In this document: positions 1 through 64,000 of the stretch, piece after piece | Layout of the letters: each line of letters begins with the position of its first letter | Numbering within the stretch: the stretch's first letter is position 1 | Assembly: GCA_027475525.1 (NCBI GenBank) | Contig: JAMWFC010000082.1 | Location: 1,116,001-1,180,000 of the forward strand | Source: Macrolepiota albuminosa | Lineage: Eukaryota; Basidiomycota; Agaricomycetes; Agaricales; Agaricaceae | DNA: 64,000 bases | Direction of reading: 5' to 3' | Notes under the pieces: model-generated | What the model was told of the DNA's origin: nothing | Seen by the model: the letters and a program-made list of their open reading frames with translations, nothing else | The model's database searches: none | Translations under genes and position numbers: made by a program

Positions 1-67
1 CTTACATAATACTCTACTAAATGATTATAGCGTCGTTGATGCTAGTAACACGTGTGACTCCGTTACA
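1..67 (-). repeat. Right end of an E-family LTR, cut by the window edge
   Basis: These 67 bases match the right ends of the two LTRs of element E (35130-35302 and 46512-46684), including the terminal GTTACA. The bases after 67 are not the C-run that follows the left LTR of E (35303). This is therefore either the 5' LTR of a minus-strand element lying off the window, or a solo LTR. Confidence 0.85.
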
Positions 68-1235
68 GTTAGCTCCTATGGGAATGCAAAGAGGTACCAA
101 AGGGGCATTCATATCAGAAGCAGAATTATCAATACCTATTCCTCCGCCTGGCAAACATTTGGGTCTATTGGTCTTAGTAGTGAGTTGAGATTCACCAAGT
201 CATTCTTCTTCAGATAGGTGTTTGGGATAGCTGCTGGCGACATAGCAACGTAGATGATTTGCGACTTCTTGACAGAAAAGTGAGCTCGGACATGTCCTTG
301 GTTCCTCAAGATACGGAGAGATGGCTTCTGCAGATTTAAATATGTAACCTGATAGGATGGTCATATTGATATGAATGGACCCATGGTGAGGGGGAAAAGG
401 GTACATTACCAGTAAATGCCATCTCAGAAAAACACAGAAGATCAATTGATTGTGGTTTGAGCCTAAATTGTAGCCAGCTCAATTGATCTCCTTGAAGAGA
501 GGGCAAAAAACTATGTGCTTAGAACAAAGTTCACAGGCCCTTGCAATGTTAGCATCAACCTCGCCAATTTGGAAAAATCAAACTTTGGATAAGCAACCGG
601 TCTATCAGCAAAGCTCTATCAGAGGAGGTACAGCCAACCTTGGGGCGTAGCTGAACAACAGCAATCCAAAGAGGAATGGGCCTGGGTATCTGAGTTGTAG
701 CAACTGAAGGCATCAAGACAGTCATCTTTTTCCAGAGTTTTTGGAATGAAAAGGCTCTGATTGTGGTAATTGTCATTTTGGCTATTTGTGTGATAAAGTG
801 AAGAATGGCAAGGAGGAGGCTAGGCTGGTCATGATTTGTGATGCTGCAACACGTTGTCCTAAAATGGACGAGCTTGAGGGGCACATGGAGATGATATGCG
901 AGGTGTGGTTTATAGTTTTCTGGGTCTCAACTTTGACTTGATTTCTTAGTCTGGAGATTAAGAATGCCTTCAACCTTGCTATGTGATGTACATAGTTGGA
1001 GCAAAAATATGGTAAGAGAGCACAAATCATGTGACCAAGGCATAACTTGTTTTGCTTTCATCAATCATTCCATGTCTCTGCAGTTACTCAGAGCTTTAGA
1101 GGCACGTGGAGACTAATACATGGGGTGCAATTTATGGTTTCCTGGATCTCAACTTGATCTTTTTGGTCAGAATTTTTTCAGAAGGACATTGGAGATAAAT
1201 CATGCACATAACCTCAAATAACATCTAACCAAAGA
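68..1235. other. No gene recognised
   Basis: Only short open frames (about 110 codons or fewer) without family motifs are present. The base composition is AT-leaning and CpG is scarce, which suits old decayed repeat sequence. I see nothing I can name. Confidence 0.5.
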
Positions 1236-1336
1236 ATTGGGTATGGTGTAACGGCTAACATTGCCACCTTTCATAGCTTAATTTGAGATGGTGAATGCGG
1301 CAGCTTGGGGTTTGATTCCCTGTATCTGAATCTGTC
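1236..1336 (+). pseudogene. tRNA-Glu-like sequence (tRNA relic or SINE head)
   Basis: An A-box-like TGGTGTAACGG at 1244-1254 is followed by GCTAACAT, the D-arm pattern of eukaryotic tRNA-Glu. A loop-like CCTTTCA would hold a TTC anticodon. A B-box-like GGTTTGATTCC lies at 1309-1319, and a T-run follows at about 1352. The acceptor ends do not pair well, and an extra 20 or so bases sit after the anticodon loop. I read it as a decayed tRNA or a tRNA-derived SINE head rather than a working tRNA. Confidence 0.45.
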
Positions 1337-2744
1337 TCAAAGATTCCATCCTTTTTTGTTCTTTTTGCAGGCTGGAATGGTTTTTACTTTTGTGCTTTGG
1401 TCGAGGATGGGAGTTTAAGGCGTATTGGTAGAAGTGTTTTTGTGGCTTGTTTATGGATGTTGAGTCTTGGAAGTATACAATACCTCCAGGCACTTCTTCT
1501 GTGATGAGGTGTGGACACTTCACCAGCTTGCTGTGGCGGTTTGAGTTCTGCTATAGAAATGACTGGCAGTACCAGAGCCTGCTGTACTCTGTGTAACGGG
1601 TCACAATAAAGTAACAATGTTTGTTCTAATGGGACAGAGTCCAACTAGTTCAATTTCAACAAACGTGTTCCATTTTAAGCAAAACGTTACACCTGCTGTC
1701 GCCCAGAAATATCTACATTGTAATTACAAATATCCACATTTTTGCAGAACACTGGCTTTGATCAGTGGCAAAATTAGAGACATGGGCTGCCATATGCTGA
1801 AGGAATGGTTAATCCAGCTAATGCTAGAACAAACTGACCTTGGAAAACTTTGGAAAAAAAAAGAGTTTTTAAGGTACTGACTCATCCTCCAGAAAAACCC
1901 ATGTTACGTTACTTTCATCACATGTATTCTGCTATTGTCAGTCCTGCACATGCACTAGATGCACCCTCGTAACTCTACTTTTCCTTCTTTTTCTTGTACT
2001 TGTATCTCCCACCTCCTGATTCTAGCACTCTACGGTACCCTTAGTTGACTGGGCTGTTCATTTTCGAGCGATAAATATTGAGAAAACTTATACTAAGCCA
2101 TTCATTCCAACTTGAGGGTTTGTTCCAGGATCCAGTGATGACGCCCAAAGTTTGGTCAGTAACAAATATAGTTATAGTGTTACCGTACCAATTGCTTGCG
2201 TTGGGTGCGCTACAGTGATGAGGGAGTTCCGGGCAGGTCCCAGAGAACACGCCTACAAAAATGCGGTAAAGTCGGTAAGGGGAGTCGGCAAGTGTAAAGC
2301 ACTAAGGTAAAGCGCCTATGAAGGGAGCGGTAAGCAAACACGGCAATGTTAACGGCAAGAACACGGTAAGCTTAGCGTAGTCTAAGCGTCGTTAATGCCT
2401 GCCGTAGGTGCAAGGCATGAATAGGTCGAAGGTTGGCGAGAGTCTGCAACTGCCAATGAGTTTGACGTTGCCGACTGTAAATGAAATCTCGAGCGTAAGG
2501 GAGACTGAAGCAAAGGGGAGCAGGAAACTCTGTACTCGTCTGATGATTATTGTACAAGTTGGTAAGTATTTTTATACTACAAAGAGTTCGCCGTCGCCAG
2601 TGGCCAAAGAGCGGTAAACTAGAAAATTTTATCAGGGGTAGCTCCAACGGTTTCAGATCCCTGCCGTCCATTCAAGACCCTTAGCGGCGCCAGGCAGCAG
2701 ATCACGATGCTAAATCATCAATCCATCCTTCTTCTTGTTAGAAT
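1337..2744. other. No gene recognised
   Basis: Short frames only. From about 2250 to 2420 the sequence is rich in GGTAAG/CGGCAA-like short motifs, which may be LTR interior, but I cannot define ends. Confidence 0.45.
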
Positions 2745-2892
2745 CTATACAGTGTGAGCCTCAGTCTCATTGTAACTGACTGTATTCAATAGTCGTACCT
2801 ATACAGTGTAAGCTACGGTACGATATTAGTATTGTGTATCTTTAGGTATGTAAGCGACTCACCCTCAGTCTCGTTGTAACTGACTGAGGGTG
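2745..2892. repeat. Diverged direct repeats with an 11-bp hairpin
   Basis: A 24-bp unit beginning CCTCAGTCTC occurs at 2759-2782 and again at 2863-2886 with one difference (CA versus CG). CTATACAGTGT also recurs near 2745 and 2799. The second copy sits in a hairpin: CACCCTCAGTC (2860-2870) pairs with GACTGAGGGTG (2882-2892). This may be part of an LTR, but the ends are unclear. Confidence 0.6.
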
Positions 2893-3387
2893 TCGTTCTG
2901 TATGTACGATATATATATAGGTATTCTGTAACAATGGTTGATTGTAAGTTAATTCAGACAATGAGAAGAAAGGAAGAAGAAAGGACAAAGGATGTACTGG
3001 CCGTCGGTGGCCACCCTGATGTCAGGGTTTCCGGTGAATTCCAACACTTCTGTCTATCAACATACCTAAGTGGTGTCAGGTGCCAGATCAGGGGCGCTAA
3101 GCGATGTCAGCCGCCAAGGTCAAACGCCAAGCTGTCTGTCAGTTTTTGACAGATCATCAATCTTCTCGCTAAGCGCTGTTGTCAGTGACTGATGCCATCT
3201 GTCAGTTGTCATTCCTGCTGCCATCAGTGCTATCATTGATGGGATCTGCTTCTTGCCGTGTCCGGCCATCGTGAATGGCTTAAAATAGGTAGAATGCATG
3301 CGCCAAGTTCAGAACAAGTGCGGCAAGGTTTCCGGAGCCGGTGCCGAGCCTGCTGTTGATGCGCCTAACCTGTATAGGGTCCTATCA
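2893..3387 (-). repeat. 3' LTR end of an F-like element (left border not resolved)
   Basis: The segment ends CCTATCA at 3387, as does the 48740-49801 LTR at 49801. Both are followed by the same stretch: a C-rich run and then AACTGAAAAATTGACTG. On the minus strand this reads as a polypurine tract followed by an LTR start (TGATAGG). The left end of the LTR could not be placed, so the start given is arbitrary. Confidence 0.5.
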
Positions 3388-3400
3388 TCTCCCCCCAACT
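3388..3400 (-). promoter_or_regulatory. Polypurine-tract-like run, minus strand
   Basis: On the minus strand AGTTGGGGGGAGA sits directly before TGATAGG. The position matches the polypurine tract used to prime plus-strand DNA synthesis at a 3' LTR, and it resembles the GGGGGG tracts of elements B and E. It implies that the element to the right is oriented on the minus strand. Confidence 0.5.
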
Positions 3401-3557
3401 GAAAAATTGACTGTCCTCAGTCACCAAATAAGGCTACCGTTACCGTTTTTGTGACATGTGGCCCGTGCATTCTTCAAACTTCGTTTATAGTCCTGGCGCG
3501 TGAGTTTGGACTTCGTTTCTTCTCCCCAATTTTTCCTGGCGCTCCAAAATAAAAAAA

Positions 3558-5088
3558 ATGTCCTTCCGTATTCCAACTCCGCCCCCCGTGCCTTCCCAAG
3601 CAGCTCAGGAAGCCGCGTACATGTATATCGCCAAGGCCAACCGTTTCATTCAGCACATCAAGGGCGTTGGCGGCAAGGCATCTCAAAACTTGGTGATTGG
3701 CGTGATGAAGCTGCTAGAGCAATGGTATGAAGTGAGAGTCCTTGGCGTTGGGTGGGACCCCAAGATCGAGGTGCGGGAGTGGTGCCGTGCACGGTACGTT
3801 GACAATCGCGGCGCTGAGTGGCTAGCGCCCTTCTCCTGCTTTGTAAGTTCCCTTGGTGCTTGCCGTGCCGCTTGACTGACCATTCCCTAGGCACCTCCTG
3901 CCATCCCCACCATTGAAGATGAGCTGGAGGACATTCTCTCTGGCGCGTTGCCGATGACAGTAAGCGCATCGGCAACCGAGTAAGTAGCTTCTGACCTTTT
4001 CTTTTAGCTATGGACTGAACTATCCCCCCGCAGCAAGCAAGAGGTGCTGGAGCCCCTTGCCTGATTGCAGATCGAGCAAGAGCAGGAGGAGGCTGCCGCT
4101 GCTGCTGCCGCGCACACTTTGGCGGTAGTGAAGGCAGAGCTCACCAAGGAGCAGAAGAAGGAGTCTGTTGCTGAGGGTTCTAGCAAGGGGTCTCGCGCTG
4201 GCAGTGGTCAGAGCCCCACACTGCTGGCAGGCACACAGGGTTTGCCTTCAAAGCCTGGCAAGGCTTTGAAGAAAAAGGTGAGTCTGCTGTTATTGGTGTC
4301 TCTTCTTACCGACTTTGACTTTTGCTAGTCTCGCAAGGGAAAGGGTCCTCACTACGAGGTATGCCGTCATGACTCTTTGCCGACTTTCTACTGACTCTCT
4401 TCCAGCTCCCTAGTCAAACCACTTTCGACGACAAGGAGTTGAAGGGTTTGCTCTTGCCGCGGCAGGAAGACGTTGTCATGGATGAGGGCATTGAGGGAGG
4501 AGTGGAGCTGCCGGAGATGAAGAACAAGCGGACAGTTTCCCTGGCGACACACCAGGAGTTCAAAGATTTGCGTGGAGCAGTAAGTTGTCTTAGCCTTTTC
4601 ATGTGATTCTTCTTCTCAAGCAAGGGTAGTGCAACAAATGCTGGGCCGATAACGACCCCGAAAGTTGCTGGTTCCCCACTGGCGCTCAACCCTGTTACCG
4701 CTGCGGCACTCTCAAGCGTGCTTGTACGATCGACGGCACCAAGAGTCGTGAGCGTGGCGGAGCGCCTGACCTTTTTGTGGAGAAGACCTTTTCCCGGGTG
4801 GTTTTGGTCAAACGGGCTAGGGAGTTTGTTGAGGGGGAGCGTAGGGAGGTTGCTGCTGGGAGAGCGGCGAAAATCAGCAAGTCCTCCTTGGCACTACCGA
4901 CGCGCCAAGGAGATGAATCGGAATCAGTTGGACAGCGCGGTGCTGGCGAGCACCAGGAAAAACGCAAGGCCTCCTCACCAAGCAAGGGCAAGGGTAAGGC
5001 CAAGCAAGTACGCATCAAGTCGCCCCCTTCCTCTCCAACTGCTGAGGACACGGAGATGAGGGAGCTCGGAGAAGCCCTTGCCACCAGT
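3558..5088 (+). CDS. Spliced Cys-cluster protein beside an F-like LTR (copy 1, 3' end in gap)
   Basis: I do not recognise this family. The likely start is ATG at 3558 (MSFRIPTPPPVPSQ). Apparent introns of about 50 bp lie at 3843-3890, from 3980 to 4033 or 4070, and at 4278-4328, 4359-4405 and 4580-4629. Order along the protein: a helical N-terminal part with WCRARYVDNRGAEW near its end; an Ala/Glu-rich coil (QEQEEAAAAAAAHT) and a Lys-rich stretch; then a Cys cluster from 4630 (CNKCW, CWFPTG, CYRCGTLKRAC) with spacing C-x2-C-x8-C-x8-C-x2-C-x6-C. A basic tail runs into the N gap. The cluster could bind zinc or nucleic acid. A decayed homologue with matching intron positions lies at 49951 onward. 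In both places the gene starts 150-170 bp from an F-type LTR, so I infer it belongs to the element and not to the host. Confidence 0.6.
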
Positions 5089-5188
5089 NNNNNNNNNNNN
5101 NNNNNNNNNNNNNNNNNNNNNNNNNNNNNNNNNNNNNNNNNNNNNNNNNNNNNNNNNNNNNNNNNNNNNNNNNNNNNNNNNNNNNNNN
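5089..5188. other. Assembly gap (100 N)
   Basis: Exactly 100 Ns, a conventional gap of unknown size. It removes the 3' end of the Cys-cluster gene. Confidence 0.99.
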
Positions 5189-5979
5189 AGTATATTTCAA
5201 TTCAATGCTGGTAAGGATGATTGGACTGCTTTGATAGCATTTTTGTCTGATTTGTACTAGGTAACATATGTGTTCTGTATTTCACTATTACAAATTTTCC
5301 ATTATGACAACCATGTGTCATACAGGCTTAACTCTTGTCTCAGAGTTCAAAGGATGTTTTCACAGAGTCTGATTGGAGAAACAAACTTCCTTGAAGAATA
5401 TGAGGGATCTTTTGTCTCAGAGTTCAAAGGATGTTTTCACAGAGTCTGATTGGAGAAACAAACTTCCTTGAAGAATATGAGGGATCTTCTTGGAGGCACC
5501 ACAAGTAATTGTTTCTCTCTGCATGATCATTCAAATTAATTCTTTGTCATTGACTTTAGGTTATCATGAAAAATAGTACTTCTCAAATGCAATAACTTTC
5601 AGCAAAGGGCAAGGAGCTTTGATACCAAGATATTCAGTTCTCAATGGGTCCTTGTCAAGTTCAGAACTAAATTTCTCTTATAAGACCAGTGGTCAATTTC
5701 CTAGAGACTGATTCCACCTTGGGACAGAGAAAGAAAATAGATGCACTTTTGCCGAGACTGTGGTGAAGTTAACTGTCGTGGTCGCAACATGTCGAAACGT
5801 TCGAAGAATTGTCAGGTAGAGTGGTTAGATGGAGAGTGACTTTTCGAGTACAGTTTGGCAATGTCGTATTAGACAGCAAACCTCTTTCCTTTTCCGATTT
5901 TTTATTTTTTATTTTCTTTATTCATTTAATTTAGTCCACAGCAGTCGGTATCGAGCCAAAATTCTATGTATTGAATCGC
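5189..5979. other. No gene recognised (contains a 77-bp duplication)
   Basis: Non-coding as far as I can see. It contains the 5335-5488 duplication, and a T-rich stretch near 5885-5935 lies just beyond the 3' end of the F-box gene. Confidence 0.5.
5335..5488. repeat. 77-bp perfect tandem duplication 1
   Basis: Copies are 5335-5411 and 5412-5488. The match stops exactly at 77 bp on both sides. It lies in non-coding sequence. Confidence 0.97.
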
Positions 5980-7416
5980 TTATATCTGATGCCGTCTGCT
6001 CATACCATGGAAAGCTGGCTTTGGCCTTGTCACTTCTTCCAACCTGACGTCCAAGGCTTCACATTGCTCTTTCCAAGGCAATTCCCTGTACTTCGCAGGG
6101 GCCGTGATCTTGATAGTCTGCAGGCGAGGCAGCTTTTTTTCGCGAACAGCAGTGAGAATGTCTGGTATCTGTGGTTGTTGTAGTATCGAATAATCCCAGC
6201 TCGCCAGCTCGACAGTCTCGAGGGCCAGGTGAGGTGCCATGGATTGATAGTCCGAGGTGGGAATGATACTTTGCTCGATCGCTACCGTCAGTTGCTTCAT
6301 CTGAGGGAAGAATCGGAAAAGATGGACCAATGGAATGTCTTCCCCAGCATAGATGAGATGCGTAACAGAAGTTGGGAAATGACTATAAGCTGCACAGAGG
6401 TCTAATCTGTCACCGAAACGACAAGTCATGCCAAGATGACACAGGAGTGGGAAACTGAATTGATTAAGCCTCTTCAAATCGAGCCTCTCGAGGCGTAACG
6501 TATGTAAAGATGGGAGAGTATATGGGGGGAGAGAATCAAACGGTGGCCATTGAGAATTCTCCTTTGCTGTCTTGAATTCTTCCACAGTCGACGCGTCAAA
6601 CCAACCAGACATCTCTGAATAGTCCCAATCGTCCACGAAACAATACAATTTATGTCGACTCGTCAACTGACGCTCTTTTGGTTCTTCGTCGTCATACGTA
6701 TCCGAACTTGGATCAAACTTTGTAACACCACTGATACAGCATGACTCGAGGCTTGTGAGATAACGCAACATCATCTCCACACGGTCTGTCCGGATCGCAA
6801 AGCCATACAATTCAAGGCGCCGAAGGCTTTTCGACCAATATGTCGCAATAGTCATCCATAAAGCCTTGTGAGTGAGGTGGGGTAAATTCACCCCAGGACC
6901 CGAGCAAACCATTCGGGCCATTAGTATCTCCAGATTGGGACATGCTGGGATCAAACCCCATAAGATATGGCCGCCCTCGTACCAAGCCTCGTCAGCGTAG
7001 ATGATATGGCCGATGCCCAGATAGAAGTCGAGACGGCGACATCTATAACCTCGGGGGATTCGAAACCCTACAGGTGTTGTTTTTAGGCTTTGTAGGATTA
7101 TTGGGATATATTCGAAGCGAAATATCATCACGATTTCATAGAGATAAACCTCCATCAAATTGTGAAAAGTCTTTGAAACCAGGGAGAGAGAGGTCTTTGT
7201 TTTCATGGAATCGCATACGAGTTGAATGACTGCATTACGGTCTTCAAAAAAGCTAGAGGGAGAAGTGTCGAACGCCTCTGGGACGAGTGTTGCTTGTCGA
7301 AGAATGGAGAATAATATCTCGGTCGGAAAGGCCATTTGTGACCCTGCATTCTCAACAATCAACGTTATAACCTTTCCGGGATCTGCCGGATTAATCCCGA
7401 AGAACAAGAACGACAT
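5980..7416 (-). CDS. F-box-like protein
   Basis: Single uninterrupted frame of 478 codons, the only intact host-like gene here. F-box proteins recruit substrates to SCF ubiquitin ligases through a short N-terminal box. Here an F-box-like pattern runs from about residue 28 (MAFPTEILFSILRQATL) to about residue 95, where LVSKTFHNLMEVYLYE resembles the usual LVCKxW..... tail. The remainder has leucine-spaced segments such as LPSLHTLRLERLDL that suggest degenerate leucine-rich repeats, common in agaric F-box families. An in-frame ATG at 7335 would start right at the box and may be the true start. No intron is apparent. Its neighbours are retroelement debris, so the gene is isolated. The F-box call is by motif pattern only; the substrate is unknown. 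Confidence 0.7.
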   Translation of the reverse strand: MSFLFFGINPADPGKVITLIVENAGSQMAFPTEILFSILRQATLVPEAFDTSPSSFFEDRNAVIQLVCDSMKTKTSLSLVSKTFHNLMEVYLYEIVMIFRFEYIPIILQSLKTTPVGFRIPRGYRCRRLDFYLGIGHIIYADEAWYEGGHILWGLIPACPNLEILMARMVCSGPGVNLPHLTHKALWMTIATYWSKSLRRLELYGFAIRTDRVEMMLRYLTSLESCCISGVTKFDPSSDTYDDEEPKERQLTSRHKLYCFVDDWDYSEMSGWFDASTVEEFKTAKENSQWPPFDSLPPYTLPSLHTLRLERLDLKRLNQFSFPLLCHLGMTCRFGDRLDLCAAYSHFPTSVTHLIYAGEDIPLVHLFRFFPQMKQLTVAIEQSIIPTSDYQSMAPHLALETVELASWDYSILQQPQIPDILTAVREKKLPRLQTIKITAPAKYRELPWKEQCEALDVRLEEVTRPKPAFHGMSRRHQI

Positions 7417-8459
7417 TACACCAACGGTCGCTAGCGTTCCTTGTCGACGTCTTCAACCATTATGCCGGGCCTCATGCCGCCCAGTGAAAGCTGGACTTGG
7501 TCGAAGGTACGACTTGATATCTTCCCGACTTGGCTTTAATTCGCTTAGCTGGTTCCCAACCATTGTGCTTTCACTTGAATTCAAAGCCTCCATACCGGCT
7601 CCTTCTTCTGTGCATGCTACGCAGACGGTATACTGAACGGTTTTAAGACGTGTGCAGGTCTAGGTTTTGTGACTGCCTCATGGAATGAGCAACTGGACTC
7701 AAGAGGACCCGGGAAGTTTCCGAGGGACCTTGTCCGGGAAAATCCCAAAAATCCGGTCTCAAATTCGCTATCTTTGACTTTGTCGCTCATGTCTGAAGTA
7801 TACATAATAACGATACTTTACAATATGATACCATTGCGATATTTGTGAGTTTGGGTGAGACACATTGCGAGTTGCTCCGAACTCTCACAATGGGAAATTT
7901 CCAAGACGATGATGAACCTGACCGAAATAAGGTGGGTCAGCCACCAGTTCAAGGAGTTAGGATGTTGAGATGTGACGGTGTGATGGGGTACCACTCACCA
8001 TTGTCAGGGGACACTCACCATTGTCAGGGACTACCAGTTGCTTTGTCCGACATACGTTATAAGGACGCTGCCGACCTACGAGTACCCTCAATTTGGTTTA
8101 TACACCACTGAGGGTACGTTACAAATACTTATACACACACGGACTACTTATATTACATTGTGCCTAGACAATCCACTTATTGTTTATTACTCTAGGTACA
8201 TAAATACAGTTTGGTTTATACACCACTGAGGACAATCCACTGACGGTGTATTACTCTAGGTACTGACGATGGTCTGAACCTACTGGTTATATTACAAGTT
8301 CTAACATAGGAGTCTTTCCCTGTGCGACTGTAGGACGTAGTCCTCACTTAAGAAAAGAACTGACACAGCCAGATGATAGAACCCCGCTATATTTCTAGCA
8401 GTAAGCAACGTACATAGCTAGAGAGAGAAAAACACAAAGAGCAAGATGATGAGCGTCTG
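7417..8459. other. Intergenic sequence with short direct repeats
   Basis: No gene recognised. A 22-bp unit ending TTTATACACCACTGAGG occurs at 8092-8113 and 8210-8231. GACAATCCACT and ATTACTCTAGGTAC also recur about 63 bp apart between 8167 and 8263. CTCACCATTGTCAGGG is doubled near 7995-8030. This is the left flank of element B. Confidence 0.5.
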
Positions 8460-8724
8460 TGTAACTGAGTGACCTAGAGCCTGAGCTCTAGGTACCTGAA
8501 CTTATCTTTCGTGCTGAACAACCTAACTGTTGTTCAGCAGATCTAATCTGGACTGCGTAGTAATTAGTATTATGATAATCATACAATACATATTACATAA
8601 TCACTATGTATACTCGTTGCAGCTACCTTACCTAAGGTAGCTTTTTGTTTACACACTTTGTAGGACTAGAATCATATTCCAATCTGGTTCTCTTGTGTGA
8701 CCTTAAGCTCTTGACTTTGTTTCA
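8460..8724 (+). repeat. 5' LTR of element B
   Basis: Starts TGTAACTGAG and ends TTTGTTTCA, 265 bp. It differs from the 3' LTR by about 12 transitions and one 15-bp indel. It contains a perfect 10-bp hairpin at 8621-8642. Confidence 0.93.
8621..8642 (+). other. LTR hairpin followed by T-run (B)
   Basis: AGCTACCTTA pairs perfectly with TAAGGTAGCT around a CC loop, followed by TTTTTG. Equivalent hairpins with different stem bases occur in the LTRs of A and C. Confidence 0.75.
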
Positions 8725-8760
8725 CTTTTTTGAACCTTTCGGGTTCAATTCCAGCCTACA
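8725..8760 (+). promoter_or_regulatory. Primer-binding-site position of B (non-canonical)
   Basis: Directly after the LTR the sequence is CTTTTTTGAACC, followed by a short GAACC/GGTTC inverted repeat. There is no TGG, so it is not complementary to an intact tRNA 3'-CCA end. The same T-run plus GAAYC or AAATC pattern follows the 5' LTRs of A, C and E. Confidence 0.55.
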
Positions 8761-8866
8761 AAAAAGTACTATGAGTCTAGATCTAAAGTCTAGACCACAA
8801 AGAAGTTTTAACATCAAATCTAGTTTGACATGTTGACGAAGATGTCAATGCAACAGTGAACAGAGT

Positions 8867-10815
8867 TTGAGGGCAAAGGTGAGACCTTTGCACAGTCATT
8901 CCTGTATCCAATGGCCACACCAGTGGACCCAGACCGGGCGTTGGCCACAGAGCCAGTGTCAGCAACAACAGTGGAGGGTACTCCACTGCAACCTCAAGGA
9001 ATGCCAGGTGGCACGCAGTAGACTGAGCAATGGCCAGCTCAAGTGGCTGGTGGTCGTGATGACCCCCAAGTGGATTGGGACACCCTGGCATTAGGTAGTG
9101 GGGGTGGGCGCCCGCAGTCAAGGCCCAGAAAATCAGCTACAAGTCGAAATGTTTTGAAAGGTTGAAGACCTTTGCAATTTACCAAAAGGACACCAGGACT
9201 GGGCAGCTGGCGAGCACTGACTGAATCAATGCCAATGGCCCAGAAGCAAGCTGTCCCAGAACAAGGAACACTGGGAGTACACTGGGAAGATCAGGAAACA
9301 TCGGATGATGAGGAGGGTGGGCATCATGGGTCCACCCTACAAGTGCAGGTGTCGTTGGTATGGGGCAAGTACCCAGCTACGCAAACAAGGTTAGGATTGT
9401 ATGTGCTGAAGAATATGCATATGATACAGGCTAGAGGTGAGAGTGTACCTCCAGAAAACTCGTTAGAATATATCAATTTTTATGTGCATATTCTGGAGCT
9501 TGAAACTCAGGCATATGTGCAGAGAAAGATGCGTTGAGGCTCAGTGGCCTCAACATCGGAGGGAGCAAACCTCATTCCATCGATCCTGGTGAGGACAAGA
9601 CTTTCTCCTCACCTGGAGGAAGCGACAAGTAACATCTATGCTCCTCAGCAACCAGGGGAGTCAGAGGAACAATTTGCTGCAAGATTCCATGCTGCACAAT
9701 GGCAGGAAGCATTTCAAGGCCAGACAGGGCAACCTCAGTCTACAGAGGAGTCCATGGCTACTTGGCTAGGAGCAGGATCTGAGGAACATGAGGTGGAAGA
9801 TGCTACCTCAGCACAGGTCAAAAGTGAGTCGGATGAGCGGACATCCCAGCGTTGTGTGCCGATGGCTGCATCCTTAGCTGATTGTGTGGCATATCAGCAT
9901 ATGAGGAATCAGGATCTGAACTGCCGAGGCCATACCTTGATAGACGATCAAGGTATAGTGTTTGAAGGACAGACCCCTGTAGACGCTATGCGGGAACAAT
10001 ATCTTAGATGCACAGAGCGCATAGAGCGAGAGTGGGAGGATATGGCTCCACACCCAGTCAAATGAGATGGCAAAGATGGTGGTAGGCAGTTATCACCACA
10101 AAGGAATAGTGGATTCCCAGTGTATGGTGCAGGTCAAAGACCTGTGCAGGCCTTTTCCACTATTCCACCAGCAGAGGGTAGGAATAAAATGCCAGGGTTA
10201 TCTGAAGCGACTAAGGTGTACAATAGTAATATGCACCAATGCCTCAGCAGTATAATTGATGATGCCGTAGGCATGCCCTTACAGCTACCAGAGGGTATCA
10301 AACTGCGTAAAGCAGAATCCAAGCATATCCAACCATATAAAGGAGAGTCCAAGTTCAGTGACTTGGAAAATTGGACGATGGACATATGTAATCACTTAGC
10401 GGTGTGCCAGTATGGAGGGGACCGCTTGGACAGAGAACACATGTTTGTCCTGCCAGAATTCTTGGAAGGGCCGGCCAAGAATTGGTTTTGGCAGCACGTT
10501 CTCCACTATAACAGAGCACGGCAGCAGTGGACCTTCAAGAATGTCATCCTTGAGCTATACAACTGATTTGTCAGTGAATCAACTATGCAAGATGCACAGG
10601 AGGCATTTGTAAATGCAGCGTTTATGGAGAAGCTGGGAGTTCAAGGTTTCTATAATACCTTGAACGACTACGCTCAAAATATGTCTATATACCCAGATAG
10701 CTGGGTGATGATAGATACGTTCTTGAGGAGTATACCAGATGCAATGAGGGAGTCCCTGATCTGTGATGATGGACTCTCTCCCAAAGTGAATTCTGTGGAG
10801 GAATTTGTAGCATAA
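8867..10815 (+). pseudogene. gag (matrix/capsid part) of element B, decayed
   Basis: Gag forms the particle that packages element RNA. The readable parts are 9172-9537 and 9544-10065, separated by a TGA, then 10120-10566 and 10585-10815. The last two hold the capsid core with FSDLENWTMDICNHL, an NWFWQHV segment and WTFKNVILELYN, then a TGA where relatives read Arg (CGA to TGA), then LGVQGFYNTLNDYAQNM. The 8867-9171 part is fragmentary. The same capsid core is seen in A (13192-14728), C (61361-62917) and E (43959-44661). Confidence 0.8.
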
Positions 10816-10828
10816 ACAGTCGCACAAA

Positions 10829-11519
10829 GTGGCACAGCACTTTGATCTACATTGTGCCAAGACGTGGGCTACAATGCGTCAGGCTAGATGTCTGGAGCCT
10901 TGGAAGGTCAGCACCGTTTGGGCAAAATGGAGAGACTTGGCTGACAACCCAGACCCATGGGTTGTAGTATGGCTAGTCACCAGGCAAGTGCCGAGGTTTG
11001 GGAGCTCTCATCTGCTGGTGCAGCATGAGGTAAAGGGCAAGCCAGGGGAGGGAGCAGATGCAGGCAAAGCACCAGATGCCGGCAAACTGGCAGACCGTTC
11101 CATAGGGAGAAAGCCCAAGTTGAGAGGCAACCTTGTCCAGGCAAGGGAGGCTGGGTGCTTCCATTGTGGGCAGGCAGGACACTTTGAAAGCCCAAGTTGA
11201 GAGGCAACCTTGTCCAGGCAAGGGAGGCTGGGTGCTTCCATTGTGGGCAGGCAGGACACTTTACAAGGAGTGTCCAGTTAAGCCACAGCATCTGTCTGGA
11301 GTGAGACCACGTGCATTTGTGTGTGTAGTGCAGACCACCATCCCTGATGAGAAAGAAGTGGACTCAGGTAATGAGCCTGACGTCAATGATGATGAGGTGG
11401 AGCACCTTGACACTAAAGTTACAGAGACAGACAATGTTCCTGGGGAGGAGGACAACTCAGACACCAAATATGTTGAGGTAGACATGTATGACGTCTACAA
11501 TAATGACTATTATAGTTGA
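10829..11519 (+). pseudogene. Nucleocapsid / acidic linker of element B, frameshifted
   Basis: A CCHC zinc knuckle (CFHCGQAGH) starts at 11156 and appears twice because of the 11109-11262 duplication. A one-base loss just after the second copy moves KECPVKP to another frame. Downstream is an acidic linker ending MYDVYNNDYYS at about 11515, a motif shared with A and E just before the protease. Confidence 0.75.
11109..11262. repeat. 77-bp perfect tandem duplication 2
   Basis: Copies are 11109-11185 and 11186-11262. It doubles the zinc-knuckle codons of element B and shifts the frame. Confidence 0.97.
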
Positions 11520-11595
11520 GAGTCTGACACTAAGTTCATGGGAGCCCTGACAGATTACCCTGCCAGCAAAATGGACCGCCCAATGGGAGCGGCCA

Positions 11596-12030
11596 ATGTT
11601 AAGGTATATAAGGTACCTTCGTAAATCACTGGAAAAGCTGGCAAGGCCAGCGTTGAATAGGGAGGACAAAGAGTGCCTTGCATCATATGTGGAAGTCAAA
11701 GGGCACAAGGCTTGGACCTTGTGGGACTCTGGGAGTATAACAACTGGTATAACGCCTCAATTCTGTCAGGTACATGACATTTATGTAAGCGAGCTGAAGG
11801 AGCCATTGCTTCTTCAGCTGGAAACTGTGGGCAGTCATGCTACTGTTCAGTTTGGAATACAGGTGACTATTGCATGTGCAAAGACTAAGAGCCAGGAGTA
11901 TCTTGATGTGGCAAACTTTGACCGCTATGACATGATTGTCAGGACGCCGTACATGCATAAGCACAATGTGATGCTGGACTTCAAGAATAACCAGATTGTG
12001 GTGGATGGTGAGACCATTTCAGCCATGTGA
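11596..12030 (+). pseudogene. Aspartic protease of element B
   Basis: A retropepsin-like domain matures the polyprotein. WTLWDSGSITTGITPQF carries the Asp-Ser-Gly active-site triplet, and the second conserved block is YDMIVRTPYM, where relatives have IIGTPFM. The Ile-Gly-to-Val-Arg change probably damages the fold. The frame ends at TGA just before element A inserts at 12085. Confidence 0.8.
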
Positions 12031-12084
12031 GTGACTTTGGATAATGGAGATGGGAGGGCCCATTGCCACAGAGCCATAGAGAAG

Positions 12085-12312
12085 TGTAGCGTAGCCCGCT
12101 ATGTGGCATTGGCCACATAGCTTTACTTACTGTAGTCGATATTATATTATTGTTATAATATAATATTATTATTTACTGTACTATAAATAGTTTACATGTG
12201 CTGCTTACCAAGCAGCTTATTTTGTGTTTATACTACATAGTCAATAGACTGGACTGGTCTGATTCTGTGCAGTGTGAACCTTAAGCTCTCACTCGACTGT
12301 AACTTTGTTACA
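12085..12312 (+). repeat. 5' LTR of element A
   Basis: 228 bp from TGTAGCGTAG to TTTGTTACA. It is AT-rich in the middle, with a hairpin GCTGCTT/AAGCAGC at 12200-12216. It is followed by TTTTTTTGAATC in the primer-binding position. About nine differences from the 3' LTR, all transitions by eye. Confidence 0.94.
12200..12216 (+). other. LTR hairpin (A)
   Basis: GCTGCTT and AAGCAGC pair around ACC, followed by TTATTTTG. It is the counterpart of the B and C hairpins with a changed but still paired stem; the copy in the 3' LTR is at 24581-24597. Confidence 0.7.
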
Positions 12313-14728
12313 TTTTTTTGAATCTGCCAGCTAGGATCTATTGCCTAGCATCCGACGTCAGTCGCTGAGTTTGTTGACAGAACTCTATCAGCTTCTCGAG
12401 CTTCTTGCACAGCCACACCATGCAAATTTTGAACAGGTAATTGATGAGTAATCCCATACCTGCAGTTTCCACTGATGGTGGGCAGAATGCCCATGACCTA
12501 TGAGGAGACCCAGCAGACACCCAGGATGCATCAGTGTTGAATGCGGGTCAGTCAAGACCCAAGGCTCAAGACTGAGGTTGGAGCACTGACCTGTCCAGGA
12601 ATGAAAGCGAGGGCTGGAGAGCTGAGAGCTCACAACAGGACGGTCAGCAATGGCTACATGACAAGATGCCAGGGGGATTAACTCCCCCAGTTATGCAGCT
12701 GCTAGGAGGACTGCAATGGTCCAGCTGACTAGCCTCAAAAGGGCCCCCTGATGAAGGCCAACAGTCAACAGGCACCTATGGCATCTCAGAAAACAACAAG
12801 TTGTCGGTACAGACTGAGGAAACTATTCCTCCAAGCTGGAGTAGTGGAACCAGGCAGGCCGCAGCAGGCTCAATGCCCTCCAGGATAGCAGAAGCCCGCA
12901 TAGAAGAGGTACCGGAGGAGGCTGCAAGTCCTGAAGTAGCCCGCATGGAAAACTGACTTCTGCACACACCAGCGGTGGAGGAAGTTCCGGAGGTTGCAGA
13001 GCTTCTGGAGGAGATGATTGAGTTGTCAAGCAACAACGACGCCAGAGCAGAGGAGCACCAGTTGAAAACTGCGTACACCATGCACTTGCAGGTGTTCTGG
13101 GATTTGCACACAACGACGCCAGAGCAGAGGAGCACCAGTTGAAAACTGCGTACACCATGCACTTGCAGGTGTTCTGGGATTTGCACCAGAGGTGATGAAA
13201 TACACCACCCAAGCACGACTCAAGTGCTACGCTTCAGCACATATAGTAGCACTTAGGCGACAAGGGCACAAAGTGCCCAATGTATTCAGTATAAAATATA
13301 CTGATTTGATGGTGAGAGTGCTCACTATTGAACTGCAAATGTATTTGCAGCGGAAAGCTGCAAGGCAATTGGGGGTCTTGACCCCCTGGAGCCACACTTC
13401 CAAGGAATGCTTAGCACATTGCAATCAAGATGTTGGAATTGAGCTAGTGGAGGCACTAGCATGGGTGCAGGAAGTGCCCAAAGTAAAACCGGTGAGTACT
13501 TTCTATACTCCAGCAGGACAAGGGTGGCGTGAGGAGCCCCCACACATGCGTAACTGTGACCTTAGGACAGATATGTCAGGCCTGGATGGACATAATAGTA
13601 CAGTGCTCAAGGTGGAGAGCAAGGCATCTGTGATGCCATGCGTGCCCATGGCAGAAACATTGAGTGACAGAGTCACGTATCAACATATGTGCAATGGTGA
13701 CCTCAGGACTAAGGGACAGTCCCTTATTGACAATCAGGGCATCATATTCAAGGACACTAAGCCCATTGACAAGATGCATTGTCAATTTGTCATGCAGGGC
13801 CAGAAGAATCAAGCTTCTCCAGTCCCAGGGCGGTGCAACGATCATGATCAAGGAGACTTCCTCAATCGAGATGGCACCACAAGACGTGATGCCCCTGGAA
13901 ACAGCCCTAGGTTGACTCCTCAAGACGAGGGCAATTATGCCCACAGTCAAGGAGGCTTGGGACGTCTGCCGCAGGGTGGACAAGGGAAGTCACTTCCCCA
14001 AGCCGCTGATTTAGCGACTAGATCTCTGGGCCAGCGGGAGGCAATTCAAATGCATCGTGAAGCCATGCACAATTGCCTGCATTGAGTAGTCAATGATGCC
14101 CTGGGGGTAACCTTATGGTTACCAAATGGAGTGAAGCTGCATAAAGCAGATAGTAGGCATATTTGTGTCTACACAGGCACGTCCAAGTTCAGTGACTTGG
14201 AGGATTGGGCGATGGATGTATGCACCCACCTTGCTATGTGCTTGTATGAAGGCGACTGTATGGAACAAGAACAAATCTTTGTTCTGCCCAAGTTCTTGGC
14301 TGGAGAGGCCATAGGGTGGTTTTGATGAGGCAGTATTGCATGTCAACTGGGTCCAGTATGAGTAGATGTTCAAAGGAGTCCTGACAGGATTGTACAATCA
14401 ATTTGTGCACCCCTCCACGCTACAGAATGCAAGGCGGGACTTCTAGTCCACCAAGTACACTGAGAAGTTGGGAGTACAAGGGTTCTACAATACCCTTAAT
14501 GATCATGCCCAGAATATGGCAGTATACCCAGATGGGTATACAATGCTTGAAACATTCTTGGATGGCATTCCAGCGGATATGCACTGCTATCTGATACGTG
14601 AGGACGGACTGTCCCCAGAGGTCAACAATGTGGAGGAGTTTGTGGCATACACCATCAGGTATGAGCAGTCCCTTAAGACTGCTAACCACTATGAGCATTG
14701 GAGTGGCCACAAAGAGGGAAGCAGGTGA
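12313..14728 (+). pseudogene. gag of element A, decayed
   Basis: The N-terminal third (12313-13190) is fragmentary and holds a 77-bp duplication. From 13192 a 297-codon frame includes MAETLSDRVTYQHM and GQSLIDNQGIIF, matching the same regions of B and C. The capsid core follows with SKFSDLEDWAMDVCTHL (14185 on), a TGA at about 14323, and LGVQGFYNTLNDHAQNM from 14468. Stops and small frame changes separate the pieces. The role is particle assembly, inferred from position and similarity to B and E. Confidence 0.78.
13033..13186. repeat. 77-bp perfect tandem duplication 3
   Basis: Copies are 13033-13109 and 13110-13186, in the 5' part of the A gag region. Confidence 0.97.
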
Positions 14729-14878
14729 CTACCGCCTGCTGGGGCACCCTCACAGGGTCAGCATGTGGGGCCCTTCTTGGCCAAGAAGGCCAATTTAGAT
14801 CATGACTGCAACACACAGTTTGTGGTATGCAGAACCCCTGCTGCAAACCAAGGGTGAAGCCACCCATGCCCAGAGCAG

Positions 14879-15343
14879 GTGCTGGATGGAGAACACCCTA
14901 AACCAAGGCCAGAGTTCAAGCTGGCCAACCCACCAGGTCAGATGGGCACTTGCTTCATGTGTGGCCAGCAAGGCCACTATGCTACCAATTGCCCTGCAAA
15001 GCTGGGAGCCCCAAGGAAGGGGTATACATCCCGGGCCCACCTCCAAGCCGCACATACTGCAGCTGCAGGTGGGAGTGATGGAGATGTGTCCACCGAATCT
15101 GAGGCAGAGCACCCCACAAACAACCAAGAGCCCCCAGAGGAGACATTGGGTGCCAAGCCTGAGAGTGTGGTTGTGGAGGGGGAGGAGTACGTCACAGTCA
15201 ACGTATATGACAACATCTACAACAACGAGTACTACAGTCACAACAGTGACTCTGAATGCCTAGCGGCGATGACGGATTGGCCATCCTCAAATGATCCCAA
15301 AAAAAATAATGTGGTTTGGATGAAGAAGGTGACCCTTCATTGA
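14879..15343 (+). pseudogene. Nucleocapsid zinc knuckle and acidic linker of element A
   Basis: CFMCGQQGHYATNC at 14951-14992 is a CCHC knuckle (C-x2-C-x4-H-x4-C) that binds element RNA. An acidic, Glu-rich linker follows and ends VNVYDNIYNNEYYS at about 15240, the tyrosine motif shared with B and E. The 155-codon frame is open; the break before protease is a frame change near 15343. Confidence 0.82.
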
Positions 15344-15406
15344 GCAGAGGGCACTCTGCAGCGCCCTACACTAAAACGGGCAGACAAGGAGTGCCTGGTC
15401 TCATAT

Positions 15407-15820
15407 GTGGATGTAAATGGCCACAAGGCATGGACCTTATGGGACTCCAGGAGTACTACATTGAGTATAATGCCCCAGTTCACCCACATGTACGGAATAT
15501 TTATGCAGGAGTTGGATACACCATTGGTGTTGCAGCTGGGCACCATAGGAAGCTGCGCTATGGTGCAGTATGAGACGAATGTAACTGTCCAGACACCGGG
15601 CTCACATAGCCAGGAGTACATGAATGTAGCAAACTTTGATCACTATGACATGATACTGGGAACACCATTCATGCGGCATAACAAAGTCATGCTAAACTTT
15701 GATCACTGTCAGGTGCTAGTGAATGGAAAGGTAATCCCAGCTGAACAAGCTACAGCAGATGACACTGATAATTGCCTGCAACGTCATTGCACTACGGAGA
15801 AATGCAAGGAGTCTCCATGA
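15407..15820 (+). pseudogene. Aspartic protease of element A (DSR)
   Basis: The same retropepsin-like domain as in B and E: KAWTLWDSRSTT, then FDHYDMILGTPFMRHNKVM. The catalytic triplet is DSR where E and B have DSG; a GGG-to-AGG transition explains it, and the enzyme would be inactive. The open frame ends before the F LTR insertion. Confidence 0.82.
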
Positions 15821-16021
15821 CTCTGCTGGTGCAACGTGCCGGCAGTGAAGGATGTGGATGAGGAAGTGCAGGCCATGCCTAGACTAAGCTCAGACCACAA
15901 CATGGTAATGATGAGCAAGGAGGAGTATCAAGCCTCCAAGAGGAGCAATGAGCGAATACTCACTCTGGACGATTGAGGTGTAATGCCTCCAGACCAGTGC
16001 CAGCACAAGGCAAGACAGCGG

Positions 16022-17064
16022 TGATAGGCTTCTACTCAGACTGAGCACATCAAGGGACATTATGGGTCAACCGACACTTGACACACTGGAGACTCTAGCG
16101 ACCAGCCTTTGGGTACAGAGCAGCCCTAGCGCTGGCACTCTATGGCAAGACTTATACATTTATCCTAATCACCAGTGCCAACCTCTCAGCACACTTCACC
16201 TACTTACTTTGAAGACCAAGGAGGCTCAGAACTCATAGCGCTAACACAATGGCGGGAAGTGACTCTGACCAATCCCCAATCAATACCAAAAGGAGTTGGC
16301 AATTGGCGTTGTCCATCACTAAGGCACTTCAATTAGAAGTCTAAAGGAATCAATGACGACAAGACAGGATATACGCAGACCTGCCATTCCAATCTATCAA
16401 AAGAGGGTACAATGTTTAGCACCGGAATTAGCGCTCACGGCATCTGTCGAGGATTCCCTGACCATACCCCGGGATGACTTGGCCAATTGAATTACATCAA
16501 AAGTGAGCAAACGCGTACCATTTTTAAGTAGTTTTAGAGTTGCTGTTGGTCGCCGTCACCCATGTGCTGCAGGTCGCCATTGACAGGTGGCCGTTAGCTA
16601 CAACCACGAGGAGAGGTGCTAATTGGTAGCGCCGTCAATGGACTTATTTTGGAAATACCGTAGTGCATAGTATAAAACTAGCTACTTACCATGTATATAA
16701 ACAACAAATCGTAACCTCTTGAGCACCCAGTTACACTTAGCGTTCAATTCGCGCTAGCTTTGCCTGACTTTGTCACCAAGTTTGGCGCTAGCTTTGTCTA
16801 TTTTGTCTTCGTCGTTTACGGTGCCACCTACGGGCACACTACGCTGCGCTACTCGTTTTATTCTCTATATCTTCACTTAAGCTATGGTGCTTACCATTTG
16901 CCAGGTAGCATCTACGGCGCTAGCATATAGCGCACTGTCTTATCACATCAACTCGAGCACACTGGGACCCTGCTGGGACTCCTCACAAACCCGCATGCCA
17001 GGCGCTGGAGACAGCGTTGTACTGCATATACGTCCAGTGCACCCAACCACAGTTGGCGTCATCA
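16022..17064 (+). mobile_element. Solo LTR of family F inside element A
   Basis: Begins TGATAGGCTTC and ends GGCGTCATCA, about 1043 bp. GCGG stands on both sides (16018-16021 and 17065-17068) as a 4-5 bp target duplication. TATATAAA near 16693 reads in the same direction. The reverse complement matches the LTR at 48740-49801 along its length, and that copy has lost most CpGs. No coding potential. Confidence 0.85.
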
Positions 17065-17069
17065 GCGGG

Positions 17070-18980
17070 AGGACTGAGTGGATGTATGCCCACCTACATC
17101 CTCACAAGTCAAGTTAGATGACTTGAGAGACAGCAACCAAGAGGCAGAAGCCTCATGTGAGGAGGACACATGGTCCCTATGGGAACAACCAGCATCCCTT
17201 CCTGAGTACAACTGGACATACAACCCTTGAATGCCACAGGAGTGGAACAAGCTGGTGGCAGCCACATGTGCACAGAATGTGCACCAACAACAGATGACTG
17301 TCAGACCAGCATATTGCCAGCCAGGGTCGGACGAGGTGTCCATAGCATACTCACTTGTACATGAGGGAAAAAGCCTCATGGCTTATAAGGCAGCGGTAGT
17401 GGGTTCCCCGCTGAGACTACATGTATCAGTGTCACTTGGGTGCTCGCAATGCGTGAGCAATATGCACCGCCACCTCAGTCACCCTCAGAGATGGTGGAAG
17501 TACTTCCCCCGGTGCATATGAAGGGGAAGCAGAAGGTGACAAGCCTTTGTGAGGAAGATATACCTTGGTTGTGTCAGCAATGGCAAAAAGAATTTGCCAA
17601 TATGGTCAATGGGACCAAGGAGGAGCTCCCACCATGGCAGGAAGTGAACCATGAGATCAACCTCATAGACAAGAGCAAGCAATACAAGTACCACTTGCCA
17701 CGCTGCCCGCATGCACTCCAGGAGCAATTATGTGATAAAACTAATTGCTATTTGAATGCTCAGTGGTGGTCACCATGCACCACTGCTCAGGCTGCACCAT
17801 TATTGTGCATCCCAAAGAAGGATGGAACCCTTCAAACAGCTCTTGATGCACGTTAGCGCAATGACAATACTATAAAGGATGTAACTCCTTTACCAGATCA
17901 GAAGGTGATCCGGGAAGACGTGGCTTGGGCAAAGTATCGCTCAAAGATTGACCTTACTGACGCCTACAAGCAGGTGCACATTTGCACCAAAGACATACCC
18001 AAGACCGTATTTGCATCAATCATGGGCACATTCACAAGCAACATAATGCAGATTGGAGACTGTAATGCTCCTGCAACCTTCCAGAGGCTAATGACCTCTG
18101 TAATAGAACATTTTATGCACATCTACTTAGATGACATATTCATCTACTCAGATTCAATGGAGGAGCATGAGCAGCACCTCAGAGTCGTATTCAAATGACT
18201 ACGCAAGTACAAGTTATACTTGAAGTGGAAAAAGTGTAAGCTTTATGCTCAGAGTATAGACTGCCTAGGGCATGTCATCAATGAGCGGGATATCCACCCC
18301 AATCAGGACAAACTCGATTACATTTGGAAGTGGTGCATGCCACAAAACTACAATGACATCCAACCATTTGTTGGCCTTGTCAACTACATATCGAGCTTCT
18401 TGCCTGATGTAACTGCCTATACTGGGCCACTTATGGCCATGACACAGAATGGGTCACCATTCAATTGGAGGCCACTGCACCAGCAGTGCTTTGAAATGGT
18501 CAAGCAGATCTGTACAAAGACTCCAGTGATTCGACCAATCAACCCTAGATGGGACGAGCCAATATGGCTCATTTGCAACGTGTCTAAGACAGGTGTTGGA
18601 GCCATGTATGGTCAGGGAAGCAGCTGGCAGACTTGCCACCCAGCAGAGTTCATGTCAAAGAAGTTCACGATGGCCCAGCAAAATTATGCGGTGCATGAGC
18701 TGGAGACTCTTGCCATACTCGAGGCCCTCCTCAAGTGGGAGGATAAGCTGATGGGATATCCCATCCACATCATAACGGACCACAAGGCACTTGAGTTCTT
18801 CAAAACTCAGGTGAACTTGTCACCGTGTCAGCAATGTTGGATAGACTACATGTCAAGATACCAGTTCAACATCACCTATGTTAAAGGTGAACTCAACAAA
18901 GTGGCAGACTGCTTGTCGCGCTACTTTGAGAGTGATGTAGTTGGGGAGGCTCACGAGCCTCATGAGTATGTGCAGGCAGA
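17070..18980 (+). pseudogene. Reverse transcriptase and RNase H of element A
   Basis: Copies element RNA to DNA. The pre-RT linker starts near 17070. RT begins around 17570 (EEDIPWLCQQWQKEFANMV) and shows AAPLLCIPKKDGT, KIDLTDAYKQV and the intact active site IYLDDIFIYSD at about 18120-18152. Relative to E, four or five residues are missing before it. RNase H reads LICNVSKTGVGAMYG (E has LICDASKTG, so the first catalytic Asp is Asn), HELETLAILEAL and IITDHKALEFF. Stops at 17856 (CAG to TAG) and about 18198 break the frame; the long frame resumes at 18220. Confidence 0.88.
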
Positions 18981-20751
18981 CTGCCACATAGACCCAGATG
19001 GAGAGGATTTACCTCTTCACCGATACCAGGAGCTCAGGGAGCATGTCCTGGAAGTACGCGCTATGCGTGACAATGAACGGAGGCAAAGCACTTGCCTCAG
19101 GGAGCAGCGTGAAGAGTGGGACGTAGCTGCCCAGTTGCTCAAGGAGCATGAAGTTGTGGACCCAGTGTCACCTGGGGAGCACAAGCGCCCCAATATACCC
19201 GTTACACTGGCAGAGATGCTCGAAGGCAAATTGCCTTCATCCCAGCCCCCTAGCCTGGTCAGCGACAACTTCCGGATGGAAGTGGTGCAGGACTATGGCA
19301 ATGATTCTCTCTTCGCCAAGATAATCGCCAATCCTGACGACCATCCTTGGTTCAGGCATGAGCCTGGTGAACTGATCACGACAGAGAACCATCAAGGGGT
19401 GGCAGTGGTCTGCCTCCCCCATATGCAAACCATTGTTATGCGGGTCTTGGACCAGGCCCATGCACTGGTGGGGCACTTTGGTGCCACCTGGACATTGGGC
19501 TACATCCAGAGATGGTATTGGTGGCCACGTATGGCCCAAGAAGTGACTAAGTTCTGTGCCTCATGCGCAGCATGTCAGAGGGCAAAGTTGCCCCCTGGAT
19601 CCCCTCCTGGGAAGCTACACCAGCTACCTGTGCCAGTGAAACCTTGGGATTCCATTGGAATGGACTTTGTAGGTCCCTTTCCCGAGTCCAGAGGGTTTGA
19701 TTACCTCTGGGTGGTAATATGCCGCATGACGAGCATGGTGCACCTCATACCGGTGCGAACTACGCTGACGGCTAAGGAGCTGTCATGGATCTACCTTAGG
19801 GAGATCGTTAGGCTGCATGGGCTGCCTAGTACCATTGTGAGCGATCGTGACCCAAAGTTCACGTCTCAATGGTGGAGGGAACTCCACAAACTATTAGGAG
19901 CTTGACTCCTCATGTTGACGTTGTTCCATCCTCAGATGGATGGGCAAACTGAGCGGGCCAACCGCAGTATAGGGCAGATTTTGAGAGCAGTTGTTTGCCC
20001 TGACCAATGGGACTGAGTAGACTGGTGTCCACTCACTGAGTTTGCGATTAACGCAAGTATTTCAGAAATGACAGGGTATGCACCCTTTGAGCTCAATGGA
20101 GGGTACTTGCCCTCCATGCTGCATGAAATTTGCACTGATGTGGGGGCCCACCAAGGAGTTGTTGAGTTTGCCAGGCAGGCCCTGGAGAATATTGCGGTGG
20201 TGCATGACGCCATCATAGAGATGCAAGTCTTTCAGGCAAAAAACACTAATCACCGTAGGCAAACAGACCCGCCAATAGCAGTAGGAGCGTTGGTCTATCT
20301 GTCAACATGTAACCTGAGACTCCCAAAGAGTCGGGCAAGTAAACTCTGCCCAAAATGGGTAGGCCCATACCACGTTCTAGACGCAGAGCCAAGTACCTCC
20401 AACTATGTGTTGGAGCTGCCTCTGGCATTACAGGAATGACACATTGTTCCAAAGTTTCACGTGTCGCTGTTGTGACCATATAGCGTGTCTGACAGTGCGC
20501 TATTCCCTAACAGGGCGACCCCAGGCCCCTATGATTTTGGGGCTCGAGATGATGACAAATGGTTTGTCGAGTGCATCATTGGGCACCAGTGGACTGAGCG
20601 TAATACACTCGAGTTTGAGGTGTGCTGGTCCCTCGGAGACACAACATTGGAGCCACACTCCCATTGCTCCAAGTTGGCGGCACTTGACCATTATTTGGAG
20701 TTGAGGAGCGTTAAGCACCCACATCAATTAAATAAGCATGCCGGCGCTTAA
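18981..20751 (+). pseudogene. Integrase and chromodomain of element A
   Basis: Continues in frame from RNase H. The zinc-binding HHCC part is HALVGHFGATWTLGY with CASCAACQRAK. The catalytic core has the Asp of IGMDFVGPFPE, the Asp of TIVSDRDPKF and the Glu of DGQTERANRS. TGA codons interrupt at about 19905, 20014 and 20437, all explainable by C-to-T or G-to-A changes. The end, WFVECIIGHQW...LEFEVCWSLGDTTLE (20560-20660), is a chromodomain-like module, which in chromoviruses steers integration to modified histones. It is slightly degenerate: E keeps VRWSLGDTTWE. Confidence 0.87.
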
Positions 20752-20828
20752 TTTGATTGGCAGTGCCGATCACGGCTTGGCTGAGTTGGTCAGCAGCTGT
20801 GGCTGAAACACGTCTTAAAAGGCAAAAT

Positions 20829-20850
20829 TTCTTTTTTGCTTTCTTCTCTT
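20829..20850 (+). promoter_or_regulatory. Pyrimidine tract before ORF3 of A
   Basis: A T/C-rich run (TTTCTTTTTTGCTTTCTTCTC) ends five bases before the ORF3 ATG. B (28491-28502) and E (38636-38660, minus strand, ending CTCAG) have comparable tracts. It could be a 3' splice site or a fungal CT-rich promoter element. Confidence 0.4.
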
Positions 20851-21021
20851 AACCATGGACAGCATGGCCGTGGACCGAAGTGAGCAGCAGCAGCAGTTTG
20901 AGTTTGCGCCGTCGGTCTTACCGTCGGCTGAAGAGGGGGGCAGATGGCTCCCCCACTGACCCAAAATGCGCCCCAGTGAGGACAATTGCAACAGGCTGTG
21001 GGCTTCCCACAGCAGCAGGCT

Positions 21022-21175
21022 ACCCGCTGCAGCAGCCAGTGATCAGTGGCTATCTGCCACACCAACTCATGCAGGGCAACTTCATGTCCCAGAACGCAAC
21101 CCGCTGCAGCAGCCAGTGATCAGTGGCTATCTGCCACACCAACTCATGCAGGGCAACTTCATGTCCCAGAACGCA
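21022..21175. repeat. 77-bp perfect tandem duplication 4
   Basis: Copies are 21022-21098 and 21099-21175, in A ORF3. Confidence 0.97.
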
Positions 21176-21292
21176 TCTGTGGGTGGCTATCAGCCCCAAC
21201 AACCAGTAGCAGGTGCTTATACACCACATCATGCAGAGGGCCAATCCCAGCAACAGGCCTACGGGGGGCTAGTCAGCCCCCAAGCAGTGCCA

Positions 21293-21446
21293 GGATGGGG
21301 GCAGTTTGCCCCCACTATGGCGAGAGGGGCTATGGGCGCACATCCTTTGCCCCAGTTTACTGCTCCAGTGGATGGGGGCAGTTTGCCCCCACTATGGCGA
21401 GAGGGGCTATGGGCGCACATCCTTTGCCCCAGTTTACTGCTCCAGT
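21293..21446. repeat. 77-bp perfect tandem duplication 5
   Basis: Copies are 21293-21369 and 21370-21446, in A ORF3. One extra base matches by chance. Confidence 0.97.
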
Positions 21447-21613
21447 GCACTACTCTGGCATGGGTGGTGTGCCCGTAATGATGCCGTACCCCATGGCTTG
21501 ATGGGGGCATGGGGTGCAATGCCCCAGTACAATGCCTTGTATGAGGCAACAGCCAAGGGAGGCAGGTCAGCTTCCCTGTCAACCACAGTACCAGTTGACA
21601 ATCTAGAGGGACG

Positions 21614-21767
21614 CCAAGCACCCCTTGTGCAGGCCACCATGGCCATTGAGAGTACAGAAACTCTCAATACAGAACTAAGCATCAGTTCATCCAAGCACCC
21701 CTTGTGCAGGCCACCATGGCCATTGAGAGTACAGAAACTCTCAATACAGAACTAAGCATCAGTTCAT
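21614..21767. repeat. 77-bp perfect tandem duplication 6
   Basis: Copies are 21614-21690 and 21691-21767, in A ORF3. Confidence 0.97.
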
Positions 21768-21879
21768 CGGCTGATGCCGACAGAGAGCCTGGCCAAGCTC
21801 TCCTTGCTACAGCGGCTGGAGATGCCACACCAATCCGAGCCCAGCTCAGAAGAAGAGTCATGTCCTCGACACAACAAAG

Positions 21880-22033
21880 GAAAAGCATGGGCTGTCGAGC
21901 CCAGTCTCAACCAGGACTTAGTCCTGGCTACCCTTCTCCAATGCCTGGGAGACAACGAAAAGCATGGGCTGTCGAGCCCAGTCTCAACCAGGACTTAGTC
22001 CTGGCTACCCTTCTCCAATGCCTGGGAGACAAC
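21880..22033. repeat. 77-bp perfect tandem duplication 7
   Basis: Copies are 21880-21956 and 21957-22033, in A ORF3. Confidence 0.97.
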
Positions 22034-22844
22034 GGTACGATATACTTGCAGAGTCATGATACCTCCGCGATGCGGAGGCGGTCATCCTCATCAGCTGGAT
22101 GATGGACGACATGGATCATATGTGCGCCCAGCGCAAAACTGATCTTCTTGCCTTATTGGCGCTTGTAAGCGGCAGAATACACCCCTGAGTCAGGACACCA
22201 ACTCCAGCAAAAGGGTGTGTCAGCAAGGAGTGGAGGACATGCCCTCCTGCTCGATTCAGTTGAGCGTTGTTGCCCCCAGCCAGGAGGCTGGACTAGGACG
22301 GGACATCCTTCCCTATGAAGATGCCCCTGCTCATCCAGCACCTCACCAGCGGCGCATCTGAGGTCGCATCTTCGCGACCATTATCTGTAGTATCCACCAT
22401 GCACTCTGGGGAGCAGAGTTCCAGGGGCATGAGTACATGCCCCACCGAGGCTAAGGCCTCACAACCTCAAAAAGATCGTTGGGGTAAGCACCCGGAAGAG
22501 CATGCATACATCAATGTGCACTTCCCCGAGAATGCCCCAAAAAGGGCCCCAGGGGCTAACATCCCCTTCTTACCCACAATACTGGTAGAGGGCCTGCGAG
22601 CCCGATTCCCACGGTGTGTGTGGGCAATGGACCCATGGTCTGATAAGTCTGTGCCAGAGAGGCTGCCATCCCCGCCTCTGATGACGATTGGTATGAGGAG
22701 CCTGAAGAGGCTCGCATGGAATCCCCTGTGCCGCACAAGACGGCAGCACAACGTATGGCACGTGAACGGCGCAACAGCAATCAATGGGCCAAGATGGACC
22801 GTCAGGCGCAGGATAGCGCCAAACGAGGAGCTGCCCTCCTCGAG

Positions 22845-22998
22845 GATGAAACTGGGCGCATCCCTGATGCGCTCAGTGTTGTGATCTACCGCAATCACAC
22901 TGTTGAGCACCAGAACTCATTGATGAAACTGGGCGCATCCCTGATGCGCTCAGTGTTGTGATCTACCGCAATCACACTGTTGAGCACCAGAACTCATT
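22845..22998. repeat. 77-bp perfect tandem duplication 8
   Basis: Copies are 22845-22921 and 22922-22998, in A ORF3 across the TGRIPDALSVV segment. Confidence 0.97.
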
Positions 22999-24454
22999 TT
23001 TGGCATGGAGTTATCTCCCCAGTTCTATTGGTCGCCAGTGACCAATACTATCTTCATTGGGCAAGAAGCCTACGCAGCCAGGTCCTTCGAGGCCAATAAA
23101 GAGGGCAATGCCGCATCAACGCCCCACAACAGTAAGGTGTACCAAGTGGCACCTCGCAGGTTTCCCCGCAGTCCTCGAGAAGTCCGCAGGCTTCATTCAC
23201 TGGTGAACAACCAGTTTACGCCGATTTGTCAGTGTCAGTTTGGCTATCTATTGCTCAACAAATTCAAGCAGGTGGCGCTAAACTGCCACCCTACTGCCCA
23301 AGACAGAGCCATGTCTCACTTACTCGACAAGGTCCCGTATAAGACCATCATGGTACCCTTCACAAGTCCAGAGGAGTGGAAGAACATCCCATGAATGATT
23401 GTGCCAACGTGGATCTATCACCGCAAAGAGGAAGGGAGAATTGCCTTCATTGGCCTTACTCCCCCTGATCCAAAGCAACCGTTTGCTTTGGACTACCTGG
23501 GCTCATATGCCCTCCTCTATGGGCATTCTGGGATGCCCAACGTATGGACCGGTCTGGCCATGGACCGTGCCATGCGCATTCATTGGTGCAGCCTCTTTGG
23601 GTTTGCGCATGTGTGCACTCTCAGTGCCAGCGGCCCCTCCAAGACCACGGTACACAAGTACCTGGCCTATGTCTTTGCAAGACCAGGCCTCTACAAAGAG
23701 GCTGTGGCCAAATACAAGGTGGCTACGGGGCAAGTCTTTGTGCCTCTCCACGCCAATGACCCTAACTTTGAGGCTCAGGCTGTGGACATCCCAGAAGCAT
23801 CAGCTTCCATGTTCACCACTTTGGACGCGTTATGCATCCTTTTCTACAATCAAATTCTGGTCAGCTAAGCTGACCATGCTTATACCTATGGGGTCACCTA
23901 CTTGGCCCACATCTTCTTCAGTGACAGCTGGCTCTACAATGAGGTGGCCACCATTGACAACGAGAGGCTGCAACACCTCAACCATTACGGGACACCCCAG
24001 TCCATTGCTCAGTGGGATGGGTAGTGCGAGGCCACCATTGGTGATCAACAGCACCTTATGCTCCAGCAGCAGGATAGTTGTTGTGCTTATGACAACGCAC
24101 TCACCAAGGAGATGTACCTCCTTATTGGGCAAGACATTCATGCCCGCAAGCTCTGGACGTGCCAGTACCCATCCGACAATGAGGATCTTCCTGATCCCCA
24201 ACCATCTATCCTGGGGCCAGTCGTTGACCCCACTCTAACACTGTCCCCCCTCTGGGACTATGACAATTCACTGCCCATAGCAGGGCCATTGGGCACTTCC
24301 TATGAGCCCGCACCCAAGGATGAACTCCTCAACTATAACATGGATGACACAACTGCCGATCTATTCCAGGAGCCTGGGGACTCTCCAATTGCCCCCATCT
24401 CTGACTTACCGATGGCCTGACCATTGGAGTATTTTGAGACCATAGTTTGGTCTA

Positions 24455-24465
24455 ATTGGGGAATG
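24455..24465 (+). promoter_or_regulatory. Polypurine tract of element A
   Basis: TTGGGGAATG directly precedes the 3' LTR. It is weaker than the six-G tracts of B and E. Confidence 0.65.
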
Positions 24466-24770
24466 TGTAGCGTAGCTCGCTATGTGGCATTGGCCACATA
24501 GCTTTACTTACTGTAGTCAATATTATATTATTATTATAATATAATATTATTATTTACTGTACTATAAATAGTTTACATGTGCTGCTTACCAAGCAGCTTA
24601 TTTTGTGTTTATACTACATAGTCAATAGACTTACTGTACTATAAATAGTTTACATGTGCTGCTTACCAAGCAGCTTATTTTGTGTTTATACTACATAGTC
24701 AATAGACCGGACTGGTCTGATTCTGTGCAGTATGAACCTTAAGCTCTTACTTGACTGTAACTTCATTACA
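24466..24770 (+). repeat. 3' LTR of element A (with duplicated 77 bp)
   Basis: Begins TGTAGCGTAG and ends CTTCATTACA. It is 305 bp as given. Without the duplication at 24554-24707 it is 228 bp, exactly the length of the 5' LTR. Confidence 0.94.
24554..24707. repeat. 77-bp perfect tandem duplication 9
   Basis: Copies are 24554-24630 and 24631-24707, in the 3' LTR of A. The 5' LTR has one copy. Confidence 0.98.
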
Positions 24771-26773
24771 AGAAGAGGCCGCTAGTACAGCGAAATGACT
24801 AGAAGGTGGGAAACAATTTCCCACTATGGAGAAGGAAGTTGAGTTGGGGCAAGCTCGGGCGAGCTTGCTGAGCAATAGTCCTGCACTTATGGTGCTGGAA
24901 CAGGAAGCTGACAAGTATGAGCGCACTCTGAAAAGGGGGAAGGAGCTCAAAAGGACTGGTAAACTCAAAGTACAGGGTGAAGCGGCAACCCACAGCAGGA
25001 GAGCTGAGGACAGTGAGCCTCAGAAGGTGGGTGAATGCCAACCAATGTTGTCAAAGATCAAGGTTGAGGACCTTGTGTTGGATGAAGAGAGTAGGGCAGA
25101 GACATTGTTGTCGCTCATGATGGAGAGATTAATCTGGGATTGACCGGTCCTGCACCTGATGTTTGAATGGGCATTTGATCTCAGAATGCCCACAAAATGG
25201 AATGAACTACTGTCTTCCATGTATGCATGGAGGGGATTGCATTGGAAGGTGAAAGGAGAGCAGTTTTGACAGGCAACTGCCAACACAGTGTCTCAGCCAA
25301 GCAAGATAATGTTTAATGGAGTATCCATCATTGCAAGAAGGCAGAAGCAACTGCCTCTGGTTCAGTTGCATACACTGGATGAGAGTGAACTGAGTATTGC
25401 AGCCCTCAGAGAAAGATATGAGCAACCAAAGTCAATTAAGGGAGCAACAGTGCGCCCCCAGAGACCAAGGGCTGATAAAGGGAAAAGTAAAGCCATGGGG
25501 CTGACTTGGGATGATATCCCTGTGTTGCGGCAGCAGTGGCAGGAGGAATTTGCAGATATTCTCAACGGCACCAAGGAGGAATTGCCTCCGTGGCGAGGGT
25601 TAACCATGAAATCAATCTGATTGAGGAGAACAAATTGTACTGATACCACCTCCCAAGATGTCCAATGGCTCTGCAGCAACAACTGCGAGACAAGACTAAC
25701 TGGTACTTGAGGGCCCAGTGGTGGGAGGCTAGACCAGCCTCCCAGGCAGCTCCTTTGTTGTGTATCCCCAAGAAAGATGGAACGTTAAGGATGGCATTAG
25801 ACACTTGACAGCACAATGACAACACCGTCAAAGATGTAACTCCCTTGCCAGACCAGGAAGTAATCCAGGAAGATGTGGCATGCACAAAGTTCAGGTCTAA
25901 GATTGACCTGACAGATGCATATGAGCAAGTTTGGATTCAAGAAGGCAATATTCATAAGATGGCGTTCTCATTGATTACGGGAACATATGTCAGTAATATC
26001 ATGCAGATTGGAGACTGCAATGCACCTGCTATGTTTCAGAGGTTGATGACCTCTATATTCCAAGACATAATTGGACGGTTTGTACACATATACTTAGACC
26101 ATATATTCATCTTTTCTGACACCATCAAGGACCATGAACAACATCTCAGAGTGATTTTCAAACAGTTGAGGTCAAGCTTGCTGTACCTCAGATGGAAGAA
26201 ATGCAAGCTCTACTGCAAGGCAATCAATTGCCTCAGACACAAGATCGATAGTCAAGGCATTCACCCTGACAACAACAAAGTGGATTGTATATGCAAATGG
26301 AGAGTGCCACAAATGTATAATGATGTTCAGAGGTTTGTGGGCTTGGTAAACTATATAGGCAACTGTTTGCCTGACATTACCGCATACATGGGTCTGTTAA
26401 TGGCAATCATGCAGAATGGAGCACCATTCATATGGTGGCCTATTCACCAGCAGTGCTTCAAGATGATAAAACACATCTGTTAAAAGACCCCAGTGATTCA
26501 TCCTATTGACCCAAAATGAGCTGAGCCTATCTGGCTCATCTGTGATGCCTCAAAGACTGGTGTTGGTGCCATGTACAGCCAAGGTCAGACTTGGCAAACA
26601 TGCCATCCTGCTGGATTCATGTTGAAAAAGTTCACATTGGCACAGCAGAATTATGCAGTGCATGAACTGGAAACATTGGCGATACTTGAGGCACTACTCA
26701 AGTGGGAAGACAAGTTGATGGGATATAAAATCCACATCATCACTGATCACAAAGCACTGGAGTTCTTTAAAAC
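24771..26773 (+). pseudogene. Reverse transcriptase / RNase H of element B (YLDH)
   Basis: Continues B after element A. The pre-RT linker frames are 24826-25143 and 25288-25620. RT shows PVLRQQWQEEFADILNGTK, AAPLLCIPKKDGTLRMALD, SKIDLTDAYEQV and an active site IYLDHIFIFSD (about 26092), where the second catalytic Asp is His. That substitution should abolish polymerisation. Breaks: a frame change near 25600, TGA at 25807 (Arg in relatives), TAA near 26480 and TGA near 26517. RNase H begins LICDASKTGVGAMYS with its Asp intact and runs into the N gap after IITDHKALEFFK. Confidence 0.88.
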
Positions 26774-26873
26774 NNNNNNNNNNNNNNNNNNNNNNNNNNN
26801 NNNNNNNNNNNNNNNNNNNNNNNNNNNNNNNNNNNNNNNNNNNNNNNNNNNNNNNNNNNNNNNNNNNNNNNNN
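26774..26873. other. Assembly gap (100 N)
   Basis: Exactly 100 Ns inside the RNase H-integrase region of B. By comparison with A, several hundred bases are missing. Confidence 0.99.
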
Positions 26874-28387
26874 GCTGAAAGAGCATGGAGGCAACAGTGT
26901 GCCTCCACCATCAGTTACCAATGACTTTAGAGCCAGGGTGAAACGGTTGTACCTGGAGGATCCACTGTGCTCTGAGGTCTTGGATCACTCAGATGAGCAC
27001 CCCTGCTTCAGAGTGGATGTGAAATATTTGTGATTGTGATGTAGTATGCCTGCCACAAAATTGAAACCTCATTACCGCCATACTTACACAGGCTCATGAG
27101 GTGGTGGGCCATTTTGGAGCCAGCAAGACGTCGGAATACCTGAGGCAGTGGTACTGGTGGCCTCAGATGTACACGGAAGTTGCCAAGTTTTGCCAGACGT
27201 GTGTGGCATGTCAGAGGGCAAAGACTAGTAACCAGAAGCCTGCAGGGAGGCTGCACTCCCTGCCAATCACAGTGAAGCCTTGGGACTCCATCAGAATGGA
27301 CTTTGTGGGACCGTTCCCAGAGGCCAGAGGATCTAATTACCTCTGGGTAATAATCTGTTGCATGACCAGTATGGTGCACTTGATTTCAGTGCACACTACA
27401 ATGAAAGCTTCTGAGCTTTCGTGGATTTACCTCAGGGATATTGTGAGGCTTCATGGCCTCCCAAGCTCAATTGTGAGTGACAGGGACTCAAAGTTCACGT
27501 CACTATGGTGGCGTGAGCTGCACAAGTTGCTTGGAGCAAGACTGTTGATGTCCACATCCTTTTACCCTTAGACTGATGGGCAGACTGAGCGAGCCAATCA
27601 GAGCGTGGCTCAGATATTCTGGACCGTGGTCAGGCCTGACCAGCAAGATTGGGTAGACAGGATCCTGCTGACTGAATTTGTGATTAATGCCAGTGTGTCA
27701 GAGATCACTGGATATGCACCATTTCAACTGAATGGAGAGTATCTACCCTCTATGATTCAGGAACTCAGGGGGGCTGAGGTAGTGCACAAAGGCATAAGGG
27801 ACTTTGCACAGCAAGCATTGGAGAATGTGGCGAATGCACATGATGCTATTATTGCAGCGTGAGTTTTTCAGACTTGACATGCAAATGAACAGCGGAGGGC
27901 AGATCCAGAACTAACGCAGGGTGCATTAGTGTACTTGTCAATGGAGAACTTAAAGCTTCCCAAGGGGAGGGCAAGTAAATTGTGTCCAAAATTCATTGGA
28001 CTCTATAGAATCCTGGAGGCCAAGCCATGCACATCATATTACATGCTGGAGTTGCCTGCAGGATTGCAGGCAAGGAGGATTGTGCCCAGGTTTCATGTAT
28101 CTTTACTCTGACCCTACAAGGCAAATGATGATGCCTTGTTTCCAAATCGAGTAATGCCTGAGGCATATGACTTCGGAGCAAGTGACAAACAGGAGTGGTT
28201 TGTTGAAGAGATACTGGGACATTGGTGGGTGGGTGGAAGGAATCTTGAATTTGAGGTTTGGTGGAGTGCGGGAGACACTACATGGGAGTTGCTGAGTACG
28301 TGTTCTCAGCTGGCAGCATTGGATCGCTATTTGGAATTGCAAGGGGTGCGACAGCCAAGAAAGCTATCTAAGTGCTCACGTGCTTAG
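26874..28387 (+). pseudogene. Integrase and chromodomain of element B
   Basis: From 27101: GHFGASKTSEYL and CQTCVACQRAK (zinc-binding part), then IRMDFVGPFPEARG and SIVSDRDSKF, then after a stop at 27571 DGQTERANQS, giving Asp, Asp and Glu of the core. The C-terminal part carries LPKGRASKLCPKFIGLYRI and ends in a chromodomain-like QEWFVEEILGHWW and LEFEVWWSAGDTTWEL (28190-28290). Stops at about 27571, 27860 and 28109 each fit a C-to-T or G-to-A change. Role as in A; inactive here. Confidence 0.86.
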
Positions 28388-28527
28388 ATGAGATTAGGGA
28401 TAAGATTGTCATCCTGGGATTAGAAATGATAAGATTGTTCTGGTTGGATCTGTCGGAGGCGGATCAGGTTATGTAACCTGACAGAAGCAAATTTTTTTTT
28501 CTGGAGACTGCCACATCAGCTTCAGTA

Positions 28528-30110
28528 ATGTCGTATTCCTTGCCTGGCCAAATGCCAAGTCAGCAGAAGCAGAGCCCACAGGGTTCTGGTGGGGGGGGGA
28601 GAGCAGCAGACAATTCAAATGAGTAGTGTTAGTGCGTTGGTACTAATGCCAGGATTGGCAGCATACCCGACAATGGCTCAATTTGGGCAGGCCCCACCAT
28701 TTTTTCTGCAGTATTATCTGATGCCATTTTTCCCAGGTCCCGGTGGACCTGGGCAGCAGGCTATGCAAGTGCAAGTCCCATGGGGAATGATGATGCTGCA
28801 GGCACAACAGGTGGTCCCCATGGAGGTGGATGAGGAGTGGAGAGGGAGTAAGCAGAAGGAGATGGAATTCCCTTGGAAGAATTGTGAGTGGTTGCCAGTA
28901 AGGGAGGTGAGGATGAGAAACGAGGTGGTGCCACCTTGGAGAGAGAGAGCAGTTGCTGCTGCGAGAACCAGCAAGAAGAGTTGTGATCACGAGGGAGTCT
29001 GTGAATAGGAGGCGGGAGGAGCCTCCATTTTGAGAAGACCGAAATAGACCAAGGGTGCAGGGTGCACAGCAACCCAGGTCACCTCTGCAACCACGGTTGC
29101 CTCCAGCATGTAGGCAGTCCCCATCTCCGTGTAGGTTGTCAGCAAGCAAAAAAAGGAAGGGGAAAGCATCGGAGGATCAGGTGGATTCTCAGATTGAAAT
29201 AGTGTGGCAGTGATTAGTAGCTGCAGGGCAATGTGTTCCCCCAGAATCAGAGTTTCTGAAGGATCCGGTGGCCCAAGTAGTGATTATGGGTCTGCTGGAC
29301 GAAATCGTTATGCTGCAGCAGCGTAACGACAACATGATCAAGACGTTTGCCAATGCAATGAAGCGGCAGGCAACAACGCCAGAGAAGCAGACTGAGGCTA
29401 AGCGCCTCAGGATGCAGGAGGAAGTGGGGGCACCCATAGCACCTCCAGAACTTAGTGAGGCAGGAGAGGTAACACCCTGCTCTGAGGACTGGGGTGATGA
29501 TGAGATGATAGTGGATGACAAAGACTGGGGCCTGAAAACATTGGTGCACACACCTGGCATGGTGAAGGTGCAGAACAGACTGAAAGGAGCCCTGCAGACA
29601 GCAACAATGTGGTTCCTGGACAACGTGCCAACAGGATCTGGAGCTGAAGAGATTGTATTTTTCCTGCCTGCGGTACAATTTGAGAAACCACACAAGTCAT
29701 ATGTGCCAGAGCCACCTCGTCAAGACGCACAGACAGACAACAAGGTAGAAAATTGCTTGCCTACACCAGCCACTATGGGCCTTGCTGACAATGGTGAGGC
29801 TAGCAATTATAGACCAAGCACTGAGGAGACACTGTCAGAAGGGAAGACAGCGGCGCAGAAGAATTTGTGGCTGAGTCGCAACCAAAAGTCTGCCATGCGT
29901 AGGAAGGCTGAGGCCAACAAGCAGGCCAAGGTTGACCAGGACAGGGTAGAGCAAGCCACGGGGCATATACCTGAAGGGCTAGGAGTATTTGGAGAGGGGA
30001 CCACCACTTTTACTACTCATGGTTGTCAAATACCATGTTTGTGGAAGATGAGGCACTGCAGGCCCAGGAGCAGGAAGAGAAGGGGACAAGGTATCATCCT
30101 ACCTCAATAC
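28528..30110 (+). pseudogene. ORF3 of element B, N-terminal part
   Basis: Starts at ATG 28528 (MSYSLPGQMPSQQKQSPQ). A run of G near 28590 shifts the frame to the next readable part (28589-29008), rich in Pro, Gly, Gln and Met. From 29268 a 307-codon frame begins with a possible coiled coil (LLDEIVMLQQRNDNMIKTF), matching LLNQIELMKRQHVAALEQ of E. It continues with a Lys/Arg/Ala-rich helix and ATGHIPEGLGVF (A: TGRIPDALSVV; E: SGRIPNGLGV). The coding sequence is cut at 30110 by a solo D LTR. Function unknown; see the entry for A. Confidence 0.72.
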
Positions 30111-30546
30111 TGTCAGGGGACTCCTCATTTCTTCCTTTTCTCACTCCTTATCTCTTCACTCTCCTTCCATTCATTCTCTTATTTCTTCTGACATTATTTC
30201 ATTTTACTGTTTCTATTCTTTCAGCACTATCTGTTAGTACTACTCTCAGCCCTTGAGATGCTCTGGTTCTTTAGCCACCATTCAGACAAGTGTGGGCCCA
30301 CTCAGCACCGCTTCCAGACCGCTTATATAAGCCAGAGTTTGCCAGAGTTTGCCCCTTATTTGTACAAGTGTTTGTGTAGGCAATTTTCGAGTTTTTAAGG
30401 TTTTGTTGTACTGTACAGTTGTTTCCCATGCTTCAGAGGCCCCAGAAGTGTTCAACTTGGCATAGGAAATCCCTAGACTTGTTCTCTTTGGATCTCCCTC
30501 TGCCAGCTGTGTGACTGAGCCACAGCCTCTAGAGGTCGCCCTTACA
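30111..30546 (+). mobile_element. Solo LTR of family D inside ORF3 of B
   Basis: 436 bp from TGTCAGGGGACTCC to CGCCCTTACA, the reverse complement of the LTRs of element D (55123-55621, 60150-60648). It lacks one 63-bp segment that both D LTRs carry between two 20-bp direct repeats. It is flanked by AATAC (30106-30110) and GATAC (30547-30551), a target duplication with one transition. Confidence 0.9.
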
Positions 30547-31473
30547 GATACTGCTGATAAAAACTGCACTGCAGGGGTTCCCCATGAATCCCCAAGAGGC
30601 CTGTAAATTGCTGGTGCTAGTGGACAACAAGATGAAGGCCTTACCACTCCATATTGAGGCATACTACCTCCTATGTGAATTCCAGCGCATATCAATGAAC
30701 TATAGTCAACCGTGGAGGGATCACACAATGGAGCTGGTTTGTGGGCCTGAGTTCAAGCAAGTCCTTCCTCCCCTGGACCTGGCTGTCCTGCCTACACCTG
30801 AGGGGTATCTCCAATGGAAAGGGCAGGGAAGCAAACCCGTTTTCACGCTTGTGGGATTTGACTTGGAAGGTATACAACATACCTTTGATCTTGATTGCCT
30901 AGCACAGAGCGTGCTGTATTTTTCATGCCCTGGTATGATGAACACTGTCCTGGGCATTCCCATGGACTATGTGTTTTGTATTCATTTCCGTACTCTGCTG
31001 GGGCATGCTATCACTGAGGAGTATCACCTCAAAGGTGACCCTGAAGCTGCTTTGCCAGGGTACTGGCATTCATCATGGCTCAACCTGGGATGTACCGTGA
31101 GGCCATTGATGCCCACAATGCACCTAACCCCAGTCAGCCATTTGAGCCAATGTCATGGACAGATGTGCAGTTTATGACTCCACACTTCAATGACTCCATG
31201 TCAGCCAACATTAGTGAGGCTGACATACTGAGGGTCCTACTAGCAAATTGCATGCCAGTGGAATGGATAGACCACGCCTACACATTTGGTGTGGTCTACC
31301 TAGAGAGCCATTTCCAGACACCAAATGCCTCTCTGGACGTGTATAGGGACATTGACGATGAATGGCACTGTAGACTCAACCTCTACGGTGAGCCATCAGC
31401 AATTCTACAGTGGGATGGATGGAGGACTCCTACCGCAGATGATGTAATTTGCCTCCAAGCTTTGCTTGGATGA
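30547..31473 (+). pseudogene. ORF3 of element B, conserved C-terminal part
   Basis: Frames 30584-31177 and 31075-31473, joined by a frame change near 31080. The region shared with A and E reads EAYYLLCEFQRISMN, TFDLDCLAQSVLYFSCPGMM, GIPMDYVFCIHFRTLLGHA, then PGMYREAIDAHNAP, EWIDHAYTFGVVYLE and SAILQWDGWRTPT. It ends at TGA 31473. The identity of these blocks in three elements whose flanks differ argues for protein-level conservation. Confidence 0.75.
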
Positions 31474-31847
31474 GAATTTGCTCAAGGTCATGCATACCTT
31501 GAGGAGGGTTTCTACTACCCTGTTGGAATGGAACCATGTCATTGCAATCTTTGGATGCATGGCCCATACCAGGGTCCCCTACCGCCCCCATCAGTGGTCA
31601 CTACAACTACTAACAACCCGTCGGTAACGTGACCTCTTGCAGAGGCATCTACTTTGGCTAACACTGACTTCAATATGGCCACCTTTCTTGAGAGCAAGTT
31701 ACACCGTCCGCCATCTGCATGATATGGCAAGCATTGATCATAGTATCGTCAGCTAACCTCGACACTAATAAACTACAGGAAATGCCTTGCTGGAATGTGG
31801 GGAGGGGTGATTGCGAGCGCTCCCCTTTTAGAGACTGTAACCAGTCT
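31474..31847. other. Untranslated region between ORF3 and the 3' LTR of B
   Basis: ORF3-like coding may continue in fragments to about 31740 (E continues about 230 codons beyond QWDGW with acidic and Pro-rich sequence). No clear frame here. Confidence 0.4.
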
Positions 31848-31859
31848 GAAAGGGGGGTA
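31848..31859 (+). promoter_or_regulatory. Polypurine tract of element B
   Basis: GAAAGGGGGGTA directly before the 3' LTR. E has the near-identical ATTGGGGGGTA at the same place. Confidence 0.8.
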
Positions 31860-32109
31860 TGTAACCAAGTGACCTAGAGCCTGAGCTCTAGGTACCTGAA
31901 CTTATCTTTTGTGCTGAACAACCTAACTGTTGTTCAGCAGATCTAATCTGGATTGCGTAGTAATTAGTATTATGATAATCATACAATACATATTATATAA
32001 TCACTACGTATACTCATTGCAGCTACCTTATCTAAGGTAGCTTTTTGTTTACACACTTCATAGGACTAGAATTGTATTCCAATCTGGTTCTCTTGTTGAC
32101 TTTGTTTCA
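31860..32109 (+). repeat. 3' LTR of element B
   Basis: 250 bp, TGTAACCAAG to TTTGTTTCA. It is shorter than the 5' LTR by a 15-bp loss near its end. The hairpin is at 32021-32042 with loop TC. Confidence 0.93.
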
Positions 32110-32221
32110 GTCTGGATCCAAAAGAATCCCCGCCTTTGAATGCTGACTGACAGATGTAACATGGAAGTGGAAGTAGTAAGTTAAACATGTATAAATAATC
32201 AGGTGGCTGTAATTGTAGGGA

Positions 32222-33426
32222 TTACAGTGACATATCCAAAGAGCAACTAGGCTTGGAATCTATAATAGCCTCTACTTTAGCAAACGAGGCTCTATCAAGC
32301 CAGAACTTGATGATACTTCCCTCTATTCCAGTAGAACTCCACCTGTTGGGCATGAAATTAGCAAAAATGTCACAGGCCTTGGCATATTGCGTGATTAAAG
32401 GCCTGGTAGAAGTACCCACAAGGCCAAGAACAGAGTTTATGCTGAGGAAGATTAGTTGGCATGTGAAACAACAATGTGGAAAGAGGCCTTCAGTTGCACA
32501 GATATGAAGAGGTACCCAGAATAAAGATTTCTCAAGGCAAATTAAGGTTTTCCTATGGAAAGGTATATACGACACATACAAAATAGACTCCTACTAAGCC
32601 GGCCTAGCATGCCACCAGACCTCAAATCGAGAGCTATATGTCCACATGATAATGTAATTAACTCCATGAACCACATTCTCTCCTCTTGCTCATCTTCAGG
32701 CCAGGAGACCATATGGAATTTAGCAAATGAGGTCTGAAAAGCTTGGTCTGGAAAGGATTTGCCCAAAAAAGACGTATGTTTTGTCCTAGGAAGCCCTCTA
32801 GTAAACATAGAGGGAAGGAACAAGAAAGAATCAGTTGGCCTGTCTTGCTTATACAGAATCTTAGTGATAGAGTCTGCATACCTAATATGGGTCCTCAGAT
32901 GTGAGAGAGTGATAAGGAAGGAGAACCTCCCATTCTTGGAGGAAGAAATATCATGACAATGGAAGAGAATGATGAACTCTTGGGTGGACCTCAATAGAAA
33001 ATTGGCCAGCATAAAACTGGGCAAGTGCACAATCACCATGAACTTTGTGGAAGCAACATGGATAGGGACAGGCATGGGCTCAGTGCCCATAGAGCCTCTT
33101 GCAGAGGCAGGAGGTGGGGTTTTAGTGGGTATGGAACCTGATGATAGAGGGGGATAGGCTGAGGCTGCCTCACCTGAGTTTAGAGCCCCACACTGTGTGC
33201 ATAAAGGCATTTTCTCATAGACCAATAGGTTGCTGGACTTTAATGAGAATTCCTGGTTGCAATTCCAGGATACCAGCCCTGCAAGTGGTGTAGAGGCGAC
33301 TATATGGCACTGGCTACACCACCAAACCAAACACTACTTCAAAAAAAAACCAGCCCTGCAAGTGGTGTAGAGGCGACTATATGGCACTGGCTACACCACC
33401 AAACCAAACACTACTTCAAAAAAAAA
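32222..33426 (+). pseudogene. LINE (non-LTR retrotransposon) 3' end with A-tail
   Basis: A 5'-truncated remnant. Frames 32253-32507, 32555-32737, 32759-32956 and 32969-33157 read VKQQCGKRPSVAQI, NSMNHILSSCSSSGQETIW, LYRILVIESAYLIWVLRCE. The pattern MxHIL..C.....IW followed by LYRIL..ESAxLIWxLRCERV is one I associate with the C-terminal region of agaric non-LTR elements or related ORFs. A run of nine A closes it at 33418-33426. It is frameshifted and poor in CpG. A 77-bp duplication lies in its tail. Confidence 0.6.
33272..33425. repeat. 77-bp perfect tandem duplication 10
   Basis: Copies are 33272-33348 and 33349-33425, in the LINE tail. Confidence 0.97.
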
Positions 33427-34180
33427 GGAGTTAGGAGTCCACAACATATCTGCAATACTATAAAAAACATAATGTGCCTCCTTGTCTTGCATGACATTAT
33501 CAGCACAACTCACCCAAGCCAAATGTTATCTTTGAAATGCTACGGTGCCAATTGCCTAGTCACCACAATATGTTGAGAAGAAGACTCACTTTACAAGTCA
33601 ATCCTACATCATTTCCAACATTACATGATTGCCTTACTATTTTTGATCCCTCTCTCATATTTTTACGAAGCCCTCTGAGCCCTGGTGGCTATAGCAATTA
33701 GTTTTTACTACTCTTTACTATTGAACCTTATTTTTTTTTGTCATATCTAGAGATATGTGCACAGAGCACCACCCCTCAGTCATACTACATTATACTGGTG
33801 CAACTTAAGGATGAGCTCATTTACTTATATATCTTACCTATAATCATACTCACTCATAACTTGTAGACTAAATCTCTATTTACATCTACAGGTAATAAAT
33901 CAGTTGTATTACATTTTACTGGTGTGACTGAGGACTAAATCTCTTATTTACATCTACACAATGGAGTGACAGTGGTCAAAACTGCCAGAGGCTGGAAAAA
34001 AAATTAGGAATTTTCATGGATTTTTGTAGAATTTCCTGTGTTTTTAGGACTGAATACTGTACTAACATGTTTTTCAGTAGTTTAACATTTAAAATGTTGG
34101 TCCATTAATTTACAAGAAAACTTTTGAGCCTACCAGACAACTGATAGCTCCCCAATCCAATGGCACCATAACAATATTGA
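33427..34180. other. No gene recognised
   Basis: AT-rich sequence. CATACTACATTATACTGG and a diverged second copy (33778 and 33903 areas) hint at an internal direct repeat. No coding signal. Confidence 0.45.
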
Positions 34181-34990
34181 AAAGAAGCCACTGTGCATGC
34201 ATGTCAGGCCCAAACAGCTCTCAGAGCATTGACCACAATCCTGCTTCTGATTTCTGAAATGGAAACTGCATCAGGACCAAAATCAATGAATGATAACAGC
34301 ATTGGGAACTCACTAGTTATCATAATAGTAACTTTTGAATTGGAGTCTGGGTATTATGGTGGTATAAACAATCTTGAGCTCAGATGAAGACATTTGGTCA
34401 ATGGAGGAGGAAGATAAGTTTTCAGATGGCACTGGGCATGAATCATTCCTGGAATTTGATGAGAAGAATGTGAGGAAATTGAAAGAAAGAGAGGACCAAG
34501 CAGCAGAAGGGCTGATTTTCCAGCTGGAGATGGGGAAGTATATAAAGGAATGGAAGAAAATTGAAGCCAACTAACTAATCACTTGGTTACAATGGACTAT
34601 CAAAACATACACAATGACATGTCCTTGAAGCACATAAATAGCAGCAAAGGAGGGAGGAAGCAAAGATATTGTGTGTACTCTGAACACAAGGACATTGGAA
34701 AGAGTTCAACTGCCCAAATAGTAATAACCTGCAGGTCACATTGATGCAAGATTTCTTCAAGACCCATCCAACAATGGTTTCAGGTGATGAAAATGCTGTC
34801 ACCATAATAGATAGTGATGTCAATATGGAAGATGCAGCAGTGCTTGATGAATCTGAATAGCAAGGCTGTATACTAGCAGAACTGGTAATAGATGATTTGA
34901 ATGAGGAACTATCAGAGTATGATAGCAGAACTGAAACAGATGATGCAGAGTTAAATCCTGCATCATCAAAACCCTTCTCATCCCACAACT
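34181..34990 (+). pseudogene. Coding-like remnant, charged (unassigned)
   Basis: A 66-codon frame at 34374-34574 is strongly charged and ends LEMGKYIKEWKKIEAN. Further fragments to about 34990 include acidic and Ser-rich stretches. WKKxEANR-like segments occur in ORFs that accompany DNA transposons in agarics, as far as I recall, but that link is weak. No catalytic motif is present. Confidence 0.3.
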
Positions 34991-35125
34991 CTGAGTCTGA
35001 CTATTGACTCCTCACTGTCTCACCACTCAAACATATTTGTCACAATGTCCCTTCTCATCCCACAACTCTGAGTCTGACTATTGACTCCTCACTGTCTCAC
35101 CACTCAAACATATTTGTCACAATGT
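34972..35125. repeat. 77-bp perfect tandem duplication 11
   Basis: Copies are 34972-35048 and 35049-35125, just left of the left LTR of element E. Confidence 0.97.
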
Positions 35126-35129
35126 CTTG

Positions 35130-35302
35130 TGTAACCTTGGGTTACGCGTTAGAACTATCTGTGTGTATCACACAGTGCTAAATCAGACCGCAATATCAGA
35201 TTTGACTAGTACTTAGTGTGAAAACAAGATGTTATCTTATGTAATACTCTATGAAATGATTATAGCGTTGTAGACACTAGTAACATGGGTGACTCCATTA
35301 CA
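35130..35302 (-). repeat. 3' LTR of element E
   Basis: 173 bp, TGTAACCTTG to CCATTACA on the plus strand. It differs from the other LTR at seven sites, each a CG versus TG or CA difference. Confidence 0.93.
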
Positions 35303-35313
35303 TACCCCCCAAT
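35303..35313 (-). promoter_or_regulatory. Polypurine tract of element E
   Basis: Minus strand ATTGGGGGGTA immediately before the 3' LTR. Confidence 0.8.
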
Positions 35314-35661
35314 GAGACCGAATACTTGGTCTTAGGAAGGGAGGTGGAGTGAGATAAAGGATGCACGAGAGTGCAAACAACAGATGACTAACACACGTAT
35401 CGCGTGGCTGCAAGGCGTTAGTAGTTATCCGCAGTGTAGATGTGTCTTCTGGACACAAGAGGAAGCCGTCCTTATCAGACAAGGGCGCATGTTGCACCAG
35501 CAGTAGATGGAACGTATTTATATATATAAACAATTATAAAAAAAGACAAAAAGATTGACCCCTCCTCTGGGTCCGCTGTATCTACACACAACTCTAAGTG
35601 CATTTCAGCTGGAATGGTTCGAGTGAAATACTCAGAAGTACCTACACAACAAAATATGGGT
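35314..35661. other. 3' untranslated region of element E
   Basis: No gene seen between ORF3 and the polypurine tract. An A/T-rich run lies at about 35518-35553. Confidence 0.5.
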
Positions 35662-38617
35662 CTAAGACCCGTCTGACGATGCCCCCGCACCCGCGCCCGT
35701 CTCAGTCACCTTTGACTCCTCCTCCAGTGCGATGTTAATCGCGGGAGGAGGAGGCACCGATTCCATCCTCGGTGGAGTGATAGGCCCCTCGACTACAGGC
35801 GTGTCTACCACCATAGAATCAGTTAGTGCGACGTTAATTGCTGAAACATTGGTGGGTAGCATACCATGCGCCGCCGTGTGTGGTATGAGATTGACCCAGC
35901 TTGGGTCTACGTCAGCTGCAGGCATGTCCTGCACTGCCGGGCACTTTAGAAGGTGGACCTGGTTCGGGTCCATGCCAATGAGGTAGTAGAGGCCATTGGC
36001 CTTGGGGTTCTCGGAAAGACAACTTTTTTTGTTGTGCTTGAACATAAGACAATAATGATCGTCTTCGGTCATCTCCCGCCATCCATCCCACTGTGGGATT
36101 GTGGGAGGGGTGCCGTATTTGTCCAAGCACTCCATGCGCTTGTTGTCAATTTGTCGAAAGATGTCCATAGACATCGTGGGTGCGTGGAACTGCTGTTCCA
36201 GGAAGACCACGCCGTAGGTATATGCATGGTCCACCCAGTCAGCAGGTATCCGATTGTGTAGTAAGATGCGTAGTGCATTGTCATCCGAGAAGTTCCGTGC
36301 AAAGTCATTGGGGATGTGCATGGGGTGAAGTTCCAGCTGGGGCCCTCTCTGGGGCTCGAACAGCTGGTCAGGGAACATATCATTGTAAAAGGCAATAGCC
36401 TCACGGTACAAACCCAGGCAGGCCATGACAAGGGTCATGCGCCACACAATCACAGGCTTGGCTGCGCTGTTAGCGCAAAGAGCTCGACACAAGGCGAACC
36501 TGAAGAGGGTTCGCCAGTGCATGTGGTAGGCATGATCCACCGCAATGCCTTGGTAAGTATTTTCCAAACCAGGACGACCAAAGATCAGCACGTACTGCGC
36601 AAGCTGATCCAGGTCAAACGGTGTGGCAGGGTCTTGAGCATGCATTACACGCAGCACGGTCGAGCCGTCTTCTTTCGTGCGCAGATAGCGCCCCGGAATG
36701 TGTCAGTGCTCAACGAGCGCCAGGTCATCAGCCCCCTGGATTGGGCTGATGAGGTTCTGATATCGCGGGTCCTTCATCAGGAGCATCATTGTTCAGTCAT
36801 GTAGCGACTCATTGGTTCGCTGAGCAAACATCTGAAGCTCCATGATGAGGAGATAGGTGGCAATTTGTTTATGACGGGGAGCGTGCTCATTCGAAAAGTA
36901 CTTGTAAAGCTGGTCCAGCTCTAATGGAGTGCGGGGGAGGCCATGAGGAGAATACTTGTAAATGAAGGGGAATACTTGTAGATAATGCTGGCAGGAATGC
37001 CAGCACGGTGCCCAGAAGAAAACTCATACACCGCTGCCCGATTGGCCTCGGCTCCCAACAGCACAGTATTTGAATGATACGAATAATATGTGCAGTGGCT
37101 GAGTGCTCCTCTGAAGCACAAGTTTGTGCGCTCGATATCGAGCGGTCCCCACACCTTCACCCCCAATCCATTGGGGATTCTCCCTGAGAACTCATCTTCG
37201 GCCCTCTGTTTGAGGGCATGCAGCTCCTTGGCACAGATCACCTTCTTTTTTGCAATGCGCTTATTGCACGATACTCTCTGGAATTGGTCTGCTGCCGATT
37301 CCCCTTACTCTGCCTCCTCCTCATGCTCCAAGCTCGACTCTCCATAGTCGCTCTCGTCGGATAAGGAGGCCATGGGTGCTTTGCCTTTTCCAGGCATGGG
37401 ACGATTTCTTGAGGTCACCACCAGACCGTCATATTGCTCCGGGGAGCGAGGGTCGGTGGTCAGGATGACCACGGGAAAGTGTGCCTGCAGAGCGGGCATG
37501 GTGACGGGCAACAAAAACAACATAGATACCTTCCTGGCCTGTGCGGGAATGCCTGCCGGGAACTCTATCACCTCCAGCTTGGAGGCATCAAGAGGAGGCT
37601 TATGGCCTTGACGTTGGCGTGCAGACCCCAACTTGGCCGGGGCGGAAGGTTTGAGTGGTGGCTGAGCCACTGGAGGGGCAGGTGCATTTTGTGCCAGAGT
37701 TCTCCCTCCAGGCTCAGCGCAAGGGACAACAGTAACGGGTGCTCTTGGCGCCACAGCGACAGTTTTGGGCACCCTAGATGGGGCCTGAGACGATGCAGTT
37801 TCCCGCTGACCCAAGGACAGACCTGCCAAGGGTTCACTGACCGCAGCCAGCGACTCTGACGAGGCCTGAGGACCCAGATCAGGTAACTGCGACGATGAAG
37901 CAATGGGCTGAGCAGGCTGCTCACAGCATGCAAATTGCGCATCCGACGGCATCCTTGCCCGTGGAGGTTCGACCGGTCGACTGGGCTGATACTTAGCTCT
38001 CTTGACCTCGGCAGTTGGTTTCTCAAATGTTGAAACTTTGCACTTAGACGTGCATTCAATCTGTTCTAGCGCTGCAACGTGCTGCCTCTTCATCAGCTCA
38101 ATCTGGTTGAGCAATCCCTCATCACCATCATGGCCAGACTGTCCTGCAGGAAGGACGCAGTTGCAGGGACTGGCTGTCCTGCTGCTTCCAATCTGTCTAG
38201 CAGCACGTCTGGCACTGCTAATCTCTGTGCTTGTGGCACAGGCTCCTCATACAACTCTGCCATGGGCCGATGAGCCCATGGCACTGACGGCGGCCCCGTC
38301 ATCACACCTGCATACGTTGGATACAACACAGACGAGTGTGAGGACGGTTCCTGATAATAACGCTCCCGATGCCCATAGCGCCCTTCGTCATCGACCTCCA
38401 TCTCTTGCAAGTGGAGGGGTGTTTGATATGGTAGCGGCTCCTTGCGGCCCAGATAGGCCACACCCACTGACTGCAACTGACTTGCCGCTGGATATGGCAG
38501 CTGCCTCTGGTACTGGGAAGATATTTGTATATTCGGGGGTCTCCCCCCTCTACTAGAGCCCTGCCAGCTCTGATCACTCTTTTGCGGCCCCCAATAGGCC
38601 ATTTTAAAGCGACACAT
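35662..38617 (-). pseudogene. ORF3 of element E (reference copy)
   Basis: About 2.95 kb. Possible starts are 38617 (MCRFK) or the better-aligned 38602 (MAYWGPQKSDQSWQ). Pieces: 38617-38093, Pro/Gln/Tyr-rich; 38114-37305, a possible coil LLNQIELMKRQHVAALEQ followed by a long Pro/Ala/Ser linker, then LVVTSRNRPMPGKGKAP and an acidic patch; 37241-36921 with SGRIPNGLGVKVWG and GHRAGIPASIIYKY; 36657-35662, 331 codons uninterrupted with FDLDQLAQYVLIFGRPGLEN, HWRTLFRFALC, LGLYREAIAFYND, DWVDHAYTYGVVFLE, IPQWDGWREMT and an acidic, Pro-rich C-terminus. The three frame changes are small. The enzyme class is unknown. The His, Asp and Trp residues in the blocks are the ones kept in all copies. Confidence 0.78.
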
Positions 38618-38635
38618 AGACTACGTGTATTGGGA

Positions 38636-38660
38636 CTGAGGAAAGAAAGAAAAAAAAACA
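38636..38660 (-). promoter_or_regulatory. Pyrimidine tract and CAG before ORF3 of E
   Basis: On the minus strand a run of T with TTCTTTCTTTCCTCAG lies about 34 bases before the MAYW start. It has the form of a 3' splice acceptor and sits where a spliced ORF3 message would need one. Confidence 0.4.
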
Positions 38661-38830
38661 ATCTCCCAACTCCGCCAGTGGTGTAAATAACCACAAACAC
38701 ATGCCACCTGGCCCCTCATCAGCGATCATAGTCATGTAAACAGTCACAATCACAGACACAATTAGTAGCCACCTGGTTAGTTACCAGCTATCAAAGTGGA
38801 CTTTGTCCACATTCCACCACCACATGCACG

Positions 38831-40518
38831 TTACGCGCGTTTTGCTAGCTGTTGAGGGTGTTTCACGCCCTGCAACTCTAGATACCTGTTCATCACTGCA
38901 AGGTCTTTGCAGTTCACTAGCAGTTCCCAGGTAGTATCACCTAAGCTCCACCTTACCTCGAATTCGAGGCTTCCTTTTGTCCACCGATGACCTATGAGGT
39001 CATCTACAAACCACTCCTGGTCATTGCCAGTTCCAAAGTCATATGGCTCTGGAGTTGTGCGATTAGGGAAGAGCGCATCACTACTGGCCATATACAGTCG
39101 CAATAGCAACACATGAAACTTGGGAACTATCCTGCACGCATGCAGCGCATGGGGTAGTTCCAGCATGTAGTTAGACGTGCTCAGCTCCACTTCAAGGACC
39201 TTATATGGTCCAATCCACTTCGGACACAACTTACTTGCTCTGCCTTTTGGCAGGTTCAAGTTCTTTGTAGAAAGGTACACTAGGTTCCCTTTCTCGATGT
39301 CTGGCTCATCACGTCTGCGATTATTCGCATGTTTGGTCTGCCATACACACAATTCTATAATCACATCATGGGCCTCTGCCAAGTTTGCTAGCACGTTGCA
39401 CGCAAACTGCTTTACTCCCACATGAATAGCTTTGTCCGTACGAAGTTCACAAATCATGGATGGCATGTAGCCATTGTTGAGTTCAAAGGGTGAGTACCCT
39501 GTGGTTTCTGATATGCTCACATTTATCACAAATTCCACGAGTGGACATCTATCCACCCAGTCCTTCTGATCAGGATGTACAAATGCTTGCAATCTTTGCA
39601 CAATATTTCTATTCACACGTTCAGTTTGACCATCCGTTTGCGGATGAAACAATGTCGACATGAGCAACTTTGCTCTTAGCAGTTTTGTGCAGCTCCTTCC
39701 ACCACTTGGAAGTGAATTTAGCATCTCTATCGCTTACGATCGAGCTTGGCAATCCATGGAGGTGCACTATCTCCTTGAGATAGATCCATGACAAATCCGA
39801 TGCTGTCATGGTGGTTCTCACCGGAATGAGATGGACCATACTGGTCATTCTGCAGATCACTACCCAAAGGTAGTTACAACCCTTTGATTCAGGGAATGGA
39901 CCTATAAAGTCCATCCTGATCGAATCCCAGGGTTTAACTGGTATGGGTAGTGAATGAAGCTTTCCCGGTGGCTTCAAAGTCGATACTTTTGACTGCTGAC
40001 ATAGCTCGCATGTTGAGCAAAATTGGCTTGTCTCCTTGGCCATTTGCAGCCACCAATACCAGCATTGCACATAGTCCAGCGTTTTCTGAGTTCTGAAGTG
40101 GCCCACCACTCTATGGGCCTGGTCCAGGATAGTCATAATCAACGACCTCTCCTGGGCGTTTTCTGAGTTCTGAAGTGGCCCACCACTCTATGGGCCTGGT
40201 CCAGGATAGTCATAATCAACGACCTCTCCTGGGAATGCAGATGACTTTGGACCCCGTGGGTCTGATAACGTAGACAAGCTGCTGCTCCACCTTGAAGCTC
40301 GGGTGCGCCTGGATATTGTTCAGAATTTCTACAAAGAGATTATCATCTTTGTATCCATGCTGGATACGTGTGTGGAATTGCGCATTGCCTAAGTCGGCCG
40401 GTGCAGGAATATGGTCCTGTAACTCCAGTGCTTGCTGGAGCGTCATATCAGTACCTCTCGTAGGCACCTCTTGCCTCATCTCTTCATGTGGCTGAGGGGC
40501 CTCATGTTCCAACAGCAC
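38831..40518 (-). pseudogene. Integrase and chromodomain of element E
   Basis: Frames 40518-40216, 40142-39621 and 39724-38831. Zinc-binding part: HRVVGHFRTQKTLDY with CSTCELCQQSK. Core: Asp in IRMDFIGPFPESKG, Asp in SSIVSDRDAKF, Glu in DGQTERVNRN. One extra A in an AAAA run near 39690 shifts the frame between the second Asp and the Glu. The C-terminus has LPKGRASKLCPKWIGPYKV and a well-kept chromodomain-like module (EWFVDDLIGHRW, LEFEVRWSLGDTTWEL). The first break, near 40150, is the 77-bp duplication. Apart from that the integrase would be complete. Confidence 0.88.
40079..40232. repeat. 77-bp perfect tandem duplication 12
   Basis: Copies are 40079-40155 and 40156-40232. It breaks E integrase near its zinc-binding N-terminus. 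Confidence 0.97.
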
Positions 40519-42423
40519 CTGGGCTTTGATATCGCGAGTTTCTCACTGTTTGTGCAGTCGCTTACTGCGACATGTTTCCTGCACTTGCATGGCGTGTAGC
40601 TCAACCCTATGTTCCTTGATTTTGTGGAACCAATGCAGGGGCAAATCTTTGCCCTCGGGGTCAATACGTTTGTCTGCCTGGACATAGTCATGCATGTCAT
40701 GGACGTCATCTCGAGTATCACTCTCGAAATATTGAGACAGGCAATCCGTGACTTTGTTCAATTCACCTTTTACATAGGTGATGTTGAACTGATACCGTGA
40801 CATGTAGTCGATCCAGCAACGTTGTTGTGGAGATAGGTGCACCTGAGTCTTGAAAAACTCTAGTGCTTTGTGATCCGTAATGATATGGATCTTGTATCCC
40901 ATCAGTTTATCCTCCCATTTTAGGAGGGCTTCCAGGATAGCGAGTGTTTCTAACTCGTGTACAGCATAATTCTGCTGGGCAGCAGTGAATTTACGGGACA
41001 TAAATCCCGCTGGTCGGCAAGTCTGCCATGTCTTGCCTTTGCCAAACATGGCCCCAACCCCAGTCTTTGATGCATCGCATATGAGCCAGATGGGCTCGTC
41101 AATACGTGGATCAATTGGCCGGATGACTGGCGTCTTCGCACATATGCACTTAATCATCTCAAAGCACCGCTGATGCAGCGGTCTCCAGTGAAAAGGGGAC
41201 CCATTTTGGGTCATGGCCATTAGTGGTCCTGTATAGGCCGTGATGTCTGGCAAGAAGTTGCCAATATAGTTTACAAGTCCAACAAACCATTGGATATCAT
41301 TATATGTGCATGGAGTACGCCACTCTCGAATTCGATCGAGCTTATCCGTGTCCGGATGAATACCCTTCTCGTCAATGACATGACCGAGACAGTCAATACT
41401 ATTTGCGTACAACTTGCACTTCTTCCATTTGAGATAGAGGCTGGCCTTCCGTAGTTGTTCAAATACGACTCGTAGGTGCTGCTCATGCTCCTCAATGGAG
41501 TCAGAAAATATGAATATATCGTCTAAATAGACGTGCATAAACTTCCCGATTACATCTTGGAAGATTGAGGTCATTAACCTCTGAAATGTCGCTGGTGCAT
41601 TACAATCACCAATCTGCATGATGTTACTCACAAACGTCCCCATCAGGGACAAGAACAGCGTCTTTGGTATATCCTCTTTGCATATGCAAACCTGTTCATA
41701 TGCGTCTGTGAGGTCAATTTTCGACCTATACTTTGCTGTCGCAACATCTTCTTGTATTACTTCCTGATCTGGAAGAGGCGTCACATCCTTGACTGTATTA
41801 TCATTGCGCTGTCGCGATGCAGTTCTTAACATCCCATCCTTTTTGGGAATACAAAGTAATGGTGCAGCTTGCACCGCTGGTCATGGTTCCCACCACTTTG
41901 CATTTATGTATCTATTTGTCTTTTCACAAAGTTGATCCTGTAGTGCTCGCGGACAGCGAGGCAGATGATACTTATACTGCTTAGTATTGTCAATGAGGTT
42001 AATCTCATGGTTAACCTCCTGCCACAGAGGAAGCTCTTCCTTCCTTCCATTGACAATATCTGCAAACTCTTGTTGCCATTGCTGGTGCAGTCGAGGAATA
42101 TCTTCCTCTGTAAGGCTCACAGCCTTACCTTTCCCTTTTACTACGCATGCTACATGCAGCTGAACCTTTGGTTCAAATCGCTCCTGCAAGGCACGTACGT
42201 GCTCTTCTGTGAGATCTCCTGGGTTCAACCTTATGACGGGTTGTCTATCCACCACTCTCGTCATACTTGACGATGACTGCACACTTCTCGCTTTTAACAA
42301 GAGCCCATCCAGTACAATATCCACTGTTTTGGATATCTCGTCCTCTCGTGCATGATGGTATGCTTCCTCCATCTGGGTCGCCTGCACCCTTCCCATAGTC
42401 TGTGTCACCATTGACGCCACCAA
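40519..42423 (-). pseudogene. Reverse transcriptase and RNase H of element E
   Basis: Pre-RT and RT start at 42423-41881, main frame 41874-40543 (443 codons). A single TGA at 41878-41880 (Arg in B) separates them, and another TGA near 40540 separates RNase H from integrase. RT shows QAAPLLCIPKKDGM, SKIDLTDAYEQV and the intact VYLDDIFIFSD. RNase H keeps LICDASKTGVGAMFG, HELETLAILEAL and IITDHKALEFF, so Asp, Glu and Asp are all present. Both stops fit CGA to TGA. This is the most nearly functional pol in the window. Confidence 0.9.
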
Positions 42424-42771
42424 TTTGTTCTACTCCCGTGGCATACGTGGGTCATACGCCCATTGCACTCCTGGCCAAGGCACTGGTCGATCCATTAGCG
42501 ACCTAGTGCTACCCACAGTTCCCATTGTACTGTATACCTCATCCTTGACGAGATCCTCAACCTTCACTCAAGAGCTAGTCGGCTGGCATTGCAGCAACTC
42601 CATCACATGTTTACTACGCTCATTCTTGCACTGTACAGCCTGCTTAGGCTCATCCGGGTGCTTCCCCTTCTTCAGAGTTCCTTGTATAGCCGGCGAGTCT
42701 GCCAGCAGGCTTTTTGGTGGGACCTGTTTGTCCTCCACCTCCTGTACAGTCGCTCTCCTGCAACCATCTAG

Positions 42772-43737
42772 TCAGTTGCATTCATCACGCTGCTTTTCAG
42801 TTGCGCGATAGCACCTCAAACGACCATCTGTGTTGCTTAACACAACTTTCTCTGCCTTCACAGGCGTACCATTCACAATGACCATGTCGTTCACAAAATC
42901 CAGCGACACCTTGTTCTTACACATGAACGGTGTACCAATGATCATATCATAGGAATCAAAATTTGCAATATCCACATATTCTTTTGTCGATGTCCCTGAC
43001 GTCTTTATTCTCACTTCCACGCCAAACTGCACCATGGCACGACTCCCTACAGTCCTCAGCTGGAGCATCAGCAGCTCCTCCAGTTCATGAATGCAAATTG
43101 CGTTGATGTGAGCAAACTGGGGCGTAATGCCCATAGTGGTACTCCCAGAGTCCCACAACGTCCATGCCGGATGTCCATTGACATCAACATATGTGACCAG
43201 GCACTCCTTCTCCTTGGGAGTATAGCGTGGCCTCTGCAACTTATTAGTTGTCTTCTGCAGGGTTATGCATCTCATTCGGATGCGCTGATCTCCACGGCAC
43301 TCAGTCAGTGCAAACAGGTATTCTTCCTTGTCATCACAAGCATAATAGTCACTGTTGTAGACGTCCACTGCGATGTATTTGTCACCATCAATCTGGACGC
43401 TCTTGGCGTCATCCACTTCTGACCCGTCAGCCTCTACTTGCGGCTCCTCCTCCATTTTGTCAACAATCTCATTGTCCTCATTGTCACTGACAACATTGCT
43501 CAGTGCTGCAGCCATATGGGCCGCTCGGATGTGTGCCTTAGGAGGGGCAAGACACTCCTTAGCGAAATGCCTGCTCCTGCCACAATTGTAGCACGCTGAG
43601 GGATTCCTGGCAGGCCTTCTCTGGGCCGCTCCTGTAACCCCAGTGGTTTTGCCCGCCATACGCGCTGCAGGCGCCACCACTCCTCTCGGTGCTACTTGAT
43701 TCTGACCCAAAAAGGGTCGACTATCCTTTGCTGGCAA
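42772..43737 (-). pseudogene. Nucleocapsid zinc knuckle and protease of element E
   Basis: One open frame of 321 codons. It begins in a basic region, then CYNCGRSRHFAKEC (CCHC knuckle) and an acidic linker with AVDVYNSDYYACDD, the tyrosine motif shared with A and B. It then has the retropepsin-like domain: AWTLWDSGSTTMGITPQF with the DSG triplet, and YDMIIGTPFMCKNKVS. The frame is complete for these two modules. It ends TEKQRDECN, at the same place where B and A frames stop, so a stop or shift before RT may be a normal feature of the family. Confidence 0.88.
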
Positions 43738-44266
43738 TTGTCCAGCAAGCTTCGATCGAGGCTGTTGGCCTCCAGGAATTGTCTTACGAACAACAAATCA
43801 TGGATTGCAATTGTTCTCCATCTCCGTCCGTTTGGCCAGAAAGGTTCCCACCTTCACTGCCTGATGGTTCACGGTTCCTTGGCAGGAACTCCGCTGCTCA
43901 TAATGGTTCGCAGTCCGTGTCAACTGCTCATAACAGATGGCATACGCCAAGAATTTGGTCACAGTATGACCTCCAGAGACAAATTGTTGTCACGTATCAG
44001 CGCTCTCCTCATGTCTGCGGGTATTCCGTCCAGGAATGTCTCGCAAATAGTGTATTTGTCTGGATAGACGGCCATTTTCTGTGCATGACCCACCAGGTCA
44101 TCATAACAGGTCTGGACGCCAGTCTTAGCATCATACACTGCCTTTCTAAAGGCATCACAGGCTTCCTGCATTGTAGCAGCATTGACAAAACGATTGTACA
44201 GTCCTATCAGGACTTCTTTAAATGTCCAATGCGATTTGTCACGATTAATATGGAGAACGTGGCGAT

Positions 44267-44420
44267 GGAACCAATTCCGAGCCTCTCCCTCCATAAATTC
44301 ATGTAGCACAAATATCCTTTCCTGGTCCATGTCGTCTCCACCAGGAACCAATTCCGAGCCTCTCCCTCCATAAATTCATGTAGCACAAATATCCTTTCCT
44401 GGTCCATGTCGTCTCCACCA
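44267..44420. repeat. 77-bp perfect tandem duplication 13
   Basis: Copies are 44267-44343 and 44344-44420, in the capsid region of E gag. Confidence 0.97.
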
Positions 44421-45578
44421 TAGCAGCATGCTGCGAGGTGGTAGCACACGTCCATGGCCCAGTCCTCCAGTTGAGAGAACCTATGTCCTCCGGCATACGC
44501 ACATATGTGCTTACCATCGGATTTACAGGAAACTTAAATCTGACTCCAAGGGAGTCATCCACCAGATGAGTGAGATGGTTGTGCATATGATCCATATGGA
44601 TCCTGACCGCTTCATTCATTCCCGGCGTAATTTCACGCAATTCATGAGGTGCAGGCATCAAAAATGCTCAAGGGCTGCAAAACAGGTGCTCATTGGCCGC
44701 TCTTTCTGGCCGTGGAGTGGGCAGTTGCCTCACTTGTTGCTCTGCTGGTACTCCACCAGCCTGCCTGCCATTATCACGACGATTATTATTGTCTCAATCG
44801 TTATTTTTGCGATCACGATCTCCACCGTTGTTATTGTGACGACTTGGCTCCCTCCGTTTGTAGTGACCACTACTAGTATCACTACCACCCAAACCTCTGT
44901 CCGGTTCAGCCGTCCAAGCCGCGAATGGGTGCCGCATATCATTGACAGGCATTACACCCTCACGCCCTTCAAAAGCTACCCCCTGGTCGTCAATTAACGA
45001 CTCACCATGATCACGCAAGTCCTGGTTGTGTATCCTCTGGTAATTGACGCATTCATTCCAGTTGTCCACTAGGTGGACGCGTTGTACTATGCGTTGTGGT
45101 TGCATTCGCTCTTTAAGAATGTGGACTTCGTCCACCTCTTCCTTGATTGTAACTTGCTTACGAGGTGTTTTAACCTCCTGTACTGCAAGCAGTGCCTCTG
45201 GCTCTGCCAGAGTCGTTGTCACAGTCTCTACCTCAGACAATGCCTGCTGAGGCACTCCACTAACAATGCGTTGACGGTTTGCAGTGTTCTGATGCCGAAC
45301 GTAGTCTTGCTGATACTCATTAGCCTGACAAGGCGCATTGAGCAGTTCCATCGCATCCATGATTAATGGCGCTCGTTGGCGCATGCTCATCTCACATTCT
45401 ACTGAGTCGGCTGGAGTAGCTGTTGAGACTGCTGACCCTCGCACCGCTTTGTGCTTAAGGTATTCCACTAGTTTGAGTTCGAAGATGCGCACAAACAATT
45501 CGATATATTCATTCAAATCTGCATGGGGTACATCGTGGCTCCTAGCAGCCAGCAACTGTAAGTGCTTTACTACATAAA

Positions 45579-45732
45579 GCTGCAGATGCTTTTGCGTTGA
45601 TTCCTTCATGACTGACGGATATTGGTCCAACACCAGCTGTAACTGGATAGACAAGGCTGCAGATGCTTTTGCGTTGATTCCTTCATGACTGACGGATATT
45701 GGTCCAACACCAGCTGTAACTGGATAGACAAG
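45579..45732. repeat. 77-bp perfect tandem duplication 14
   Basis: Copies are 45579-45655 and 45656-45732, in E gag. Confidence 0.97.
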
Positions 45733-46496
45733 TCGAGTGCGACCTTTTGCTTTCCTTATTATCTGAGGATTCCAGCTTGGACTCCAAGTCCATAACTCTC
45801 CTGAGGCCGTCATGCCTCACCTGCGGCTGTTTGCCGGCTCTTCTGTGCAACTCTGGAATTCCAGGCGCTGTTGACACCTTTTCCAACCTCATCGTCTTCC
45901 CTCCTGACCACTATTGCTGGTTCTTGCACCTGTCCTTGTGTCATCATCAATGACGGTCCCAGTTCAGTGGCAGCATCGGCCACATATCCCAAATGCCATT
46001 CGGTAGGTGCAGTCCAGAATGGAGTACTATGTGCAAACGTGCTGCCTTGTACCATTTCTGAGTACTGGGTAATATCCGGTTGACCCTCAGAATGAGCTGA
46101 CGAGCTCTCGGGCAATACCGGATACATCAATGAAGGCATTTGGCTTGCTGGCAGCGACACTCCTGAAACCGTGGATCTCTCTCCTGGTTTACCACCAGGT
46201 TGTACAATGGACATCATCCGTGATATAGATAGCCCACCAGGCATTCCAAAGCTCGTGCTGACATTGCAAGGTATCTTCTTGTCCCGCTTTGCCGGGGGTT
46301 GATATGCAGACACAGATTGCGTCTTCCCCACTTGAGACACAGGTTGTTCACCTGTGTCTACAGCTGGGAAAGGGGGGTCCGGATCAAGAGAACCAGTCAT
46401 GGAAGCACACTTTCGATGTGATGCCAACAGAAAATCGAGAGGTTTTGATGAGAGTTGCCTAGTCGGTAACAAGCCTAGAGTCTGAAGCCGATAGCA

Positions 46497-46511
46497 GAAG
46501 ATTTAAAAAAA
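46497..46511 (-). promoter_or_regulatory. Primer-binding-site position of E (non-canonical)
   Basis: Minus strand TTTTTTTAAATCTTC directly follows the 5' LTR. No TGG. It is the same T-run design as A, B and C. Confidence 0.5.
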
Positions 46512-46684
46512 TGTAACCTTGGGTTACATGTTAGAACTATCTGTGTGTATCACACAGTGCTAAATCAGACCGCAATATCAGATTTGACTAGTACTTAGTG
46601 TGAAAACAAGATGTTATCTTATGTAATACTCTATGAAATGATTATAGTGTCGTAGACGCTAGTAACACGGGTGACTCCGTTACA
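46512..46684 (-). repeat. 5' LTR of element E
   Basis: 173 bp, TGTAACCTTG to CCGTTACA on the plus strand. Confidence 0.93.
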
Positions 46685-47219
46685 CCCTGTTCAGAAAACT
46701 TGTGATTTAAAGAAGGAGGAGTACTCAAAAGAGCTTTAAACAGTGATATGTCTGTCTCAAATCAGAGACAGGGACTAAGAAGAGGATAAAACATATAAAT
46801 TTTTTTTTATTCTATAAAAGTTCTAAGTCTACACAAGGAGCTAAAAACTGTAAGCTCTTGTAAATATGGTCAAAAACAGTAGACCAGGATGCACCTCAGA
46901 ATACCAACCAGTGCATCACCAGACCCCCCAGGAGTATCTAAAATGACAAAGCCACAACCCAATGGCAATGGCCAAGGCAGCAGCAGTGTCTGATGGCAAC
47001 ACAATCTCAGCCAAATCCATCTGATGATTATGAGTTGATCATGATCAAAAATCACTACACACATTGTTGTTCTCCCTATATCCTGTGCACCACTATTACT
47101 CTACTTCCAGTGTCCAACCATCTACCTACAAAACAATGATGGAAGCTCCAGGAAGGAGAAAAAAAGAGAGAACAAGGAGACAAATAGGAGAAGGAGGGAA
47201 AAGATTAACCACTCTACCA
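46685..47219. other. No gene recognised
   Basis: Right flank of element E: A-rich, with a poly-T at 46801-46809. Nothing nameable. Confidence 0.45.
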
Positions 47220-48503
47220 GGTGTCAGTAAAGTAGCCATGGATGCCTAGACTCAGCAACCCTTGCACTAAACACTTGGATCCAGTGTGGAGTCCCTTCAA
47301 GGTAGGCCTGCCACTGCTTGAAGGCTTTGCCAATGGCAAGGAGCTCCTTGTCATAGATGTCATAGTTGAGTTCAGCAGGGGTCATTGATTGGGTGTAGAA
47401 GGCCATGGGTCAGAGTTTCTGAGTGTCTGGTGACATCTGCAAAAGAACAGCAATGGTGTAGTCAGAGGTGTCACACTCCAGAGTGACCAGGAGTGTGGGG
47501 TCATAATGTCAGAGGACCAGTGCTGAAATAAAGGCTTTCTCAAGTAGTGCAAACACACTCTGGCAGTTACTGTCCTAGTCCCAGGAGCTGTCCTTTCAGG
47601 TTAGTCAATTGAGGGGTTTGGTCATGCCAGAGTAGTTGTTGATGAATTGGCAGTAGAAGTTTGTGAACCTGAGGAAGGACTATACCTCCTTGACATTCTT
47701 CAGAAGGTTCAGCTGAGAACTGCCTTGACCTTTGAGGAGTCTATATGGACTCCATCTGGGGTGACAATAATGCCAAGGTATTTGACCTCTGTGGTGTAGA
47801 ATGAGCACTTCTCCAGTTTCACATGCAAGTTGTGGCTTTGGAGCTGTTCAAGGTCTTGCTGGACATGGACTCAGTAGTCATCAAGGAAGTCAGAGTAGAT
47901 GATAATGTCGTCCAGGTAGATGATGACAAAGACATCATTCATGTCATAGAAAATATTATTCATGAAGTACTGGAAGGTCGCCAAAGAGTTCGTCATGCCA
48001 AGGGGCATCACCAAATATTTCAAGAGGCTGTAACAAGTGTGGAAGGCAATCTTCTACTCATGTCCCAGGGCAATGCAAACATTGTTGTACCTGGAGCAGA
48101 CCTTGGTCTTTTGAAGTCAATTGACAAGGTCTCTAATAAGGAAGAGGAGGTATCAATTCTTCTTGGCGATCTTGTTGAGCCCCCAGTAATTGATGCAGAG
48201 TCAGAGGGATCTATCTTTTTTCTTGGCAAAGAGGACTGGGGCCCCAGCAACAGAGATCAAGGCATGGATGAACTCTTTCTCCAGCATGTCATCAAGGTAG
48301 TCCTTGAGTGGCTGAAGCTTGACCTCAGACATGTTGTAGACCTTACAAAGTGGAGAGACAGTGCTGTTCTCGAAGTCAATCTTGTGGTTGTAGAGTCAAA
48401 GGAGAGAAAGAGCCTTAGCACTACCCTCAGAAAAGACATCAGCAAACATCAATTAGAAGCAGGTCAAATAAATTCTAACAAGTATTTTTTGAGAAAATTT
48501 TGA
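47220..48503 (-). pseudogene. Decayed gypsy RT and RNase H (family H)
   Basis: The minus strand carries TPAELNYDIYDKELLAI and FKQWQAYLEGTPHWIQV (47224-47406), the RNase H segment of Tf2-like basidiomycete elements. To the right, in broken frames, are RT remnants resembling VIYLDDIIIYSD near 47900 and LEKCSFYTTEVKYLG near 47800. The long plus-strand frame at 47823-48503 is the antisense shadow. No LTRs were found. It is distinct from A, B and E and nearly free of CpG. Confidence 0.75.
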
Positions 48504-48739
48504 AAAAATTGCCTTATTAGAAAATTTTTATGAAAGTTTCTAAAAAAACAGTCATTAAAAATTACATGACCTGTTTTTAATGAATGTTTCTTCAGAAATC
48601 TCTGGCATGCTCTGAAGTGTGGACACAAAGGTTACTGACATGTGTACAAAGTGGGTGATATTGCCAGTGGAGGAGGCATTGCTATTGAAAAGTCAGAGGT
48701 GTATGGAGATAAAGAGTTTTTGGAGAGATTGGGGTGCAA
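48504..48739. other. No gene recognised
   Basis: Short AT-rich spacer between the H remnant and the F LTR. Confidence 0.5.
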
Positions 48740-49801
48740 TGATGATGCCAACTGTGGTTGGGTGTGCTGGACATTATGCAGTACAATGCCATCTCCAGTG
48801 CCTGGCATGCATAGTTGTGAGGAGTCCTGACAGAGTCCTAGTGTGCTCAAGCAAATGTAATGAGTTGACATGCTAAATGATAGTGCTTTGGATGCTACCT
48901 AGCTAACTGTAAGCACTGTAGTCTAGGCAAAATTATCAAAAAGAGGAAGCATAGCGCAATGTAATGTGCCTGTAGGTGGCACCATAAATGATGAAGATGA
49001 TTAAGACAAAGCTAGTGCCTATTTTGGTGACAAAGTTAGAACAAGCTAGTGCAATTTGAATGCTGAGTGTAACTTTTGTGCTCAAAGGGTTACAATTCAT
49101 TGTTATATACATGTGTAGTAGCTATCTTTTATACTATACACTACTGCATTTCCAAGATAAGTCCATTTGTGGTGCTATCAATTAGCACCTCTTCTTGTGG
49201 TCCCAGCTAATGGCAACCTGTCAATGGCAACTAGCAGCACATGGATGACATCAACCAATGGCATTATAGCCCATTGGCCATGGTGACTTTGAACTGACTT
49301 AGAATTGTATGAGTCTGCTCACTTTTTAATATAATTCTAATTGGCCAGGCTTTTCTGGGGTATAGTTGAAAAATTCTTGACAGATGCTGTGAGTGCTAAT
49401 GTTGGCGCTAAACATTGTATCAATTTCTAATAAGTCAAAATGTCAGGTTTGAGTATATCCCGTGCTGTCATTAATTCTTTAGACTTCTGATTGAAGTGCC
49501 TCATCAAATAGCAGCATCTAATGCTAAGCCCTTTCAGAAATGATTGGGGTTTGGTCAGAGTTACCTCTCCACTGCCATGCTAGCGCTATGGGTCCTAAAC
49601 CTCCTAAATTCTTGAAGTCAACAGATAGCGTGTGCTGAAGGACTGGTAAATGTTGGATGAGGCTGATAAGTAGAGTTTGCAATGAGGCACCAAAGCCAGA
49701 GATATTCTGAGTCCCAGAAGATCACTAGAGTCTCCAGTATGTTGTATGTTGGTAATTCCATAATGTTCTTTGATGTGCTCAGCCTGAGTAGAAGCCTATC
49801 A
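48740..49801 (-). repeat. 3' LTR of element F
   Basis: 1062 bp, plus-strand TGATGATGCC to CCTATCA. It matches the reverse complement of the solo LTR 16022-17064. The TATA-like TATATAA (about 49113) reads on the minus strand, agreeing with minus-strand polarity. Confidence 0.82.
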
Positions 49802-49811
49802 TCTTCTCCCA
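49802..49811 (-). promoter_or_regulatory. Polypurine-tract-like run of element F
   Basis: Minus strand GGGAGAAGA directly before TGATAGG, decayed compared with the copy at 3388-3400. Confidence 0.45.
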
Positions 49812-52229
49812 ACTGAAAAATTGACTGTTCTCAGTCAAACACTGTCATTAATTTGACTGTGCTACAGTCTATGTGATGCTGCCAGTGCCTTATAAAAATT
49901 GTTTCTAAACATCTCTTTCCAGTCATGTTTTTGTCACATCTTTTTCCTAATGTCTGGTTTTGCTGCTTCTGCCCTCCCCAACTTCCTTGCTAAGGCCTTG
50001 TATTTATTTGATCATGCTAAGTCTGCTGATCCCACAGATGCACCACAAACTGTCCCTGCTATAATGCAGCTCTATTGGAAATAGTTGGTGGTATGTAGCT
50101 CTGACAGCTCCTGGGCACAGGAAGTCAAGGTTTGTGAGTGGTGCATGACCTAGTACTGCAAATATGAAGGTGCTGATTGATTGTATCTGTTTGTGGATTT
50201 GTTCATAAGTTTTAAGTTTGATTTTGGTTTCATGGCACTAAGGTTCAGCACCCATACTAGGCTCCTTCATTATCAAATGAGATCAACACATTACTGGCTA
50301 GCACTAAGGTTAGCAAAGTAAGTCTTTTTTCTTCTCACATGCCAGCAATATTGATCCTGCATAGTTGACCTATATATCACCTACTATTGCTAGTCTTCCC
50401 AGTGCTTGATTGGTCCCTACTGTCTCTGCGTCTTCTACTGTTTCACATACATGAGATAGTTCTTTTTGTAGTATCAGCTCTCCTGCTCACACTGCTTGCT
50501 CCTCCTCATTCAGCCATCAAACAGATTGCTGTTACTTCCAGTGAATCCTGGCCTGGACTGACTCATACTATTTCTCACCTTCCCCTATGTAACTTTGCTG
50601 TCATTATTGAGCATCCTCCCATCACTTGCTTTAGTCCTCCTAAGTGCACAGTATGTTGTCTAATCCCTTTTAGATCCATCTTCCTGCTTGCAGGGTTTTT
50701 GTATATGTTGTAAGTATTTATCTCATGTCACCAATCCCTAGCACCTAATCTTTGATATCCCTTAGGCACCTGATCAGACCATGTTTACTAATGCAGAGCT
50801 TTGGAACCTGCTGTGTCTTTATTATGATACAACTGTTGTAGATACCAGAATACCTGCCAGCATTCAAGTCAGCATTCAAGTCTTTGGTGCTAAGAAGAAG
50901 ATTACTGTGGCTTCTCAGGAACGAGTTGGTGTGGTAAGTCCTTGTTTTCCACGTTTTGTGATGTCACTAACTCTGGTCTTAGTATGATAAATGTTGGTTG
51001 GAGAATGATCTGGTGGGCTGCTGGTTTCCTACTGCCTCTTTCGCCTGCTACCAATGTGACATGTTAAGACATGGTTGCACCTTTGATGGTATCTGTACTT
51101 GTGAGCAGAGTAAGGACACTAGTATGCAAAAAAATTATAAGCACGCCATGTTAGTCTGCAATGCCCAAGACTTCATATGGTAACAATATGAACTAGTGGC
51201 TGCTCACCAACCTATTGTTATTAGTGAAGCCAGCCTAGCACTTCCTACTACTCAGAATAGTACCACCATTGCTGCTCTCTTCACATGCTCTCCTTGCTGT
51301 CCTGCTTTGCTGAAGTGTAAGCCTGCTGTTGCATCCTTTAGTAAGAGTCCTGGTAAGTGCCACAAGTTAGCACCTGCCACCCCTGTCATTTTGTCTACTG
51401 CTGAGCCATCCTCTGATGAAGGAGAGGATACTAAGAGGGACACTGAGGGAGAGGATGATGATGAAGTGTCTTCTGAGCCCATTATCTCCAATATTGATGA
51501 GCTCTTGGCAGTATGCACTGTTATTCTTTGAATCACTCCCCTGCTTGCCACTAACCCTTGTCAGTATGATTTCAGCATAAAACCATGAATTACTAATTTT
51601 ACTGTTGCTCACATTCTTGTTGATTCATGTGCTAGGACCCCTGCTCCTCCTGTCTTCCCCATTGTTATGAAGATTTCCATTGCTGAGAATGTCTCTATGT
51701 CCATCAAAGACACTAGCCCCTCCCTGGGTCCTGCTGTGGCTAGCAACTTGCCTGCCATTCTTATTACTCCTTCTGCAACTCCTCCTCATAGTCCTACCAC
51801 TCTCTCTAGTACTCGCAAGACCTCTAAAGCACCAATGTCTGAAGAAACTCTTGTGCCTCAAAGTGAGCACTGTCATTGCTAGAGATACCTCCCTCTTTAT
51901 GGCATTCATATTTCTTCAGCTAGGGCACTGTCTCCTGGTGATGAGTGCTACAAATGGACATGTTGTGCCCTCATAACTGTTTGCACAAGTCTCTTCTTTT
52001 TCTTGTTTACCTCTTATTTGCCAACTCTGTTAAGTGTAATCTCTTCTGGACTCCCACTCCCACCGTGTGTGTTACTGGCAAAGCCTTTTTTTGGCTTGGA
52101 AAAGAGTTCTCTTATCCTGTGATCCTCCTCTGGCTGGCTGAAGAACTTTGTTGCCAACTCCATCACATTGATGAGGTCACTGAGACTGTTAGTCAGGACT
52201 TGGCCATTCTGTGCCCTCCCATGTCATAG

Positions 52230-53400
52230 TAATATAAAATGTATCGCTGTTGCTGCCCTCCTCAAGATTGTTGTGCACTGATACAATGCTGTGCCAGTAG
52301 TCAGAGACATAACAAGCATCAGAAGTCAAAATAAACAAATAAACATTTATTAAGGCTAAAAATTGTAAGCCTCCTGGTAGCAAGTTCCAACAAATTGTAT
52401 CTCCACAAATACCCTAGTAAAATACAGAAAATACAGGACAGATTAGGGCAAGGACCAACTCAGGCTATCACCTCAACAATGGTCCAGCCACTGTTATGAG
52501 GAGGAAAAGCATGGGGCTGGCAAATAAAGTGGATTGACATCAATCTGGAATGATCTGGATTAATGGAAGATCTGATCTACAAATAACCAGATTGGAATGT
52601 TTTGATGAATAGATGAGATGAATGGAATGGTGGCACATGCATTGAATAGAGGAAGAAAAAGATGAATAGAATGGTGGCACTAAAACCTGCATCACTAAAA
52701 TGGAAAATGAAACAACAAATTAGGTCAGGAATGCTGGGAGGTCAAGAGCAAAAAGTCATGTGATCTGGTGGTCTGTGCACTGGAAAATTAGTATAAATTC
52801 TCCAAGTTTAGTAGAGAATAGACAGGCAATTGATAGGCAAAGGCTCAGTGATTCCAAGGGAGTGAATTGCTTAGGCTGGAGTTTATTGAGAACTCTCTGC
52901 ATCTTAGAATCTTTGATATTCTGGGAAGCACTCAAAATCTTCAATACATCAACTTTATTGTCAAGAAACAGTGTGGATTAGAGGAGACTTTCTAGGACCA
53001 CCTATAAGCCCCAGAACTATCAGTACTACTTGCAATCAAGTACTACAGCACATGTTAGAATTTCTAAGTCCCTTCAACTCTGCAAGTAGCTGGAGGTATA
53101 TTTATGGGTTTTGGCTACTGTGGGATATCAGTAACATGCCATGCCAGTACTTTTTGTCCTTATTGAAAATCCTGAATCTCTCCATTGCCTGGCAATACTC
53201 AACTATATCAAACTATTCTTTGCTTAGATGCCTGACAGTGGTTTCTCTCACAGAAATGGCAATAGTATGACACTTATCCATTGCTGCCACATCCTGCTGG
53301 CTGCATCCAAAGAGTGGATGATAGACATGGATAATCACCAAATGCAGTAAGCTACTATTAGCATGTTGATGAATGCTGTTCATGAGTCTCATAGCCTTCT
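52230..53400. other. AT-rich stretch inside the F element, no gene recognised
   Basis: Short frames without motifs. It may be an insertion or a decayed exon/intron region of the antisense gene. GAATAGAATGGTGGCAC-like words recur near 52620-52680. Confidence 0.4.
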
Positions 53401-53578
53401 ATCTCTAGTACCTTCTTGGGTCTGAAGCACCTTCTCTTTGAGACTGGAAGCTTAGTTAGTTCCCAGCTTCTTCTCTTCTCTCTTTGGGTCGCTAATCCTG
53501 TGTTGTCACTAAGAGGCTTTTGTGGCTTCTCCTACTGGACCTTGTTACCACTGATATTCATAACACAGTGCTTGAACA

Positions 53579-53732
53579 TGTTGTTATTCCTTTCACATTG
53601 CTAGGTCCTTGTTCCAACAAGAAAACTTTGCCTACTCCAGTTTCTTCATCATCTCTGTTGTTATTCCTTTCACATTGCTAGGTCCTTGTTCCAACAAGAA
53701 AACTTTGCCTACTCCAGTTTCTTCATCATCTC
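53579..53732. repeat. 77-bp perfect tandem duplication 15
   Basis: Copies are 53579-53655 and 53656-53732, in the tail of the antisense gene. Confidence 0.97.
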
Positions 53733-54156
53733 TCCTGGCTTCTCCACCTTTCCTCCTTCTGGACATCCTCCAGGCACTCTGCCCATGTCATTTTACCCAA
53801 AGATGCCATACCAGGCACCCCAGTTTAAACACCAGAGTAAGCTCTTTGGCAGGCCTTGTCAAAGGTCCTAGCATAACAACTTGTTCAGTCATACCCATAG
53901 TATGCCTGTAGTCTCTCAGTCTTAGCAATAGGATATATTTTTGGCTGATTCCTTTGTGTGTGATGCAAGTGTAATCCAGAGTGCTAATGGCTAGTGCTCT
54001 ATTCCTTGCTTTTATTTATTGCTTGTTGTTGGTATCTGAAATAGTCTTGTCATTGTCCACTAACTCAGTCTTCTCAAGTTCTCAAAGTTTGGCAGTGTTA
54101 ATGTTCAGTGCTGACAAAGGTAAGGAAATGTGTTCACATGCTAAGTAGAGAATAAG

Positions 54157-54420
54157 TCAGAATGCTGCCACTGGTTGATGCAAAACTGAGCTGTCCAACT
54201 TGCAAAGTACATAGACGCCTCCCCTATTGTGGAAAACTACTATGAGGGGTCCCAGATACCATGGTTGCATCTTTTTGTTATAAGTAACTTTGATTTTTGA
54301 GTTGTGCATTAGTACTAGCACTCCAGCTATAAAGTTGTAGTCTTGTATTATGGCACTAGTCACCTCTACAATGTCTGCTGGAAGCAGGAGATAGGTGCTA
54401 GTCACAGCATAGTAGGGTGA
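54157..54420 (-). pseudogene. Integrase C-terminal fragment of element F
   Basis: Frame 54405-54157 reads TSTYLLLPADIVEVTSAI, FIAGVLVLMHNSKIKV, KMQPWYLGPLIVV and NRGGVYVLCKLDSSVL. In gypsy elements this segment follows the catalytic core (typical form: P-fD-i-EaT, W.FkpGsLVLvRNt, KM.PRYlGP..V..RN.GGaYil.ELDGsv). Its minus-strand sense fixes the polarity of the F element. The catalytic core upstream is missing. Confidence 0.78.
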
Positions 54421-54459
54421 GCAGCCTGTCCTTTTCTGTATGGTGACTCACTCCAACTA

Positions 54460-54729
54460 AAAAACCAAATAGATTTAAGAAGAGAGGCAAAAGGAAGAAG
54501 GAGGATCAGAGATGCGACTCTGGAAATGAACAATCAGGTGGAAATAAAAGCAGTGGGGGATGCAGGATGGGGGACAGCCAGATATCTAGTAGATGAGGTC
54601 TTAAGTAGAATCAGGAGGATTAAGAATATTGACGCATATATGGAACTTGAACTGTACTGGACACCAGGGCACACAGGCATACCGGGCAATAACAGGGCTG
54701 ATAAAAAGGCAAAGAGGACAGTGGTATAA
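54460..54729 (+). pseudogene. LINE RNase H fragment
   Basis: The 67-codon frame 54526-54729 contains ARYLVDEVLSRIRRIKN and YWTPGHTGIPGNNRADKKAK, the C-terminal RNase H block (W.PGH.GI.GN..AD..AK) typical of LINE RNase H domains. It is truncated on both sides, by the F remnant on the left and the LTR of C on the right. Confidence 0.72.
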
Positions 54730-54734
54730 CATAT

Positions 54735-54915
54735 TGTGTTATTGCTCTAATAATTAGTATACAATTATATTAATTATTAATATTAATCTTTATATACTAG
54801 CTGGCTGCCTTACCCCAGGCAGCCAATTTTACTATCATATGTAGTACTAGAATCACATACCAATCTGGTTCTGTCATATGACCATAAGGCTAAGCTTGTA
54901 TCTGACTTTATTTCA
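54735..54915 (+). repeat. 5' LTR of element C (start uncertain)
   Basis: AT-rich. It shares AATCTGGTTCT and the TTTCA end with the B LTRs. It contains hairpin TGGCTGCCT/AGGCAGCCA at 54802-54825. Confidence 0.65.
54802..54825 (+). other. LTR hairpin (C)
   Basis: A nine-base perfect stem around TACCCC, followed by ATTTTA. It is the counterpart of the A and B hairpins. Confidence 0.7.
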
Positions 54916-55122
54916 CTTTTTTGAACCTTTCAGGTTCAATTCTGATACTACAAACAAAGACTACATGTCTAAACTGATAGCCTAGACTGTGATTGCATTG
55001 AACAGTGCATCAACTTCTTTGATGCACACTTCTAGACTAAAGAGACATAGCAACACCTGATTGGATGGATATCAATCAATCTTCTGAACCAACACGCGAT
55101 GGTGAGACCATTGAATAGTTGT

Positions 55123-55621
55123 TGTAAGGGTGACCTCTAGAGGCTGTGGCTCAGTCACACAGCTGGCAGAGGGAGATCCAAAGTGTATTAGAATATATAC
55201 TGACAATATCAAGGTAGCTACTCACTTGGCAGAGGGAGATCCAAAGAGAACAAGTCTAGGGATTCTCTATGCCAGGTTGGACGCTTCTGGGGCCTCTGAA
55301 GTGTGGGAAACAACTGTACAGTACAACAAAACCTTAAAAACTCGAAAATTGCCTACACAAACACTTGTACAAATAAGGGGCAAACTCTGGCAAACTCTGG
55401 CTTATATAAGCGGTCTGGAAGTGGTGCTGAGTGGGCCCACACTTGTCTGAATGGTGGCTAAAGAACCAGAGCATCTCAAGGGCTGAGAGTAGTACTAACA
55501 GATAGTGCTGAAAGAATAGAAACAGTAAAATGAAATAATGTCAGAAGAAATCAGAGAATGAAAGGAAGGAGAGTGAAGAGATAAGGAGTGAGAAAAGGAA
55601 GAAATGAGGAGTCCCCTGACA
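55123..55621 (-). repeat. 3' LTR of element D
   Basis: 499 bp, minus strand TGTCAGGGGA to CCCTTACA. It contains the 20-bp direct repeats 55164-55183 and 55227-55246. The purine tract AGAGGAGGGGTGA (minus) lies just inside at 55622-55634. Confidence 0.94.
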
Positions 55622-55632
55622 TCACCCCTCCT

Positions 55633-56100
55633 CTAGAGCGCAGCATCTTGACATGCTGGATAGAAGTAGTTCTGGATGGCCTGGTCTATCTTGGAAAGAG
55701 AATAGAGGCCTCTGATTGCTTGGAGAGCATTGGGATGCTGTTGATAGAATTCCCAGACCAAGGCAGGGGCATGGACATTCTCTTGTGGCTCCCAGGAGAT
55801 GTCTTTAATTCCATAGCCCTTCCACTTGACCTTGAACTGAAGCTTATTCCTAAAGAGTTGGCTGTCTAGGATCTGTTCCACTTCATACTCTTCTTGGTTG
55901 TTTACCAGAACTGGTGGTGGAGGTGGCTGTGGACATTGACCTGGGATTGGATCCTCTGGGGCTGGAGAAAGCGTTACCACATTGAAGACTGGATGGAGTC
56001 GACTCATTCCACTAGGCAGCTTGAGTCGATAGGCAAGTGGGCCTACCTGCCTTTCTATAGGAAAGGGTCCTAGACGGACTTCACTCCAGTTTTCTCTCAA
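55633..56100 (-). pseudogene. Integrase C-terminus and chromodomain of element D
   Basis: 155 codons: LGPFPIERQVGPLAYRLKLP and SRLHPVFNVVTLSP (the usual end of gypsy integrase), then a clear chromodomain EEYEVEQILDSQ, FKVKWKGYG, DISWEPQENV. Chromodomains of this kind bind methylated histone H3 tails and target insertion. The start of the frame abuts the RNase H linker with no catalytic core between, so a deletion of roughly a kilobase is inferred. Confidence 0.88.
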
Positions 56101-57116
56101 GCATGCAAGGCCATGGCAGCCTTAGCTACCAGATCTTCTTGAGTGCCCTCCTGGTTACCTTGTTGGATGTCTTGAAGGATGCCCACTTCTTCTCCCTGGC
56201 CAACCACACCTTCTAGAGCACGGATAGCAAATAGTTCTGGCTTCAGGAGTACAACATTGTCATTGTCACTAGCTCCTGAACCATGGTCTGCTCGCCTAGA
56301 AAGCGCATCTGGCTTACCCATGCTCCATCCAGGTTTGTGATGCAGAGACAGGTCAAAGTTGGCCAGATACAAGGACCATCAAGCCTGTTGGCGGTTAAGT
56401 TTCTTGGCTGTCCAAAAGTACTCTAAGTTCTTGTGATCAGTCCACACCTCAAATTTATGCCTGGCACCCTCAAGGAAATGTTGCCACTCCTCAAATGACC
56501 AAATGATAGCTAGCATCTCCTTGTCATGGATCTCATAATTTTGCTCCACAGCATTGAGACTCTTGGAGTAGAAAGCCACAAGATGCCACTTACCATCCTC
56601 CCTTGACTGTTGAGAGAGAACAGCCCCAGTAGCAAAATCTGAGCTATCAGCTTTGACACGGAAGGGAGAGTCGTCATCTGGGAATATAAGGACAGGCTTT
56701 GAAGTGACTGCCTGTTTGAGGGCATCAAAGGCTGTCTGCTGTGCTGCATCCCAGTGCCAAGGAGTGTCCTTAGTGGTGAGATCGAAGAGGGGCCGGGCAT
56801 GGTGTGAGAAATCCTGAATAAACCTCCGGTAGAAGTTGGTAAAACCCAGGAAGGCCTGAACCTCCTTCTTGTTCTTAGGCTCTGGCCACTCTGCTACACC
56901 AGCCACCTTGACTGGGTCCATCTCAGCCATTCCATGAGAGATGATCTGTCCAAGATATTCAACCTTAGTCTGCTCAAACTCGCACTTCTCTGGCTTAAAA
57001 TAGAGCTGGTGCTGGCAAAGACGTTCTAGTACAATGTGTGTAATCTGACGATGCTCCTCTAGAGTCTTGGTATAGATGAGAATATTGTCAAGATATACAC
57101 ACACAACACCTTCCAC
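56097..57116 (-). pseudogene. RT C-terminal part and RNase H of element D
   Basis: Frames 57116-56379 and 56372-56097, separated by one stop. VCVYLDNILIYTKT is the RT active site with YLDN instead of YLDD. Then EYLGQIISHGMAEMDP, FLGFTNFYRRFIQDFS, and RNase H with FRVKADSSDFATGAVL, NYEIHDKEMLAII, FEVWTDHKNLEYF and KPGWSMGKPDALSRR. The RNase H acidic residues are present. The Asp-to-Asn change (G to A) disables RT. Confidence 0.88.
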
Positions 57117-57269
57117 TATGAGGTCTCAGAAAATGTTGTTCATCATGGTCTGGAAGGTGGCAGGGCTATTAGTGAGGCCAAAGAACATTACCCTATGAGG
57201 TCTCAGAAAATGTTGTTCATCATGGTCTGGAAGGTGGCAGGGCTATTAGTGAGGCCAAAGAACATTACC
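57116..57269. repeat. 77-bp perfect tandem duplication 16
   Basis: Copies are 57116-57192 and 57193-57269. It breaks the RT of D just before the active site. Confidence 0.97.
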
Positions 57270-57645
57270 AGAGTTCAAAGAGTCCATGATTTGTTCAGAA
57301 TGCTCCCTTCCACTCATCACCTTCTTTGATGTGCACATTGTTGTAGCCTCAGCGGACATCCAACTTGGTAAAGTAGCGCACACCTTGGAGGTTGTTGACA
57401 AGCTCTGAAATGAGTGGTAAGGGGTAGCAATTCTTCACAGTCATCACATTCAAGACTCAGTAGTCCTGAATCAGATGTAGAGATCCATCCTTCTTCTTAA
57501 TAAAGAAGACTAGAGAGGCCATTGAAGACTTTGAGGGGCGGATGCAACCAGAGTCTAAATTCTCCTGCAAAAAGGCATCAAGCTCATCCTGTTCTCTGGG
57601 AGAGAATGGATAGATCTTACAGCTGGAGGGCTCAGCATTGGCCAT
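57270..57645 (-). pseudogene. RT N-terminal part of element D
   Basis: The frame 57645-57457 reads KIYPFSPREQDELDAFLQ, SGCIRPSKSSMASLVFFIKK and KDGSLHLIQDY, followed after a stop by [14 protein letters not shown] and RYFTKLDVR. This is the standard opening of gypsy RT (P.YPLS..E...L..yl...l..G.I.pS.SP..sPV.FV.KKDG.lR...DYR). Stops replace a Tyr-Arg and other residues. Confidence 0.85.
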
Positions 57646-57966
57646 AAGCTCAATTGCATGGTCCCACTGCTTACGCTCTGGCAGGGAGTCAAATGATGCC
57701 TTAGAGAAAACATCCTCAAAGTCTTGCAGGTGATGAGAAACCGCATCTCAGAACGACTTAGGAGCAGAGTTGGCAGCAAATGCCTGAGCTAGTCGCTGGG
57801 AGGTAGTTTGGCTAGCTCTAATCTCTGCTACAGTTGGTGGAGGTCATAACGTAGTTGCATAAATCCTATCACCTGTCTCAATAGCCTTGTCTGGAGACTC
57901 TGGGTCAGGAGCACATCCAAATTCACCCTCACATCCATCTTCCATCTGGGCTTCACTCACTACACC

Positions 57967-58491
57967 TCAAACGTCCTTATAGAGGGCCTCTCTATAAGGG
58001 AACACCAAGGAAGGAGGATCCAGTAGGTTGAGGTTGGCAAAGGGGAGGTGTCCAACTCGGCGAGCCCAGATAGTAGCATACTCGCGGACTGACTCTCTGT
58101 GCTCCTTTCTAACTTCCTTGGCACATGTAGAACACTGTTGAGGGCAGTGGCTCATGCTCACCTTACCCTTGGCCCAGTCAATCTCAGGATTGTGATCATG
58201 CAGCCAGGAGAGCCCAAGTATCATGTCCTGCTTTCCTAGGCTGGTAACCGCAAAGACTGCATGCTCAGAATGGGTCTGATAACAAAGGACTAAATCCACC
58301 ACTGAGCGGATGGATCCAGCTTCATTGAGCGTACTGTCAATGTTATAAACTGGAATAGGGTGAGAGAGGGGACAGGTAGTGAGCCGGTGTTGTTCCATAT
58401 AATGGGTGTCTAAGAAGAGTCCAGTAGTGCCACTGTCCAAGAGAGCTATGACGCTTTGAGTCTGCTGGGTATCAGTTGTCTCAATCTCCAC
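57967..58491 (-). pseudogene. Aspartic protease of element D
   Basis: 174 codons open: VIALLDSGTTGLFLDTHY with the DSG triplet and QDMILGLSWLHDHNPEIDW, the two blocks of gypsy retropepsin; HNPEIDW is typical of Tf2/MarY-like fungal elements. The frame ends DV before a degraded linker (57650-57960) to RT. Confidence 0.88.
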
Positions 58492-58892
58492 ATTCAGATG
58501 CAGAGAGTTGGGAGAGGGAGTAGAGGCAACAACATAGCAACAAGGAAGGCATCGTTTCCAAGCTGGGACACGTGGTTGTTGGACAGGAGAAGGAGGAGAG
58601 GAGGTCTTAGCTGAGGCTTAGACCAAGGGGGTATTTTGTACGTCAGAGGGGGGGCTTACAGTTTCAGTCAGAGAATCAGGAACAGGGAGCGATATATTAG
58701 AAGACTCTACCGATTGACATGTAAACTGATTAGCACCAGGCGGTGGAGGCGTACAACTCATCTGTTGCTCTATTAAAAACCCTCCCCTGCAGAACCAAAG
58801 GACACATCCAATGGTTCTGCTACAGCTTCCACAGGACCCAAGGACTCCTCCAAAGGTTCTGCTTCAGTCTGTACATCTAGGGAGGGGTTTTT

Positions 58893-60035
58893 TCAAACAT
58901 CTCGGGCAGCAAGAAGCTGGAGAAGGAGCTCCTCCTGCTCTAAAGCTGAGAGATAGTGCACCTCTAACCCCTGGGGACAATACCAAGTGAAGTGACCAGG
59001 CTTTTCACAGTGGCAGCAGAGGAGAGGAAGGGAGGAACATTGACGAGAGGCATCAACATCTATAGGTACTCCAAAAGGAAGAGGACGTGCTGCAGGCACC
59101 TGAGCTGAGAGTGGAGCGCAAAATGGAAGAGAGGGCTGGATGGGATGACAAGCAGAAAAGGATGCCTGTGAGGTGGAGCGAGAGGCAGTTTCACGGTAGA
59201 GCTCACATTGTAACTCTATGAGCTGCCACTGATCATGTGCTACCTGATACCAGGTCTCAATACTTGTGTCATCAGGTCATCCCTCAGCCATGCTGTTGAT
59301 CTGGTCCATGAGAGAGGGAAGGAGGCCATCTTGGAAGGTAAGACAGAGCTGAAGACTATCCGGATAACAGGCCTGTTCAGCAAGAGCTCTGAAGGAGTCG
59401 ATGTACTTATCTAGGGTCCGCTTCCCCTGCCCATATCAATGAGGCTCTCAGAGAGTGAGGGCTGCCACCTTAGCAGGGTCCAGGGGAAAGAACTCTGTCC
59501 AAAACTCCTTCTCAAACTGATCCCAACTTCCAAAACTCTTCACTCCTCCAGGGCGTTGGAAGACTCGTAGCGCGTATGTTGAAGCTTGCCCAGCCTTCAT
59601 GTAAGAAAGAACCCAAGCAATCTTGAGAGCATCAGAGGGAAAGGCCTCACCACTAAGCTGAATATAGGTGATGCAGGACTGCAGGAAATGCTCACCTATC
59701 GCTCAGTCACCATTGAATGCATCTGAGAGAGCTGGGCAAGGAATATTGGCATGAACTGGGGGGGAGGCCCCAAAGCGAGGGACTGGGGGTGTGCCAGCCC
59801 TAACTGGAGGTGCCTGGAGAGGGGTAGGAGTGAGAGGGAGGCGCTCTAAGAGGGCCTGAAGGGAATGGGAGATGGTGTCTGTGGCCTGATGTAATCCAGC
59901 AAGTTTGGTGGTGTGGAGGGTGAGGGAAGCTTGAGTAGTCTGCACCTGAGTCTCCAGAGCAAGCAAGTGACCCCAGGCATCATCTTGAGGGGCAGAAGTG
60001 TCCAGGGGAGTGTCTGAGGGGGCTGGTTGGATCAT
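58893..60035 (-). pseudogene. gag and zinc knuckle of element D
   Basis: Starts at 60035 (MIQPAPSDTPLD) with a possible coil (LALETQVQTTQASLTLHTT) and a Pro-rich linker. After a stop come HFLQSCITYIQLSG, KIAWVLSYMKAGQAS, SWDQFEKEFWTEFFPLDP, the gypsy capsid core. The zinc knuckle CCHCEKPGHFTWYC is in 59099-58893. Several stops (59460-59290) break it. 58500-58890 holds a decayed linker to protease. Confidence 0.82.
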
Positions 60036-60149
60036 AGAAGCAACAGAGGAGCAAGGAGTAATCCAGTAGGGGAGGGACCTAAAGGGGCAAGAGAGGGCTC
60101 AAGCAGGCTGAAGGGGGCTCCCAGATCGAAATGTAGAGACTTGTTCTGC

Positions 60150-60648
60150 TGTAAGGGCGACCTCTAGAGGCTGTGGCTCAGTCACACAGCTGGCAGAGAG
60201 AGATCCAAAGTGTATTAGAATATATACTGACAATATCAAGGTAGCTACTCACCTGGCAGAGGGAGATCCAAAGAGAACAAGTCTAGGGATTCCCTATGCC
60301 AGGTTGGACGCTTCTGGGGCCTCTGAAGCATGGGAAACAACTGTACAGTACAACAAAACCTTAAAAACTCAAAAATTGCCTACACAAACACTTGTACAAA
60401 TAAGGGGCAAACTCTGGCAAACTCTGGCTTATATAAGTGGTCTGGAAGCGGTGCTGAGTGGGCCCACACTTGTCTGAATGGTGGCTAAAGAACCAGAGCA
60501 TCTCAAGGGCTGAGAGTAGTACTAACAGATAGTGCTGAAAGAATAGAAACAGTAAAATGAAATAATGTCAGAAGAAATAAGAGAATGAATGGAAGGAGAA
60601 TGAAGAGATAAGGAGTGAGAAAAGGAAGAAATGAGGAGTCCCCTGACA
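60150..60648 (-). repeat. 5' LTR of element D
   Basis: 499 bp. About 12 differences from the 3' LTR, ten of them transitions by eye. The primer-binding side continues GCAGAACAAGTC on the minus strand. Confidence 0.94.
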
Positions 60649-60766
60649 GTTGTTGGCATATTCTCAATCTGCTGTGATGGACCTGGGTCATCCCAGATCA
60701 AAATATACTAAGGCTGAGCTTTCCTGGCAGCCTCAGGAAATGCCAGGAAGGACACAATGAAGTGAA

Positions 60767-62917
60767 GTGTGGCCAACAGCTGCGCCAAGTGGTGCAGCAA
60801 GATCAGGAGTAGTTGTGGAAGACCTGGACCAGCAAAATAGCAGGGATCACAAATTCCCCATGCAGGCTGGGAGTTCAGGACGACAGTTCCAGAGCAGGAG
60901 TAGTGCTCAGGGTCCTACTGAAGGTCACAGACCTTTGTCATACTTCCTGGGGAAGATGCCAAGGCCAGAAGTGGGCAGTTGGAGAGTGCCAACTGAATCC
61001 ACTCCACTGACATAATATCAGCAGGGAGTTGAAGTGCCACAGGAGATAACAATTTCCAAGCAGAGAACACCGGCAGTATACTGGAAGGACAAAACTTCCA
61101 ATGACAAAGAGAGTGGACAGAGCGAGTCCACCCTTCAGGTTCAGTGTGCCATGCTATAGAAAAGATACCCTAGCATTACTAAAGATACCAAGTGTGCTCG
61201 ACTAGGACTGTATGTACTGAAACATATACGGTTGATACAAGCTAGAGGTGACAATGTACCTCAGTTGAATACTGTTGAATATATTACATTGTATGTTCAG
61301 ATTCTTGTGCTGGAAGCCCAAGTGTATATGTACTGCAAGGCTAATTGAGGATTAGCTGCCTTGACTCCAGAGAGAGCAAATTTGATCCCAAATATACCCC
61401 CTTCAGCAAAGCCAGAGTTGTTTCCCCATCTGGAGGAGGCAATGAGCAATATATATGTGCCCCAGCAAGCAGGAGAGTCTGATGAGCAGTTTGCAGCAAG
61501 GTTTGCTGCAGCACAAAGGCAAAACATATTCCGAGATCAACAAAGGAGACCTCTGTCAATGGCTGAATTGGTGTCTACCATTTCCATGGTAGACAGTAAC
61601 CTACCCAAGGTGGGGGAGTCACTGCACCCTCACACAAAACAGGAATTAGTGGAGAATAGGAGAATACTCCACTGACAAATCAAGTGCTGTTGGCACATAA
61701 GTTTGTAGAGAGGGTGGCTTATCAGTACATGCAAAACTAAGACCTGATGCGCCAGGGACACTCCTGGATAAAAAACCAGGGGATTGTATTTGATGAGATA
61801 ATGCCTATCAACAAGATGAGAAGGCAATATGTCCAACAGACACAACAGCCTGATACTAGGAGAGGGGACCCACCCTCTACAGATTCAAGTCAATTTTCTG
61901 GAAGACAGATGGCAGAGGAGCTAGGGGGACAAGAGAGCCCACCACAATGGAATGATGCAGGGAAATTGCACTATACAGGCCACCGACCTGTACATGCATT
62001 CTCTGTGGTACTTCCTGCTGAAGACAGGAATAAAATGCCTGGAATAACTGAGGCGACAAAGGTGTATACTGAGAATATGCACCAGCACCTCAGTAGTATA
62101 ATAGGAATAAAATGCCTGGAATAACTGAGGCGACAAAGGTGTATACTGAGAATATGCACCAGCACCTCAGTAGTATAATGGATGATGTGGTAGGCATAGC
62201 ACTGGGCCTACCCAAAGGTATCAAACTGTGAAAGATGGAGTCAAAACACATCCATCCATACAGAGAAGAGTCCAAGTTTAGCAACTTGGAAAACTAGACA
62301 ATGGATGTGTGCAACCATCTGGCCACATGCCAGTATGAGGGTGATTGTCTGGACAGAGAACATATATTGTTCTCCCAGAGTTCTTGGATGGACCTGCCAA
62401 GGCCTGGTTTTGACATCACGTCTTGCACTACAACTGTGCAAGACAGCAATGGATGTTCAAGAATGTAATCCTTGAATTATATAACAGGTTTGTGAGCGCA
62501 TCCACTATGCAAGATGCTTGGGAGGCATTCATTGCAACCTCCTATACTGAGAGATTGGGTGTTCAAGGTTTCTATGACACCTTGATTGACCACATGCAGA
62601 ATATGTTTATTTATCCAGACAATTGGGTAATGATCGATACATTCCTGCATGGGATACCCAATGTGATGAGAGAGTCTCTCATTTGTGATGATGGGCTATC
62701 ACCTAAAGTGAATATAGTTGAGGAATTTGTAGCACATGCGCTGTGCTATGAACAAGCTCATAAAATAGCAAGATACTTTGAGCTACATAGCTCAAAGATT
62801 CAATCAACAAAAAAGACTGAGCCTTGGAAGGTAGACACCCTCTGGGCCCATCAAAAGAAAATGGTGGGCAATGTGAACCCAGGGTTCATAGTGAGGACAG
62901 CACCTTGGCAGGTGTGA
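60767..62917 (+). pseudogene. gag of element C, 3' truncated
   Basis: Frames 60767-61015 (N-terminal, low complexity), 61361-61675 (SNIYVPQQAGESDEQFAARF, near identical in layout to B: SNIYAPQQPGESEEQFAARF), 61747-62124 and 62423-62917 (capsid: NVILELYNRFVSASTM, LGVQGFYDTLIDHMQNMF, LICDDGLSPKVN). A 77-bp duplication at 62026 breaks it. It ends VRTAPWQV at 62917, before the zinc-knuckle region, because the G element replaces the rest. Confidence 0.82.
62026..62179. repeat. 77-bp perfect tandem duplication 17
   Basis: Copies are 62026-62102 and 62103-62179, in C gag. Confidence 0.97.
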
Positions 62918-63054
62918 TGCTTCCAGAGCAATTGACCAGTGGATCATAGGGATGCACCAGCACAGGATCCTCAGAGGGGCCCATGCTGAGAGGGTGCTTG
63001 GCCACATCAGGTTGCTGGTATGGCCAAGTCGCCAACTGGGCCACTGAAGGTTGA

Positions 63055-63901
63055 TGTCATGACCCCTCCCCCCCGGAACCTCCCCGGGACATCTCTGGAG
63101 CCCCATCCGGGACCCTCTCTCGTCAACCCCACAACGCACTCCACCCCCACAGCCACCGACACTGCCATCACGTGCATCAACAACCGCCATCAGCCAACCC
63201 CCCCAGGACCCCTGCATCACGGACCCCAGGATCAACCGCCATCAATGATTGGATCATGTGATTCGCCTCCGGCCATTACACATCACGCATCTCACATCAC
63301 AACTTCCTCCATGCCAATTGATCGCACGCCCCCACACGCGCATTCTGGTATACAGTCCCTGCCCGCTACTCAATGACCTCCGAAACCCATCCCAGACACC
63401 CAGGAACCCTGAGACCCGGCCCCGTAGTACTTATAGCGTAGTTCCACATTGTAATCGCTAGTCTTGATATTACTTTGGTTATTGCGTGCCCTCTTGCTTG
63501 ACTGGTACGCCTTGATTGGTACGCTTTGACTGGCATGCCTGAGTATTCGCGTGCTATAAGTTTGGTATGCACTTCGCAACTCTTAAGTTACTAACTTGGT
63601 CTCGTCTTAGAACGCCTGAGTATTCGCGTGCTATAAGTTTGGTATGCACTTCGCAACTCTTAAGTTACTAACTTGGTCTCGTCTTAGAACCTCTGGTTCG
63701 CGACTCGACCCCCTTCCAACCCTCAGCTACTCTCATCCAAAACCCCCGGACTTAGTCCTCTCTTCGGGATTATCCCCTGTCCCTGTCTTGAACCCCGGAG
63801 TCCTAGCCCCGGAGTTCCAGACACCCGAGTATTCATAGGTCAAGTCCGCATTGTAAGGGCGTTGCTTTCCTAGAAAGTCCCCAACTCAGCGGAACCTGAC
63901 A
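63055..63901 (+). repeat. 5' LTR of element G
   Basis: TGTCATGACC to AACCTGACA with inverted ends TGTCA/TGACA. 847 bp as given, 770 without its 77-bp duplication. C-rich at the start and rich in CpG, unlike its surroundings, so it is a recent arrival. The partner LTR lies beyond the window, so this call rests on end structure and the gag-like start downstream. Confidence 0.6.
63537..63690. repeat. 77-bp perfect tandem duplication 18
   Basis: Copies are 63537-63613 and 63614-63690, in the G LTR. Confidence 0.97.
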
Positions 63902-63934
63902 TAATATCAAGACTCCCTCCTTACACCATTCTTG

Positions 63935-64000
63935 ATGGCTACGTATACTCACACCTACTACCCCGCAGGCTACCAGACCGACCCCTACGGACGCCCGGTA
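63935..64000 (+). CDS. Start of a gag-like frame of element G (runs off the window)
   Basis: ATG at 63935, 34 bases after the LTR, opens 22 codons rich in Tyr and Thr (MATYTHTYYPAGYQTDP). Position suggests gag. Too short for a family assignment. Confidence 0.4.
   Translation, partial: MATYTHTYYPAGYQTDPYGRPV

What the first reader, a model, noticed from the sequence alone, without database searches (positions are those of the whole stretch)
20855..38617. ORF3: a conserved extra protein after pol in three separate chromoviruses
Seen: A (20855-24420), B (28528-31473, less the solo LTR) and E (38617-35662 minus) each carry about 830-1060 codons between the chromodomain and the polypurine tract. 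The C-terminal third keeps ordered blocks in all three: LDxLAQ-like, H(W/F)RTL-like, G(L/M)Y(R/K)EA, DHAYT(Y/F)GV, QWDGW. LTRs and much of the N-terminus differ, so conservation is at protein level. Known: typical Ty3/gypsy chromoviruses end with integrase or chromodomain; extra 3' ORFs are known in some plant and animal LTR elements, usually env-like or antisense. Inference: an unassigned accessory protein kept through divergence of this fungal lineage. I see no signal peptide or transmembrane span, so it is not an obvious envelope.
Basis: partly seen in the sequence, partly recalled or inferred. Interest (0 to 1): 0.87.

Follow-up and report, generated by a model that had tools for sequence, protein, structure and literature searches.

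The report
Orphan third gene in mushroom retrotransposons
Three jumping genetic elements in this mushroom-like genome carry, after the usual enzyme genes, a third large gene that selection has kept in related copies but that resembles no protein of known function, so it points to an unexplained job in the life of these elements.

Summary
ORF3 lies between pol and the 3' LTR in elements A, B and E. All three window copies are broken, but relatives in the same genome are not: of 16 copies fetched for their long frames, 15 have an ORF3 frame of at least 900 aa. Among 48 pol copies picked only for an open pol frame, 45 are followed by ORF3 on the same strand. Four clades align over the whole protein at 30-45% identity to one reference; gag (three clades) is 44-55%, pol 69-73%. 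Within clades ORF3 is constrained: dN/dS 0.11-0.38 (14 pairs; pol 0.07-0.17, 8 pairs). Relatives occur in Termitomyces, Lyophyllum shimeji and unnamed JGI/ENA assemblies. Searches of Pfam, NCBIfam, PHROGs, PDB and BFVD gave no significant match. No membrane span was seen, so a classical envelope is unlikely. Models show a mostly helical C-terminal region with no recognised fold. Best reading: a soluble accessory protein made from its own start codon, probably acting on a host factor or the element's RNP; that last step is inference. Accessory ORFs in this place, and unassigned ones in fungal chromoviruses, are known; this family was not described in the listings I saw.

The parts
20855..24420 (+). 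ORF3 of element A (broken copy; five 77-bp duplications inside)
   Evidence: tblastn/blastn with A-clade ORF3 of L039; duplications
28528..31719 (+). ORF3 of element B (broken; interruption about 30107-30553; a stop at 31473)
   Evidence: tblastn/blastn with B2-clade ORF3 of L029
35662..38602 (-). ORF3 of element E (three frame pieces; C-terminal 346 aa open)
35943..37193 (-). conserved C-terminal region of ORF3-E (residues 480-890 of the E-clade relative L021)
   Evidence: alignments A1 and A4; coordinates worked out
12085..24770 (+). element A, LTR to LTR, inserted in element B; TSD AGAAG
12085..12312 (+). 5' LTR of A
24466..24770 (+). 3' LTR of A (contains a 77-bp duplication at 24554-24707)
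8460..32109 (+). element B, LTR to LTR, interrupted by A; TSD GTCTG
8460..8724 (+). 5' LTR of B
31860..32109 (+). 3' LTR of B
35130..46684 (-). element E, LTR to LTR (LTRs 35130-35302 and 46512-46684, 96% identical)
38834..39079 (-). C-terminal, chromodomain-like end of pol in E (approximate), upstream of ORF3
   Evidence: reading frame; weak Pfam Chromo match in the E-clade relative L017
31805..31859 (+). hairpin and GGGGGG polypurine tract before the 3' LTR of B

Best explanation
ORF3 is a genuine third gene of one lineage of Ty3/gypsy elements. SHOWN: it sits in sense between pol and the polypurine tract, follows 45 of 48 open pol copies, has a start Met shared by four clades with a purine at -3, and is under purifying selection. 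INFERRED: it is translated as a separate protein of about 950-1080 aa rather than as an extension of gag-pol. The protein is probably soluble and intracellular: a Q/P/G-rich N-terminal third (likely disordered, judged from composition), a short conserved block, basic segments that could direct it to the nucleus, and a mostly helical C-terminal region of about 410 aa. It most likely helps the element by binding a host factor or the element's RNP (nuclear entry or escape from silencing). That would fit its being the least conserved gene between clades, and one that can be replaced together with the 3' half of an element.
For: Linkage: 45 of 48 pol copies with frames of at least 1200 aa have an ORF3 C-terminal match 1.9-3.3 kb past the pol match on the same strand (coordinates copied by hand; clade labels assigned by eye). 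LTRs 99-100% identical in 9 of 10 fetched elements; 5-bp TSDs in 7 of the 7 flanks printed. Selection: ORF3 dN/dS 0.11-0.38 over 14 within-clade pairs, pol 0.07-0.17 over 8. Identity to one reference between clades: pol 69-73% (RNase H to chromodomain part), gag 44-55% (three clades, A not included), ORF3 30-45%. Shared start: M1 and two Gly invariant in the 8-row alignment; purine at -3. Not envelope-like: hydropathy maximum 1.44, 2-4 Cys, 1-3 sequons in four clade representatives. Model of Termitomyces P0121: confident at about 250-370 and 440-590. 3'-half replacement: L017 and L038 are 90-100% alike through pol and the ORF3 N-terminus, then 72-88%; dS 0.19 in pol against 0.70 in ORF3.
Against: No evidence of expression, location or binding partner. 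No fold or motif points to silencing, transport or RNA binding. Basic runs are common and no NLS predictor was run. ORF3 dN/dS is low, not above 1, so an arms race is not shown; and of the 7 pairs measured for both genes ORF3 is higher than pol in 5 (1.6-3.1 times) but slightly lower in 2 (L029/L031, L033/L035). The single mosaic may be ordinary template switching. The route of expression is open: a splice-acceptor-like stretch is seen only in E, the pyrimidine-rich stretch before the ATG is weak in B3, and upstream folding stands out only in A. The N-terminal third was not in any structural model.
Confidence: 0.4

Rival explanations
1. ORF3 is a second structural protein of the particle (scaffold, nucleoprotein or minor capsid) that works with Gag.
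For: Low-complexity N-terminus (sequence) and helical C-terminal region would suit an assembly protein; it follows 45 of 48 open pol copies.
Against: No profile similarity to the element's own Gag (probability 0.1%). Gag already carries a CCHC knuckle and protease. It is less conserved than Gag between clades.
Confidence: 0.25
2. ORF3 is an enzyme of unknown fold (the invariant D, H, W, R residues being an active site), for example acting on nucleic acid or host chromatin.
For: Clusters of invariant polar and aromatic residues in the C-terminal region: RPG, HW, DHAYT, WD.W.
Against: No significant Pfam, NCBIfam or PDB profile match; the invariant residues may be structural.
Confidence: 0.15
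3. ORF3 is an env-like protein that lets the element pass between cells or hyphae.
For: Position as env, own start codon, and in E a splice-acceptor-like stretch just before the start.
Against: No membrane-like span, 2-4 Cys, 1-3 sequons; no such acceptor-like stretch seen in the A, B2 and B3 copies printed; no significant match in BFVD. No signal-peptide predictor was run.
Confidence: 0.08
4. ORF3 is a captured host gene carried passively, or open frames kept by chance.
For: Third ORFs of LTR elements can be acquired genes (PMC5408684 abstract, rotifers). A single-copy host relative is not excluded: a Lyophyllum query gave 86 matches in the own genome, which were not checked one by one, and at least two lie outside the element copies I had listed.
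Against: dN/dS 0.11-0.38, four clades with a common start, 45 of 48 linkage.
Confidence: 0.07

Closest known systems
Sense additional ORFs between pol and 3' LTR of plant LTR retrotransposons (aORF-3S; Athila, Bagy2), PMC7264820 (part 1 of 3 of the text read)
   Same: Position and strand; presence in most copies.
   Different: Those are called env-like because some have transmembrane domains and, in Bagy2, a spliced message; here no membrane span and no splice signal common to the clades was seen.
ORF3s of bdelloid rotifer LTR retrotransposons, PMC5408684 (abstract and outline read)
   Same: Third ORF after pol in an LTR element, non-envelope in several lineages.
   Different: Those match known proteins (GDSL esterase/lipase, DEDDy exonuclease, paramyxovirus-derived env-like protein); this one has no significant match.
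[quoted passage not shown] Figure 3 itself and supplements not seen)
   Same: Same host kingdom and element group. The Tcn1-like element of a spikemoss described there also lacks a PBS and has a T-rich stretch after the 5' LTR, as our elements do.
   Different: The text held gives neither sequence nor conservation of that ORF; whether it is this family cannot be told here.
Antisense additional ORF of Botrytis Boty (named in PMC7264820)
   Same: Fungal LTR element with an extra ORF before the 3' LTR.
   Different: Opposite strand.

Membership tests
Ty3/gypsy LTR retrotransposon | Paired LTRs with short target-site duplication | tested here: met
   9 of 10 fetched elements with LTR pairs 99-100% identical, none found in the tenth (L028/L027, which holds 100 N); 5-bp TSD in 7 of 7 flanks printed, read by eye
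Ty3/gypsy LTR retrotransposon | Pol order RT-RNase H-integrase | tested here: met
   Pfam RVT_1 in L018, then RT_RNaseH, Integrase_H2C2, rve in L017, above cut-offs
Ty3/gypsy LTR retrotransposon | tRNA primer-binding site after the 5' LTR | tested here: inconclusive
   No TGG start in four clades; T-rich stretch instead; only one 8-base self-match, in B3
Chromovirus | Chromodomain at the integrase C-terminus | tested here: inconclusive
   Pfam Chromo E 0.013 and 0.0048, 15.9 and 17.2 bits against cut-off 25.1
Tcn1 clade of chromoviruses | RT/integrase phylogeny with Tcn1 | not testable with these tools
   No Tcn1 sequence at hand; only the T-rich, PBS-less 5' region agrees with PMC2864245
Additional sense ORF between pol and 3' LTR (aORF-3S) | Sense ORF in that place, in most copies | tested here: met
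   45 of 48 pol copies with open frames; at least two pairs on contig C59 look like one assembly duplication
Retroviral/errantiviral envelope | Transmembrane span, glycosylation sites and disulfide-forming Cys | tested here: not met
   Hydropathy maximum 1.07-1.44, 2-4 Cys, 1-3 NxS/T in four clade representatives
Retroviral/errantiviral envelope | Signal peptide | not tested
   No predictor at hand; the N-termini are Q/S/G-rich by eye
Gag/capsid | Profile similarity to the element's Gag | tested here: not met
   hhalign probability 0.1%; profiles are thin (Neff about 2), so a very remote link is not excluded
Any fold in the PDB | Structural match to a solved fold | tested here: inconclusive

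The most novel reading that the evidence does not exclude
ORF3 founds a protein family with a new fold that serves as a dedicated host-countering factor (for example against small-RNA or chromatin silencing, or for passage through fused hyphae) of a very successful chromovirus lineage in mushrooms, and is exchanged between elements together with their 3' halves.
Probability: 0.15. Interest if true: 0.75.

Novelty: new variant of a known kind. Interest (0 to 1): 0.5.

Why it matters
A constrained protein of about 1000 aa, matched hundreds of times in one genome and present in other agarics, is named only 'hypothetical protein' in the Termitomyces and Lyophyllum records listed and may be counted among host genes there. 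If it is needed for transposition or for evading silencing, it gives a handle on how these elements multiplied in mushroom genomes, and it would show that accessory genes of LTR elements need not be envelopes or recognisable captured enzymes.

Tried and rejected
Known-domain searches gave nothing significant: Pfam on 10 window pieces (two hits below cut-off, E 0.022 and 0.064), on 8 ORF3s (best E 0.056); NCBIfam on 4 (none); PHROGs on 6 C-terminal regions (one hit at E 0.061); PDB profiles (best E 0.31 to a TPR protein and FRIGIDA 0.45, then 0.22 to FRIGIDA); viral contigs (18 pattern matches, none confirmed); Rfam on the window (none at gathering score).

Protein-database searches reach only sequences sharing exact words, and about 8000 candidates each were scored, so wider spread in fungi may be missed. 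One search listed 120 of 155 hits, all named Termitomyces; one search listed 18 (16 Termitomyces, one Lyophyllum shimeji, one JGI without organism); one search listed 17, all JGI or ENA without organism.

Fold searches: the P0121 model (mean pLDDT 60.8, pTM 0.46) and a C-terminal piece of window E (72.3, 0.69) gave no match above noise in PDB; the first was also run against BFVD (best E 0.70). This does not show that the fold is new. P0121 lacks the Q/P/G-rich N-terminal third, and the first half of the C-terminal region was not folded on its own.

Expression route. Readthrough from pol: in L029 and L031 the frame is open from the pol TAG into ORF3, but L040 and the E copies are in another frame. 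Splicing: an acceptor-like stretch before the ATG only in E. RNA structure in the last 150 bases: A z -3.9 and -4.3; E -1.9, -1.5, -1.8; B2 -1.9, -0.1; B3 +1.1. No route is established.

ORF3 as a gag duplicate was rejected. The 77-bp perfect duplications were read as an assembly artefact because the unit is always exactly 77 bp and perfect; this was not tested on reads.

Papers: ten searches ran. None of the titles or abstract starts listed describes this ORF3; most listed papers were not opened. PMC3411680 and PMC3248453 were looked at for passages only; the shown passages do not mention such an ORF. The library is open-access only.
Full report
WHAT IS THERE. The window is a stretch of contig C65 of a 100-Mb, 129-contig genome. 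Its ORF3 relatives with a named source are from Termitomyces and Lyophyllum, so the host is very probably an agaric fungus (inference). The window holds three LTR elements with ORF3. E lies at 35130-46684 on the minus strand (LTRs 96% identical). B lies at 8460-32109 and is split by A at 12085-24770; A and B show perfect 5-bp target-site duplications, E does not. All three ORF3 copies of the window are broken: A has five 77-bp duplications and frame changes, B an interruption and frame changes, E frame changes.

RELATIVES IN THE SAME GENOME. Six-frame searches with the C-terminal parts gave 118 E-type (two are halves of one copy), 150 A-type and 150 B-related matches. Only the best candidates are scored, so these are lower bounds. 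Overlap between lists was not computed, but the E and A lists hold only matches of 75% or more to two clades that are about 36% alike. I fetched 16 copies, chosen for long frames. In 15 of 16 the stop-to-stop ORF3 frame is at least 900 aa; in the other it is 882. Nine of ten element copies fetched with both sides have LTRs 99-100% identical and span 10.9-11.8 kb; in the seven whose flanks I printed a 5-bp TSD can be read.

LINKAGE WITHOUT CHOOSING BY ORF3. I searched with the last 200 aa of pol of a B3 copy (150 matches listed of 1957 candidates) and kept the 48 whose pol frame is at least 1200 aa. In 45 of 48 an ORF3 C-terminal match lies 1.9-3.3 kb past the pol match on the same strand: B3 5/5, B2 17/17, A 11/13, E 12/13 (clades assigned by eye). 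The three misses may come from capped lists or nested insertions and were not resolved. Two pairs on contig C59 lie exactly 228,712 bases apart and look like one duplicated assembly segment, so the independent count is at most 43 of 46.

PROTEIN. Representatives of four clades (A, B2, B3, E) align over the whole protein; in an 8-row alignment the start Met is invariant, with a purine at -3 in the copies printed. Identity to the first sequence is 45, 34 and 30%. Pol (RNase H to chromodomain part) of the same clades is 69-73% and gag of three clades 44-55% identical to one reference. Within clades ORF3 dN/dS is 0.11-0.38 over 14 pairs and pol 0.07-0.17 over 8. Of the 7 pairs measured for both, ORF3 is higher in 5 (1.6-3.1 times) and slightly lower in 2. 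So ORF3 is clearly constrained, usually less than pol. Between clades dS is saturated and no ratio is claimed.

MOSAIC. L017 and L038 are 90-100% identical through pol and the ORF3 N-terminus and 72-88% after that, through to the 3' end; dS is 0.19 in pol and 0.70 in ORF3. The 3' half of one has been replaced, with a junction inside ORF3.

NO KNOWN HOMOLOGY. Pfam, NCBIfam, PHROGs and PDB profiles gave no significant match. Database searches gave Termitomyces proteins (B2 type at 68-78% identity), one Lyophyllum shimeji protein (39%) and proteins of unnamed JGI/ENA assemblies; no Pfam domain is recorded for any of the proteins listed. AlphaFold on Termitomyces P0121 (695 aa, 47 sequences), which lacks the N-terminal third, is confident at about 190-220, 250-370 and 440-590 and poor in the linker; a C-terminal piece of window E was folded with 91 sequences. 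AlphaFold DB was not available, so a known but unsolved fold remains possible.

WHAT IT MAY DO. It lacks the envelope features tested and shows no link to Gag. I favour a soluble accessory factor made from its own start codon and acting on a host factor or the RNP. My estimates: the gene is real, about 0.95; separate translation, about 0.8; soluble and intracellular, about 0.8; host-facing role, about 0.4. How it is expressed is unresolved: a pyrimidine-rich stretch precedes the ATG (weak in B3), an acceptor-like AG follows it only in E, and upstream folding stands out only in A.

GAG-POL. As a by-product, gag (with CCHC and protease) and pol are separated by a single TGA followed by CTA or CTT, reading on in the same frame, in 8 of 8 junctions read out of 10 upstream stretches (two were not read). 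UGA followed by CU is sufficient for efficient readthrough in Ustilago maydis (PMC4207609, passages read), so gag-pol is probably made by readthrough (inference).

PRIOR ART. [quoted passage not shown] Our elements share with its spikemoss Tcn1-like element the T-rich, PBS-less start. No title or abstract start in ten library searches described this protein family. I rate it a new variant of a known kind.

On re-reading my calls I corrected several figures (identity range of the mosaic, element lengths, matched dN/dS pairs, identities of Termitomyces relatives, coverage of the structural model, independence of the linkage count). None required a change of odds.

Noticed in passing
L018:8421, L020:8467, L022:8228, L024:8201, L026:8145, L030:8162, L034:8284, L036:8278: Gag(protease) and pol are separated by a single in-frame TGA followed by CTA or CTT in 8 of 8 junctions read: the UGA-CU context known to cause readthrough in the basidiomycete Ustilago maydis (PMC4207609, passages).
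   Followed up: partly
window 31805-31859, 24415-24463, 35305-35350; L017:5906-5953, L029:5326-5373, L033:5239-5287: A hairpin directly upstream of the polypurine tract is seen in all four clades and the three window copies, with paired changes in the stem (GACCG/CGGTC against GACTG/CAGTC).
   Followed up: partly
window, 18 places (e.g. 5335-5488, 21022-21175, 62026-62179): Perfect tandem duplications of exactly 77 bp throughout the window and in some fetched copies; most likely k-mer overlaps left in by the assembler. They break frames artificially.
   Followed up: partly
G000 contigs C59, C81, C27, C114: Matches recur at fixed offsets within a contig (e.g. C59 by 228,712, C81 by 556,397, C27 by 174,194, C114 by 351,482 bases): probably duplicated assembly segments, which inflate copy counts.
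   Followed up: no
L038 against L017: Mosaic element: pol and ORF3 N-terminus 90-100% identical, the rest of ORF3 and the 3' end 72-88%.
   Followed up: yes
after the 5' LTR of L018, L024, L030, L034: No tRNA-type primer-binding site; a poly-T stretch followed by (G/A)AA(T/C)C instead, shared by four clades.
   Followed up: partly
G000:C90:892080-893357 and C107:1101130-1102407: Two ORF3-like frames of 998 aa seen only in the list of the Lyophyllum query; possibly a further clade.
   Followed up: no
window 8460-32109; L032, L031: Element A is inserted inside element B; elsewhere a B2 element (L032/L031) lies within A-type element sequence.
   Followed up: partly
L023:4505-5161, L025:4505-5161, L027:4505-5161, L039:641-1297: A second open frame of 219 aa overlaps the A-clade ORF3 in 4 of 4 A copies looked at; may be a composition effect.
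   Followed up: no
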